A DNA stretch of 64,000 nucleotides from Agaricus subrufescens (taxonomy: Eukaryota > Basidiomycota > Agaricomycetes > Agaricales > Agaricaceae). The stretch covers positions 62,001-126,000 of the forward strand of contig JAQOTE010000025.1 of the NCBI GenBank assembly GCA_029945375.1, written 5' to 3'. Of this stretch, positions 1 to 64,000 are shown piece by piece. A model generated the notes under the pieces. It did no database searches and was not told the DNA's origin. It saw only the letters and a list, made by a program, of their open reading frames with translations. Within the stretch, counting starts at the first letter, position 1; each line of letters starts with the position of its first letter. The translations under genes and the position numbers were made by a program.

Positions 1-612
1 GGACAATGATTTCTATGTCCCCTATGTCCATCCCCTGGGGCTATACATTAGTATGTATCTCTAAGTAACATATGACTTATGAGACCAAATGCATCCATAC
101 AAAAAAGACCCCAAATATTCCCTTTATGAAACTCTTCAAATGTCTTCTTGTGATACTGTGCACTCATGGTTTTGAGTGAAAGTATGTAATCTTGTTGTGA
201 TATTCCTTGAGTAGTCATGCCTGCAGGTAAACCGTTGCTTGTTCTGATTCTTTGATATTATCAAAGAAGACAATGAACTTTCTTGGCTTTGGCATGCTGT
301 CTTGCCAATTATATAGTATGAGGAAGTTGAGATTGTGATACAAAGATGAGGGGTAGACTATTTCATGAACCATCAATGCAATATTGGGTTGTTCATTTGA
401 ACACAACAGATCAACTGTGTTTGATGAACTCATGTGCAAGAGCTTCCAAGTTTCATTAAGTAGAGGTACTGGAAAAGTTGTGGAGGTAAGGTAGAAAGGC
501 ATGAAATGGGGTATGAGGCCCCTGATGATCCCAACAGTGAGATATGCCTTCCTGAATTTGCCCCACTGAGTTATGCAGTGGGCCTTGTCAAAAATGAATG
601 TGAGAATGCACT

Positions 613-1263
613 TGTTAAGACTACAACCGCAGAGTCAGAACTAGGCGGTCCCGATTTGGGGATAGGCATTGACCTCAGCAACACAAAGGTGCACTGTGCC
701 CTCCAGCAGGTTCTGGATGCCTAGAGAGCAATAGTGGAAAAGAATGTGAGTTGCAGGACACTTAGTGGAAAGGTAGGAATCAAGAGGGAATATAATCTAA
801 GTCAATTTCAGACTGAGGAATAGATACAGGAATGCGGAACTTATATACAAAGGTGTACAGGAGTAAAGTACAGAAAAGGAATAGTTCTGGATAATAGAAA
901 TAGGAATCAGAATAGAGATACTGTATGGCAATCGCATTGCAATAGGAATGAGTACCAATCCAGATACAGTTGCGTTGGCCGTTGGAAAGTTATGGCCCGC
1001 GTTGCGTTGGTCATAGAGCGACCGTGGGAGCGCAACCATAGTCCTGGAAAGGAACTATGGCATAACCGGCCAACCACTACCGGTTCCAGGAAGCGGACTT
1101 ACCAATTAGAGGAACCCAAAAGACAACGGTCCCGAGTGGATCCCATCAAAAGGAAACTTGACAGCGGGATTCCTTGGAATGTACCGGAAATGGAATTGGA
1201 ACATTCTAGATAGAAAAGGAAACGTCAGGAATGATTGGAAAGTTCTGGAAACGGAATATAACA
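613..1263. mobile_element. Solo LTR (family S), TSD GCACT
   Basis: A 651-bp TG...CA segment, starting TGTTAAGAC and ending ATATAACA, is flanked by the 5-bp direct repeat GCACT (608-612 and 1264-1268). A second member of the family, with its own TSD, lies at 43995-44642. No internal retroelement sequence is present, so this is an LTR left by LTR-LTR recombination. It is inserted between helicase blocks of the RecQ pseudogene. Compared with the other copy it has lost many CpG dinucleotides to TpG or CpA. Confidence 0.9.
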
Positions 1264-1500
1264 GCACTGAGTAAAAGATGACATGTTCTATAGTTTCTTG
1301 AGTCTGTCACTTGAGACTAGGATTTCAGGGTTGGTAATGATGACTTGATATTTTCCAGACTCCAGATCCTATTTTCAATGAGAGAGAGACCTGGGCTTAC
1401 AGGTGTCAAACAAGGTACATACTTTGAATGTCTTTGCTGATGCATTTTTGGCAGAGACAGCAATGACCAAGATCCCAACTTTCTGCAGCTCCCTGGCCTG

Positions 1501-1707
1501 TGTCGGAAAACTGAAATTAACCTGATCAAGCTAGATCAGTTTACGTTTGCCTGATTTTACCAAATCAGATACCATTAGCCTTCGGGTTCATGACCCTGTA
1601 AGATCAGGTAAGATCAGGCAGTCTGATCAGGGTGGGTCAGAAAGAATCAGGCCATTTTTCAGATCAGGCAAACATAAGGGGATCAGGCTAGTTTTAGTTT
1701 TCCGACA
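1501..1707. mobile_element. MITE, 207 bp, TSD TG
   Basis: The segment starts TGTCGGAAAACTGAAATTA and ends with the near-perfect inverse (TAGTTTTAGTTTTCCGACA), so it has terminal inverted repeats of about 25 bp. It is flanked by a 2-bp TG duplication (1499-1500, 1708-1709). The interior is rich in GATCAGGC-like words in both orientations, and most of the element can fold back. Removing it and one TG restores the helicase frame (aspartate, glutamine, then AREL). That makes it an insertion and not ancestral sequence. No coding capacity. The autonomous partner is unknown. Confidence 0.85.
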
Positions 1708-1985
1708 TGATCCTGAGCAAGCACATTAAGAGGACTGATAACAAAAAGAATCTTGATGTGTTTGTCCTCATTGGCCCTGAGCAAAGGGATCCAGAAGGAT
1801 AGAGTTTTGCTGGCCCCAGTTTGGACACAGCCAATCACATCTTGGTGGGAATACATGGCCCTTGCAGCTTCTATTTGATACCAACAAGCTTGCTTATTAA
1901 ATCTTTTTTGAACTAGATCCTGGATACACTTGGATGTCCACAGTGAGATGGGTTCTTTGAGCTGCTGAGCTGGGATCTGGGACAT

Positions 1986-3519
1986 GGCAGTAGGCCTCTA
2001 CATGATGGTATATAAATAGCTTAATTGGTTTTCCAGAAATAATATGTTTAATGCTTGTACTAATGCAGTATGTTAGAAAGTAGGTGTGAGGCTTGGTGAT
2101 GGCCAATTCACATATGTCTCCAGCACCTCACCGATGCTTGCCAAATGAAGTTTGTAATCACTTCACATGATTTGCAAGTTCAGTGAGGGACTGGGAAGGA
2201 GCCTGGGGAGTTGGCAATCTCAGCCAAATTAGTGTGCTGATTTATCAGTGCACAGCCACCCAAAATGTGTTGTCACTACTTTGACCATGTATTCCATTGA
2301 CATGGGCTCCTTTCAATGTAAAGGCAGCCTCACAGGCAAATGTAATGGTTTAGTGCTGTAATTAGAGCACCATGGCCTATGTCACAAGTGTAGAAACTTA
2401 GTATTGGTGTCAATCTTGTCCAAAGTGTTGCATTTGTCACATATGTCACACATGTATCTCAGTCACTTCCAAGCTTGATTGTTCTCCCTTTTCTGAACAT
2501 CCTGCACCATATATAGCAAAAAATACTTTATGGATAAGATTTTGGAGCAAATATCTTTTAATTGGCTTGAGAGTTGTACAAGCAGATGGGGGTAGAGCCC
2601 CAGGAGATATATTATCTCATTTTGGAGTTGAATTACAAGAACTCTCAAGCCAATCAATTTGAATAATCAAGTAGACTAATCAACTTCTACAAGTTGAGAC
2701 CATTTAAGCTGCTTGTTGACTCAGAAAAGGGAGGCAACACTTTCTGCTTCTACTTTAGGAAGAACAAATATGAGCAAACAATACATCAGTTTGGCTGAGA
2801 TTGCCAACTCCCAATTAGTGTGGGACTTGGCAATGTCAGGCTCCTTCCCAGCTTGCTCAACAAGTTTGTATGTCTGGCAAATAGAACCACACACTGGGCT
2901 GCCACCCAGCATCCTCATCAACAGGTCACCCATCTGCATGATACCCTGTCTCCCATCCATGCCCCAACCTGATAAAGATGTGAGCACCAAATTGTTAAAG
3001 TCAGACTACTGACTCTCCTTGCATACTTATCATGCATTAAACATCTAGGACTGGATTATGACATCTGACCAAGTCCCCACACATACAATATACCAGTGCA
3101 CATAAAATGTTTAAAATCTTTGAAGTATTATTGAATGTCAATGTTTTCAGATATATTTTGGAATTTTCACATGATTCAATCCTAGAGTATTATAGGTAGA
3201 ATATATCAAGTACAAGCCTAACAAATGTGCTATAGCAGCAAATTGACTTTAAAATAGTATGAATTACCTAAAATTAGATATTGTTGAGTTTAACCAGCCT
3301 CTTAATATGAGTTTTGCCAAAATACAGTAAATAAATATCAATAGTGAGGTAAAAGTTAATGAATTTCTACCTAATAGATTATTACATCTATAGAACAGCA
3401 TATAGATGGATTCTGATATCATATCAGCAGCATTTGATCAGATATTGATGGCATCAATACCAAATCTACCACTTGTAGCTTTGATAGCCAGAAAACAGTA
3501 TCCTCTGCCTTGATAAGTA
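1986..3519. other. AT-rich repeat-derived spacer without gene
   Basis: No convincing reading frame was found. An imperfect inverted duplication pairs about 2185-2230 with about 2795-2865 (shared core gggaaggagcct, then gagttggcaatctcagcca), with about 30 nt missing from the left arm. The stretch looks like decayed transposon sequence, but I could not assign a family. Confidence 0.5.
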
Positions 3520-3660
3520 GAAGCATCCATAGATAGATGCTGTGCATAAATCATAATTTGTACAGAGCTTTGTAAGTATCAATGTACTGTTCTAACAGTT
3601 TGAGATCTATATGTATCCTACAGTTGGTTGATAGCAAGGCCCATAACCTGTTGACTGTAT
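3520..3660 (-). mobile_element. Internally deleted Copia remnant (LTR end plus PBS)
   Basis: 3520-3597 closely matches the terminus of the Copia 1 LTR (mirrors 25280-25355 and 30875-30950, ending tctaaca). After 42 nt comes gcccataacc-tgttg at 3640-3654, the same half-tRNA primer-binding signature and LTR start seen in both full Copia elements. This juxtaposition is what remains if almost all the interior was deleted. Divergence is much higher than in the other copies, so it is old. Confidence 0.6.
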
Positions 3661-3761
3661 ATGACATAAATACATATGAGTCTTCAGGTGATAGGAACAA
3701 CTGAAGACAAGAGAAAGAAATGCAGCAAGTATATATGAGATCACATGATTATTCCTATGTA

Positions 3762-6700
3762 TCACCTGACTATTCTACTAATGTCTTTATGAATTTTAAC
3801 ATAAGGAACAATATGATAACTGTTCCCACATTTATCTCCTGCAAAAAAAGCAACTTGGCCATTGAAAACTGCTCCACATATAAGCACAGGAAGATCTGGT
3901 GATTCTTGCAAAAACAGTTTTGTCTGATTATCCATAAACTTGAGAAATGGAATGAAAAGATTATTTACAAACTGCAGTTCATGAATTGAGTTACTTACAT
4001 GCTGAACCAGGAATTGTAGAAGAGGAAATGATGAGTCACAGACCCCAGGTCACCAACAGATGGACTTACCCACTGATTTCCAGGAATTGTGGAAAAGGAA
4101 ATGATGAGCCACAGACCCCAGGTCACTGACAAATGGACTTACAGGCTGATCCAGGAATTGTAGTAGAGGAAATGATGAGCCACAGACCCCAGGTCACTAA
4201 CAAATGGACTTACAAACTGATCCAGGAATTGTGGAAAAGGAAATGATGAGTCACAGACCCCAGGTCACCAACAGATGGACTTACTAGCTGATCCAAGGAT
4301 TGTTGAAAAGGAAATGGTGAGTCAGAGTCACCAACAGATGGACTTACATACTGATCCAGGAGTTGTGAAAGAGGAAATGATGAGTCACAGATCCCAAGTC
4401 ACCAACTGATAGACTTACCATCTGGTCCAGGAATTATGGAACAGAAATAATGAGCCACATACCCAGGTCACCAACAGATGGACTTACATACTGATCCAGG
4501 AGTTGTGAAAGAGGAAATGATGAGTCACAGATCCCAAGTCACCAACTGATAGACTTACCATCTGGTCCAGGAATTATGGAACAGAAATAATGAGCCACAT
4601 ACCCAGGTCACCAACAGATGGACTTACATACTGATCCAGGAGTTGTGAAAGAGGAAATGATGAGTCACAGATCCCAAGTCACCAACTGATAGACTTACCA
4701 TCTGGTCCAGGAATTATGGAACAGAAATGGTGAGTCATAAATCCCAGTTCACTAACAGATGAACTTACAGGCTGATCCAGAAATTGTGGAAGAGAAATTA
4801 ATGAGCCACAGACCCTAGGTCAACAAAAGATAGACTTACATTCTAATCCAGGAATTGTGGAAGAGAAATTGTTAAGCCACAGGCCCCAGGTCACCAAAAG
4901 ATGGACTTACAGGCTAATCCAGGAATTGTGGAAGAGAAATTGATGAGCCACAGACCCCAGGTCACCAACAGATGGACTTACAGACTAACCCAGGAATTGT
5001 GGAAAAGAAATGATAAGTCACTGATCCCAGGTTACCAACAAATGAACTTACATCCTGATCCAGGAATGATGGAAGAGGAAGATGAGTCACTGATTCCAAG
5101 TCACCAACAGATAGACTTACATCCTGATCCAGGAATTGTGGAAGAGAAAATGGTCAGTCACAGACCATGCCTTAGTAACTGACATACTTACCTTTACAAC
5201 TGTATAATTTTCATTATTGTCATAGTCAATATTCAGGTCTTTCAAATGGACCTTCTTAAACATGTCACTATTACCAGCCATGTGTGGATATTCCTGTAGC
5301 AATAGTGAGAGTGTGAAACACTTGATTTTATGTATGATATTACCCCCCAAGTTTCGAATGCTCGTTTAACAAATGAAAATATGATGTCAGGACATCGAGC
5401 GAGGGGACCATGGTTGTACTTCCATAGATGAATCATGTTAATGTTTTGTAAGGAGTTTAAAAACTCATTGTGCTTTCGCTGGGACTCCGACGTGACCCCT
5501 CCACGAGCCTCATGCCTCTCAACCATCTGATTCACTAGTGCTTGACCCATATCCTCGAGAATGCTTGTGGTGAATAGCGTAGCGTCTTTTTCTGAGATTC
5601 CTTGTATTTTGTTTTTAAACGAACTAGTACCAGAGGCTGAACACCAATATGAGCATTCTCTAAACATGATCATCAGCATACCCAAACATACCAGTATTCT
5701 CCCCAAAATATGTATACCACAAGTTGAGATAGCCCAATAGTGCGTCGACCTCTACATCATGCACATCAATATAGAACTCTCCTGATCTTTGTGCGTCTGT
5801 CAAGTAGTCGGGGAAAGAAGCGTGTAAGAAGGTCAATGGTGTTGTGTGTGCTTCTTCCCAAGGCGGTATCCTAAGTGTCGATATACATTTCGTGAGAGCA
5901 GGATAGACTTGATGAAGCCCTAGCTGGAGAATCACGGCCATGCCTCTGAGAGTTCTAGATCCTGACCAAGGGGAAAGCCCTAAAGCAGTGTCGCTGCGGA
6001 ATGACAATGCCAGGCCAAGCAAGAGTTTTGTTATGGGTAACAACTCAGGTGGGATTCTCAAGAGAATCTCCCTATACAAGTTATCGAGATGCCTGAAAGG
6101 CTGCTCCGTACTCGGAACATTCTTCGAACCATCAATAGCGGATAAGACACGATCGAGTCGTGAGATAGGATTAGAGTGATCAGGATCTTTGATGAAACGA
6201 ATCGCAGTTTGCGCAAAAATGAAGTGGCCAGAGGAAGCAGCAGCTAGTCTGGCGAGGACAGCATTTCCAGGCCAATCATCCGAGGTAGGGCCAGGAAATT
6301 CGTCTCGTATAGTGCGGAAGCTGTCAACCAAGAAGCGTCGAACATCATCACGAGCATCCGGGGCATCGATGAAGATAGAGTGTGACTCAAACTGGCCTTG
6401 TATAGAGGCCTCTTTGAACGTGTTGGTTATATGGAGCTCCGGACGACTCGCGATAATCCACGCGAGGGGCGCATCACGATGCTCCCGTGTAAACTTGCTA
6501 ATGATTCGGATAATGTCCCGTTGCGGGTCCACACCCTCGACCTCGTCAAGTCCATCCAGTAAGATGGCCACGGGTGGCCCACCCGCTCCAATCTTCCTCA
6601 TTACGAATGGCTCGGTGATGAAGGCCTGGAATTGAGTGTTCATATTTTTCATGAAAATGTCGGGGTTGATAGTGATTAGGTCCACGATATAGTTCCGGTA

Positions 6701-7485
6701 GGCCTCAATACGATGAGCGAGTTGATTCGCGATAGTAACGAGGATACGGTTTGGGTCATCACGATTGTTTGGTCGCGAAACAAACACAGAAACGACGCGA
6801 TCCCCAATTTCTTCCGCAAAGGTTTGCATAATGGCAGTTTTGCCGACCCCAGCAGGCCCACTCAGCAGGAAAAGGGATTTCAAGCGGGAGATGTCGTTGA
6901 ACCAGGTAAGGAGTAATTCCAGAATTGCTTCACGTGTGCCGGGATGACATCTGGGAGAGTATTGGCGTGAAGAATCATCATGAGCTGCACCATCGATGAT
7001 ATACTTTAGAAGCAATCCCATAGCTAGGGATAAGACAAGACGAATCGGTAGAATTCTCGAGTAGATGACATAGCGATCCTCACCATAGCGTATTTTATCC
7101 TCTCCTGGAGTTTCCATCATGATGGAATTAGTTATAGTGAAGTTGTGGGCTCCGGAGAAGAGGCTGCCGGAACCAGGGAGAACTGCGACAATCATGAACG
7201 GCTGATTATCGTGAAAGCATACAAAGAAATGCACCTTGCATGTGCGGAGAAGCCATGGCGAGGCCTTGGGAAACGGATTGAGGGACTACGTCTGTTGTAG
7301 ACATCGGGTGGAGGGCCTGAAGAGGGCCTGATGCGACGATAAGCTATGACTGTACCTTCAAGCACAAAGAGCATAAGCATACCAGAGGTTGCCGAGTCAG
7401 ACATAGCAGAGCTTCCAGACCCAGATTGATCGATCGTGTTGCCAATACGCCTTCGTTTAGTTTGCCTGGACTCGGGGGGCGGCAT
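3762..7485 (-). CDS. NACHT-domain NTPase (NLR-like), copy 1
   Basis: A STAND-type NTPase of the large agaricomycete NACHT family, which is implicated in non-self recognition and programmed cell death by homology only. The model has six exons: 7383-7485, 7235-7327, 5692-7182, 5344-5636, 5192-5293 and 3762-4001. All phases agree, giving about 773 aa. The N terminus has a basic KRRR stretch, then the family signature FSGAHNFTI before PRCHPGTR, Walker A GPAGVGKTA and Walker B ILLDGLDEV, followed by an ASRPE sensor-like motif. No WD40, ankyrin or TPR repeats are visible downstream. The last two exons lie in AT-rich sequence and flank the micro-exon minisatellite. They could instead be a separate small gene starting at the ATG at 5279-5281. 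The first four exons are well supported; the tail is tentative. Confidence 0.75.
4002..5191 (-). repeat. Intron minisatellite with a codon between splice sites in every unit
   Basis: About 17 tandem units, mostly 71-73 bp. Three copies of a 140-bp dimer cover about 4341-4735. Read on the minus strand, every unit ends in a pyrimidine-AG acceptor, followed by exactly 3 nt, then GTAAGT, the same donor that closes the upstream exon at 5192. The 3-nt cores sit at 5121-5123, 5052-5054, 4982-4984, 4911-4913, 4840-4842, 4769-4771, 4699-4701, 4628-4630, 4559-4561, 4488-4490, 4419-4421, 4348-4350, 4285-4287, 4214-4216, 4143-4145, 4070-4072 and 3999-4001. They read D D S P N P M Y M Y M Y L F P W H, with no stop. 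The final triplet is the first codon of the last exon, which itself contains GTAAGT three bases in. Confidence 0.85.
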
Positions 7486-8307
7486 GATTTTGAGTGCTAC
7501 AAACAGAGAACAAAGGTCGTGCTCAGAGGACCGATACAAGAATCGTAGAGGTTTAGCGTTCGTGCCACACACCTACGAGTAGAACCTTCGTGAGTGGGGA
7601 TGTGTGCGAGCAGAGTTGGGTTACAAAGACGAAGCTGTGCTGGCCTCGCGCCTACAACGGTACTAAAGAGGCATCCCACGAATGGTCACACTACCAACTG
7701 CTCGATCTCGAGTGCTGTGGTTGTACCAACTATAAACCATGAGCATATCTAATATATTGCATGTGTAATTCAGAATGCATAATGCCCCGCTGCAGGACAT
7801 AAGAATAAGAGGAGTCGAGGGAACGAAGATAAATATTCCTGTCAACGGACCCCACCTGAAAATCTTCGCGTTTACAATGACCACAGACTCATGCTACAAT
7901 AACATGACAATAACACCAGCCAAAACTAGCATTATCCCATGCTGATAGCCCTTTCCAAATTGTTTGGGACATTTCGTTCCTATAGAACCCTCCTTTTGCC
8001 TTGCAGGATCAGGGGGGGCTGTACCGCAAGAGAATGGGATTTGATACTTGGTTTTTGTGATTAGTACATAGACGTACTTGTACTGCTGCTCCTGCATATG
8101 CGTAACCCCAACCCGTATGAATTCTCGACCTATGGTCGTGGGTACAGTTCCTCGTAAGTCGACCCGCGTTCATCTGTACGTTTGTAAAAGATCCTTTGGA
8201 GGCAGTCAGGAGCGAGAACAGGGCATTTAACAATAGAGTCGCATTTCTGGGAGCCCCGATTACCACACAACGCGAATGTATCTATTCAATACGTTTAAAC
8301 TTGATGT
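7486..8307. other. 5' region of NACHT 1 and 3' flank of SDH4 pseudogene
   Basis: No gene recognised. About 8190-8307 is similar to 61765-61873 downstream of the intact SDH4 (shared blocks around caggagcg and cgcatttct), so the duplicated block includes the 3' flank. The remainder presumably holds the NACHT 1 promoter. Confidence 0.5.
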
Positions 8308-9060
8308 TCATGCAACCCATGCTCTCGCAATAAGCTCAGTGAGACCTTGAGAACGGAAGATCAGCTCTCAGACAAGACAATGACCATGGCAATTGAACGA
8401 CAACATACCAATATCATTAATATAAATTTGGTAGATACCGACAAGAACTCCAACCGTCACCGTTCGTAAAGTCTATGTGGCGATTCTACCGAGGACGGAG
8501 AATTACGAGGATGAAGGTAATCCGCAAGGATGCGGTCACACTAAAGAGGTGATACTAAGCAGGTTTGAACTGAACGAGGATGTAATGCACGTACCCTGAT
8601 GTAAGAATGAATGATCAAGCTGACACAGAGGAGTTTATCAAGGATAGGATGTGTAGTTGCGCTAGCAACAAAGGCGACAGTAGCGAGGGGACCGAGACCA
8701 GCAAAGAGTAGACATTCGAATGCCCAGTGAAAAGAATTCGCAGAGCTCGGAGGAAGAAATGCTGGACGGTCATTTACAGTGCCTGTAGAAATTGTGCAAG
8801 CTACAAAGAATCAGTAGCCTAGTTAACAAAATGGCATATCGCAGACATACACAAAATAGCGCGACGCGCAATGGCTCTCGGAAGCCTGTGGCCATTTACA
8901 GTGCCTGTAGAAACAGCACAAGCTGCGAAAGATCAATAATCTAACATGTAGGATAACATATGTTTGACAGACTCTACAAGGCGGCCCAGAGCACAGCGCG
9001 ATGCGCAACAGCCCTCGGAAGATTTGCACGAAGGATGAGATCGATGAGATTGGAGGCCAT
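8308..9060 (-). pseudogene. SDH4 (CybS) pseudogene
   Basis: A decayed paralogue of the intact SDH4 at 61874-62482, with the same start context (MAS), the same ending (ITELIA-like, then AWVA and stop) and the same intron positions. Lesions: a 122-bp tandem duplication (8771-8892 and about 8893-9014) doubles the exon 1 end, intron 1 and exon 2 start; exon 3 has a 1-nt deletion in the segment encoding RKFP and a TAG where the intact copy has Trp; the IVHSHIG motif that carries the haem-proximal His has become IIHSYIR. Exon 2 is still readable (HWAFE, then PHPILD-like). It cannot make a working membrane anchor. Confidence 0.9.
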
Positions 9061-9732
9061 GGTCAACGACAGACGAGTGATTTGCATAACCCTAGGGTTA
9101 GAGCCGTCTCTATAAATAATGTGACCGCGATCTACCTAATAGACAAGATCCCTTTCGTAGTAGAATCCAACCTTCCTCTTCCAATATCCTCTGTATTAGC
9201 TACGACCACTGGGTTCTCCTTCTTGCCCATATTGCTGCCATCCCCACTCTTCGAATCCCATACTCAAATTCTCATCACATTCTCATCCCCTGCACCGTGC
9301 ACACGACATCTCCAGCTGGCCCGACACAACTAAACAACACTCGTGTTGTACCGGGATATAAGCGATGAAGATTTATTTCCGTTGCGATGGCGTACGAAGG
9401 ATGTGCACCTGTGGTACTATTGATGGTGGCATCGTTCGTCCCCCCACCCAAACAGAGGAGAGAGGAATGCAAGGAGCCGTGTGTTATATTCCCAGCGTAT
9501 GTGTTTTGAATGCGGTAGCTACTAGCCAGACAGATCCATGTGTCAACTGGGTCATGTGAATGGAGATTTGTTATTGAGGCGATATACTACACAACAAAAA
9601 GTACAGAATGCGGCGCTTTAAAGTCGCAGTCCAAGAAAGATTAAGCGATAACCGAGGGAGTCTATGGTAAGAGGGGACACCGACTAAGTATACACACATG
9701 CAGCAGGAATCAAAATGGAGGAAAAGAAGAAT
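9061..9732. other. Intergenic, no gene seen
   Basis: Between the SDH4 pseudogene start and the NAA30 stop. Only short frames lacking family features are present. The left edge continues the homology to the SDH4 5' flank for a few tens of bases. Confidence 0.4.
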
Positions 9733-10640
9733 TCAACGAGTCGAAATATAATCATCATCTTCCTCGTCAGAGTATGGAATGACTTTGATGGCACGGTAAG
9801 GAGGTCGCCTGGGGTAGGAGGACCTCGTGGGAGACGCATTGGATGAATTATCCGAGTTGTCACCGGAATCAGAAGGAGATACGGCAAGAACCAACCTAAA
9901 GGCGTCTTTGCCGTTGAGATAGAACCGATACAGCCGTTTCTCACGTATGAAACCAAGTGATTCATAGAGGGAGAGAGCAGCGCAATTATCAAATTCTGTT
10001 TCGAGGATAATCTGGACAAGTCGAGTGAGTGGCGGGCGAGAAGAAGAGAAGAGAGAACGGACCTCTTCGACGCCATCCTCTTTCATGGCATCAATGGAAT
10101 TGCGGACGAGGGTACTAGCTAGAAGAAGGAGAGAAAATAAACAAGAGAGACCGCACCAAGGTTGATGGATATCCCCGTTCATCTGTAAGATGTCCGGTGA
10201 GGATGGAAAGGAAGGGGGAAAGTTGGACGGACCTATGCCGCGTTTTCGCCAGTCTTTGTTGACGCTGAGCATAGCGATGTATCCACGATTGGATCTGTTG
10301 CGATGGAGGCTCTGTTTGCAGACAATGACACCTATGGGATCAGAATTGACGGGATCGCCTGCGTATGCCTGGAGTGGGGGAGGGTATTAAACGATTGGGA
10401 TGGTTGGAAGAGAGAAAACGCGTACCAGGAATGAGAGATGGGGCCTACGGGGGTGGGGTAGAAGTGTGTCACGCGAGAGGCTCCCGGGAAATGAAGAGAC
10501 AGGACTGACCACTGGTGGAGAAAGTAGCGGAAGGTGTAGATGACGTACGGCTCGCTGAGTTCGCTCTGGACGAGGGCCATGATGCGGGGGAGGTCGGCCT
10601 CGCCGGCGTACTGGCGGTAGTAGATCTGCGGGGAAGTCAT
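9733..10640 (-). CDS. NAA30: N-alpha-acetyltransferase 30 (NatC catalytic subunit)
   Basis: A GNAT-fold acetyltransferase of the Mak3/Naa30 type, which acetylates N-terminal Met followed by a hydrophobic residue as the catalytic subunit of NatC. The model has five exons: 10510-10640, 10426-10444, 10233-10368, 10063-10118 and 9733-10011. All phases agree, giving 206 aa. Exon 2 is only 19 nt. Landmarks: LSEPYVIYTFRYFLHQW near the N terminus, the acetyl-CoA site pattern RGYIAML with WRKRGI (R/Q-x-x-G-x-G/A), ETEFDNCAALSLYESLGF, and the family C-terminal block RLYRFYLNGKDAFRL. A Ser- and acid-rich tail of about 45 residues ends the protein. Several donors are GTCCGT or GTCAGT rather than GTAAGT. 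It is divergent from BiP, with 294 bp between the starts. Confidence 0.93.
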
Positions 10641-10934
10641 GGTTGGGGAAGAAGAGGGTCGTGGATGTGACAGCGGGCGTGACGGGTGATCATTCCGCGT
10701 GTGCGAGGCGGCTGTCGGGTGGCGAGCAGCAGCCGTGTGGCCCGTGCGCTGGTCTGCAGGCGACACGTATCGCCTGTGTTTTCCCGAAAAACAGCTGTGG
10801 GGGATGCCACGTCTTCGGAGGGAGCGAGGCAGTTCCGGGGTCACGTGAGGGCCACGTCCCAAGTGACACGTCATTTCGGGTGGCAAATAAATAGGCAGAT
10901 TTGTGCACCGCAAGTCCCTTGTCCCTCATCCACC
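10641..10934. promoter_or_regulatory. Divergent NAA30/BiP promoter with UPR-like ACGT elements
   Basis: A 294-bp gap serves both genes. It holds a cluster of bZIP-type ACGT-core sites: TGCCACGTC around 10805-10813, TCACGTGA 10841-10848, CCACGTC 10852-10858 and TGACACGTCA 10864-10873. An AAATAAATA TATA-like box lies at 10885-10893, 42 bp before the BiP ATG. ACGT-core (CRE/UPRE-like) sites are the known targets of Hac1/XBP1-type factors, so induction of BiP by ER stress is the natural reading. Binding itself is inferred. Confidence 0.6.
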
Positions 10935-13399
10935 ATGTCTTCCTCTGCCCGTCGTCCGACGCGCACACAGAGCAGGACGCTCCTTTCCTCTCTTTCCCTT
11001 CTCTTTATTGCCGCCCTCGCCATCATCTGCTTCTGCCCCTCGGCGGTACAGGCAGAGGAAACCCATCCGGAGTACGGCAGTGTTATTGGTATTGGTACGG
11101 GTCTCTTCAAGCAGACAAGTTTGCGGCGCATGCTAACACCCTTCTTTTAGATCTCGGTACAACGTATGGGACTCCATCTCCCGCTAACAGCTTGGTCCAA
11201 CTAACCTAACTTGACATGGCATCCAGTTATTCGTGTGTTGGGTATGTAGCATTTTTGATCTGTGCCATATTCCATGTTCTGACATCTTCCTCCAGTGTAC
11301 AACGTGGTGGTCGTGTTGAAATTATCGCCAACGATCAAGGTCACCGAATCACTCCATCATGGGTCAGCTTCACAGACGAGGAACGACTGTAAGTTGCTTC
11401 AATTATGCATCATTTCTTTCAATTAAAAGCTTGTAGGGTCGGTGACTCGGCCAAAAATGCCTACCACGCCAACCCCCAAAACACCGTCTTCGATGCCAAG
11501 CGTCTTATTGGTCGCAAAATGAACGACCCCGAAGTGAAGCGCGACATGAAGCACTGGCCATTCAAGGTTAGCGAGAAGAACGGCAAGCCCTCCATCAGTG
11601 TTCAGCACAAGGGCGAAGAACGTCACTTCTCCGCTGAGGAAATTTCCGCCATGGTTTTGGGCAAGATGAAAGAGACCGCTGAGGCTTATCTCGGCCACAA
11701 GGTCACCCACGCCGTCATTACTGTCCCCGCCTGTATGTTTTCCGTCTCGAGCAAAATTTTTGATGGCACCTAAAACCTATATTTAGACTTCAATGACGCT
11801 CAGCGCCAAGCCACCAAGGATGCCGGAACTATTGCTGGCCTCACGGTCCTCCGTATCATCAACGAGCCCACCGCCGCCGCTATTGCCTATGGTCTCAACA
11901 AGGGAAGCGGAGAGTCTCAGATCATCGTCTATGATCTCGGTGGTGGTACTTTCGATGTCTCCCTCCTTTCTATCGACGATGGTGTCTTTGAGGTCTTGGC
12001 TACCGCTGGTGACACCCATCTTGGTGGTGAAGATTTCGACAACCGTGTTATTGACTACTTTGTCAAGTCATACAAGAAGAAGACTGGTACTGATGTCAGC
12101 AAGAACCTTCGTGCTCTCGGAAAGCTGAAACGCGAGGTCGAGAAAGCCAAGAGGACTCTTTCTAGTCAACAATCTACCCGTATCGAAATTGAGTCTTTCG
12201 AGGACGGTAACGATTTCTCGGAAACTCTCACTCGTGCCAAATTCGACGAACTCAACATGGACCTCTTCCGTAAGACCATGAAGCCCGTCGAACAAGTGCT
12301 CAAGGACGCCAACGTCAAGAAGGATGAGGTTGATGAGGTGAGCATCACCTGACTCGTTTCAATACCGATCCACTCATCTTTTTCAAAGGTTGTGCTCGTT
12401 GGTGGCTCTACTCGTATCCCCAAGGTTCAGCAACTCCTCAAGGAGTTCTTCAACGGCAAGGAACCTTCCAAGGGAATCAACCCTGACGAAGCTGTTGCTT
12501 ACGGCGCTGCCGTCCAAGGTGGCATTCTTTCTGGTGCTGAGGGAACAGATGGTGTCGTCCTTGTCGACGTCAACCCCCTCACTCTCGGTATTGAGACTAC
12601 TGGTGGAGTTTTCACCAAGCTCATTCCCCGCAACACTGTCATCCCCACCAAGAAGAGTCAAATCTTCTCCACCGCTGCCGACAACCAACCTACTGTTCTT
12701 ATTCAGGTCTTTGAGGGTGAACGTTCTCTCACCAAGGACAATAACCTCCTCGGCAAGTTCGAGCTCACCGGTATTCCTCCTGCTCCTCGTGGTGTTCCCC
12801 AGATCGAAGTCACCTTCGAGATGGATGCCAACGGTATCATGAAAGTGTCTGCCGCTGACAAGGGAACGTAAGTACATTCCGATATGCTTTTTGGATATTA
12901 AATCTCATCGCTCTGATAGTGGCAAGTCTGAGGGTATCACCATCAAGAACGAAAAGGGACGTCTCTCCCAGGAGGAGATTGACCGCATGGTTGCTGATGC
13001 CGAGAAATTCGCCGCTGAGGACGAGGCCAATCGCAAGAAGATTGAGGCCCTTAACTCGCTCTCTTCGTTTGTCTACGGTCTCAAGAACCAAGTCACTGAC
13101 TCCGAGGGTCTCGGTGGCAAGCTCGATAGTGATGATAAACAGACTATCTTGGATGCCGTCAAGGAAGCGACCGAGTGGATTGATGAGAACGGTTCCACTG
13201 CCAGTGTTGAGGACCTCGAAGAGAAGTTGGCCGGTAAGTGGCACTCTCTACTTGTGCTCTTTTTTCCAGTTTATTGATCTCCCTTTCAGAGGTACAAGGC
13301 GTTGTCAACCCCATCACGACTAAACTCTATGAGAGCGCTGGTCCTGGTGGCTCCTCTGGTGACGATGACGACTTCGAGCATGAACACGATGAATTGTAA
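10935..13399 (+). CDS. KAR2: ER-lumenal Hsp70 chaperone BiP/Kar2
   Basis: Nine exons: 10935-11094, 11151-11163, 11227-11241, 11296-11388, 11437-11732, 11787-12337, 12389-12867, 12920-13233 and 13290-13399. All junctions are in phase, giving 676 aa. An N-terminal hydrophobic signal peptide (about residues 18-42) ends near AVQA. The ATPase domain carries DLGTTYSCVG (split over three exons), [12 protein letters not shown] and [14 protein letters not shown]. The substrate domain and helical lid follow, and the C terminus is HDEL, the ER retrieval signal. It folds secretory proteins and drives translocation with Sec63 and J-proteins. Exons 2 and 3 are only 13 and 15 nt. The gene appears intact. 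Confidence 0.97.
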
Positions 13400-13988
13400 T
13401 TTATTTACTTTAGTTCTTTCTTTATATATATATACAGGGCGGAGTTTCGCGGATACGAGGCCCGCAGGCATCCAGAGGCTGATGTCGGAAACCAAAAACC
13501 ACTGCGTAGTTGGATATTGTAGATGAGCCACCTCGATTAATAGCAATACGTAGTGATCCCATTCCCGCATATTTACATATAAATTTTTGGGGAGGTCTCA
13601 TCGAACTTGAGCTTGTGTGATAACCAGCTGTTGTTACGTAATGTTCTATTGAGGCTCTGTCGTCAGATATGTTTCGAAGCTGAGATGACAGAAGCCGTCT
13701 ATCACTCACTACTTCTCTTTAGTATATCAATACCTTATTCGTTGACAACTCTTCTCTTCGTTCTTGACTTGCTCCTTTCCTACGGGATCCCGACAACTCT
13801 TCACCGCAGTAAAAGTGAAATGTCATCTCAGTAACACAACGCCTTTCATTCCGTTCTGAGTACACAACCACAATCAACCAATCTTATAATCTGACCGAAG
13901 CTTCTGCGCAAATATTTTTTTTCAAAGCCCAGAAACGAACTGTCAAGGTATATATAACGAAAGAAACAACGACAACAAAAAGACACGA
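13400..13988. other. 3' flank of MFS copy 1, part of the duplicated block
   Basis: 13665-13988 is clearly homologous to 55138-55452 next to MFS copy 3 (shared tatgtttcgaag, tcactacttct, gacaactcttctct). No gene is seen, and the first about 260 bp are BiP 3' untranslated and spacer sequence. Confidence 0.6.
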
Positions 13989-16169
13989 CTAGAAAGAGTA
14001 TACAAAATCAGGATGTTTATCACCCAGCTCTATCCAAGCTCTCAAAGACGCATCTGCATCTTTTTCGTTTCCATCCATATATGGTGCAAGTATCTTCTCC
14101 CGGTTTTGTCGCTTGCTCTGGTTTTTGTAATGGAGGACTGCAACGTTGACAGCGGCCAGAGCAATTATGAACGATTGGCTGCAAAACAACCACGGAGAGA
14201 AAGAGGAAGGGGGATGTGCTTTTTTAGTAACTGAGAGGGTGATTGTGTTATGGGTGATGACTTACAAAGAGATATCTAATATCGTTGTTTTTCTAAATCT
14301 TGGTCCCTCTTTAGTCGGGAAAAGCCATGTACTCAGAATACCGCCCTGGTGAAAATTCGATGTTTTAATGCGTGGCTCATTTAAGGAAAGGAAAGAGGGA
14401 CGCACAGAATTAGTTGCAATGAAGCCAAAAGCTATGCTTGAAGCACGTCGATAGTATGGTTCCGAGTTATTAGCCATCCATGCCGAAGCCACCGGGGCGG
14501 CGGCGTATGCTCCCGGAATAGTGAGGAACAGTGATCCATAAGCTACAAATTTATCGGTTGTTTCTTTTGATTGATTAGAGAGAAGATTTATCCAAGTCAG
14601 TTGGAATTCGAGCACAAAAAAGAGGTGGAACGTACTGAGATACATGACGAAACCGGCCACACCGAGACTCGCAATTATTGCAGTCGGGACAGCACGATTT
14701 TGGTATTTATCAGAGAAATAAGCGGTAACAAGGGTTACTATATTTGCAAGAATTGATCGAAGCAGCTCTGCAGATAGAGAGACAAGGCATACCAAGAAAT
14801 CCAGCAGCAAATGGTCCAACGCTCAACAACTGACTCTTGACAGCACTAAACCCTAACTGCTTCACAATCGAAGGTGCAAAATTAGCCAATCCATAAAGCG
14901 TCGTTCCATCGAAGAATAACATGATGAACATGATTATGACCTGGATTGACGTCATGGAACGGAAGATCTCGCGTACGGAGAACTTGTCAGAGGGAATGTT
15001 GGGAGTAACGGATGGACGGTCATATTCGAGCCGGAATTTGATCAGGTCTTTCTGGTGTTGGGTTAAAAATCTGGAGTCTTGAGGCGTCGCAGGGACGAGG
15101 AAGTATCCTATAAGACCCATCAAGAACGAAAATAAACCTTCCTGAGGGACAGGTGAGCAGATGTATGGAGAGGGTTGAGTGAGCCACTACTTACGAGAAT
15201 GAAAATCCATGCCCAGCCTGGTTTACCACCTACACCATCCATGTTCTGGATAGCGGCTGCTAATAGTCCTGAAAAAGCCCCCGAAAGCTGGATACATAAA
15301 ATGTTATCTGAATACATATATATTCTTGTGAAAGCAAAAATACGTACTGATGCCGCCGAAAAGAACAGAGCGATACTTAAGAAGAGGAAAATGAGACCAA
15401 GCAAAACTCATCAAGATTCCTAACTGACCGAAGTGACAAGTCGCGCCGAGTGTAGAAACCAGACAGGTAGAGCACTATTCCAGGAAACATGGGACCCTCG
15501 ATGGCTCCTAGAATAGCTCGCACAACCACCAGACCGGCATAAGATGTGACAAGTCCTTTGCATATGATATTAGTATAAGTTTATGCAGGGTTGATGCGAG
15601 TGTGAAGTGAGGAACATACCTTGGAGTGTAACGATTATCCCCCAGATCGTAAGGACGGTGGGCATGAGGATATTGGGCCCGACATATCGCAGGAGAAGAT
15701 TAGATGGCAGCTCGGAGAGGATGTAAGGCCTAACAGGTAAGGTATGACTCAGATGGTCTACAACGGAGAGATTGTACCCTTACACGTAGAGGACGGTGAC
15801 GACGACCTGGTATTGGTGGTCGGTAAGACCCAAACCTGCTTGCAAACCTGCAACACGCGCATTACCTACAGAAAGACGTTTGAAATCAAACACTAAATTT
15901 CGCATTACAGTTCCTCTCACCGATGTTGGAGCGATCCTGAAATTGTGAACTGTTATGAACATATTTTATATAGGTTAGAAAGACATGCAACCTACCAGGA
16001 ATGAAAGAAAATAGAACATCGTCATCACAGGGAGGACCGTATAGTCCAGTTTACGGACAGCTCGTTTTTCATCGTCGGACACAGCTCTTGACTCTCGAAA
16101 GAGGCTAGCGCCTCCGTACACAGAGGAAGAGTCGTCCTTGACGTTGTTGGGGACGGTGCCCTCAACCAT
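13989..16169 (-). CDS. MFS anion:cation symporter (Dal5/TNA1-like), copy 1
   Basis: A 12-TM permease of the ACS family, whose fungal members carry allantoate, nicotinate, pantothenate and related organic anions. The substrate cannot be told from sequence. It has many exons with short introns: 15996-16169 holds the acidic cytoplasmic N terminus and start of TM1, a 16-nt exon at 15921-15936 encodes DRSNI, and 15784-15865 holds NARVAGLQ. Family motifs include PGIVLYLSGFYTRRDL and GWAWIFILEGL. The last exon encodes the cytoplasmic tail ending GDKHPDFVYSF. No break was seen. Two close paralogues lie at 52661-54820 and 55453-57627 in the same orientation. The start was set at the first ATG of the conserved N terminus. 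Confidence 0.88.
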
Positions 16170-18534
16170 ATCTGAAATACACAGAGGTGGAGAAGGACGA
16201 GGGGAGGTTGAGTGGATCAATTACCTTTGGGTTAAAACGGCGAGAGAACCGGCCGTCATCGCGGCCATTAGGGACAAGTCAATAATAAATCATCGATTCA
16301 TCAATTGCATCAACGATTCAACGTGCAGACTTTCTCGTGACTCCGGGCTCGGCGAATTTTTTGGTCGCATGATCGTCATCAAAAGTCGGAGGATATCTGA
16401 TGGATATACAATGTATTGATCCAAATGGAGACCCGATGCACAACCCTGACCGGAACAGGTTCAATCCTCTAGAAGAGGAAACAACACAAGAGTCAGGAAG
16501 AAAGACGGAGATAATTGAACGTATAGATCCAGCGTCGATGCGTACAGTTCAGAACACGATTATGTACCGCTCCTCCGACTCCCCTACCCGGCAAACCTCA
16601 AAACCGCCATGCACGGCCTCACCAGAAACCTCGTAGACAGTTTTGAGGCGATTACGGGCCCGAAGTTCTAAGTCAGGCCGTGGAACGCCTTTTTTCCAGC
16701 CGAACTCCAGAACACGAGGTCAGTCATCCCCAAAAGTAATCAACTTCCTATGAAGAGAACACAGGGGGTCCACTCGTTGCAACATAACCGAACAAACCCT
16801 ACCGTCTCCAACGCGACTACCTTTTTCGTCTTACCCTACTCTAACCTATCCCCAACCTCGTGATGGTCGCCAAAAATATCACCTATAACGGACACTGGGA
16901 AATCGAAGGAGCGGACAGTGTCGAAAACGCGATCCGTGACACGTTGAAGTCAGTGTAATCTCTGGACAGAGACCCCACGACACTGGAGAACCCTGACCAG
17001 GCGAGACTAAAACTAGATATCCTCTTAAAAGAATTAAGGTACGAACGCCACTCAAGGGTTCGACCACACCTAACCTTGTAAAAGGTAAAACTCGTTAAGC
17101 TTGAGCGTTCTAATGATCCCCAAATGTATGAGTAATGTTCCCTGAGAACACACCCTCCTTCGAATCTATCTTTTCGTACAACCGCTTCATCATCCGCCTG
17201 CTTGAGCTCACGTACGAAACGACGGGCTTTGGGACCGGAGTCCCTACGAGCCCAGAGAGTTACGGGTACCTTCAATGCGAATCAAGAGACAATGTCAAAA
17301 GTGACTGCCCGTACCTTCCAGATTCTGGATAGATTAAAATTAAAGATGGGAATATCTTTAGAGGTAGAGGGAGTAAATTAGGAAGAGGAAGCAGAAATAG
17401 AGGAGGAGCAAGGTCCTGGGGTTACCTCGCCCTGCTACCCATGCAAATAGCCTGATCCCGCTTAAGTTAGAATCAAGGCCCCAAAAGAGATGGTTTATGG
17501 GACGCATAGAACTGAGCTATGGTGTGCCATCAGCTGAAACAAAATAAGAATTGCCATCGAAAGCACCGAGAATCATCTACAAAGCCGTCAAAGGCACCCG
17601 GAAACGGAAAAACGTGAACGACGAAATACTTAAGTCACAGTCGGAGAATCCCTAAATTACATCCCCACAAGCTGCGTTGTCCCAGGCCAGGTGGGAGTCG
17701 GTAAACGAAATCTGAAAAAGGGGACTTATACAGCCACTGGAATAGACCAAACCTAGGCGAAATACTCTGAGTATATTATCTTTGACAGAGAAGCACGAGA
17801 AAGGCGTGATTGACGTCGGAAAGACAGGGTTGCTCCAAATACTGAGATCTGAGAATTCCCCTTTAGTTTGGAACTTCAGATGTGATGCCATGTTCCTGAG
17901 CTGCAACATGTGAAACGGAAGCCGTTGGTGATTTGTTTAAGAACCCGTCTCTACGTCAATCACACTCCCCTTGGCCCCTACATTCCATGGGAAGAAAATG
18001 AAATTGCCGAATCAGGTGAGCGTCAGGGCGTAATACAAGAGACAGAAGGGATAAACGACAATGGTGATATAACCCGGATTTGAGATCAAGTGTGTGAAGA
18101 ATTTGAAATGTCAAACTTGTTTGGAATAGAGCCGGTACAAACGGGGCGAGCGAAAGAGGCGCTGTCCAGTGAAAGGGGAGACATGGTTGACCCGCGAGTG
18201 AAATGCAACTGCATTCACGATCCTGAGCTGAGCAAAAAAAGTTGGCAGCTGATTTGAGCTTGGCAAAACACTAAAAGGTTGAAAAACGAATACTATGCAG
18301 TGTGCACTGTGCACTGCAGAGTCTGCAGACGCATGGCACGTGACAGGTCCTTTGCAAGGGTCGCGGACTCGCGGTTGCGCGAGGCACGAAAGTAAACTCA
18401 ATATATACTAAAGGGTTTGCGTATTCTATAGAGCTAGCACATGAAATTTCTCACAAACAGACTCAAACTGAGGTATATCCTATCCCCCAAGCCTTTGTCG
18501 ATTGACAGCTGATCAATAGTTAACACCAGTTAAC
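16170..18534. other. Decayed sequence and left flank of the transposon stack
   Basis: No intact gene. 16640-17420 looks like a retroelement relic read on the plus strand: short frames, a Cys-containing stretch near 17276-17320 and an RGRG-rich stretch near 17360-17400, broken by many stops. 18015-18115 is homologous to 58100-58205 downstream of NACHT 2 (shared cagggcg, caatacgagagac-like, caatggtga), so the MFS-associated duplication extends here. A near-palindrome of tgcac words lies at 18296-18320. Confidence 0.45.
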
Positions 18535-18551
18535 TTAAATTTTAAAGGTAC
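18535..18551 (+). repeat. Ngaro A1 repeat, first 17 bp
   Basis: It matches the start of A2 at 51694. Its last five bases GGTAC are the target site duplicated by Copia 1; the second copy is at 30951-30955. Confidence 0.9.
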
Positions 18552-18862
18552 TGTTAAGACAGCAGCGACACACGCATAGCGGTGAGCTGATAGACTTACT
18601 GATAGAAGTAGCTTGAGGACGAGTAATACGACGAGGGCGATGCATCAGCAAATGATCAACTTCGTGATCAGGTGTGACCGGAGTGATAGTGGTGACTAAT
18701 GTACCATCACACTGTGTCACATCCTGTTGTATTTGTCACCACAACAATCACAGACTCCACAGCAAACACATGGCTCACCCCGGTTACAGCCAGTCACACA
18801 TGGCGGTTACTAACATTTGTAGTACTACTGATTTAAAGTAGGAATACGTCACTAATACATCA

Positions 18863-21800
18863 CTATGGGCTACATAATAACTCGTGTGTGTGATGGTCAA
18901 TGTACTGGTTTACATAGAAAGCCTGGAATGAGTCCAAGCTCCATTCATACCGAAAATTATCAGGTAAATGATGACGCCCAAATACAGGCATAAGATGGGC
19001 TGCTCTCAACAAACAATCAAGGTGTATAACCGACATGAATTGTTGTTTGTGTACACCTCGTAAATCTGGTTGGACTATCCAGAGTCCAGTGTCTGTATCA
19101 CGATTCCTCTGAGCTTTGTTATACCATTCAACCAAAGCGCATGGGTATAAAGTACCACCATATTTGAAAGAAAATAATAAACCCACACGCACCACACTTA
19201 ATCCCTCAAAACCATCCTTGGACTGATCCTCGACTACAAACGCACAATCCCTTCGGTGCCCACTGTTCCGCCAATTGGGTGTACATCGAATGCGCTCTCG
19301 ATACATCCCATGTAACCCAGATGGGTCTGAGGGTGCGAAAAATGTTGCTACTGCTGAATGGAAGACAGCTATGGGACAATCTACCTCAGGAAGCTGATCG
19401 GTTGGTACTGCTTCAGCTGGAAAAGTGGCAGTGGGATGCAGCTGATCATATAGGAAACGTCGTGTCAGCAGAGGTAGATTAGGCTTTTGAATCTGGTTGG
19501 CCAATAAGTCCAGATTTCGAGGATATCCAGTAGCTGGGAACAAGCCATCTGCATTCAATACCATGTATTTGAAAGATAACAAAGACGAACCAGGGCGGCG
19601 AGCCAAAACCACACTTCCATTCACCAGTTCATCAATAGCCCCCGACTCCTCGTCATCCTCTTTTTGCTCCTTATCCTTTTCAACCATGTCATGGGACGGA
19701 GCCAGCAAATTTTCGGTGACATATTTAACACGTAAAGCATGCATTTTATCAAGTCTCTGGTTTGTTTGAAGCATTTGGCCCAGAGCATGGAATCGATTAG
19801 ACCGTCGCCATGGTTTCTTGACAGCTGTTATGTGTCGAGATTCTGTAATGGATGAACAAAGGCCCCCTGGTGCTCCAAAATCCTCAATTAGTGACCGGTA
19901 GTGCATCAAAGAGTGTTGATGAGGTAGAGAAAAGCCCTTTGGGCGAACACCAGTCTCCACAAATATATTTCGGAAGCGGTGAAATGATTGCAGGGCCTGA
20001 TCAAGCTGATCCAAAGTATGAGTGGTGAAACGAGGGCGACGGGCGAGATAACAAAATTCCAGAAATGCCGCAAGAGCCTGGATCATCTCAGAAGGAATGT
20101 AGCCCACGAGGGCTGGCAGATATACCTTTCATAAGTATAAGATGGGAATGTATAGTGGTTTGAACGGTGAACATACTTTCATCAGAGCTTTTGAGTCATC
20201 ACCAGTCCATTGTTTGAAACGTCGACCATCAGGAAATCTTCGCAGGCCAGGGAATGCCGGTGCTGCAGCAATTCTACATCAATGTTGAAGCCAGTCATGT
20301 TCACAGATATTGAACTTGAGAAGTACTAACCGTTTGTCTATCTCGTCCATAATGGCAGCCGCTTTGGCTTTGCCTTCACTTATTTCCAAATATTCGCCAA
20401 TCCACGTCACAAGGTGATCCTTGAAGGTACCTTTAATCACTTGGTGTAAAAGATCCGGGGAAAGCATTGCATGTATGTCGGCACGCGGAAAATCAGATGT
20501 AAAGGGCTAGGGAGCAACTCAATAAGTGTTGTGAAAGGATACAGACGTTCTGGCCACATACTACAACTTTGGAATCTATGCCGTATTGCTGCCACAGCAC
20601 TGTTTCCTCTTTCCGGAATAAATGAGTCAACAGGTCAGTGTGTTCTCGCTCTCGTGGTAGAGCATCCAGGGTGTCATCTAACTGGTCGGGTGGGGCTGTA
20701 CATCTTCATGATAACATCTGTTCAACCACAGTATGACCGATAAATCAAAAGATGGTAAGACTTACTTCGCACACCATCCCTGGACAATCCCCGATAAGAC
20801 CACTTGCTCAGGATAATCCGCAATAAAAGCAGCCAGATCATATATGACACGTCGATACTTAGAGTCTGGGCACCGGCGTACCACCGGTGTTGACATAGCA
20901 GGTCGGATGGAGAGAAACACAGCCGACAAGGACTGGTGAAAAAGTTGCTTTTTAAAAGCACGGAATTCTGTGTCATGGTCATCTTTGCGATCACCTGCCA
21001 GTGAGATTGATATCAGCAAATGACAGCTGAGAGGAGGGGTCCCGGCTTACTTTTGGGAATAGGAAAGAATATGAAAGGGACCACACCATTACGATGGGCC
21101 CGCCGGACATTGTTGTGAATATTGCCAATAGAGAGGTAACCGGGATGATACTCGACGTGGCCTGTTGCCACAGACACAGTCGTTTTGTCGGTGCCACATA
21201 TAATTGGACAAAGCATGGCACCACTCGTGCTTGCGTCTTGTGCATATATTTTGTCCTGGCACCATGGCAATTTAATACTGATCACCGTTGTTAACAATGA
21301 TGAGCAGACACTTACCGCTTGTCGCCACGCGTAGTTTCCCGACATCACATTATTCCAGACACGATTTCCGTCTTTGTCTTGTTCAACATACGGAGCGTAG
21401 TCAAACTCCCCATCAAAATCCGGGTTGTCGAGAAGTTGGGTGAGAACAACATCAGGATCTCGGTACCATATATCATATTCTTTCTTCTTCCAGCTCGATG
21501 TATCGTCACCCTCATAAGGCACCGATGCTTTGAGGCACCTCCAAGGTGCATCACCTTGTTGTATAGAATCGATAACGTCATACATGTGCTGTGCTGACGC
21601 AAAGGGCCCCGCTTCACCAGAGGCCGCTAACAGACCATCATGAATAGAACATAATTCATTGATGTTGGCGGCTGACATTTCAACTTGGCGAAATAAGAGA
21701 TCCGCCAAGCGGAACTCTTCAGCGCTCCGGAAAGGTGTCCAATCCTCCTGCGACGGAGGATGTCTACCAAGGCTATCAGCTCCCTCTCCGGTGGGGGTAC

Positions 21801-22177
21801 ATGGTATCCCTGTCAACATTCAGTGTTCAGGTTGACACATAAAGAGGTAAGGTGATGTGCGAACCATTGAGATAGGGATGGTCTTTGATTACACTCTTTC
21901 GAGGCAACGAGTCTTCGGTATCAACGTTATGCCCTCTGACTGATGTGGGTGAGGGTTGTGGAGTATCACAGGGCCAAGGCGGCAGCTCGGTAGGTGGGGG
22001 GGTAGCAAAGTGCTGCTCTGAACTTGAGGAGTTTAAGGCTGAAACGCTCCCTACACGATTGGCACAGCGGTGCTTGTCGCGTACGTGCTTGGTCAAGCCT
22101 TTTTGACTTCGACATACTTTAGAACACCCCGTGTATAGGCAGCGTAAGCGTAAACTGGGAGCACGAACGCGATGCAT
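18863..22177 (-). CDS. Plavaka transposase
   Basis: An eight-exon transposase of the agaricomycete Plavaka group (related to CACTA/CMC transposases): 21865-22177, 21316-21809, 21051-21255, 20766-20994, 20562-20703, 20331-20506, 20177-20273 and 18863-20125. Phases agree throughout, giving 972 aa without a stop. The N terminus has a C2H2 zinc finger (C-x4-C-x12-H-x4-H, in RCLYTGCSKVCRSQ onwards). Landmarks of the core are MSGNYAWRQA, GTDKTTVSVATG, IHNNVRRAHR, FPRADIHAMLSPDLLHQ, FKQWTGDDSKALMKVYLPA and SSITESRHITAVKKPWRRS. I did not assign the catalytic acidic triad. Probably active or only recently silenced. Confidence 0.9.
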
Positions 22178-22295
22178 ATGTCGGCCGATAAGAATGAAGA
22201 AAAGGAAATTTAGAAAATGGAGGTGAGCGGAAAGTACCGGGTCTGTGAAATATAAAACACTTACCAGAGCGGAAGCCTGTTTCACCTTCTCTCCT

Positions 22296-24803
22296 ATGGC
22301 CAGTCGACCTACGACACGGGCCAAAAACAAGGATCAGCACCCAGGAACCAGTCATACTCGATATGACACCAAGCGTCGAACAGCGGCTCAAATTGCCACC
22401 GACACCGTAGCGGAAGCGGAAGCGCGTCTAGAGGCTATCCACGCCAGTGCTGAGAAACAGCGCTTGCAAGAGCAGGAGGTGGCCAAGTGTGAGGCCGCCA
22501 TGCGCAAGCGAGCCGAGCAGCGTAAGACCACCGCCACTCGTCCTGATTTGACTACGGCCATTTCTTCGTCGCAGGCATCGCATGTGAAACCCAAGATAAA
22601 AATTCCAGCCCCTAGAAAGGTGGTAAGACCAGGATTTTGTCCGAGACCAACGATTGCTTGACTGACCGACTTGAATGTAGAAACCACAGGTGGTTGCAAC
22701 TGCAGTCGACCATGACATCGGCCAAAGTGAAGACAGTGACGATCCTGCAAGTTTGATGCTACTGGACGGTGACACACAGGATGACAATGGCTTCATTGAT
22801 CATCACGAGGGCTCAGTGTATTCACTGCCACCGATGTCCGTGAGCGCTATGGATTCCGATTCCGCCCCTCCTACTTTATACCATGGGGACGGTGATGACA
22901 GCGATGATGATCGTCTGTACCAGCCGAGCATGAGACATGAGAGTGATGAGGAATCTGAAGGAGATTCCAGCAAGGTCAGCGTATATCCAATCTTGGCATA
23001 AAAAAGTGAACTCACATTGTGGATGGCGGTAAGCAAAAGGCGGGGTATGTTCGACCTTCTGTGGAGGACAGTACGATCACCTTCGAAGCTCGACCTCGTA
23101 CCAGTGCTATCACAGCGGAGAAAAGGGAGTGGCGGGCACCCAAAGCACGCGAGAATGCCAAGAAAAGAAAGGCTAATAATGAGCAGCGGGAGGGGGTTCA
23201 GGATGCTGATGAGGCAGGCACTGGATTCAACGATACAGCACGTCCCTCTCCTCCGCAGCCAGCCCCCAAAAACCTTGGGAACAAAGGCCTGTAAGTGGAC
23301 CATTACCCTTGTCCAACAGTTTGTTTATTCTTGAGGTGATTGGCATCCGCAGCAAACGATCCAAGATTGTCTCAGCCTTGGGAGGGCTGAAGGCTGGGTG
23401 GAAGACGTTCAAGACAGGCGCAAAGTCGAATGGTAGGTGACGTCACCCCCTTGTGACTCGGTCACTGACCCAACGCGACTCGCGACCTTGGTCAGGTGAT
23501 CGTACTCCTTTGTTGACTCAACAAAGTGATGTGACTCCTTTCAACCCCACTCACTCTTCCGATCCCGATTCCTCGTTAGCTCCTGCACTCGATGGTTCAG
23601 AACAGATCTCCAGTCAAGCACGCACCACAGGCCAGGTACGATCAGTAGATTTTGCAAACTTGCTGCTGACCAGAGTCTTCAAGATGGGGATTGTCGTTGG
23701 ATCATTGATAAGCACCTCAGCGGTCCCTTTGACCAAAAAAAAGTCATCCGCTATGTTGTCCGCCTTCCTTCTCTTTCCCCCATGTATGCTAATGATCCCC
23801 CAGCGCCGATCCCATCATAGATCGCCCTTCCAGGCCTAGGACAAAGGCCAAATCTTACACGAAGTATGACTTACCGTTTCCGCGTGCTCAGGCCACAAAA
23901 CTGGTGGCTAAGTGGTCCAAGGTGTTCTTGCCATGCCTTTACGATTGGGTAGGGACACAGGACAACCCCTGGCAGACGAACAGCGATCCAGCATTCTCTA
24001 CCAAGGTAAGAGAAACGTGGATCTTAGTTTTTCCAGACCTCAAACACGAAGTCGAGCATCCCGCCATCGAATATATCGTATGTGCTATGTCTCTCTTCAA
24101 GTTTTTGCGGAGGCGATTTGGCATTGACCCGACCTACTAGGCCAGCGCGGGTATTCGCTCTTGGCGCAGCAAGATTGGTTCAAACGCATCGGCAGTAGTG
24201 ACTTCCATGTTCAAAGGCAAGAGTCCCGAAGAAGTGAAAGAGACCCTAGGTGGCTATATGCCAGCCCCTCGTTTCCTGTGGAACATTCCGGACGCGATGG
24301 TGAGTCACGGTGGGCATACTGCACCACTGTGACATCAAACTGATAGCTTGCGACCACACTAGGAGGGACAGCGGCAAGGCTGGTTGTCGGAAATTTTCTT
24401 GAAATCATTCGCTTACCACGTTCAATACTTCCTAAAAGCTGAGGCGGAACCAGCAGGATACCCAATCGGAGCGGCGGCTTTAACAGCTGCAGCGGTAAGC
24501 TTCATTCTGGTCTTAGGTCACGAAATAATCTTATTTGTTCGCTAGATTGAACGTGGCCTCAAAGCATGGATGTCGGGCTCGCAAGAGGATAGTGCCTTAG
24601 GTGTCTTCAATCAACAAGACTGGGGCAGCATTACTCGCCGCTACAGTATGTCTGCTTCCCAGCTAACCGCTTCAAAATGGGATGCAGTGATCAAGGCTTC
24701 CATGGCGTTTATATCCGCAAATAAAGTCAGTTCTCTCATGAACCAAGAAGAGCAGGATGCCGGGCAGTTCCAGCATGATGAGAGAACATTGGTTATTGAT
24801 TAG
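22296..24803 (+). CDS. DUF6532-type partner protein of the Plavaka element
   Basis: Divergent from the transposase, with 118 bp between starts. Exons read by eye: 22296-22622, 22681-22974, 23034-23290, 23353-23432 and 23496-23635, then further exons ending at 24803. Junctions between 23636 and 23803 are unresolved. The N-terminal half is charged and probably disordered (Ala/Glu/Arg coiled-coil-like segment, acidic DGDDSDDDR stretch, basic KRSK patch). The C-terminal half resembles DUF6532 proteins of Agaricomycetes (FPRAQATKLVAKW, IRSWRSKIG, LKSFAYHVQYFL, PIGAAALTAAAIERGLKAW). Function is unknown. Co-location inside the TIRs suggests a role in transposition or its control. Confidence 0.72.
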
Positions 24804-25114
24804 TGTCAACTCGATGTCATGTATAATCGTTAGTGCTATAAGAGTGCCAAATGGTAATGATATCGGGATTATGAGTACTATCTGTACATGTGTGACTGAA
24901 TGTTAAACAGTGTAATTGTGGGTGTGTAGCGCCTGTGAGTGTATGTGAGACCTGCTGTGAGAGTGCCTGCCTCTACATTCTTATATGTGCGGTACTAATC
25001 GGAAGTCTGTTGCATCGTCGCTAGGGTTGTCCGATCAGATGAATTTGTAACGGTGTGATCGGTGTGACTATTGTTCCAGCACACGCGTCACAAAGTTGAT
25101 GATTTGCTGATGTG

Positions 25115-25355
25115 AGAGACGAGAGAACTGTATGATTATTTACTAGATACACAGACCTTTATATACTACTCTAGGAGGCTGTGCGCATAGACAAAAGATA
25201 TCCCTCATAATAGGACGCGTAAGCGTCCATGCATAATTGTTGGAGCAACAATAGATCGCATCACAACTAGAACAAAAGAAGCATCCATAAATAGATGCTA
25301 TGCATAGGTCATAATTCGTACAGAGCTTTGTAAGCATCAATGTACTATTCTAACA
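25115..25355 (-). repeat. Copia 1 3' LTR, distal 241 bp
   Basis: Continues the 91 bp at 18552-18642 after removal of Plavaka and one TG. Followed by the polypurine tract. Confidence 0.93.
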
Positions 25356-25392
25356 CTCCTCCATGCTAAAAGGCGAATAGAATTATGCTGCA

Positions 25393-28300
25393 TTACTGCG
25401 CAAAGAATTCCATGCCAAGCAATTTTCGGATTCGTTCAAACTTGACCTTATCTAAATTTTTGGTAAAGATGTCGGCCGGGTTTTTGGTTCCATCAATCCA
25501 ACAAAGATCGATTTTCCCATCTTCCACATATTGACGGACAATGTGAATTTTCACGTCGATATGTTTTGAACGTTGTTCTTGAACTGGGTTTGAGGCCCAG
25601 AAGATCGAACCTTCATTGTCAGCAGACAATTTAGGAGGGAAGACATCGAGTCCTGCTTCAGTAAGGAGCTGGTGCATCCAAACAAGTTGCTTGGAGCAAT
25701 TGGACAGCGCCATATACTCTGCTTCTGTAGAAGAAGCGGCAACGGTCTTCTGTTTTCTGCTTAACCAGGATACACACCCGGAAGCTAGTGTAACATAGTT
25801 ACCAGTAACCGATTTGCGATCGGTGGGATCTTGAGCCCAGTCTGAGTCCGAGAAGGCATGCAGACCTTTATTTGATGTGCCATTGAACACGATGCGATAC
25901 TTGCGAGTAGCAAGGAGATAACGGAGGACCCAAAGGCCTGCTTCGAAATGCTCTTCTGCAGGGTTGGCACACTGTTGGCTCAGCTTAACAACAGCATAAG
26001 CGATATCTGGTCGGGAACTGATCATCAGATACATCAAAGATCCCACTAGTTGTTGGTAGCGGGTCCAAAGAGCCGGGTTGACAGGTTCACTATTGGGTAG
26101 GAACACGAAACCAGACTTGAGGGGGGTTTCAGTCGGCTTAGAAGCGACGTTGAACTTCTCAAGGATCTTATCGAGATAATCGACTTGATCGAGAAAGATT
26201 CTCCTGTTCTTTCTGTCACGCGTGATTTTCATCCCTAGGAATTCTTTACATTCGCCAAGGTCACGGCATTCCCATTTCTTCATAAAGCGATTCTTCAAGT
26301 CTGTAAAGAGCTTGGTTCGCTTGCCAATTAAGGCAACGTCATCAACATAGACTAATGCAATGATAAGTTGCTTTGTCTTTGGACAACGGTAAGTATAAAC
26401 ACCAGCATCTGATTGACAGCGCTTAAAGCCTAATTCCTTCATGGACACAGTCAACTCGCGCCACCAGGCCAAGCCAGCTTGTTTCAGTCCGTAAAGGGCA
26501 CGGTGTAGTTTCCACACTTTCCTTTCAGATCCTTTTAATCGGAATCCTTCAGGTTGCTCCATGTAGATTTCTTCATCCAGTTTACCATATAGGTACGCGG
26601 TTTTGACATCAACGCTTTAAATCTCCCAATCCTCGAGTGCGGCAACACCGAGTAGGAGACGTGCGGTTTCATACCAGACCACGGGAGAAAATAGCTCATC
26701 GAAGTCAACGCCTTCGATCTGGGAGAAACCTTTAGCCACGAGTCGAGCACGTTTTCGGCCATCGGACTTCGTGTTAAACACCCATCGATTCTTAATGGCT
26801 CTGCGACCTTTCGGGAGATCCATAAGTTTGTATACTCCTCGCTTTTTTAGGGCTTGGAGCTCCTCCACACATGCAGCGATCCAATCTTTGCGATCATCGG
26901 GAGAGAGATCTGCAAGGTCTTTGAACATGACCGGAGTCTTGCCTTTTTTGACTGCAGCTGCGATTAGTGTTTCGATAAATTCGAGTCCCCCCTCATGTAC
27001 AAGACGTTGTATATCCTCCATATGATCCGAAGGTGGCTGGCTTCTCTGGGTTGGTTCCGGAGATTGGTTGCCAGATGGAGGAGTATCAGGGGCCAATTCT
27101 GGCTCGACTGATGGTACCGGTCCGTTACGGTTCCATTTAGGTGCTCTATCAAATTCCCGTGCCCGTTGTTCTCGCCAGGGGAACCTTTGCCTTAGACGGT
27201 CTTCCTGAGGGCCGATTACATCTTTGGCAGGCGGGTAGGGTTTTCGAATATCTCGTTCGTTCGGTTGGCGTTCAGATTCGCCGGTAGCTCTAATTTTATC
27301 CAATAGACCTTCTAAGTCCTTTTGGAGATCCTTGACAGGATCAGAGCGATCACCGTAAACGTTATCTTTCCGCATTGGTGCACGTCGTTCGCGACCAGAT
27401 CTCCTCGGATTTCCACTGCTTGGCCCGGGTTCGGGTGCAGGTGGTTGAGGAGGCGCAGGCGGAGGCGACCTTTGCGGGGATGGAGCACGACTTGGGGTTC
27501 TGGGTCTGGAGGGACCCGAACTCGGTGTAGACGGTCCGTGAGGGGGTTTAGGAGGCGTAGGTGGTAAGGGTTTAGGATCAAACCCATAACCATATGGAGC
27601 AGGAGGTGAATCTCCGCTATTATCAGATTCATCGTCATTATTTGTTGACGGAGGTGCCTTAGGGTAACCACGTGGATCTGTTTTGGGACATTTTGAGAAA
27701 TAGTCCTCCTCGAAAATGGCGGAAGGGGAGACGAACAATGCGTTATTTTTAGTATGCCTTATGAATTGATAGTTCGCTCCTCCAGAGGAGTAGCCCACAA
27801 AAATCATCAACTCGGACCGAGGAGATAATTTGTTTGCACGTTTCTCTTCGGGTATGAAGACATACGCTCCACAGCCAAATACCCTGAGGTTGTTAATCTC
27901 GGGTTTTTTACCACACCATTTTTCATATGGTGATTTCCATTCGAGACGTCGCATGGGCGTGCGGTTATAAACGTGCACTGCGCATTGTATAGCGAACTCC
28001 CAGTAAGAATCAGGGAAGCATGCATGTTGTAGCATGGCTCTTGCTTTATCGAGCAAGGTTCGATTTAATCTCTCAGCGCGACCGTTTTGTTGGTGCGCGT
28101 GAGGAGCGGTTGTCTCGTGTATTATTCCATTCGAGTTAAAGAAATTTGTCATGTCTGAGGACATGTATTCGCCACCATTATCAGTTCTAACGCGTTTAAC
28201 TGAAGTATTGTGCTGATTTTTTATCATCGCAACAAAGTCCTTCAGCGCTTTGAATGCGTCCGACTTATTTCTAAGAAGGGCGATGGTGCCAACTGACGAA

Positions 28301-30369
28301 TAGTCATCTAGGAACGTAATTACCCATTTGTATTTGTGGTACGATTGAGTGGGAAATTCAAGAAGATCCGAGTGGATCAATTCGCCGTAACTAGAAGCTC
28401 GTTTGGAATTTTCCGGGAAGGACTTCTGGTGCTGCTTGCCAAGAGCGCAACCTGGGCATGTCCGTTTCGACCGGGGGAAACCAATTTTGGGTGGTGATTT
28501 CGAGGAGTTCGGTACTCTTTTCAGAGCTTCGTCAGAGACGTGACCGAACCTTTGATGCCAGATCTCGTAAGACGGATCGTGGACAGATCGGTTCACTGTG
28601 CCAACTTGTTTGAAGACACATGTGAACACGTAGTGTAGATTACTACCACAACATCCACCAGTCGCTGTAGCAGTGAGGATGGGTTTCCCTTTTGGGTCGT
28701 ACAGGGTTGTACATTTGTCGTTGCCGATCACAGTCGCACCATTTTGTAAGAATGTGTTGGTGGATAGGATCCGGCCCCCCATGCCGGCGACATAAGCTAC
28801 CGGTGAGATTGTTGAAGTCAATAAGGTGACTTCACCCGTTTTTGGGTCAACGACTTCATGCTCGAACATGACGGTTCCACGAGCGGTTATTGGAAGGATC
28901 TTATCCGCTTCAGCAGTTCCGACTATTCCGAAATTTCCCTTTTCGTACTCGACAAAGTCATCAAGGTCGCATGTGAAGTGGCACGATGCGCCTGAGTCGA
29001 GGAGCCATTCGGTCGTATAGTTGGGGTTTGCAGGCTGCTTACCCCTGCATTTAGAACACTCATTGTCACTCTTTTGCTCGGTGCTAGTGGAAGCGACGCA
29101 TGCATATAATTGGGAACTACTTAATACAGGCTGATCTACATGTATAGGGTCGGAGATCCAGCACTGAAGTTCCTGATTAGTATCAACCCGATTAGGGGAT
29201 TCATGAGTGACATACCGGGAGGATCCGATAGAGACCGAATCGTCCTCCATTCCGGAGGGTTCGTATTCTTCGATCACTGCATCGACGGGATCGATCTCCA
29301 TCTCGGTCGCTTTTTCAGCGAGCTCTTTGTCTTTTTGAGCGATTATTTGCGCCTTAGCCGTTTCAAAGCGTCCAATTGGATAAGGACGGAATGCTGGGCG
29401 AGGGCGAGGGTCAGATGTGACCTGATGAGAAAGACGAGCTGCGAGGGGGATCCCAGAGTGTAAAACAGCGGGGGATGCAAATTGAGTGCACGATTGTGCC
29501 GAGTACTCTTCTATGCCAGTAGTAGGCGCCAGATCAGCTTGTTTAGCGGTCTGGTTGTCCTTGCGTTTGCCGCGGCGAGTTTTCTTCTTTGGCTGATCCG
29601 AGTTTTGGTTATTCCCGGATTGCTGCTGCTGTTGCTGCTGCTGCTTTTGGCTGTGAGGCTTTTGCTGCTGCTGCTTCTGCTGCTGCTGGTTGTGTCCACC
29701 TTGCGGTTTCCACTGCGGAGCGTTGTTGTTCCGCTTAATGCCAGAGAAGCGGTTCGCTTGAACCTGGGCGTTCTTGCGCTGATTGAATTCGGTGAGGATT
29801 GCAGCGCGAACGGCCTGATAAGTCACATCGGTAACCGAGGACTTGGCGGCAAGGAAGGAGGATGCGATGTTCCAATTATTCGGAACAGATCTGAGAAGAG
29901 TCATCGCACGGACTAGTGCGGGAATATTGACTCCGGCGGTTTCAAGACGATTGTAGATCAACTCAAGTTGGGCGATTTCTGCTGATGGATCTTTCGATCC
30001 AGAAATCGAGAATCCCAGGGTCTGCTGGTACATCGCGTAGATGCCAGCCGGCCCGGCTGTGCCATAAGTGTTCTCGAGGGCGACCCAGAGATCACGAATG
30101 CCAGTATACTGAATGGTGATTAGCCCTTCAGAGATACGGCAGTGCATAGCAGCTATGGCAAGCTTTTGAGTATGAGCTCTTCTCCTGACTTCGTCAGCAT
30201 CCGTAGTGGCTACGACGGTGTCATCGATCATATCCAGAGCGGAGGCATCGCTCAATGGATCTTGGAGAAGTGTCATGATGTTGCGCATACTGCGCTTCCA
30301 AGAGTCATAGTTCTCCGCTCCGGTAAGGACGGGAACAGTGTTGAGAAGGGGGAGTACAGCTGAGGCCAT
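25393..30369 (-). pseudogene. Copia 1 Gag-Pol polyprotein with one in-frame stop
   Basis: A single frame of 1659 codons is interrupted only by TAA at 26617-26619. Order: Gag (start MASAVLPLLNTV), a Gln-rich and basic tract instead of a CCHC knuckle, protease (WLLDSGASCHF), integrase (zinc-binding H..H..C..C, then DNGGEY and HQQNGRAERLNR), a Pro-rich linker, reverse transcriptase (RWVFNTK, YVDD) and RNase H (SDSDWA, STEAEY). The stop falls in RT between the EDWE and VDVKTAY segments. In Copia 2 the corresponding site codes for sense residues. Also in RT, PVVRYETA has become PVVWYETA. Otherwise complete, so this copy is recently inactivated unless the stop is suppressed. Confidence 0.93.
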
Positions 30370-30605
30370 TGATTCGAGTGTCTGCGTGAAACACGATCAG
30401 TATCGAGCATAGCACGGAGTGCACTGCGTCAGATAGGCTGAAGCTCCTTCTCGCCTGCGGAGGGGATGTAGACCATGAACGGGGAAGGTGCTTGGTGTAG
30501 CACACTTCAAACAAAGGCGGGGTGAGGCCTCGATACATCGTTCAGGTAGGTCGATCAACCCTTTCAACATCGTGCAACGTGGGTGCACAGAGTGAACAGG
30601 CGATC

Positions 30606-30618
30606 GGGGCCCATAACC
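30606..30618 (-). promoter_or_regulatory. Copia 1 primer-binding site (half-tRNA iMet)
   Basis: GGTTATGGGCCCC lies immediately downstream of the 5' LTR. It is complementary to the anticodon-loop region of initiator tRNA-Met (GGGCCCATAACC), the half-tRNA priming mode known for Drosophila copia. The same signature recurs at 51227-51239 and 3640-3649. Confidence 0.85.
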
Positions 30619-30950
30619 TGTTAAGACAGCAGCGACACACGCATAGCAGTGGGCTGATAGACTTACTGATAGAAGTAGCTTGAGGACGAGTAATACGACG
30701 AGGGCGATGAGAGACGAGAGAATTGTATGATTATTTACTAGATACACAGGCCTTTATATACTACTCTAGGAGGCTGTGCGCATAGACAAAAGATATTTCT
30801 CATAATAGGACGCGTAAGCGTCCATGCATAATTGTTGGAGCAACAATAGATCGCATCACAACTAGAACAAAAGAAGCATCCATAAATAGATGCTATGCAT
30901 AGGTCATAATTCGTACAGAGCTTTGTAAGCATCAATGTACTATTCTAACA
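30619..30950 (-). repeat. Copia 1 5' LTR
   Basis: 332 bp, TG...CA on both strands, bounded by the PBS on the left and the GGTAC duplication on the right. The intact version of the LTR broken by Plavaka at 18552-25355. Confidence 0.93.
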
Positions 30951-30955
30951 GGTAC

Positions 30956-31357
30956 TTTACAGGGGACCAATGATAAACGAAGAAAAGAACATGAATAACG
31001 TCGACAAACTGGTCTAATCATTATGACCTCACTCCACTCATTGTGACTTACTATGTGCTGTGGTAGAGTCATGAAATGGAGCAGTGAGGTCATACAAGGC
31101 CATTGGCTAAATGGTTGAGGTGTCGTTGGTTAAACACCCTCACACGAGGCTTCGTTGGTTAAACATCCTCAGAACTTATTGGGTAGTTGGTTAAACACCC
31201 GAGGCTACGTTGGTTAAACGTCCTCAAACCAAGAAGGACCAGTCGTCGACCCAGCTAAGAGTTGTGTGGAGCGGAAGGGTGTAACTCCTGTTGCTGAGAC
31301 ATTTTGTCTTAGAATTGGCTTCTTTCCGCTCTCATCTACTCGACACTTTCTTCGTTG
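30956..31357 (+). repeat. Ngaro A1 repeat, remaining 402 bp
   Basis: Matches A2 (51711-52112) with scattered, mostly CpG-transition differences. It holds four iterated GTTGGTTAAAC motifs starting near 31125, 31154, 31186 and 31209. Confidence 0.93.
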
Positions 31358-31404
31358 AAAAAGAATTAAAATTCCATCAAATAATCGTCTTTATACTTAT
31401 TTAA

Positions 31405-32526
31405 ATGTCTCGACATGAATCCCGGTCATCATCATTCGATCAAACCACCCAAAGAGAAAATTTTAGAAACGAGCGGGGAGAGGAAAACGCTGGAGGAACG
31501 TCTCGATCTCCGGGGACGGCTACCATTGATACAACGTCTATCGGATCGTCCGGGCGAACAGAGCGAGATGAATTGCAACACGCCCTCGAGGTTATCTGCC
31601 TCGGGTACCTTGGAGGAGAGATTGAAAGAGGAGAAGCAATTCTTCAAGGATCTATCAAAATCTCCGGATCCAACTTGTCCGCCGAAGTTAAACAAAAATT
31701 CCAACAATTCCTCCTCGAAGCTACCGATAAAGGAAAAGGAGTCGATGAAACAGGAAATGGAGATGGTGAAGGAGGAAGAAGAAGCCTGTTGGAAAGATTT
31801 GCTGGATTGGAGGAGGGAGAAAGAGGTGTTGAAGGAAATATTGAAGAAGATGGAAGAGAAAGAACAGGTGATGGAAGGAAAGTTGAAGAACCTAGGGAAA
31901 ATGAAGATGGAGGAAGGAAACGGATTAGAGAGGAGGATTTACCGTGGTTCGAAAGTCTGGAAAAATCCAAAATACGAATCACCGACGAAATGCGGGAAAG
32001 CCGAAAGCTCTTACGGAAATATAGGGACGACGTCGAAATGGTCGTCCAGTCCATCCAATCAGCCCCCAAGAGTCCCGTCAATTTCCCAGTATCCGAATGG
32101 AAAAACATCGTCCGAGGACGACCCGTTAATCTTAACGTTGTCCACGCAAATTTCCATGCTTTTAAACCTGTGCCAGAGAGCATTGGAAGGGTGGGACCAT
32201 TCGAAATTAGAGGCGAAGTTGGAGAGGTCTCGAAACGCATTGAAACGTCCGCGGACTGGCTCTCCGCCTGGAATAGGACTGCCCAAGCGACCGAGGTTGC
32301 TTTCCCGCATAGAGGGCCAGAGCTTCGAGGATACACGGAACGAATTTGGGACCATTTCAGCTCCATTGCACTCCCGTATCACGGGCGAGTCTTCCTCTAT
32401 GATGAAGCAGTTAGGGGAAGTGTTCGAGGAGGAGAATCACTTTCCTTATGCGATGACATCGCTTTCCAGCGGCTCTACACCGCGTATATCTCCCCCATTG
32501 GCTCCGAAATCTCAGTTCAACCCTGA
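31405..32526 (+). CDS. Ngaro Gag, with a premature TGA before its zinc fingers
   Basis: A 373-aa frame with a low-complexity charged N-terminal half and a basidiomycete Ngaro Gag-like block (ADWLSAWNRTAQATEVAFPHR, ELRGYTERIWDHF, YDEAVRGSVR). The same frame continues beyond the TGA at 32524-32526 to a TAG at 32683-32685 and encodes a CCCH-type cysteine cluster (CRGFNRQGC, CRYRHICEVCGDSKHG). The codon context suggests CGA to TGA decay. The overlapping +1 frame (from 31415) is also open but looks like an antisense-free shadow over this segment. Confidence 0.75.
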   Translation: MSRHESRSSSFDQTTQRENFRNERGEENAGGTSRSPGTATIDTTSIGSSGRTERDELQHALEVICLGYLGGEIERGEAILQGSIKISGSNLSAEVKQKFQQFLLEATDKGKGVDETGNGDGEGGRRSLLERFAGLEEGERGVEGNIEEDGRERTGDGRKVEEPRENEDGGRKRIREEDLPWFESLEKSKIRITDEMRESRKLLRKYRDDVEMVVQSIQSAPKSPVNFPVSEWKNIVRGRPVNLNVVHANFHAFKPVPESIGRVGPFEIRGEVGEVSKRIETSADWLSAWNRTAQATEVAFPHRGPELRGYTERIWDHFSSIALPYHGRVFLYDEAVRGSVRGGESLSLCDDIAFQRLYTAYISPIGSEISVQP

Positions 32527-34492
32527 AAGAAAGCCAAATACGACAAGGCTTGTCGAGGCTTCAATAGGCAGGGGTGTTCCGCCAACAAGTGCCGGTATCG
32601 TCACATCTGCGAAGTTTGCGGCGATTCCAAACACGGACGAGTGGGATGTACTAAGGGAAAGTTGGGGAACGATGGTCAAGCCTAGATATCTTCGCTTTAA
32701 CTGTTGGGATGTAGAGGGGAAACCGCTTCCCAGGGTGGTGGACTGGTCTATCAGGGCTGAACCACTTCCGAGAGCTCCCGACTTATCGCAAGACGATCCT
32801 GTTGTTCGCTTGCTGTCAAATCATTCAAATCTTTTCAAAATTGTTACACCTGTCAATATCAATGTTTTTCGATCGTACCTGACCCAACATCCAAATCAAA
32901 TTTTTTGCGAATCAGTTTGTAGAGGTTTAGAGGAGGGGTTTTGGCCCTGGGCGGAAGTAAACAAAGAAGGTTATCCGGTTACACATGATGAAAAAAGGGA
33001 GGTAGTGAGAGAAAAGGAGAAAATGGAGTTCATTCGCCGACAACGAGATTTAGAGGTAGAAAAGGGGAGGTTTTCGACTTCGTTTGGCAGGGAGTTGTTG
33101 GTGGGGATGTATGGCGTACCTACGTTTGCAGTGCCGAAGGAGGGGACATCCAAGTTTCGCCTCGTTACAGATCAAAGTGCCGGGAAATTTTCTGTCAACA
33201 GTATGCAGTCGTCGCACTGCGCCGCATTCCCTATGGACAATATGGTCCAATTGGGCGAAAGGATTTTACGCTTACAACGATCTCTGAAAAAGGGAGAGAA
33301 ACTCATTCTATTCAAGAGTGATGTTGCTGAAGCTTACCGTTTACTACCAATGCACCCTATCTGGCAGACGAAACAAGTTAACACGGTTGATGGCGAGAGA
33401 TATGTTGATCGAAACAACGTGTTTGGAGGAAGGCGATCGGGAGATACTTTCATCGCGTTCATGTCGCTGGTCCTATGGGTGGCTGAAACTCAGTGGAAAA
33501 TTCCTAATCTTTGTGGATATGTTGATGACGTTTTCAGCGTCACCCATGACTGTGATATGCAATTTTACGAACCTTATGGTATATCGATGCCGAAGAACCA
33601 GGCCCGATTACTGCAATGCTGGGACGCATTAGGAATCCCCCATAAAAAAGAAAAGCAAAGCAGCGGTAGCAGATTGGCTATCATCGGGTTTGAAGTAGAT
33701 GTTGAGAATTTTACGATTTCGCTGGGGGATGAAAAGAGGAAGAGACTTTTAGATGAACTTGATCGTTTCATTATCAGGAAGGATAAAGGGACTCAACGTA
33801 AACGGTTTATCCTGAAGGAGTTCCTGCGGCTCGCTGGATGGATGACTTGGGCATTCAACATCTATCCATACCTTCGACCTTCTCTGTGTCACCTCTATCA
33901 CAAAGTGGGGCCACTGAAACGAAAGGAGGCGTTAGTTTGCATGAACAGAGTCATCTCCAGAGAGTTAGAGTGGGCTGAACATTACATCCAAAGCTCCCCG
34001 GCAATCCTCTTCCTTCGTGAATATCAATGGTCGCTCGAAAAGGCTGATTTCAAAATCTTCTCCGATGCATCTGGAATAGGACTTGGGTTTTGGTATCCGG
34101 AACTAAATGAAGGATTTGAATCTGGCTTACCTCCAAATATCCCTTCCAATATTTTCTTCAGCGAGGGCCTTGCGATCGTGAGCGCACTCGAACATGTTGC
34201 CAAAAAGCGGTCGGGAACAAAGGTGGCCATTTACACCGATAACGAATCCTCATTTCGGGTCTTCTCTTCATTTCATGCCGTCCCAGAATACAATCCTATC
34301 CTTTTGCTCGCAGCCGAACTAGTTCTGGAGTTCAAATTGCAACTTCGCGTTGTCTGGACGTCTGGAAAGAAAAACGGAGTCGCTGACGCGTTGTCACGTC
34401 ACAACCGTGACAAAGCCGTTTCACTAGCCCCGAACATCTCAATTTCTTACTTCTCTCCTCCTCATGCCGCGTGGGCCAATCAGCCATCCTAA
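31415..34492 (+). CDS. Ngaro reverse transcriptase-RNase H
   Basis: An open frame of 1025 codons. The recognisable Pol begins around 32630. RT: FAVPKEGTSKFRLVTDQS, LFKSDVAEAYRLLPMHP and the active site CGYVDDVFSV. RNase H: IFSDASGIGLGFW, AIYTDNES and a C-terminal VADALSRH. The frame is intact to its stop, and its last 29 nt overlap the recombinase gene. The residues before about 400 share DNA with Gag in another frame, so the true start is uncertain (internal initiation or frameshift). No methyltransferase or protease domain was recognised. Confidence 0.88.
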   Translation: MNPGHHHSIKPPKEKILETSGERKTLEERLDLRGRLPLIQRLSDRPGEQSEMNCNTPSRLSASGTLEERLKEEKQFFKDLSKSPDPTCPPKLNKNSNNSSSKLPIKEKESMKQEMEMVKEEEEACWKDLLDWRREKEVLKEILKKMEEKEQVMEGKLKNLGKMKMEEGNGLERRIYRGSKVWKNPKYESPTKCGKAESSYGNIGTTSKWSSSPSNQPPRVPSISQYPNGKTSSEDDPLILTLSTQISMLLNLCQRALEGWDHSKLEAKLERSRNALKRPRTGSPPGIGLPKRPRLLSRIEGQSFEDTRNEFGTISAPLHSRITGESSSMMKQLGEVFEEENHFPYAMTSLSSGSTPRISPPLAPKSQFNPERKPNTTRLVEASIGRGVPPTSAGIVTSAKFAAIPNTDEWDVLRESWGTMVKPRYLRFNCWDVEGKPLPRVVDWSIRAEPLPRAPDLSQDDPVVRLLSNHSNLFKIVTPVNINVFRSYLTQHPNQIFCESVCRGLEEGFWPWAEVNKEGYPVTHDEKREVVREKEKMEFIRRQRDLEVEKGRFSTSFGRELLVGMYGVPTFAVPKEGTSKFRLVTDQSAGKFSVNSMQSSHCAAFPMDNMVQLGERILRLQRSLKKGEKLILFKSDVAEAYRLLPMHPIWQTKQVNTVDGERYVDRNNVFGGRRSGDTFIAFMSLVLWVAETQWKIPNLCGYVDDVFSVTHDCDMQFYEPYGISMPKNQARLLQCWDALGIPHKKEKQSSGSRLAIIGFEVDVENFTISLGDEKRKRLLDELDRFIIRKDKGTQRKRFILKEFLRLAGWMTWAFNIYPYLRPSLCHLYHKVGPLKRKEALVCMNRVISRELEWAEHYIQSSPAILFLREYQWSLEKADFKIFSDASGIGLGFWYPELNEGFESGLPPNIPSNIFFSEGLAIVSALEHVAKKRSGTKVAIYTDNESSFRVFSSFHAVPEYNPILLLAAELVLEFKLQLRVVWTSGKKNGVADALSRHNRDKAVSLAPNISISYFSPPHAAWANQPS

Positions 34493-35432
34493 ACCAACGG
34501 CATCTCCTTCTCAGCTTACCAAGTTACTGGTCGAGGCCCTCGAAAATGCCTGGGATCCCTCGACCAAAAAAGTATATAAATCTCATTTACGTTCCTACTT
34601 GTCCTTTGTCCACAAACATAAAATCGAAGTTAAACCAAACGAAACCACGCTTGCGCTGTACGTTGTATATATGAATCAATTCATTAAACCGTCCTCTGTC
34701 GAATCCTATCTTACTGGGATTGTTCATTATCTGGAGCCATTCTACCCAGGTACCATGAACCACAGAAATTCGACAATCGTTCGACAGGCTTTGCGTGGTT
34801 GCAAAAAGTCGAAGGGATCGCCGATACACCGTAAAGATGCCCTATCACGCGACCAACTCGAATCAATTGCATTCGACTACTACCTCTCCACCAATTTTGA
34901 CGACATTCTTTTCTTTGCGATGCTGCTAGTTGGGTTTTTCGGATTACTTCGGTTAGGGGAGTTGGTCTACCCTGATGATGTTGAACTTAGAGAACCGAGG
35001 AAAATGATCCACCGTAACTCCATCAAACTTTCGCCTTCAATCCTCGAATTTGAATTACCCTTCCACAAAGCGGACCGATTCTATCAAGGTAATCGTGTCC
35101 TAATCCCACCCAAACACTTCCCTTGTAACCCCATTCGTGCCGTTGCACGGTATCTCTTTTTCCGAGATCAACGTTTCGCAAACAAACAGAATCTCTGGAT
35201 AACGGACAAAGGAGATGAACCCACTCGTCGTTGGTTTCTTACAAGACTCAACAAATTCAACTTCAAAAATATAGCCGGGCACTCTCTTCGAGCAGGAGGA
35301 GCAACCGAATTAGCAAAACAAGGAACACCCTTGCATATCATTCAGGCGATCGGGAGATGGTCGTCTGACACATTTCAATCTTACATTCGCCTACATCCTA
35401 CATTACTACAAGAATATATCAAAAACAAATGA
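34464..35432 (+). CDS. Ngaro tyrosine recombinase
   Basis: A 322-aa phage-integrase-family enzyme that integrates the circular DNA form of YR retrotransposons. An N-terminal SAM-like domain (YKSHLRSYLSFVHKH) precedes the catalytic domain, with Arg I in GLLRLGELVY, HxxR in GHSLRAGGATELA, Trp/His II position in AIGRWSSDTF and the nucleophile Tyr in SYIRLHP. All catalytic residues are present and the frame is intact. It starts inside the end of the RT frame, typical of compact YR elements. Confidence 0.93.
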   Translation: MPRGPISHPKPTASPSQLTKLLVEALENAWDPSTKKVYKSHLRSYLSFVHKHKIEVKPNETTLALYVVYMNQFIKPSSVESYLTGIVHYLEPFYPGTMNHRNSTIVRQALRGCKKSKGSPIHRKDALSRDQLESIAFDYYLSTNFDDILFFAMLLVGFFGLLRLGELVYPDDVELREPRKMIHRNSIKLSPSILEFELPFHKADRFYQGNRVLIPPKHFPCNPIRAVARYLFFRDQRFANKQNLWITDKGDEPTRRWFLTRLNKFNFKNIAGHSLRAGGATELAKQGTPLHIIQAIGRWSSDTFQSYIRLHPTLLQEYIKNK

Positions 35433-35489
35433 TTTATTTCCAAGCTTCCATCAACGTCTTCCATCAAAATCTTCGTAATAGGTGGTAAT

Positions 35490-35528
35490 AGCCCTTATTC
35501 GCTTGTTATAAATCCCGAATATATTGGC
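35490..35528 (+). repeat. Ngaro B1 repeat, first 39 bp
   Basis: Matches the start of B2 at 52139. Its last five bases TTGGC are the Copia 2 target site. B1 resumes at 51609. Confidence 0.9.
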
Positions 35529-35891
35529 TGTTGATAAAGTAGAGCTGCTACCTGCAGCATGGAGACGGATAGACTCACATTGCTATAATTCCTAAACAGT
35601 AGGAGGATTGAGGTAGTAGATAGAGTTGGTAGAAGCTGAGAGAGCTTGTAGAGCAAGTGAGAGAGGAAACTGAACTGTATTCTATGGAATACATGTAGGG
35701 TTTATATACTCGACAAGAACCTCATAGTGGTAAAGGGTAATGTGAAACATACAGGTAAAACAGGAGTCCGCAGAAGGAGTCCGCAGTGAACATGCATAAA
35801 ACGATTGAAAAAGGTGTGGCATAGTGCATAGTGCACAGTAGTTGCTCATACACGTCATACCGAGCGTATAACTCGAGGTATTTCATCAACA
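35529..35891 (-). repeat. Copia 2 3' LTR
   Basis: Starts tgttgataaag, ends tcatcaaca. Near-identical to 51240-51603 apart from a few substitutions and 1-nt indels. Confidence 0.93.
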
Positions 35892-35907
35892 CTCCTCCTT
35901 GAGTAGA

Positions 35908-38900
35908 CTACTGTTCACGCAATCCTAACATAGGGCAGAACATATTAAACTTGATTTTCTTGAGATTTTTGGTCATGATGTCAGCAGGATTTTCTTGACC
36001 ATCAATCCAGTCAATTTTGATCCGCTTTTCCTCAAGAAGGTTCTGAATATAGTGAAAGCAAATATCAATATGTTTAGATCGCTTTTCTTGGACTTCTGAG
36101 GTGGCCCAAAATAGGCTTCCCAAATTATCTCCATAGAGAAGGGGTGTGTCAATATCAAAACCTACTTCGGTAAGAAGTTGGGACATCCAGACAAGTTGTC
36201 ATGAACAATCAGAGAGAGCCATATATTTGGCTTCCGTTGATGAAAGTGCAACAGTTTTTTGTTTGCGACTCAACCAAGATACTGGACCATCAGTGAGTGT
36301 GCAAAAGTTGCCGGTGATTGATTTCTGGTCTTCGGGATCAGATGCCCAATCAGAATCTGAATAAGCAATTATACCAGAATTCGAGTTACCATCAAACTCA
36401 AGAACTCTATTTTTGGTACTGTTGAGATACCGTAGCAAATGCATTCCAGTGGTATAATGTTCCTTGTTAGGTTTTACCATCTGTTGCGATAATTTTACAA
36501 CCGCAAATGCAATGTCTGGTCGAGATCCGATCATAAGATACATCAAAGGATCCAACTAATTGCTGGTATTTTTGCCTGAATTCAGGTTTAGGCATTTTGT
36601 CGGAAGTAGAGAACACAAAACCTTTCGGTAATGGTGTTTCTTCAGATCCAGATTTGATTCCGAATCGATCAGTACTTTCTGAAGGTACTTCTGCTGATGC
36701 AGAAAGACTTTTCGACGAGGTCTATCTCTAGAGATTTGCATCCCGAGGAACTCAGTCATTTCGCCTTGATCACGACATTCCCATTTGGTAGAAAACTTTA
36801 GCTTCAACTCTTGGAGGAGCTTAGAATTCTTTTTGCCTAAAAAGGCTACATCATCAACATAAACTACAGCGATAACTAATTTGCGAGTTTTAGGATGTCG
36901 ATAATAATATATGCCTGCATCGGACTTACATCAGATAAAACCGATTCCTGTCATACTAGTGGTGAGTTCTTTCCACCAGCTTAGTCCGGCTTGTTTAAGG
37001 CCATATAGGGCACGGCGTAATCTCCAGACTTTATTTTCCTTTCCAGGAACTCTAAATCCTTCTGGTTGTAACATATAGATTTCTTCATCCAGTTTGCCAT
37101 AGAGATAGGCAGTTTTAACGTCAACACTGAACATATCCCAATCTTCCATGGCAACTACGCCAAAAAGAAGATGAGCAGTTTCGTAGCGGACTACTGGAGA
37201 GAATAATTTGTTATAGTCAATTCCCTCAACTTGAGAGAATCCTTTGGCAACCAGTCGAGCCTGAAGGCGACCATCATTCTTCTCGTTAAACACCCATCTA
37301 TTTTTAATGGTTCTTCGACCTTTCGGGAGATCCACTAATTCATAGACACCTCTTTGTTGTAAGGCTTTTAATTCCTCTAAACAGGCATCAATCCATTTTT
37401 TGCGCGTTGCCGCAGGCAATTGTGACAAGTCCTTGAATTGGACTGGTGTTTGGATTTTGTTTGCAAGTTCGAAGAGAAAGTTATTTAACCTTACTCCTCC
37501 TTCTCTGAGAAGAACTTGAATATCCTCCATTCGATCATCGTCGTCATCCTCCTCCTGGTTTGGAGTAGGGCGTGATCCGAATTGTACGGGAGGTATTTCA
37601 GTGCCATGTTCTTTTTCCCAATCTTCAGCCCTTTGTTGGGCTTCATCAAATCGTCGGCAAATTTCTTTGCGATGTTCAGTGACGTCATCATTAGGAAGTC
37701 TGGCTTTCTGACAATCAGATCTAGAAGGAGCTCTATTTCTGATCTGTTCATCTATTTCAGGTAAGAAGGGTTGTTTCTCATAATCCCAAAGAATCTTAGT
37801 TGGTGGTTTATTGCCATAGACATTATCTGGACGGTTAGGAACTTGAGATTCTCTTTCCGATCGTCGGAGTGGAGGTCTTTCAGATTCATCAGGCGGTGAT
37901 TCTGCACGCCTTTTTCCTCTATTCCATTGTGGCTTTTCCTGTTGTGGAATTTGCTGTGGTCTGGAGGGACCGGGTGATGGAGGAGGTGATCTCTGTGGTG
38001 ATGCCGGAGGATCAGGTGGATTATGAGGAGGTTGCTGCGGTACAGCAGGTGGAGGACCCGGTGGAGGGTCACAAGGATGTGAAGGACTAGGTAAGTCTGG
38101 AGTTTCATCACTTGTTTCGTCAGGGGATGAATCCCTGGAAGGTTCCTCATCTATTTGTTTTTTGAGGTTACTTGTTTTAGATGACGAACATTTAGGAAAA
38201 TATGATTTGTCAAATATGGCATGTGGGCTGATAAACACAGCATTATTTTTAGTGTGTCTAATGAACTTGTAATTCGTGCCGTCATAGCCAACGAATAACA
38301 TAAGTTCAGAACGTGCAGAGAGTTTATCCTGTCAGATCTCATCTGGTAAATACACGTGTGCACCACATCCAAATACTCGGATTAAGGACAGATTTGGTTT
38401 GGTTCCGAAGAACAGTTTGAATGGTGTTTTCCATTTTAACTGTTGCATTGGAGTGCAATTATAGATATAAACTGCATATGACATAGAGAATTCCCAATAA
38501 GAATCCGGGAGGCATGCCTGCAACCGTAATGCTTGTGATTTCTCGTGCAAGGTTCTATTAAGTCGTTCTGCACAACCGTTCTGTTGATGAACGTGGGGTG
38601 ACGACATTTCATGCTGAATTCCGTTTGCTGCTAGATATTCTTTTAGAACTCCGCTAGTGTATTCTCCTCCTCGATCAGTGCGTAGTCGCACGACTTTCTG
38701 GCCTGTAGAAGTAGCCAAGAATGTCAAGATGTTTTTCATCTGATTTGGAGCTTCGCTTTTCTTGGATAGCGTGACAATGAAGGCGACACCGGAGTAGTTG
38801 TCCATTATAGTCATAATCCATTTATAGCAATGATATGATAACACCGGTAGTTCGAATAGGTCAGAATGAACCAGTTCAAGAATCTTTTTGCACGGCTTTC

Positions 38901-39677
38901 AGATGGTGGAAATTGTTTTTGGGTTAATTTACCTTAATACAACCATCGCAAACCCCTTTAGATTTCGGAATCGTAATTCTGGGTACTCCTGAGTTTCCTC
39001 GCAGAATCGATTCAGTACAAAATCAGAAGGATGTCCTAATCGATGATGCCAAGTTTGATAATCAGCAGGCTGGAGTGCTTTCGCAAACTCTTTGGGGTGT
39101 TTCTTTACAATCCTGGAAAGGACCGCTGGGATATTTTGGTAATGCCCAGAGACACCGCTCATAACAGCGCGATTATCTTTATCTCAAAATGTATGTAACT
39201 TCGCATTGGCTTCTAATCTCAGGCCTGATTGCAATAATTGGCCGGCCGAGATGAGCCTCATATGTGTACCTTTGATATAGAAAACGGGCCAGAGTTTTGT
39301 CACTAAAGTGGACTCGGCACCAGTTTTGGGATCTATGACTAAGTGTTCTATGAAGATTGTTCCTCGACCCTTAATATTTTGGGGAGTAGAAGCGGTGTGC
39401 ACTAATCCGAAAAAACCCATTTGTATTGAAGTGAAGTCCGATAGGTTTCGGTAAAGTGTGCTGAAGCACCAGAATCAATCATCCACTTACGTCATAGTGA
39501 CTGCGTTTGATAGTCGAACTTATGAAGAGAGATTCACACAAGGGAGTCAGATCATCGAGAAGAGTGCCTCTAGCACTCGATTCCATTGCATAAATATTAC
39601 AAATTGGACTATTATACATAGAGAGAGCTAATACTCGATCCATCAAATGTACGTCATCTGACTCTTGTCCGGTCGAT
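35908..39677 (-). pseudogene. Copia 2 Pol (protease, integrase, RT, RNase H), degenerate
   Basis: Pieces in order: a protease with WMIDSGASAHF near 39440-39490, the integrase H-x-x-x-H and DRGGEYTSG/HQQNGCAERLN (38332-38844), a Pro-rich linker and RT (36931-38301, including KNRWVFNEK and VDVKTAYLYG), YVDD region near 36850, and RNase H (SDSDWASDPED, STEAKYMAL) at 36199-36555, ending near 35908. Frameshifts or stops separate the blocks at least at 39184/39162, 38929/38844, 38332/38301, 36931/36807 and 36199/36186. Not functional. Confidence 0.9.
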
Positions 39678-40197
39678 TGTTATAGTGACCCCAGCCCAGT
39701 CCTAAGCTGGGGCGATACGTCACTACCGATAACACAGTTACTGATAGAGCATATCAAAGGAGCCTTCTTGGTTGAATGGAGATTCAACTTCAAAGGTAAT
39801 AATACTGAGACGATTATACAAGCAAGAGAGGGAGCTTAGCAATTAAGACTTATAGGTTCTAGAGCTTTAGATAAAGGCTTAGTATTAGTCTCCACCTAAC
39901 CAAGTAGAAACATTGTTTCTACATGGTCGAGTTGAGGGGTTTATATACTACAGCAAGTATCTACTTATGTAATACTAATAAGAGTCATATCCAGTCATAA
40001 CTAGTCATAATAAGTCATATCAAGTCATATAAGTTCTTCAAGTCATTATAAGTCAGAATGACTCATGACTGTGAGTCGGAAGATTCTTGACTTTGCTGAC
40101 TAAGAAATATTACATAAGAAAAGAGAAACAATATTCGATACAATTACATCAGCAAAGGTAGGCATATTAGATAAGAAAAGAAATTGAAATCATAACA
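39678..40197 (-). repeat. Gypsy 3' LTR
   Basis: 520 bp, tgttatag...cataaca. Differs from the 5' LTR at scattered sites, several of them CpG to TpG/CpA (for example aaacgttg in the 5' LTR is aaacattg here). Confidence 0.93.
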
Positions 40198-40589
40198 TTA
40201 TCCCTTTCGTAAACTAGATGTCCACATCTAAATTTACAAATTGAGATTACCTTCCCTATTGATATTGTACTCAGTTACTTCGTCATGTTAGAAGTCTTGT
40301 GACTCCTTATATTCGTCAACCTGATCATAAATTCCCAGTGTCGGGGATGTTGGTGTTTAGGTTTGTTAGAATTTCTGTGGTGTATGGAAGACGAGCAATC
40401 TGTTCCTCGATTGTGATGATTGGTGGGATGGTAGTGGATATAAATGTTTTATGATTAGATATTATCTTTTGATCTATCAGTGTCATTTGGGATGTTGTTT
40501 GTTGTTTGGTTTAATTCTGATGTAAGATCTGGTATAGTGTTTGAATTGTCTTGTAAAGACTCTTTCTTGCATTACAACCATTGACACTC

Positions 40590-41117
40590 ATGTTCACTTC
40601 ATTCATTAACTCGCTCTCTTCTTCTTTTATCTGTTGGGGTACTCGTAAACCCTCTATCACAATTCCTGATGATGATATCCTCATCAACTACCACCAGCAA
40701 CTTTGTGTGTTGGCAGGTATTCCGGCATCTATCTCTGATGCTACTCTTTTCTCGAGTCTTACCACAACTTGTTTTCTGTTTTCCATTGATCTTCCAAATC
40801 ATTCTCTGGTTTGGAACCATCATATTGCTTTATTTGAGCAATACAACTGAGTCCTTATTCCTATGACTATGTGTAGGAGTAAGCAAGCTGCATTTGATGC
40901 TCGGATATATCATTGTCCAAATTACATTTCCATCGATCATACCGAGGAGATACCGAAGGATTTGGTGGAGGTCATGGTATCTGTTTTGTCGTTGAGTGGG
41001 GTGGCATTGTTTGAGTTCTCAATTAAGGGGCAGGTAGTGGGGATATACAGGGAAGATGAATTTTTTAATTATATCTGTATTTGGAATCTTATTCTTTCTA
41101 GGTTTGGTAGGAAGTAG
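40590..41117 (+). pseudogene. Antisense-oriented ORF inside the Gypsy element
   Basis: A plus-strand frame of about 175 codons, opposite to gag-pol, in the roughly 1.3 kb between the chromodomain and the 3' LTR. It is interrupted by one TGA (40848-40850) in the context CAA TAC AAC TGA, consistent with decay of CGA. The product would be small and mixed hydrophobic/acidic (for example KPSITIPDDDIL, CPNYISIDHTEEIPKDLVE). I recognise no domain. The same-frame continuity over two pieces, with no other stop, argues for past coding. Flanking 40198-40589 and 41118-41509 hold no other frame. Confidence 0.55.
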
Positions 41118-41509
41118 TTGAATGTATGGACATGATTTCTAGTTATTGAACAATTTGTCTTTCGTTTTATTTTATTTTATTCTTCTTTTATATAGTTTTG
41201 CCACGTATTGGTTTATTACGTGTTATAAAATTGAGTTTTTGTGATTATGTCATGATTTCAAGGCATGGCGGGTATGGAAGAAATGTTTGCAGTTGCGGTG
41301 TACTAAGATCTTGGATATTTTCTTGCCGGTTGCTGGTATTGAGAATAATAAGAGAGGATAGTTGAAGTTGGTGGTGATCAGTCTTATCCTGGACTGATAC
41401 GGAAGGGGGTGTGATGTCCTGGTGGACGCTCTGGGTTTCAGAGTGTGAATTCTTGGCATTTATGACAGGGGATGTGTAGAGTTTGAGGTGGTTGAGTTAG
41501 TTGAGTTGG

Positions 41510-44500
41510 TCATTGACCGATGTCTGTTGCTGGTAAGTTTCTGGTTCTTTTATACTCTTTAAGTGCCTCTTTTGCATTTTCCAAGTCATTTTTGATTTCC
41601 CAAGAATCCTCAGTTGGACCATAGCCTTTCCATCTGACTAGGTATTCTGTAGTCATTCTGAGTTGATTGTTGACTCCACGCTTTCTTCTGACTCGATGAT
41701 TAATAATAGCTTCTACTTCATATTCTTCTTCTCCTGACACTAGTATTGGTGGGGGTTCTAGATTATGTTTCCCATAAATGTCATTCTCTGTGACTGGTGT
41801 TAGCAATGATGCATGAAATCTGTTATGAATTTTCCATCTATCTGGGAGTTTTAATTCATAGACTACAGGAGAGATCTTTCTTGTTATGGTGAAGGGACCT
41901 TCTCGTCGTTGGTTGAGTTTCTTTGACTCATATGGTACTGGGAGATTTCTATTATCTAGCCATACTCTGTCTCCTATTTTGAATGGATTCCATGGTCTAT
42001 TCTTTCTGTTAGCCATTTTGAGTCGTGCTTGTTCATGAGCTTCTAATGCTGCTTCTCTTGCTTGTTCTAAGAATAGTGTCTTTTCTTCGATAGAAGGTAT
42101 GTTTGATTCTTCTTCGTTGATGAATGCTTGGGGATTGTATCCTAATATTAGTTCTGATGGTGTATGTTGTCTTCCTGAATGTGGTTTAGTGTTATGTACA
42201 AATTCAATCATCGGTATAGCTCTTTTCCAGTTGTTTGGATTTTTAGAAGTGTAAACTGCGAGATAGAATTCGATTTCTTGATTGTATCATTCTGTCGTTC
42301 CATCTGTTTGTGGATGATATGCCGTTGAGAATGCTGGTGCTATATTTAGCTTTTCATAAGTTTCTGTTTCATAGATTTGGCTGCAAAACGAGGGTCTCTG
42401 TCTGAAATAATCTTTTGGGGGGTGCCGTATTTAGAAAACACTTTTTTGATAAGAATTTCAGCTATATCATCAGCTGTAGCTGTTTTTCGAGTAGCTGTAA
42501 GGATTATCCCTTTCGTAAGTCCATGGTCCACTATGGACAATATTGAATCATATGATCTGTCCAGTGGTAGATCCGTGATGAGATCCATGGATATTTGTGT
42601 AAAGGGTTTAGTTGATCCTGGTCCCGAAATAGGTTGTATGGGTGGTTTGGTAGGATGTTGGTTAATTTTGTACTGTTGACAAATGGGGCAACCTTTGACA
42701 TAGTTTTGGACATAGGTTCCCATTCCTGGCCAGTATAATTCTTTAGTGAGTTTTCTCAAGGTTTCTGTTATTCCTGGGTGTCCTGATGACTCATGGTCAT
42801 GTGCATTTATTAAGATTTGCTTCTTAATTATCGGGTTGTCTGGAATAACTATTCTTCCTTGGTATTTGTGGAAATTGTCTTCCTCATTTTCGGTATATCT
42901 GTCTGATAATGTGACTAGAGATTTGTCATTGTTAATTTGAGTCATTAATTCTTCTGTCAAGAAGTTAATGAAGTTCTCGGGGGGTAAAGCGGTGATATTT
43001 TTGTTGTCTTTCCCTTCTGGGACTAGGTCTGGTCTTCTGCTGAGTGCATCAGCCAGTTTATTTTTGGTTCCTGCTAAGTGTTTTATGACATAGTTGAATC
43101 GAGTCATGTATAGTGTCCATCGGGCTTGGCGGCGATTCAACTGTTGTGGTTTCCTCCATCTAGTAAGATTTTCGTGATCTGACCAAATGGTGACTGGATG
43201 GTTTGATCCTTCTAAATAGTGTCTCCATTCCTTTAGCGCTCTGATGATTGCTAGGAATTCTTGGTCTGAAACATGATAGTTTCTTTCAGCTGCGTTTAAT
43301 GCTTGGCTGAAATAGGCAACTGGATGTTTATCTCCGTTGGTGTCCCTTTGAAGTAGTACTGCTCCGGTTGCATATGCTGATGAGTCACATTTGATCTCGA
43401 ATGGTTTATTTTGATCTGCTATTTGGAGTATTGGTCATTCAAGGAATTGTAATTTCAGGTTTTCAAATGCTGTTTGTACATTTGAATTCCATTCGAATTT
43501 TGTGGTTTTCTTGGTTAATTGGTATAGAGGTTGTGCAATATGAGCATAATTCTTGATGAATTTGTGATAAAAGTTGCAGAATCCTAAGAATTGTCTGACG
43601 TTCTTGACTGTTTTTGGAGTAGGCCAGTCAGAAATTCCATTGAGTTTGGTTGATTCCATCTCGATTGAGTCATGAGTAATGACAACTCCAAGGTATTCTA
43701 GTCGATCTTTCTCGAATTCGCATTTTTCTGTCTTTAGATAGAGTTTGTTTCTTTGAAGTATTTTTAGAACTAGTAGAGTCAATTCGTGTAATCGTTGTTT
43801 TGAATCAGCATGAATCAGTATGTTGTCCATGTAGATTATGACTCCTCCTGAGTCAATGAGGTCCTTATATATGGAGTTCATCATGGACTGGAATATTGCT
43901 GGTGAATTGGTCATTCCAAAGAACATAACCGTGGGTTCATAGAATCCTTGCAGTGTTCTGAAGGCAGCTTTCCATTTGTCTCCTTGACGTATTCTGTTAA
44001 GACTACGACCGCAGAGTCGGAACTAGGCGGTTCCAATTTGGAGATAGGTGTTGGCCTCAGCGACGTGAAGGCGCACTGTGCCCTCCAGCGGGTTCCGGAT
44101 GCCTAGAGAGCGATAGCGGAATAGAACACGAGTTGCGGAACGCTTAGCGGGAAGATAGGAATCGAGAGGGAATAGAATCTAAGTCGATTTCCAGACTGAG
44201 GAATAGATACAGGATTGCGGAACCTATATACGAAGGTATACAGGAGTAAATTACGGAAAAGGAATAGTTCCGGAAAATAGAAATAGGAATCGGAATAGAG
44301 ATATAGCAGTCGCATCGCATTAGGAATGAGTACCGATCCGGATACAGTCGCGTTGGCCGTTGGAAAGTTACGGCCTGTGTTGCGTTGGTCGTAGAGCGAC
44401 CGCGGGAGCGCAACCGTAGTTCCGGAAAGGGAACTACGGCATAACCGGCCAACCACTACCGGTTCCGGGAAGCGGACTTACCAGTTAAAGGAACCCGAAA

Positions 44501-45600
44501 GACAACGGTCCCGAGCAGATCCCATCGAAAGGAAACTTGACAGCGGGATACCTTGGAACATACCGGAAATGGAAATGGAGCGTTCTAGATAGAAAAGGAA
44601 ACGTCGGGAATGATCGGAAAGTTCTGGAAACGGGATATAACATATTCTCACATTGTTGTATCCAAGCCTGACGTCTAGCTTGGTAAAATATTTTGATCCT
44701 TTTAATTTGTTCATTATACTCGAAATATTAGGAATTGGGTAAGCATTCTTGATAGTATTCTGGTTTAGATATCAATAATCTTGGCATGGCCGTAAGTCTC
44801 CACTCTTCTTTCCTACAAAGAAGAATGATGATGCCATTGGCAATTCTGAAGGGCGGATACTGTATATCCCTTTCATAGGTTTTCTTCTATAAACTTGCCC
44901 AATTCTCTTTCTTCTTTAGGTGTTAGAGCATATATCGGCATGCGTTTTGGTTTAAATTCCGGTATAAGATCAATTTTGTGATCCCATTCTCGTCGTGGGG
45001 GTAATCTTTCTGATTTTTGTTTGTCAAATACTTTGAGAAATCTATGATATCTTCTAGGTACGACTTTGAGTGGGTCAGATTCCTTTTTGAAATTAGCATT
45101 CTTTGCTAATTGTTGTGATGCATTTGTTTTGTAGTTGATCTCTTGGTAGATTCTATTTATAGAATTGATTTTGAGAGCATGTTTCAATGGTATTGGAATA
45201 TGGTTTTCATCTCTCCACAATAATGATGGTGCCTGCCAATCAATATCTGGGTTGAATTTCTTTAACCACATAATTCCCAAAAATAGTTTATGTTTGCCAA
45301 GAGAAACTATTCTTGGTTTGATTATCATTGTCTTGTTATTGATTGTGATTTTCATTTTAACGTAATGAGAGCATTTTCCCGCAGAGTTTCGTGATCCGTC
45401 TGCATTCAATGTATATCGCACTTCTTTTAGTGGATATTTTTGGAGATGATAGTTGTCAACTAATTGATGATCGACAAAGTTTCCGCTAGCTCCTGAATCT
45501 AGTAGAGCTTCAATGTCGTGTCGATCGTTTTTGGTGTGTAGTTTCGTTGGGACTAAAAGTGTTCATCCTGATGATTTCTGAAGATCAATTTGATCGATTT
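41510..45600 (-). pseudogene. Gypsy Pol with C-terminal chromodomain, degenerate
   Basis: Order on the minus strand: aspartic protease (LLDSGAS near 45500, then the frame 44873-45421), RT start ([10 protein letters not shown] near 44660-44700), solo LTR insertion, RT continuation (MFFGMTNSPAIFQ; catalytic box YMDN instead of YMDD; 43435-43926), RNase H, integrase zinc finger (HPGITET..., CPICQQY) and core (SMDLITDLP, SDRDPRF; 42346-43140), then the integrase C terminus and chromodomain (EYEVEAIINHRV, EYLVRWKGYGPTEDSWE; 41510-42211). Stops and frameshifts separate the blocks. The D to N change alone would abolish polymerase activity. Chromodomains of such elements are known to steer integration to modified chromatin. 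Confidence 0.92.
43995..44642. mobile_element. Solo LTR (family S), TSD TATTC
   Basis: 648 bp, TGTTAAGAC...GATATAACA. TATTC is duplicated at 43990-43994 and 44643-44647, splitting the Gypsy RT. Homologous over its length to 613-1263 and richer in CpG than that copy, so younger or less decayed. Confidence 0.93.
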
Positions 45601-45615
45601 GATCTTCAGAGGTAA

Positions 45616-47798
45616 TTAAAAATTTTCAGCATATTCATGTGAAAATTCATCTAGGATGTCATCTATGTCTTCATCTTCTAGATTGTAGACCATAGCATTT
45701 GGGTCTATTGGTGGTTGTGGTGGTTGCTGTGTTTTTCTTCTGGGATTTCCTCTAGGTCTTCCATTTCCTGGTTTAGTTGAGTATCTTGGTTTAGGTTTAG
45801 ATTTTGGAGTGAACTTGTTAGTCTTGTCCATTCTCTTTGAATCTGAGAGTTTAAGGTAGGCCTTGCGTTCTGGACAGTTTGTGACCCAATGTCCTGTCTT
45901 ATGACAAAAGAAACATTCTCCGTGTCGTAAGGCCTGTTTCTGTTCTGGTGTGAAGATTGTATTGACAAAGGATTCGATTGTCTTTCGGTTTGAATTTCTT
46001 TGTCTAATGTGGTTGGCTTGTTCATCTTTGTAATCTTCTTCTTCACTGTCACTGTAGGATTCTTCGGATCCTGAGGTTTCATCGTCATCTGTGTGGATAT
46101 CGAGCTCATTGATTGCATAGGTGAGTGCGTCAACGTCCATGTCCCATTCACTTCTTTGTCTGACTGGATTGTGATTGTATGGAGCATATCTTGGGTTCTG
46201 TCACTTATGTTTGGTTTTGCTGTGGTTCCTTGATGACTTGTAGTTGTTTGGTAGCTTAGGTTGCTTTCTGTATCTGTTTTTGATGATCTCGATGTCTTCA
46301 GCAGCTCTGGCAGCGGTTTTCCAAGCTTGTAAATCTTGTGGTTGTTGCCTGAGTGCTTCTTCTCTGATTGAATCTTGTAATCCTGCTGCATAGTACGAGC
46401 AGAGGACGGTGTCATCTGTAATTCCAGATTGGCTTTTGAGGACTGAGAATTTGCTGTTGTATGATTGGATGTCCATTCCATGTGTCTGTCTGATGGCTCT
46501 GAGTTGTCTTTCGAGGTCTTGTTTTCTCTGGATTGGAGCAAACACTTGTTCCATTGCTGATTTGAAATCTGCATAGGTTCCTGGGTTTGCTTGGTTTGTT
46601 TTGAACCAGTCTTGTTTCCAATCTGCTGCTGATCCTTTGAGTGATCCGAGTATGAAAAAGATTTTTGTCCTGTTGTCTGTGATGTTGAGGGATTCGAAGT
46701 AGATATCACATTCTTCGATCCATGTGTTGTAATGCTTTGGGTCTCCATAGTAGACTTGGGGTTTTTCGAACTTGATTGTTGCCATTGGTTGTCTTGGTGG
46801 GGTTGGTGTTCTTGGTGGTGATCTTGGTGGGCTTGGTGTTCCTGGTGGTGATCTTCTTGGTGGCATTGGTGGTCTGGGCGGACTTGGCGTTCTTGGTGGT
46901 GAATTAGGTTGTGTTGGGGGTTGTGGTGGTGTTGGTGTTCTTGAGTGACTACGGCTCCTGGTGTGTAGTATTGTTTTCTGAGTTCCTGTGTTTGTTGGGC
47001 TAATTTGTTGAGATTGTTTTCCTTTATTAGAGCTTCTTTGTTGTGGAGTTTCTCCAAGCGTTGAATAATTTTCAGGTAGTCCTGATCCTGAACTTGAAAG
47101 AAATCCTTCATAAGGTTTGTTAGTTCCGATAAGTTTTCACTTAATTTCTTGATCCACTTCTGAGGGGTATTCCTCGCTTCTATTAATTTGTCTGATAACG
47201 GCAAGCTGATGTTCTTGTTTGATTGCCTTTTGGTCAATGCACTGATATCTCTTTCTGTCTGATTCTTTGATATAGTACCAGACACTTTTTGCAGTGCTGA
47301 AGTAGACAGTTGTTTGGAGATTAGTGCTGAAGAACTGGATGGGGTTTGGTTGTTCCGTGATGATGTCACTTTGATTTTAATTGTCTTTGATGTGGGTGTA
47401 TTGATTTCGACTGAATTGGTAACTTCTGATTCAGTTGTGGTAATTTTAGTTTTTACGTTTATTCCGTCTATGGTGCCTAAGTTATATTTGTTAGTTGATA
47501 TATATTTATACCCTTCAGCTGGTGAGATTTGATTCTCGTCTCCCGCTGGCAATTTATCCTTTCCCTTTATAAAGGCGGATTTAAGTCTTTTCAGACAAGT
47601 TGTACTAGACAGTTTATAGTCTTTCTCTGGACTTCTGATCGTTCCTTCCACAGTACTAGATCCGTTTATAGTCATTCCAAACTCTGTACTGGACTTCGTG
47701 ACTTCGTCAGTACCGATTCCGGTAACCTGAGATTCACTAGGATTCTCTAGCCTCTTCAGGCCTCCTACAGTTGTGTTATGTGACCTGCTAGACTTCAA
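45616..47798 (-). pseudogene. Gypsy Gag
   Basis: The main Gag frame is 46201-46866 (capsid-type: PQVYYGDPKHYNTWIEECD, LGSLKGSAADWKQDW, YNSKFSVLKSQ) and continues in frame after a TGA (46201-46203) into 45616-46140, which has an acidic region and a CCHC zinc knuckle (CFFCHKTGHWVTNC). Upstream, another frame is open from 47798 and carries a Ser/Thr/Lys-rich N-terminal segment with a coiled-coil-like stretch (LIEARN to LRKQYY). It stays open for 697 codons, overlapping the capsid frame out of phase. Whether the two frames are joined by frameshifting or by a mutation cannot be decided here. Confidence 0.8.
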
Positions 47799-48059
47799 TT
47801 ACGGTCTGCAGTCAGTACAACAACCGTCCCGTATATTTTATAAGCGCAACCTCGCTTAGCTGGTAGGCTCAGCCTCAACTATTTCCCTAGTTGGCAGGTG
47901 CCGTCAATCTCCCGGTAATAATAACACAAATAGTTTTTGGACAGCTTTGTGCTTTTATTACGACCCCTAAAATTGACGATCGCTAGCGTTTGTTTAGGGT
48001 TTTATGGGGCAGCAAACGGTTTCGTCTCCAAGCAACGGAGAAGGAACGTTTCTACTTAA
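47799..48059 (-). promoter_or_regulatory. Gypsy 5' leader with self-priming PBS
   Basis: Directly after the 5' LTR the minus strand reads AAGTAGAAACGTT (48045-48057). This is the exact complement of AACGTTTCTACTT inside the LTR (48284-48296), which lies about 30 nt downstream of the LTR TATATAAA box (minus strand, about 48320-48328), at the expected RNA 5' end. That is the Tf1/sushi self-priming arrangement. Confidence 0.75.
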
Positions 48060-48579
48060 TGTTATAGTGACCCCGGCCCGGTCCTAAGCTGGGGCGATAC
48101 GTCACTACCAATAACTCGGTTACTGATAGAGCGTATCAAAGGAGCCTTCTCGGTTGAATGGAGATTCAACTTCAAAGGTAATAATACTGAGACGATTATA
48201 CAAGCAAGAGAGGGAGCTTAGCAATTAAGACTTATAGGTTCTAGAGCTTTAGATAAAGGCTTAGTATTAGTCTCCACCTAACCAAGTAGAAACGTTGTTT
48301 CTACATGGTCGAGTTGAGGGGTTTATATACTACAGCGAGTATCTACTTATGTAATACTAATAGGAGTCATATCCAGTCATAACTAGTCATAATAAGTCAT
48401 ATCAAGTCATATAAGTTCTCCAAGTCATTATAAGTCAGAATGACTCATGACTGTGAGTCGGAAGATTCTTGACTTTGCTGACTAAGAAATATTATGTAAG
48501 AAAAGAGAAACAATATTCGATATGATTACATCAGCAAAGGTAGGCATATTAGATAAGAAAAGTAATTGAAATCATAACA
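48060..48579 (-). repeat. Gypsy 5' LTR
   Basis: 520 bp, partner of 39678-40197. Contains the TATATAAA promoter motif and the internal primer complement described for the leader. Confidence 0.93.
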
Positions 48580-48584
48580 TCGAT

Positions 48585-51043
48585 CCTCGGGGCGAATGGG
48601 CGCATTGACCCATGCTTGCAACTCGGGATTCATGTAAGATCTGAAACATGTGATTAGTAGAGGCATGTGAAGAGGATGGGGACACTTGCGCGTACGACCC
48701 TTCCTTCGTATCCATATTGCCATCATACTCGTCTTCTTCATCTCCAAGAGAGATTAAATCTTCATCTTGATTCTTCTTCTCATCGATAAGGGAAGGCCCT
48801 TGCTCCACAACTTCCATTGACCTGAAGCCATCGATTGTGTGATCGATCGGGGATTCCGTTTCTTCCTCCGCCGGGAATGCTTCTTTGACGATGTCGACGC
48901 TTTCCGGGAGGTTGAGAACTACGTCCCCCAAGCGTTTGTCCCATGCAAGCAGGGCTTTCAGCTTGGCTTCTTGGTAGGGCGTGACCCTGCCAGTCCAAAG
49001 ACGAGGATCAGTTGTCCTACAAACTGTTATGGCCAATAGGGTATTTGTGATGTCCATGTAATTCCCATTTGGGTTCCACAAAAAAACGCGGCCATTGGTG
49101 TATTTGCCAATAGACCAGACATCCGGTGCCGGGTTAGACCGAAGTGTAACCGGATGTTTGCATTTCATGGGGTAGACATGAACCCATTCATGCATCAAGG
49201 AATATTTTCGGTATTCGTGAACCCAACGATTGGTTTGACGATACCGGTCCAGATCAACATTGCCATCATATGATGATTCCGGTGCACAAGGGATATGCAG
49301 GCGCCGGAAATAGCCATGTTGGGAATTGAATGATCGTTGATCATAAGGGATGAAGTCATCTGCACAAACCCCATAGAGTTCATTGCGAATTTCCGAAGAT
49401 GTGATTGTGCAATTATCACCATCATCAGATTCATATGCCCGATAGATTTCCGAAGTAGTCACGGACCAATGCGGGACAGCAGGGGGTGCAACATCTGCAG
49501 AAGTCAGGGACCAGCCATGTGGCGTTTCATCAAATGCCCAGCCATGATAGACATCGGAAGGGAGTTCCAGAGTCATTTTGTAATCCACGGGTTCCGAGGG
49601 TTCCCGTTGATTGTGGGCATATTCCGATTCCCGAATGGAATGATCATGGATTGTCCAGGCAGGATATCCATCCGTACTGGGTAACCATGTTCTGTCATCC
49701 GTGGGATCAGAGACAGAAGTTCCAGGGGTCAGAGTAGGTGACGAATATTGAGGAATATCATTCCGCCATTCACAAATCCAATTATAAAATTGGTCAGATG
49801 TGGTTGAGTGGTCGGAAGTTTCATCGTCATCAGAATGATTCAGATGATTACAATTATGGCCATCGCAGTAAGGGTGTGCAATATGACCACAATTGAAGTG
49901 ACAATCGCAATCCAAAGGTGAAGAGATAGGATAAATGATTTTGTCAGTGTGATATTCCTCTGGAGTAAGAACGGGAGAAAATGCACCGGAAGGAGCGGAG
50001 ATAGGAGTAGATCCCATTGTCATGTTCTCGACCTTTCCTTGATGTATGCACTCCACCAGGGAGCGAGTGGAAGGAGCTGGTACTTCGGCTACCATGGGGA
50101 AGGCAATTGTGGATGCCGCATTGTAATCTGCAGGCACTTCCTCGATCTGGGCGACACCACCTTGGTTCTTGCCCTTGCCTTTGCCTCGGCCTCGTGTGCA
50201 TTTGCACTTCTTCTCATTGCCATTGTTCTGGCCAGAAGGACCCTGTTGGGCCGGCTTCTGCTGCTGCTGCTGCTTCTGTTGTTGGGGAGCCGGAGGCTTT
50301 GACCCAGAAGCTTGTGGTTGACTGTTGTTACAGTTCCACTGGGGTTTCTGCTGGCCTTGTTGTCTAAACTTAGCCGCATTAGCAGTAGAATGAGGGTTGC
50401 ACCAGGCACCCATAATCGCATCTCGTGCGGCATCAAACTCCATATCAGTGACCTTCTTTGAAGAGGCCAGCATGACTGAAGTCATGCCTTCAAGGTGTGG
50501 TGGTAATGCATTAAGTAGCATCATCACTTGAAGGGACTCGTGAATAGGAGCCCCCACATCGGAGATTTGAGAGAAAATAGCGCGTAAATGCGCGATGGAA
50601 CCAGATGGATCCGCTACATCAGGAACTTTAAATGTCATGGCTTCCATCAGCTTAGAATAGACAAAGGAAGGTCCACGAACCCCGTAAGTCTCTTTGAGCT
50701 TGGTCCAGAGGGCCTTGGCATCAGCGAAGCTTTCCCTGATCATATGATCGGGAAGAGCACTCTCAATCACTGCAGTTGCCTGCAAGGAGAGAGCGTCTCT
50801 GGCATCGGTCTCTTTTATAAGAGCCTCAAGACCAGCAGCGTCATTGTCGCTCTTGGGTTCAGGGACCTTGGGTAAGGTCTTTTCTGACCCGGAGACTTCC
50901 CACGCAGAAAGGGTGGTATCAGGGTGCCTCATCAAGATGAGGACGTTCCTAACACGGTGTGACCAACTGTCCCAGTTGTCGACACCAGTGAGTTTGGGGA
51001 GAGTGTTGACGGAGATTCCATTTGCGGCCCTGCAACCTGGCAG
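48585..51043 (-). pseudogene. Copia 2 Gag with unusual Cys/His-rich extension
   Basis: The open frame from about 51043 begins without an ATG at the expected place (the context suggests a lost start near 51025). Gag features: LPKLTGVDNWDSWSHRVRN, FADAKALWTKLKETYG, LNALPPHLEGM, then a Gln-rich tract and a basic KCKCTRGRGKGKGKN segment in place of the usual CCHC knuckle. About 500 further residues without a known domain include a dense Cys/His cluster (CDCHFNCGHIAHPYCDGHNC region, about 49840-49910) followed by an acidic DDDE stretch. The frame is cut by the Gypsy insertion at 48584 and resumes at 39677. Confidence 0.82.
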
Positions 51044-51226
51044 TCAGTAAATGTAATCTAGGGTACGACAAACTCTATCTAAGGTTATATATAGAATCCA
51101 ACAAAGGCTATCAACTCGTTTCAACAGCGAGTGATTGGGATAAATATAGAACTCAAGCTTCAGAGAAGCGAGATCTAAAATAGATCCACAGATCGTATCT
51201 CGAGCCGGAAAGGCGAAAGCGATTGC

Positions 51227-51239
51227 GGGGCCCATAACC
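51227..51239 (-). promoter_or_regulatory. Copia 2 primer-binding site (half-tRNA iMet)
   Basis: GGTTATGGGCCCC directly abuts the 5' LTR, identical to the Copia 1 site. Confidence 0.85.
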
Positions 51240-51603
51240 TGTTGATAAAGTAGAGCTGCTACCTGCAGCATGGAGACGGATAGACTCACATTGCTATAAT
51301 TCCTAAACAGTAGGAGGATTGAGGTAGTAGATAGAGTTGGTAAAGCTGAGAGAGCTTGTAGAGCAAAGTGAGAGAGGAAACTGAACTGCTATTCTATGGA
51401 ATACATATAGAGTTTATATACTCGATAAAGAACCTCATAGTGGTAAAGGGTAATGTGAAACATACAGGTAAAACAGGAGTCCACAGAAGGAGTCCGCAGT
51501 GAACATGCATAAAACGATTAAAAAGGTGTGGCATAGTGCATAGTGCACAATAGTTGCTCATACACGTCATACTGAGCGTATAACTCGAGGTATTTCGTCA
51601 ACA
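51240..51603 (-). repeat. Copia 2 5' LTR
   Basis: 364 bp, tgttgataaag...gtcaaca, partner of 35529-35891. Confidence 0.93.
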
Positions 51604-51608
51604 TTGGC

Positions 51609-51693
51609 TCGGCTAGTGCAGGGGAGAGCTTCTGCTGCCCCCGTGACGAACCGCCTATTACTATAGAGTGTGACGTGAGTCTTTTCTCATTGG
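51609..51693 (+). repeat. Ngaro B1 repeat, remaining 85 bp
   Basis: Completes B1 after the Copia 2 insertion (39 + 85 = 124 bp) and abuts A2 directly. Confidence 0.92.
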
Positions 51694-52112
51694 TTAAATT
51701 TTAAAGGTACTTTACAGGGGACCAATGATAAACGAAGAAAAGAACATGAATAACGTCGACAAACTGGTCTAATCATTATGACCTCACTCCACTCATTGTG
51801 ACTTACTATGCGCTGTGGTAGAGTCATGAAATGGAGCAGTGAGGTCATACAAGGCCGTTGGCTAAACAGTTGAGGTGTCGTTGGTTAAACGCCCTCACAT
51901 GAGGCTTTGTTGGTTAAACATCCTCAGAACTTATTGGGTAGTTGGTTAAACACCCGAGGCTACGTTGGTTAAACGTCCTCAAACCAAGAAGGACCAGTCG
52001 TCGACCCAGCTAAGAGTTGTGTGGAGCGGAAGGGTGTAACTCCTGTTGCTGAGACATTTTGTCTTAGAATTGGCTTCTTTCCGCTCTCATCTACTCGACA
52101 CTTTCTTCGTTG
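51694..52112 (+). repeat. Ngaro A2 repeat
   Basis: 419 bp, uninterrupted partner of A1. It shows the empty Copia 1 target (aaaggtacttt) and carries the same four GTTGGTTAAAC motifs. Confidence 0.94.
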
Positions 52113-52138
52113 CCCTCCCAAGCCCTCCCTTTAAATAG

Positions 52139-52262
52139 AGCCCTTATTCGCTTGTTATAAATCCCGAATATATTGGCTCGGCTAGTGCGGGGGAGAGCTT
52201 CTGCTGCCCCTGTGACGAACCGCCTATTACTATAGAGTGTGACGTGAGTCTTTTCTCATTGG
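52139..52262 (+). repeat. Ngaro B2 repeat
   Basis: 124 bp, partner of B1. It contains the empty Copia 2 target (tattggctcgg) and is the right end of the element. 26 bp (52113-52138) separate A2 and B2. Confidence 0.94.
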
Positions 52263-52560
52263 ACCATGGAAAAAAACTATGAGTATTTTTAGGAATCAAG
52301 AATTCTACGAATCAAAAACTCTAGATAAAGTCGAGCTGTTTATTCCATAGAAATCTATCTCGAACGTGAGACATGATACTATAAATAGATTTTAACGCGA
52401 TTTCACCAACAAACCTGACAGTATTGACGGACGCAAACTGTCAGACATCGAAAATTCTAGACGATGGTAGTGGTGTTTTGCCCTACCTTCTAAATGTGCG
52501 ATCAGTGTCCAGCGAGCCTGATCATATGGAAATCTACTAAGATAACCACTAAACGTCTCT
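52263..52560 (-). pseudogene. NACHT gene 3'-end relic
   Basis: Read on the minus strand, 52500-52550 encodes RRFSGYLSRFPYD, matching TRFSGYLSKFPYH near the end of the main exon of NACHT 2 (59120-59165). 52270-52500 is similar to 58330-58540, the 3' flank of NACHT 2. The rest of the gene is absent, and the relic stops at the Ngaro end. Confidence 0.7.
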
Positions 52561-52660
52561 TAATCTTATAATCTAACCGAAGCTCCTGCGCAAATGTTTC
52601 TTCAAAGCCCAAACAAAATCGACAAGGGATATATAACGAAAAAAACAACAGAAGACACGA

Positions 52661-54820
52661 TTAGAAAGAGTATACAAAATCAGGATGTTTATCACCCAGC
52701 TCCATCCAAGCTCTCAAAGACGCATCTGCATCTTTTTCATTTCCATTCATATATGGTGCAAGTATCTTATCCCGGTTTTGTTGCTTGCGCTGGTTTTTGT
52801 AATGGAGGACTGCAACATTGGCAGCAGTCAGGGCGATTGTGAACGATTGGCTGGAAATGAGCAGGGAGGGGATATTTCAAGGACTGAGGAGTGATATCAG
52901 AGGATTTGACTCACAAAGAGATATCTAATATCGTCGCTTTTCTAAATCTTGGTCCCTCTTTAGTTGGGAAAAGCCATGCACTAAGAATGCCACCCTGGTA
53001 GAAATTCGATGTTTCAATATGTGATTCATTTAAGCAAAGGAACGAGGGATGCACAGAATTGGTTGCAATGAAGCCAAAAGCTATGCTTGAAGCACGTCGA
53101 TAATACGGTTCTGAATTATTAGCCAACCATGCTGCAGCAACTGGGGCGGCGGCGTATGCTCCTGGGATAGTGAGGAAAAGTGACCCATATGCTACAAATT
53201 TATCGGTCGTTTCTTTATATTCATTGGAAAAGGTTCATCCAAATTAGTTGACATTCGAGGATGACAAAAAGAAGAAAAGTAGGGCGCACTCAGGTACATA
53301 ATGAAACCAGCTACACCAAGACACGCAATTATTAGGGTTGGAATAGCACGATTTTGGTGTTTATCGGAGAAATAAGCTGTGGCAAGGGTGACTGTACTTT
53401 CAAATTTTAATCAAAGCATCTTTGCTGATAAAAGTGAGCTCATACCAAGGAACCCAGCAGCAAATGGTCCAACGCTCAATAACTGACTCTTGACAGCACT
53501 AAACCCTAACTGCTTCACAATCGAAGGTGCAAAATTAGCCAATCCATAGAGCATCGTTCCATTGAAAAATAACATGATGAACATGATTATGACCTGAATC
53601 GATGTCATCGAACGGAAGATCTCGCGGACGGAGAACTTGTCAGAGGGAATGTTGGGAGTGACGGATGGACGGTCAAATTCGAGCCGGAATTTGATCAGGT
53701 TTTTCTGGTTTTGGGTTAAAAATCTGGAGTCTTGAGGTGTCGCAGGAACAAGAAAGTATCCTATAAGGCCAATGCAGAACGAAAGGAGACCCTCCTGAGG
53801 AACGGATATCAAGGAGTAAGGATTTGTGTGGAGAGAGTTGAGTCCCCTACTTACCAGGATGAAAATCCATGCCCAGCCTGGTTTACCACCTACACCATCC
53901 ATGTTCTGAATAGCGGCTGCTAATAGTCCTGAAAAAGCTCCCGAAAGCTGGTTATATGGGAAGCTATTTGGATACATGGATACTCTTGAGAAGGTGAGAA
54001 TACGTACCGATGCCGCTGAAAAAAACAGAGCAATGCTTAAGGGGGAAATGAGACGAAGCAAAACTCATTAAGATTCCTAACTGACCGAAGTGACAAGTCG
54101 CGCCGAGTGTAGAAACCAGACAGGTAGAGCACTATTCCAGGAAACATGGGGCCCTCGATAGCTCCCAAAATAGCTCGTGCGACCACTAGACCGGCATAAG
54201 ATGTGACAAGTCCTTTTCACATGATATCAGTATAGATTGATGCGAGCGAAGCAGAGGACGTACCTTGGAGTGTAACGATTATCCCCCAAATCGTAGTGAT
54301 AGTGGGCATGAGGACATTGGGCCCGACATATCGCAGGAGAAGGTTTGATGGCAGCTCGGAAAGGATGTAAGGCCTAACGGGAAAAGGTATGATTCGCATG
54401 AAATATAGTAGAAAGTATAGATGTTTACACATAGAGGACGGTGACGACAACCTGATATTGGTGGTCGGTAAGGCCCAAACTTGCTTGCAAACCTGCAACA
54501 CGTGCATTACCTACAGAAAGATGTTTAGCCTGAATGGAACAATGATTTTCGTCATATCGTTCCTCTTACCAATGTTGGAGCGATCCTGAGTTTGTACAGT
54601 AGTGTAGGCGTATCGTTCATATAGGTCAGGAGGACATGCAACATACCAGGAATGAAAGGAAATAAAACATGGTCATCACAGGAAGGACTGTATAGTCCAA
54701 CTTGCGGACAGCTCGTTTTTCATCGTCAGACACGACTCTTGACTCTCGAAAGAGGCTTGCATCTCCAAGCACAGAAGAAGAATCGTCTTTGACATTGCGA
54801 ATGATGGGAGTCTCGGCCAT
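52661..54820 (-). CDS. MFS anion:cation symporter (Dal5/TNA1-like), copy 2
   Basis: A paralogue of 13989-16169 with the same exon plan. The N terminus MAETPIIRNVKDDSSS precedes the conserved SDDEKRAVRKLDYTVLP. The 53411-54061 frame covers central TM segments with PSIVKQLGFSAVKSQLL. The last exon encodes QSFTIALTAANVAVLHYKNQ and the tail GDKHPDFVYSF, with a TAA at 52661-52663. No frame break was seen in the exons examined. Its 3' neighbour is the NACHT relic, unlike the other copies. Confidence 0.85.
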
Positions 54821-55452
54821 GTCAGAACTTGTGAAGCACGGAGAGGCGGAGAGGAATGTGGGAAGGTGGAGTGAATCACTATCTTTAGGTTAAGAGCGGT
54901 GAGATAACCAAAAATACATATTGTTCGCAGCCACTTGATAGATGCATCAGTAGTGTTAACTGTAAGTGGCGTAAATCCTTAGAGCCTACAAAGTCAATAC
55001 ATGAGCGAGTAAGAAGGAAAATGGATACATACGCTTTCAGCTGGAACAAACAACTGAAAGCGCAACAAGAGCAAAACGCGACAATCATATACGTGATCAT
55101 ATGATATATCACATGGCTATTATGGAATGTCTTTATCAGATATGTTTCGAAGGTGAGATGACAGAAACCATCTATCACTCACTACTTCTTTTCTGTATAT
55201 CAATATCTTATTCATTGACAACTCTTCTCTCCGTTCTTGACATGCTCCTTTCCTACGGGAACACAACAAATCTTCACAACAGTACGAGTGAGATGTTATC
55301 TCGGTAACATAACGGAGTCTTTGATTCTGCCCCGAGTGTATGACCACGATCAACCAGTCTTATATTCTAACCGAGTTCCTGCGCAAGAAATTTCAAAGAC
55401 CAAAAGAAAATCGACAAGGGATATATAACAAAAAAAACAACAGAAGACACGA
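54821..55452. other. Spacer between MFS copies 2 and 3
   Basis: 54928-54965 resembles 58008-58045 (cagccacttga-agatgcatcagtagt). 55138-55452 is the conserved 3' flank shared with MFS copy 1 (13665-13988). No gene. Confidence 0.55.
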
Positions 55453-57627
55453 TTAGAAAGAGTATACAAAATCAGGATGTTTATCACCCAGCTCTATCCA
55501 AGCTCTCAAAGACGCATCTGCATCTTTTTCGTTTCCATCCATATATGGTGCAAGTATCTTATCCCGGTTTTGTTGCTTATGCTGGTTTTTGTAATGGAGG
55601 ACTGCAACGTTGACAGCGGCCAGAGCGATTATGAACGATTGGCTGGAAAACGACCACGGAAAGAAGGGGGGTGATTTTTTCAGTAACTGGAGGGGTGATT
55701 GTGTTATGGGTGATGACTTACAAAGAGATATCTAATATCGTTGTTTTTCTAAATCTTGGTCCCTCTTTAGTTGGGAAAAGCCATGTACTCAGAATACCAC
55801 CCTGGTAAGAATTCGATGTTTCAATACATGGTTCATTCAAGGAAAGGAAAGAGGGGCGCACAGAATTAGTTGCAATGAAACCAAAAGCTATACTTGAAGC
55901 ACGTCGATAATACGGTTCCGAATTATTAGCCATCCATGCTGAAGCAATCGGGGCAATGGCATATGTTCCCGGAATAGTGAGGAAAAGTGAGCCGTAAGCT
56001 ACAAATTTATCTGTCGTTTCTTGAGGTTCATTCAGGTTTAGTTGGCATTTGAGCACGAAGCAAAGAGAAAGTGGAGCGTACTGAGGTAAATGACGAAACC
56101 AGCCATACCAAGACTCGCGATTATTGCGGTTGGGATAGCACGATTTTGGTATTTATCAGAGAAATAAGCCGCGACAAGGGTGACTATGTTTGCAAGAATT
56201 AATCGAAGAAGCTCCATGGATAAAAAAGCAGGATATACCAAGGAATCCAGCAGCAAACGGTCCAACGCTCAACAACTGACTCTTGACAGCACTAAATCCT
56301 AACTGTTTTACAATCGAAGGCGCGAAATTAGCCAATCCATAGACCGTCGTTCCACCAAAAAACAAGATGATGAACATAATTATGACCTGAGTCGATGTCA
56401 TCGAACGAAATATTTCGCGGACAGAGAATGTATCAGAGGGAATGTCGGGAGTAACAGATGGACGGTCATATTCGAGCCGGAACTTGATCATATCTTTCTG
56501 GTGTTGAGTTAAAAATCTGGAGTCTTGAGGCGTCGCAGGGACAAGGAAGTATCCTATAAGACCAATGAAGAACGAAAATAAACCCTCCTAGGGGACGGAT
56601 TAGAGAGTGAGTACACGTATAGAGAGAGTCGAGTGAAGCACTACTTACGAGGATGAAAATCCATGCCCAACCTGGTTTACCACCTACACCGTCCATGTTC
56701 TGGATAGCGGCTGCTAGTAGTCCTGAAAAAGCCCCCGAAAGCTGAATACATGGTGTATTATCTGAATATATGCATACTCTTGTGAAGGCGTGAATACGTA
56801 CTGATGCCGCTGAAAAGAACAGAGCGATACTGAAGGAAGGGAAAAATGAGACTAAGCAAAAGCCATCAAGATTCCTAACTGACCGAAGTGACAAGTCGCG
56901 CCGAGTGTAGAAACCAGACAGGTAGAGTACTATTCCAGGAAACATAGGCCCCTCGATGGCTCCTAGAATAGTTCGCACAACCACCAGACCGGCATAAGAT
57001 GTGACAAGTCCTTTGCATATGATATTAGTATAAGTTTATGCAGGGTTGATGCGAGTGTGAAGTGAGGAACGTACCTTGGAGTGTAACAATTATCCCCCAG
57101 ATCGTAAGGACAGTGGGCATGAGGATATTGGGCCCGACATATCGCAGGAGAAGATTGGATGGTAGCTCGGAAAGGATGTAAGGCCTAACGGGAAAAAATA
57201 TGATTCACATGAGATAGAGCGGAGAGTATAGACGATTACACATAGAGAACAGTGACGGCAACTTGATATTGGTGGTCGGTGAGGCCCAAACCTGCTTGCA
57301 AACCTGCAACACGCGCATTACCTACAGGTATATGCTTAGAATGGAGCAATGATTTTCGTGATACGGTTCTACTTACCAATGTTGGAGCGATCCTGAATTT
57401 GTAAACTAGTATGGGCTTATCATTCATATAGGTCAGGAGGACATGCAACTTACCAGGAATGAAAGGAAATAAAACATGGTCATCACAGGAAGGACTGTAT
57501 AGTCCAGCTTGCGAACAGCTCGTTTTTCGTCGTCGGATACGACTCTTGACTCTCGAAAGAGGCTTGCACCTCCAAGCACAGAAGAAGAATCGTCCTTGCC
57601 ATTGCGGGGAATAGAAGCTTCAGCCAT
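55453..57627 (-). CDS. MFS anion:cation symporter (Dal5/TNA1-like), copy 3
   Basis: A third paralogue, closer to copy 1 than copy 2 is, since both flanks are also shared. N terminus MAEASIPRNGKDDSSSVLGG. Conserved segments include LYLSGFYTRRDLSLR, GWAWIFILVS at an intron edge and FAPSIVKQLGFSAVK. The TAA is at 55453-55455. Splice signals match those of copy 1, including the 16-nt DRSNI exon. Appears intact. Confidence 0.86.
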
Positions 57628-58551
57628 GTCAGAACCTCTATCTGAAGCACGGAGAGGAAGCACGGAGAGTCGGAAAGAAATGTGGGAGGTTGGAGTGGAT
57701 CAGTACCTTTAGGTTAAAACGGCGAGAAAACCGGCCGTCATCGCGGCCTTTTGGGACTAGTCAGTAATAGATTATCAATGCCACGTCCATACACTTTCTC
57801 GTGACTCTGGGCTCGGCGACTTCTTCTCTACATTGGTCGCATGTTTGTCATCAAAGATTAAAAGACATATAATTTATTGACCCTTACGTGTGGAGTATTG
57901 GTTTTCGTCCGTTATCCAACAAATTTGGTGACTACGTGTCTCCGCACCAATCTCGTGTGCATGTATGCCTGGCAGGCATCAGGTCGCTTCTAAGAAACAA
58001 GCAACGTTAGCAGCCACTTGACAGATGCATCAGTAGTTAGATGTTGACCTTGTCAAGTTTCCAGAAATAGCTTTTCTAGAGACCGTAAATCCCAGTGTAT
58101 TGCTGAGTCAGGTCAGGGCGCAATACGAGAGACACGGACAAACGACAATGGTGAGGTAATCCGGATTTGAATTTGTGCGCTGGTTGTGCGTGAAGAATTT
58201 GAAACGGAGCCTGAATGTTTTTTTTTTTTTTTTTTTTGTTGAGCAAGGACCCTATATCACAAACATAGTTAGCATATATAGGATCCACTAAGTGCCATCT
58301 CGGCCCTTTGCGTTGTTTTACTGTTTGCATTTTGCAAGTATTTTTAGGGATCAAGAATCCCACTAATTAAGCCGAACTGCTTATCTCATGCAACTCTATC
58401 TGAAACCTGAAGCATGATAGCAGAGTCATCAACTATATTTGGAGTAACTACGCCAAGACTTCGGCAACAAACCGGGCAACATTGACGAACGCAAAACTCT
58501 CAGACGTCGAAAACCCTCAACAATGAGAACAGTCCGGTAGTATATGATACG
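57628..58551. other. Spacer between MFS copy 3 and NACHT 2
   Basis: 58100-58205 matches 18015-18115, and 58330-58540 matches 52270-52500. A run of about 20 T at 58218-58237 and the following about 90 bp have no counterpart in the other copies and could be a small retroposed insertion (poly-A on the minus strand). No gene. Confidence 0.5.
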
Positions 58552-61440
58552 TTATATAGTGCTCCCGAGTTCCTTACGCTGCTCTAGCGAAAGGCTTAGC
58601 CAGAACCAATAAGTCCACTCTGACAGATCATCCTCCGGGTCAGCAAATTCAACCTCGATTGAACAGTGACCCGCCGAACTGAACATAATAGGGACAGCGT
58701 GATCTGGAAACTGGTTGATCCAATTAGCCAATTGACGTCTAAACCTGCTAAAGCAGAAGCGACAATCATAACCCAGGAAGTCAGTTGTCCAATTCTGTTC
58801 TTCTCCCCGTTCAAATCGGCCCACTCGTTTATGCTATACATCACTAATTCAATACTTGATTGCAGATGTGAATGTTTCACCCACCTCGCAAGATGATTTC
58901 CATGTATCATGTAGGGCTAATTCTGTAGTGATAGGACGGCGGAACTGTACTATAACTCTGCGGTATTTAACGATTCTGGACACGTCAATTGCTTTGGCGG
59001 GTATCTGCTTGAGTATGCCGTGGTTCATGAACTCCTGACGTCGAGATTTGTCCTTGTGTATAATTTCAGCCACACGAGCACGAATAAATGCATTACAAGG
59101 AAACACTCACAAACACCAAGTGACATAGTTCATGATACGGGAACTTGCTAAGGTAACCACTAAAACGAGTGGTCAAGAGCTTAATGTACGACTTGCTCTG
59201 GAACACTGGATTTCCACGTTTTATCCCTTCCAAAACTTCTCCAATCGCCAGCTGATACATACTCAACTGCGTTATCCTGTCCTGGCAGTTATCACCAGCC
59301 GGCCAAGTGATCGAAATCCTGTCTCCAGCACCACTCTGGTGTTCCAGCGCGCCATAACAAACAGGCTGTCCCCGACTGATAATATCAATGCCGTTAGGAG
59401 CTTCCTCTAATACTCTGAATGCACATGAAACTGTCAATTGTTGAGCATCAAGCTTAGCATTGGGCGAAAACACTGTTCTGGATATATAGTCGATGAATGA
59501 TTTATGGAAAGATTTGAGAGGCTTCTTATGGGCTTCATGGCGCTGGGGAAAATCCAAAACAGAACGGAGGCCATTAAGAGCACCATACGCTTCTTCAGCA
59601 GTCATAGCTAACCAATTGCATAGGACGATGAAGGTTTTCCCCTCGTGGTCTTCCTCAAGGGCCCAATCCCAGTTTGACACCAACGCCAACAAGAGTTTTC
59701 GAGTGTTCATCATGTTTCTGGACGGAACATTGGATAAAATTCGGGCATACAATGCATCAAGTAGAGCCAACGGATGCTGCGCTGCCGGTATGTCAGACAT
59801 TGGAAGCTCGTCAATGACATTCAGAACGTCAGAAAGCTGCGACACCGGGTCCCCAACGCTCGAGTCGCCGATGTATCTGACGACAGTATGCGCATACGCG
59901 AATAGCCCGCCAGCGGCATTCGCAAGTTTCCACAAAGTCTGCTCGTCGGGCCAATATGGACCGAGGTAATGTGACAATCTCCCGATCTCTGCCAACTCAT
60001 GACGGAGGAATCGTTCAACGTCTGCGCGGGCTTCATGACATTCTATCAAGATTTCCTCCTTCTCATACACAGGCGTGACCTCGGCTCTCGAAAAGAATGA
60101 TGTGATGTGTGGTTCAGGGCGACTGGCGACAAGCCACACAATAGGCGAGGAGGGATACGAGATGCAAAAGTTATAGATAAGACGAAGGAGCTCGACCTGT
60201 GTATGTGGGTTTTTGCACTCGTCAAGGCCATCAATGATGACCACTACACGACCGGCTGAGTTCAGGACGGGGTTGAAGATGAAGGGTTGGACGATAAAAT
60301 TTTCAAACTGGACAGCCATCGACGACTGAAGGAGGGAAGGGTCACGATTGACCTGATCTTCGATGACCTGGCGATACAAGTCGGATTTAGCAGCGAACTG
60401 GTAGGAAAATGTTATGACGGCTTTGGTTCCATCACTCCGCCCATTGATAGAAAAGAAGACCGACGCGCTGTATGCCACTACGACCTGCTGAGACTCAGTG
60501 ACACTCTGCATAACAGCAGACTTTCCTACTCCGGCCGCTCCAACTACCCAACGCATCTTTTTTGCATCATTGCAGTGGGCAATAAAATAAAGACATCGTT
60601 CGAGAATTGCCAAACGAGTCCCGGGATGACATCTTGGTGGTGGATCGCGAGCGGAGGAATTAGATGCTGCACCACGGATCGTTTCGTTCAGAAGTTTTTC
60701 CATGACTACCAGAGTGATGATTAATAGTAGTAGCGACACTACAGTTATGTGGCTCACATTGGTTTGAAGTGTTGAGGTTGCTTATAAATGAGACTAACGG
60801 AGATAGAGTTCAATGTTGGTAAATCAATCTTGCAAAGAGAATGTGACTTACTGCTGCCCTTGTTATTAATAAGGTTTGAGCCCACAACAGAGAAGTCACG
60901 CGCGTCCTTGAATATCTCTTGCTTTGGGTGCAGCGATGCTGGGAGATCCTTGCCTGGATGTGTCTTCGAACACTGTAATGTTATCATTCGCAAGTAAAGT
61001 ATCAAGGAGAGACACACCCTTTGTTGCTCAAAAGATGGTTTCAAAGCCGCCGCAAGTGAACACGGTGGATAATAAGATTGGATTGAATCCGTGGAATCGG
61101 GAGGATGTGGGACATGTACAGGCAATTGGGTAACCGAGCCTGGATCGACAACATTTATCAGTGTGATTGGCCGCGAAAGCTGCGGGGGCTGGCCACAGGA
61201 GTCTTCCGGCGGCTTGTGAACACAATGGCGGCCTGGAGTTAGGTCGCAGGGAGCGGGTGAACGAGAGGTGTTCATGGTAATATCAACAGCCTGCCTCTGA
61301 GTACCATGTGTAGAAGAAGGGCGAGAGGACAAAACAGGAGAGGGGGTAACCTCATTCTGAGGACTCTGTGGGGACGAATGCGAGTGTGATGAACGCCGCG
61401 AACGCGAGAGTCGGGGAAGGGGGAAGCAAAAGGCGGGCAT
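58552..61440 (-). CDS. NACHT-domain NTPase (NLR-like), copy 2
   Basis: The model has exons 61018-61440, 60852-60972, 59111-60705, 58885-59034 and 58552-58794. Phases agree, giving 843 aa. The 45-nt intron at 60973-61017 keeps frame and could be retained, and intron 60706-60851 is long (146 nt). The N terminus is Ser/Arg/Pro-rich, then KDARDFSVVGSN, the family signature before PRCHPGTR. Walker A VGAAGVGKSA, Walker B VVIIDGLDEC, ASRPEPHI. No C-terminal repeat array is visible. The C-terminal exon ends SLEQRKELGSTI. It lies next to SDH4 exactly as NACHT 1 lies next to the SDH4 pseudogene. A role in heterologous recognition or cell death is by family analogy only. Confidence 0.85.
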
Positions 61441-61873
61441 GGAGAAAGTCGAGAGCCAAAGCCAAGCCTATCTGAGCTGTGCATACATCACTTGACACAC
61501 CATCGTGCCCACTTAGAAGCACGTTATTTATGGGCATGCTCCCATACAAATGCCGATCACTATCAGAAGAAAAGTTGAGCCAGCCTTCACCGAGGGAAAA
61601 AAGAACGTGCACCTCTCCTGGGTGAGCTGATCATAGGATCAACAGGTTTGGCTAGAGGGGCATATATATGCGTCTCGACAAATCATCCAGGGTCGACCTA
61701 AGCAGCCTGTCATTTCTACAGAGAGAAGTTAGTTAGAAGAATCGAACTGATAAATAAGAGTGTCTTGATGAAGGTCAGGAGCGGGGACAGGGAATGAACA
61801 ATACAATTGCATTTCTCGGAACCACCTAGTCACACGACGCGGATGTAATTATTCTAACAGTTAAGCTTGATCT
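61441..61873. other. Spacer between NACHT 2 and SDH4
   Basis: Holds the NACHT 2 upstream region and SDH4 3' flank. 61765-61873 is homologous to 8190-8307. No gene. Confidence 0.5.
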
Positions 61874-62482
61874 TCATGCAACCCAGGCTTTTGCAATAAG
61901 CTCAGTGAGACCTTAAGAATGAAAAATACCTATTAGACAAGTTAACTGGCATAACAACCGAATAAAGACATACCAATATCATTCGTATTGAATTGGTAGA
62001 TACCGACAAGTACTCCAACCGTCGCTGTTCGTAGGGTCCAGGTAGCGATTCTACCAAGGACAGGAAACTTGCGAGGGTGAAGGTAATCCACAAGGATACA
62101 GTCAAACTAAGAGGCCAGGTTGAGAAGGTTGAAACTAAGTGAGCGAGTAATGAACGCACCCCGATGTGAGAATGAACGATCAAGCTGACACCAAGGAGAC
62201 CGTCGAGGATAGGATGTGGAGTCGTGCTGGTAACAAAAGCTGCAGCAGTGAGAGGGACGAGGCCGGCGGAGAGTAGACGTTCGAATGCCCAGTGGTAGGA
62301 ACCCGCGGAACGTGACGGAGGAGGAAACGTTGTGGGCTCGTTTACGGTTCCCGTGGAAACTGCGCGAGCTACAAAGAATGAGCAGCATAGCTAGTGGAGT
62401 AGCATATTGCAGACATACACAGAACAGCGCGACGCGCAATGGCTCTCGGAAGGCTTGCACGGAGAACGAGACTGGAGGCCAT
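61874..62482 (-). CDS. SDH4: Succinate dehydrogenase membrane anchor, small cytochrome b subunit
   Basis: Complex II CybS subunit, which anchors SDH to the inner mitochondrial membrane and helps bind haem b and ubiquinone. No single long frame shows it. Four exons splice in phase: 62419-62482, 62160-62368, 61974-62106 and 61874-61911 (444 nt, 147 aa, introns 50, 53 and 62 nt). A basic amphipathic presequence (LPRAIARRAVL) is followed by the family block YHWAFERLLSAGLVPLTA, then TPHPILDGLLG, IVHSHIGFD with the haem-proximal His, VDYLHPRKFPVLG, and the C terminus FNTNDIGLTELIAKAWVA. The start is the first ATG and fits a short import signal. Head to head with TRAPPC12. Confidence 0.95.
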
Positions 62483-62689
62483 CGGTCAACAACTACATGA
62501 TTATGTAACATCGAGTCGGGTAGGACTTGCAGCAAGACATCTTGTAGTATAGTGGTGGCAAACGAGCACTGTGGTGGCGAAGTAACAGGTCAATCACGGC
62601 GTAGACATCGATCACACAATAAGGCACTCGCGACTTCGTGGAAGATGGCCGATTGGTGCGGATCTGTCTATGTTTGGCCTTGCTAGAAC
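62483..62689. promoter_or_regulatory. Bidirectional SDH4/TRAPPC12 promoter region
   Basis: 207 bp between the two divergent start codons. No clear TATA box was seen on either side. Both genes must be driven from this short interval. Confidence 0.6.
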
Positions 62690-64000
62690 ATGTCTTTTGA
62701 CCAGCACCGACACTCGCCAGACCTAGGGCCGCCTCTTATAGACACCACTGTTTACGTCGAGCCAGAGGTGCCTGATCCATTCCTCATCGACGAAGAAGGC
62801 GACGAGAGATCTGACTCGGAGAATCAACAAGAGGACGACCATGAAGAGGCTGAGAATGCATCTATCGGTTCCTCTGTCCCACCTGCGGCTCAAGAGATAG
62901 CGCTACTAAGTCCATTGGGTCCGACCGCCGAAGCTGTCTCCGTCGTGACTTCCGATGCACTACCACCCATCATTTCACCGCTCAATGTTGACAAAGATGT
63001 TCCACTCCCACCTGTCGAGGACTACATGTCCGAAGAGGAAGAGGTACCAGACCTCTTCTTACCAGGCCTTATCAACTCTACTATGTTCTTGCCGATTCCC
63101 AATGTACGTCCCCTCCCCCTTTCTATATCGTCTCCTCAAATGGCACCCAATCTCAGCTCAACTTACACTAGAACGACCCATTGACTACACTGCTGACTAA
63201 ATACATATTCCCTCCTGAAAGACGACCTGTTCGAGATGTCAGTGGCGAATGGAAAAGGCCCGTTGACATGCACACATTAGTCGTAGGTTCCCCTCTCTTC
63301 TCCGCACCCCGACACCAAAAATAACTAACCACTATCAGACCACCAACAGTTGGAGGACCCTGGCAAGAATGGCAAGAGACCGAACAGTATCCTCAAATCC
63401 TGCCGATGTCGAAAACATCCTCGGAGTGCGCACACCTCTCCCTATATCACCCAATTCAACCTTATACTAAAAAACCAAATCACACAGCTATGGTATCTTC
63501 GACTAGCAAGTCTCGCACGTCTACGACTCTCCAACCAAACAGCCGCAGAATGTACAAATCTCTTTGCCGTACTCAACGCCATCGAACCTCCCGAACATCG
63601 TCACTACGTCTTTGAAAAGATCCTACCATTTGAATTGGAAGTCATGCATGCTCGTGTCAAGTACTGGTCGGGCGATCACATGGGATACCTCGATGCATTG
63701 AGCGCACTACTAAAGAAATGTAAACGAAAGGCTAGAGAGGCCAAAGACACGAAAGAAGGTGATTTAGCTCAAGACGTTAGAGTTATGTGGAAAGAAAGGG
63801 GTTCTAGAGTTTGTCTGATCTTGGCATCGCAGTTAGTCGAAATGAAAGTGCGTACTCTCACTACTCAAAGCCCATCCTTCTAACTGGAAAAAAACCCAGG
63901 ACTTCGCCGCAGCAACTAGATTACTGGAGCCACTATGTATACAACCTGCAAACGAAGGCGACGGAAAACCTACAACAAATCCAAGTCTTCGTTCAGCCAT
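62690..64000 (+). CDS. TRAPPC12: TRAPP complex subunit 12 homologue, 5' part
   Basis: A TRAPPII/III-associated subunit acting in ER-Golgi and Golgi traffic. Exons 62690-63103, 63172-63282, 63339-63425, 63488-63847 and 63900 onward, all phase 0. The acidic N-terminal region (residues 1-138) holds VPDLFLPGL. Conserved blocks then follow: NDPLTTLLTKYIFPPERRP, TTNSWRTLARMARDR, LWYLRLASLARLRL, ECTNLFAVLNAIEPPEH, PFELEVMHARVKYWSGDHMG, RVCLILASQLVEMK, DFAAATRLLEPL. The TPR-like C terminus lies beyond the window. Confidence 0.92.

Follow-up and report, generated by a model that had tools for sequence, protein, structure and literature searches.

By definition, fungal NACHT-type NLRs carry C-terminal superstructure-forming repeats (WD40, ANK or TPR). 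In Tuber melanosporum, the NACHT–ANK (nank) family is described, in passages of later papers, as owing its diversity to tens of 3-bp microexons that are alternatively spliced (Iotti et al., 2012, Fungal Biology 116:261–275, via PMC4986451, PMC10197012, PMC9815663 and PMC3689799). In Podospora anserina, the NWD genes het-d, het-e and het-r are described as exchanging near-identical repeats, with diversifying selection acting on four codon positions of each unit (PMC1805685; PMC4986451). The Podospora repeat is, according to these accounts, a coding WD40 unit. Schistosome micro-exon genes, of which DeMarco et al. reportedly gave an account in 2010, are said to draw protein variation from very short exons; each of those micro-exons spans more than one codon, and their proteins are not known to be NLRs. 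Exons of 1 to 3 nt can evidently be spliced, as brief accounts of a 1-nt exon in Arabidopsis APC11 and of a 3-bp micro-exon in Drosophila homothorax (PMC7392893) indicate, but these are reported as single exons and not as arrays of near-identical units.

The locus described here, from the basidiomycete Agaricus subrufescens, very probably encodes an NLR with a hypervariable loop of 4 to 31 residues; this loop would be assembled by splicing from exons of one codon each, on which diversifying selection would act. Compared with the truffle genes by their description only, the A. subrufescens arrays are a basidiomycete version of one-codon microexon NLRs. Both are expanded families of NACHT NLRs with tens of codon-sized microexons (17 in the gene analyzed here and 4 to 31 in its paralogs, by DNA anatomy), and the truffle microexons are described as a source of diversity in the C-terminal part that serves recognition. 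The Tuber genes belong to an ascomycete and carry ankyrin repeats, as described, whereas no ANK model matches the A. subrufescens protein at E ≤ 1, which is a profile miss and not proof of absence. Alternative splicing is reported for the Tuber genes; the A. subrufescens microexons are predicted from DNA. As in the reported Podospora NWD genes, near-identical units would be exchanged within a NACHT receptor while certain codons diversify, but the repeat in A. subrufescens is an intron, and a unit would give only one codon to the protein. Protein variety through very short exons would be shared with the schistosome genes. An earlier note on this DNA had considered such an array to be without precedent, a view that the one-codon microexons reported for Tuber overturn. 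In the open literature, none of the matches listed describes such an array in a basidiomycete in its title or the start of its abstract.

The window, a stretch of 64,000 nucleotides of contig JAQOTE010000025.1, contains a NACHT gene and an array that can be read as one gene on the minus strand:

5692..7285, minus strand: exon 1, the NACHT/STAND NTPase part, from the open reading frame and Pfam (the coordinates are those of the open frame and not of a called gene start)
5637..5691, minus strand: putative intron A, 55 nt, GT–AG, from frame and splice sites
5344..5636, minus strand: exon 2, 293 nt, from the gene model; the segment is conserved in paralogs
5294..5343, minus strand: intron B, 50 nt, from the gene model
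5192..5293, minus strand: exon B, 34 codons, ending in phase 0 with AAG ahead of the first array donor, from the gene model and hhalign
3999..5191, minus strand: array of 17 units, each an intron (60–70 nt) and one codon, from repeat finding and the donor pattern
3939..3998, minus strand: last intron, 60 nt, outside the repeat, from the gene model and paralog comparison
3762..3938, minus strand: exon C, phase 0, stop codon included, from the gene model, paralogs and hhalign

From the NACHT exon onward, frame and phase hold across introns A and B, exon B, the array and the last intron up to the stop codon of exon C. The array, which the earlier note had placed next to a NACHT gene, thus appears to lie inside an NLR gene and not beside one; NACHT sequence ends about 0.5 kb (0.47–0.57 kb) upstream of the array in 21 of 22 loci of the same genome. 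The same note had taken the last exon to begin with CATGTAAGT. Its CAT is instead microexon 17, followed by the intron 3998–3939 and by exon C at 3938–3762. This last intron measures 56–61 nt in all 20 loci in which exon C was found (22 examined), and stops or frame make reading through it impossible in 15 of these 20, the window copy being open. The predicted protein has the P-loop STAND/NACHT NTPase core by which a fungal NACHT-type NLR is recognized: Pfam assigns exon 1 to NPHP3_N (2.3e-14) and to NACHT (3.6e-5; 24.1 bits, under the cut-off of 26.7). In the 207-aa C-terminal part after NACHT, Pfam finds no family at E ≤ 1 (no ANK, WD or TPR), although a divergent repeat could escape the profiles. 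Among the 120 of 705 protein matches listed, the best named relative is P0010 of Agaricus bisporus (52% identical across 93% of the query); Macrolepiota, Leucoagaricus and Leucocoprinus supply further named relatives lower in the list, which places the host in or close to Agaricaceae, and metagenome proteins reach up to 72% identity.

Within the array, GTAAGT occurs 18 times on the minus strand between 5191 and 3998, giving 17 units. All 17, at 5191–3999 on the minus strand, follow head to tail as GTAAGT...YAG-NNN and then the next GTAAGT; YAG before the triplet, GTAAGT after it and the lack of stop codons (0 of 17) bear out the anatomy given in the earlier note. The unit is 71 nt long in 10 of 17 cases, and the other seven measure 63, 69, 69, 69, 70, 70 and 73 nt. 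Tandem Repeats Finder (TRF) reports a single array at 3993–5166 with period 71 and 16.7 copies, and also lists a period of 140. Read 5' to 3', the triplets are as follows, each placed by the unit anatomy:

5121..5123, minus strand: microexon 1, GAT (D)
5052..5054, minus strand: microexon 2, GAT (D)
4982..4984, minus strand: microexon 3, TCT (S)
4911..4913, minus strand: microexon 4, CCT (P)
4840..4842, minus strand: microexon 5, AAT (N)
4769..4771, minus strand: microexon 6, CCT (P)
4699..4701, minus strand: microexon 7, ATG (M)
4628..4630, minus strand: microexon 8, TAT (Y)
4559..4561, minus strand: microexon 9, ATG (M)
4488..4490, minus strand: microexon 10, TAT (Y)
4419..4421, minus strand: microexon 11, ATG (M)
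4348..4350, minus strand: microexon 12, TAT (Y)
4285..4287, minus strand: microexon 13, CTA (L)
4214..4216, minus strand: microexon 14, TTT (F)
4143..4145, minus strand: microexon 15, CCT (P)
4070..4072, minus strand: microexon 16, TGG (W)
3999..4001, minus strand: microexon 17, CAT (H)

The three consecutive ATG–TAT pairs are a recent 140-nt duplication, in which two units were copied as a block, so the window units are not 17 independent observations. A three-donor pattern, GTAAGT-N50..78-AGNNNGTAAGT-N50..78-AGNNNGTAAGT, matches 16 times in the window, every time in the array and on the minus strand, and has no match in 100 dinucleotide shuffles. A variant with a 4-nt exon has no match in the window, and a variant with a 2-nt exon has none in 65 loci. 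As a control, the pattern was run on IMG/VR, where none of 31 matches resembles, by eye, an intron array with a variable triplet; they are scattered or repeats, many spaced in multiples of three like coding repeats, and a few are tandem repeats of 63–81 nt (e.g. L055, L058 and L059).

A DNA-similarity search of the same genome assembly (44.65 Mb, 44 contigs) gave 48 matches. Of 26 stretches retrieved, 22 array loci including the window locus (L029) were analyzed in detail, 18 of them without near-copies; the list is built on DNA similarity alone, and copies with unrelated introns would escape it. L010 and L023 were left uncounted as partial copies of L033 and L011, respectively, and L028 and L034 are short matches only. 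Non-redundant statistics leave out the near-copies L018 (of L017), L021 (of L013), L019 (of L009) and L030 (of L029), while L030 was retained in the per-array table of ratios (16 arrays). An essentially full, stop-free NACHT query is present in 17 of 22 loci. Unit number ranges from 4 to 31 across the 17 loci having both exons B and C. L025 is excluded from these, its "exon B" being an artefact in a locus without the upstream part. L009 carries a second short array.

Junctions were located from unit interiors with a profile and not chosen by their splice sites. AG-NNN-GTRRGN is kept at 367 of 380 junctions in the 22 loci, although the profile, like the set of 216 introns used below, derives from units first picked by AG/GT, which brings a mild circularity. 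The spacing check suggested earlier for other strains, run here on paralogs of one genome, upholds the proposed anatomy. The 13 broken junctions count against the preferred reading; seven of them fall in L033 (four) and L024 (three), of which L024 has a truncated NACHT with a stop and L033 an open one. Some chains of triplets started with a false match inside exon B or the first donor (TAA in three cases, GAG in two, and a few more), and these items were removed. An AGT at the broken end of L022 lies outside the 367 triplets.

The introns themselves carry a conserved internal signal. In 18 arrays, T36 and A38 are present in all 216 unique introns, and the next-best interior columns are A9 (210 of 214) and T44 (211 of 216). 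As read from the sequence, T36 and A38 are the T and the branch A of a YTNAY-type site that lies 30 nt ahead of AG. A loose branch-like motif near the right distance marks 283 of 302 introns (shuffles give 65) and each of the 17 window introns. A stricter test at a fixed offset gives 135 of 302 against 70 in shuffles, a weaker score that perhaps reflects an offset differing between unit families. Kinship of the introns inflates these branch-site counts, and simple probabilities overstate the evidence because the units are related by descent; T36 and A38 still exceed other columns of equal descent.

The triplets vary in a manner that is expected of codons. Pooled over 16 arrays, the minority-base fraction is 0.486 at position 1, 0.547 at position 2 and 0.070 at position 3, with a mean of 0.060 for intron columns; these column counts, like the ratios for single arrays below, cover units of the commonest length in each array. 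In an ordinary minisatellite no position of the unit evolves differently through coding; here triplet positions 1 and 2 show 8–9 times the variation of the introns, and position 3 resembles the introns. Of 1098 intron columns, only 40 are at least as variable as the less variable of positions 1 and 2 in their own array, and the ratio of positions 1–2 to the rest is 3.0 to 31 in individual arrays. The accelerated positions are thus, on the sequence evidence, exactly the two that decide most residues, and the mostly silent third is intron-like. Codon-like variation of this kind agrees with the earlier proposal of a string of in-phase 3-nt exons able to vary a protein by one residue per unit.

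Triplet content was considered as well. All 20 amino acids are encoded, and 317 of the 367 triplets are NNT, codons that specify 15 amino acids and never a stop. Stops are absent from the 367 triplets, which is weak evidence, as 2.1 are expected and none is seen in the 297 non-redundant triplets; with this expectation, stop avoidance was dropped as a coding test. AG does not occur inside any of the 297 non-redundant triplets, where about 7.2 are expected from base frequencies (2.8 NAG and 4.5 AGN), and its lack fits the expectation if a second acceptor just downstream were harmful. C at position 3 is found in 1 of 280 triplets, against 1.5% T-to-C (81 of 5424) in introns, numbers that are too small for a test of splice constraint.

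These patterns bear on a very unlikely explanation, namely that 3999–5191 and the last intron are removed in one step as a large intron, the array being a minisatellite with leftover splice-site look-alikes. The array is plainly a tandem repeat, full skipping would keep the frame as exons B and C are both in phase 0, and A. bisporus relatives have a short loop only at the corresponding place, all of which suits a single large intron. It leaves unexplained, however, the 8–9-fold diversity at two adjacent positions in the phase of the gene and the branch-site T and A in every unique intron. It also leaves unexplained the pairs of units in one array that have identical introns and different triplets: the codon differs in 118 of 161 such pairs, always at positions 1–2. 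L012 alone has 40 of 46 such pairs with a different codon, and the window gene has only three identical-intron pairs, which share their codon in all three cases because of recent duplication.

The identical-intron pairs, which are not independent, differ in their codons by 66 double changes, 45 transversions and 7 transitions, whereas single differences between introns comprise 89 transversions and 80 transitions, so codon changes are richer in transversions. Plain selection does not predict an excess of transversions and of double changes, and the sequences leave room for mutation or exchange aimed at the triplet. On that account, which is unlikely, the exons are real, their variation comes from a triplet-aimed process (directed mutation or short-tract exchange) and selection is the filter. 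Double changes as the commonest class and the surplus of transversions speak for it, as does the near independence of codons from intron identity (the codon differs in 73% of unit pairs at intron distance 0 and in 88% at distance ≥8). Yet position 3 is not accelerated, which makes selection on residues the simpler account, and unit shuffling by unequal exchange can also uncouple codons from introns.

Diversifying selection on one-codon exons is further suggested by comparison of whole paralogs. Eight pairs were compared, in alignments in which misregistration of units is possible; the divergences are given for 2.5 kb upstream, array introns and codon bases, in that order:

L013/L016: 6.0, 3.8 and 36.7%
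L014/L015: 4.8, 5.3 and 31.7%
L029/L031: 15.9, 11.1 and 45.1%
L029/L030 (the window gene and its near-copy on contig C1): 0.4, 2.3 and 13.7%; 3 of 17 codons differ, in one block
L013/L021: 0.6, 1.1 and 5.0%
L012/L025: 36.6, 32.6 and 52.0%; not comparable because L025 is without the upstream part
L009/L019: 30.9 (alignment partly over unrelated flank), 3.7 and 0% (0 of 45 codon bases)
L017/L018: identical

Codons are faster in six of the eight pairs, one of the six being not comparable; one pair has no codon change, and one has no change whatever. The pair L009/L019, with introns 3.7% apart and no codon base changed, counts against the preferred reading. The pairs L013/L016 and L014/L015 bear on an extremely improbable origin of the arrays, in which an older ordinary exon was split codon by codon through introner-like insertions, its codons now forming the triplets. 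Ordinary coding sequence does occupy this place in relatives, and some arrays have near-identical introns, both in favor of insertion. In these two pairs, however, the codon series differ despite near-identical introns; every codon would need an insertion behind it, paralogs range from 4 to 31 units, and two-unit block duplications are visible, which a head-to-tail repeat explains directly.

The place of the array in the protein can be approached through A. bisporus. When exons B and C of 13 loci are joined directly, skipping the array, hhalign matches them to the C-terminal end of nine NLRs from A. bisporus (probability 97.3%, E 2.7e-11). The match is one continuous C-terminal domain, and the relatives carry just a short loop where the array sits. 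An AlphaFold model of the A. bisporus homolog P0034 (mean pLDDT 78; alignment of 32 of the 120 listed homologs) ends in a small alpha/beta domain with strands 618–622, 639–645 and 652–657, helix 662–678 and strands 683–687, 695–701 and 712–718. The border of exons B and C falls in this model in a loop of a few residues between strand 652–657 and helix 662–678. The array would thus most likely write a long variable loop between a strand and a helix. In the window the predicted insert has 17 residues, DDSPNPMYMYMYLFPWH, and MAFFT with array peptides and A. bisporus proteins did not place it reliably. In a Foldseek search with the P0034 model, AAA+ and related NTPases make up nearly all of the best 50 rows, through long, poorly superposed alignments, and VIA-align rows cover about residues 82–339 of the model, that is, the C-terminal domain is hardly sampled. 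Searched as protein, the C-terminal part of the window gene (array peptide included) has no relative at E ≤ 0.001 among 259 candidates, a point against the preferred reading. With the C-terminus of P0034, four were found among 261 candidates, P0034 and three more, all from Agaricus bisporus.

In the preferred reading, each unit would consist of a short spliceosomal intron and, behind it, an exon of one codon, and splicing would link exon B to 17 single codons and these to exon C, most simply 5' to 3' as the transcript emerges. Each finished splicing step would leave a normal long exon upstream of the next 3-nt exon. Sequential 5'-to-3' removal of the short introns should therefore pose no crowding problem for an exon of 3 nt. 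Exons B and C are in phase 0 at the array borders, so that any number of 3-nt exons preserves the frame. Because of these borders and of a unit made of an intron and a codon, a point change would swap one residue, and unequal exchange within near-identical introns would gain or lose whole residues with the frame intact. Diversifying selection at each residue position, together with exchange of units between copies, may then leave every paralog with a distinct loop, which would probably serve to recognize non-self.

A version of this reading that is compatible with it, and that is held only tentatively, adds combinatorial splicing: different subsets of microexons would be joined to yield many loop variants per gene. 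All window microexons are 3 nt long and in phase 0, so any subset stays in frame, and splicing of this kind is reported, in the passages that describe it, for the Tuber NACHT–ANK genes (PMC9815663; PMC10197012). The strong, uniform GTAAGT donors and the branch sites look constitutive, however, and the fast evolution of the codons suggests that their genomic order itself matters. A broader claim is doubtful. According to it, the arrays are a second, possibly independent, eukaryotic case of receptor diversification one residue at a time, with a loop of up to about 31 residues, codons remade far faster than introns (possibly by mutation or exchange aimed at the triplet) and subsets perhaps combined at splicing.

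If the preferred reading is true, the truffle type of solution would also exist in a family of basidiomycete NLRs whose C-terminal domain is of another kind. This would suggest convergence, or else a general way of diversifying receptors that has been overlooked. The 22 analyzed loci (18 without near-copies) include near-identical pairs with different arrays, in which mutation, selection and splicing could be separated by ordinary long-read sequencing. Gene finders are likely blind to one-codon exons, and the sensor regions of other fungal NLRs may therefore be misannotated.

Of the 367 microexons (AG-NNN-GTRRGN junctions) across all array loci, 317 carry T as the last base ahead of the donor. 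In the window gene, by contrast, the final base of exons 1, 2 and B is G. Within the introns, variability is concentrated at column 11 in the 72-nt arrays compared for it (loci L012-L017, L020, L022, L024 and L025), where mean within-array entropy reaches 1.05 bits, against 0.52 in the next most variable intron column.

Outside the array, translations of open frames and Pfam searches mark the following features of the window:

14262-15186, 53411-54064 and 55718-57035, minus strand: three mutually similar MFS transporter-like stretches (ORF translations)
25393-30396, 36556-38898 and 41510-47798, minus strand: retroelement frames of Copia-like and gypsy-like type (ORF translations inspected)
31385-35432, plus strand: polyprotein-like long frames of a retroelement, then a 333-aa frame (open frames and Pfam)
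59093-60781, minus strand: a further open frame of NACHT type (NPHP3_N at 2.4e-14 and NACHT at 9.2e-8 in Pfam)

The pattern search of the window returned no match to the array pattern near this second NACHT-type frame. Of the MFS-like stretches, the one at 14262-15186 matches MFS_1 at 2e-5, under the family's cut-off. The 333-aa frame likewise has a weak, sub-threshold match to a tyrosine recombinase (Phage_integrase, 6.2e-4), and we take the plus-strand region to resemble a DIRS-type element. Alongside the minus-strand retroelement frames, the 10-bp sequence AGTCATATCA is repeated at positions 39983 and 48365, and the two copies may mark the ends of a single element.

Near-identical copies of array loci were found both within and between contigs. 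Loci L017 (C6:2396500-2406000) and L018 (C6:1840000-1849500), separated by about 556 kb on the same contig, are 99.99% identical across 9.4 kb: either the region was duplicated very recently or one copy is an artefact of assembly. Stretches of 98-99.8% identity are common to the window's contig, C25, and the end of C1, and likewise to C13 and C1, as seen at the locus pairs L029/L030, L023/L011 and L028/L034. The array of the window gene (L029) is not the same as that of its copy on C1 (L030). Judging from these shared stretches, C25 may be an alternative haplotype.
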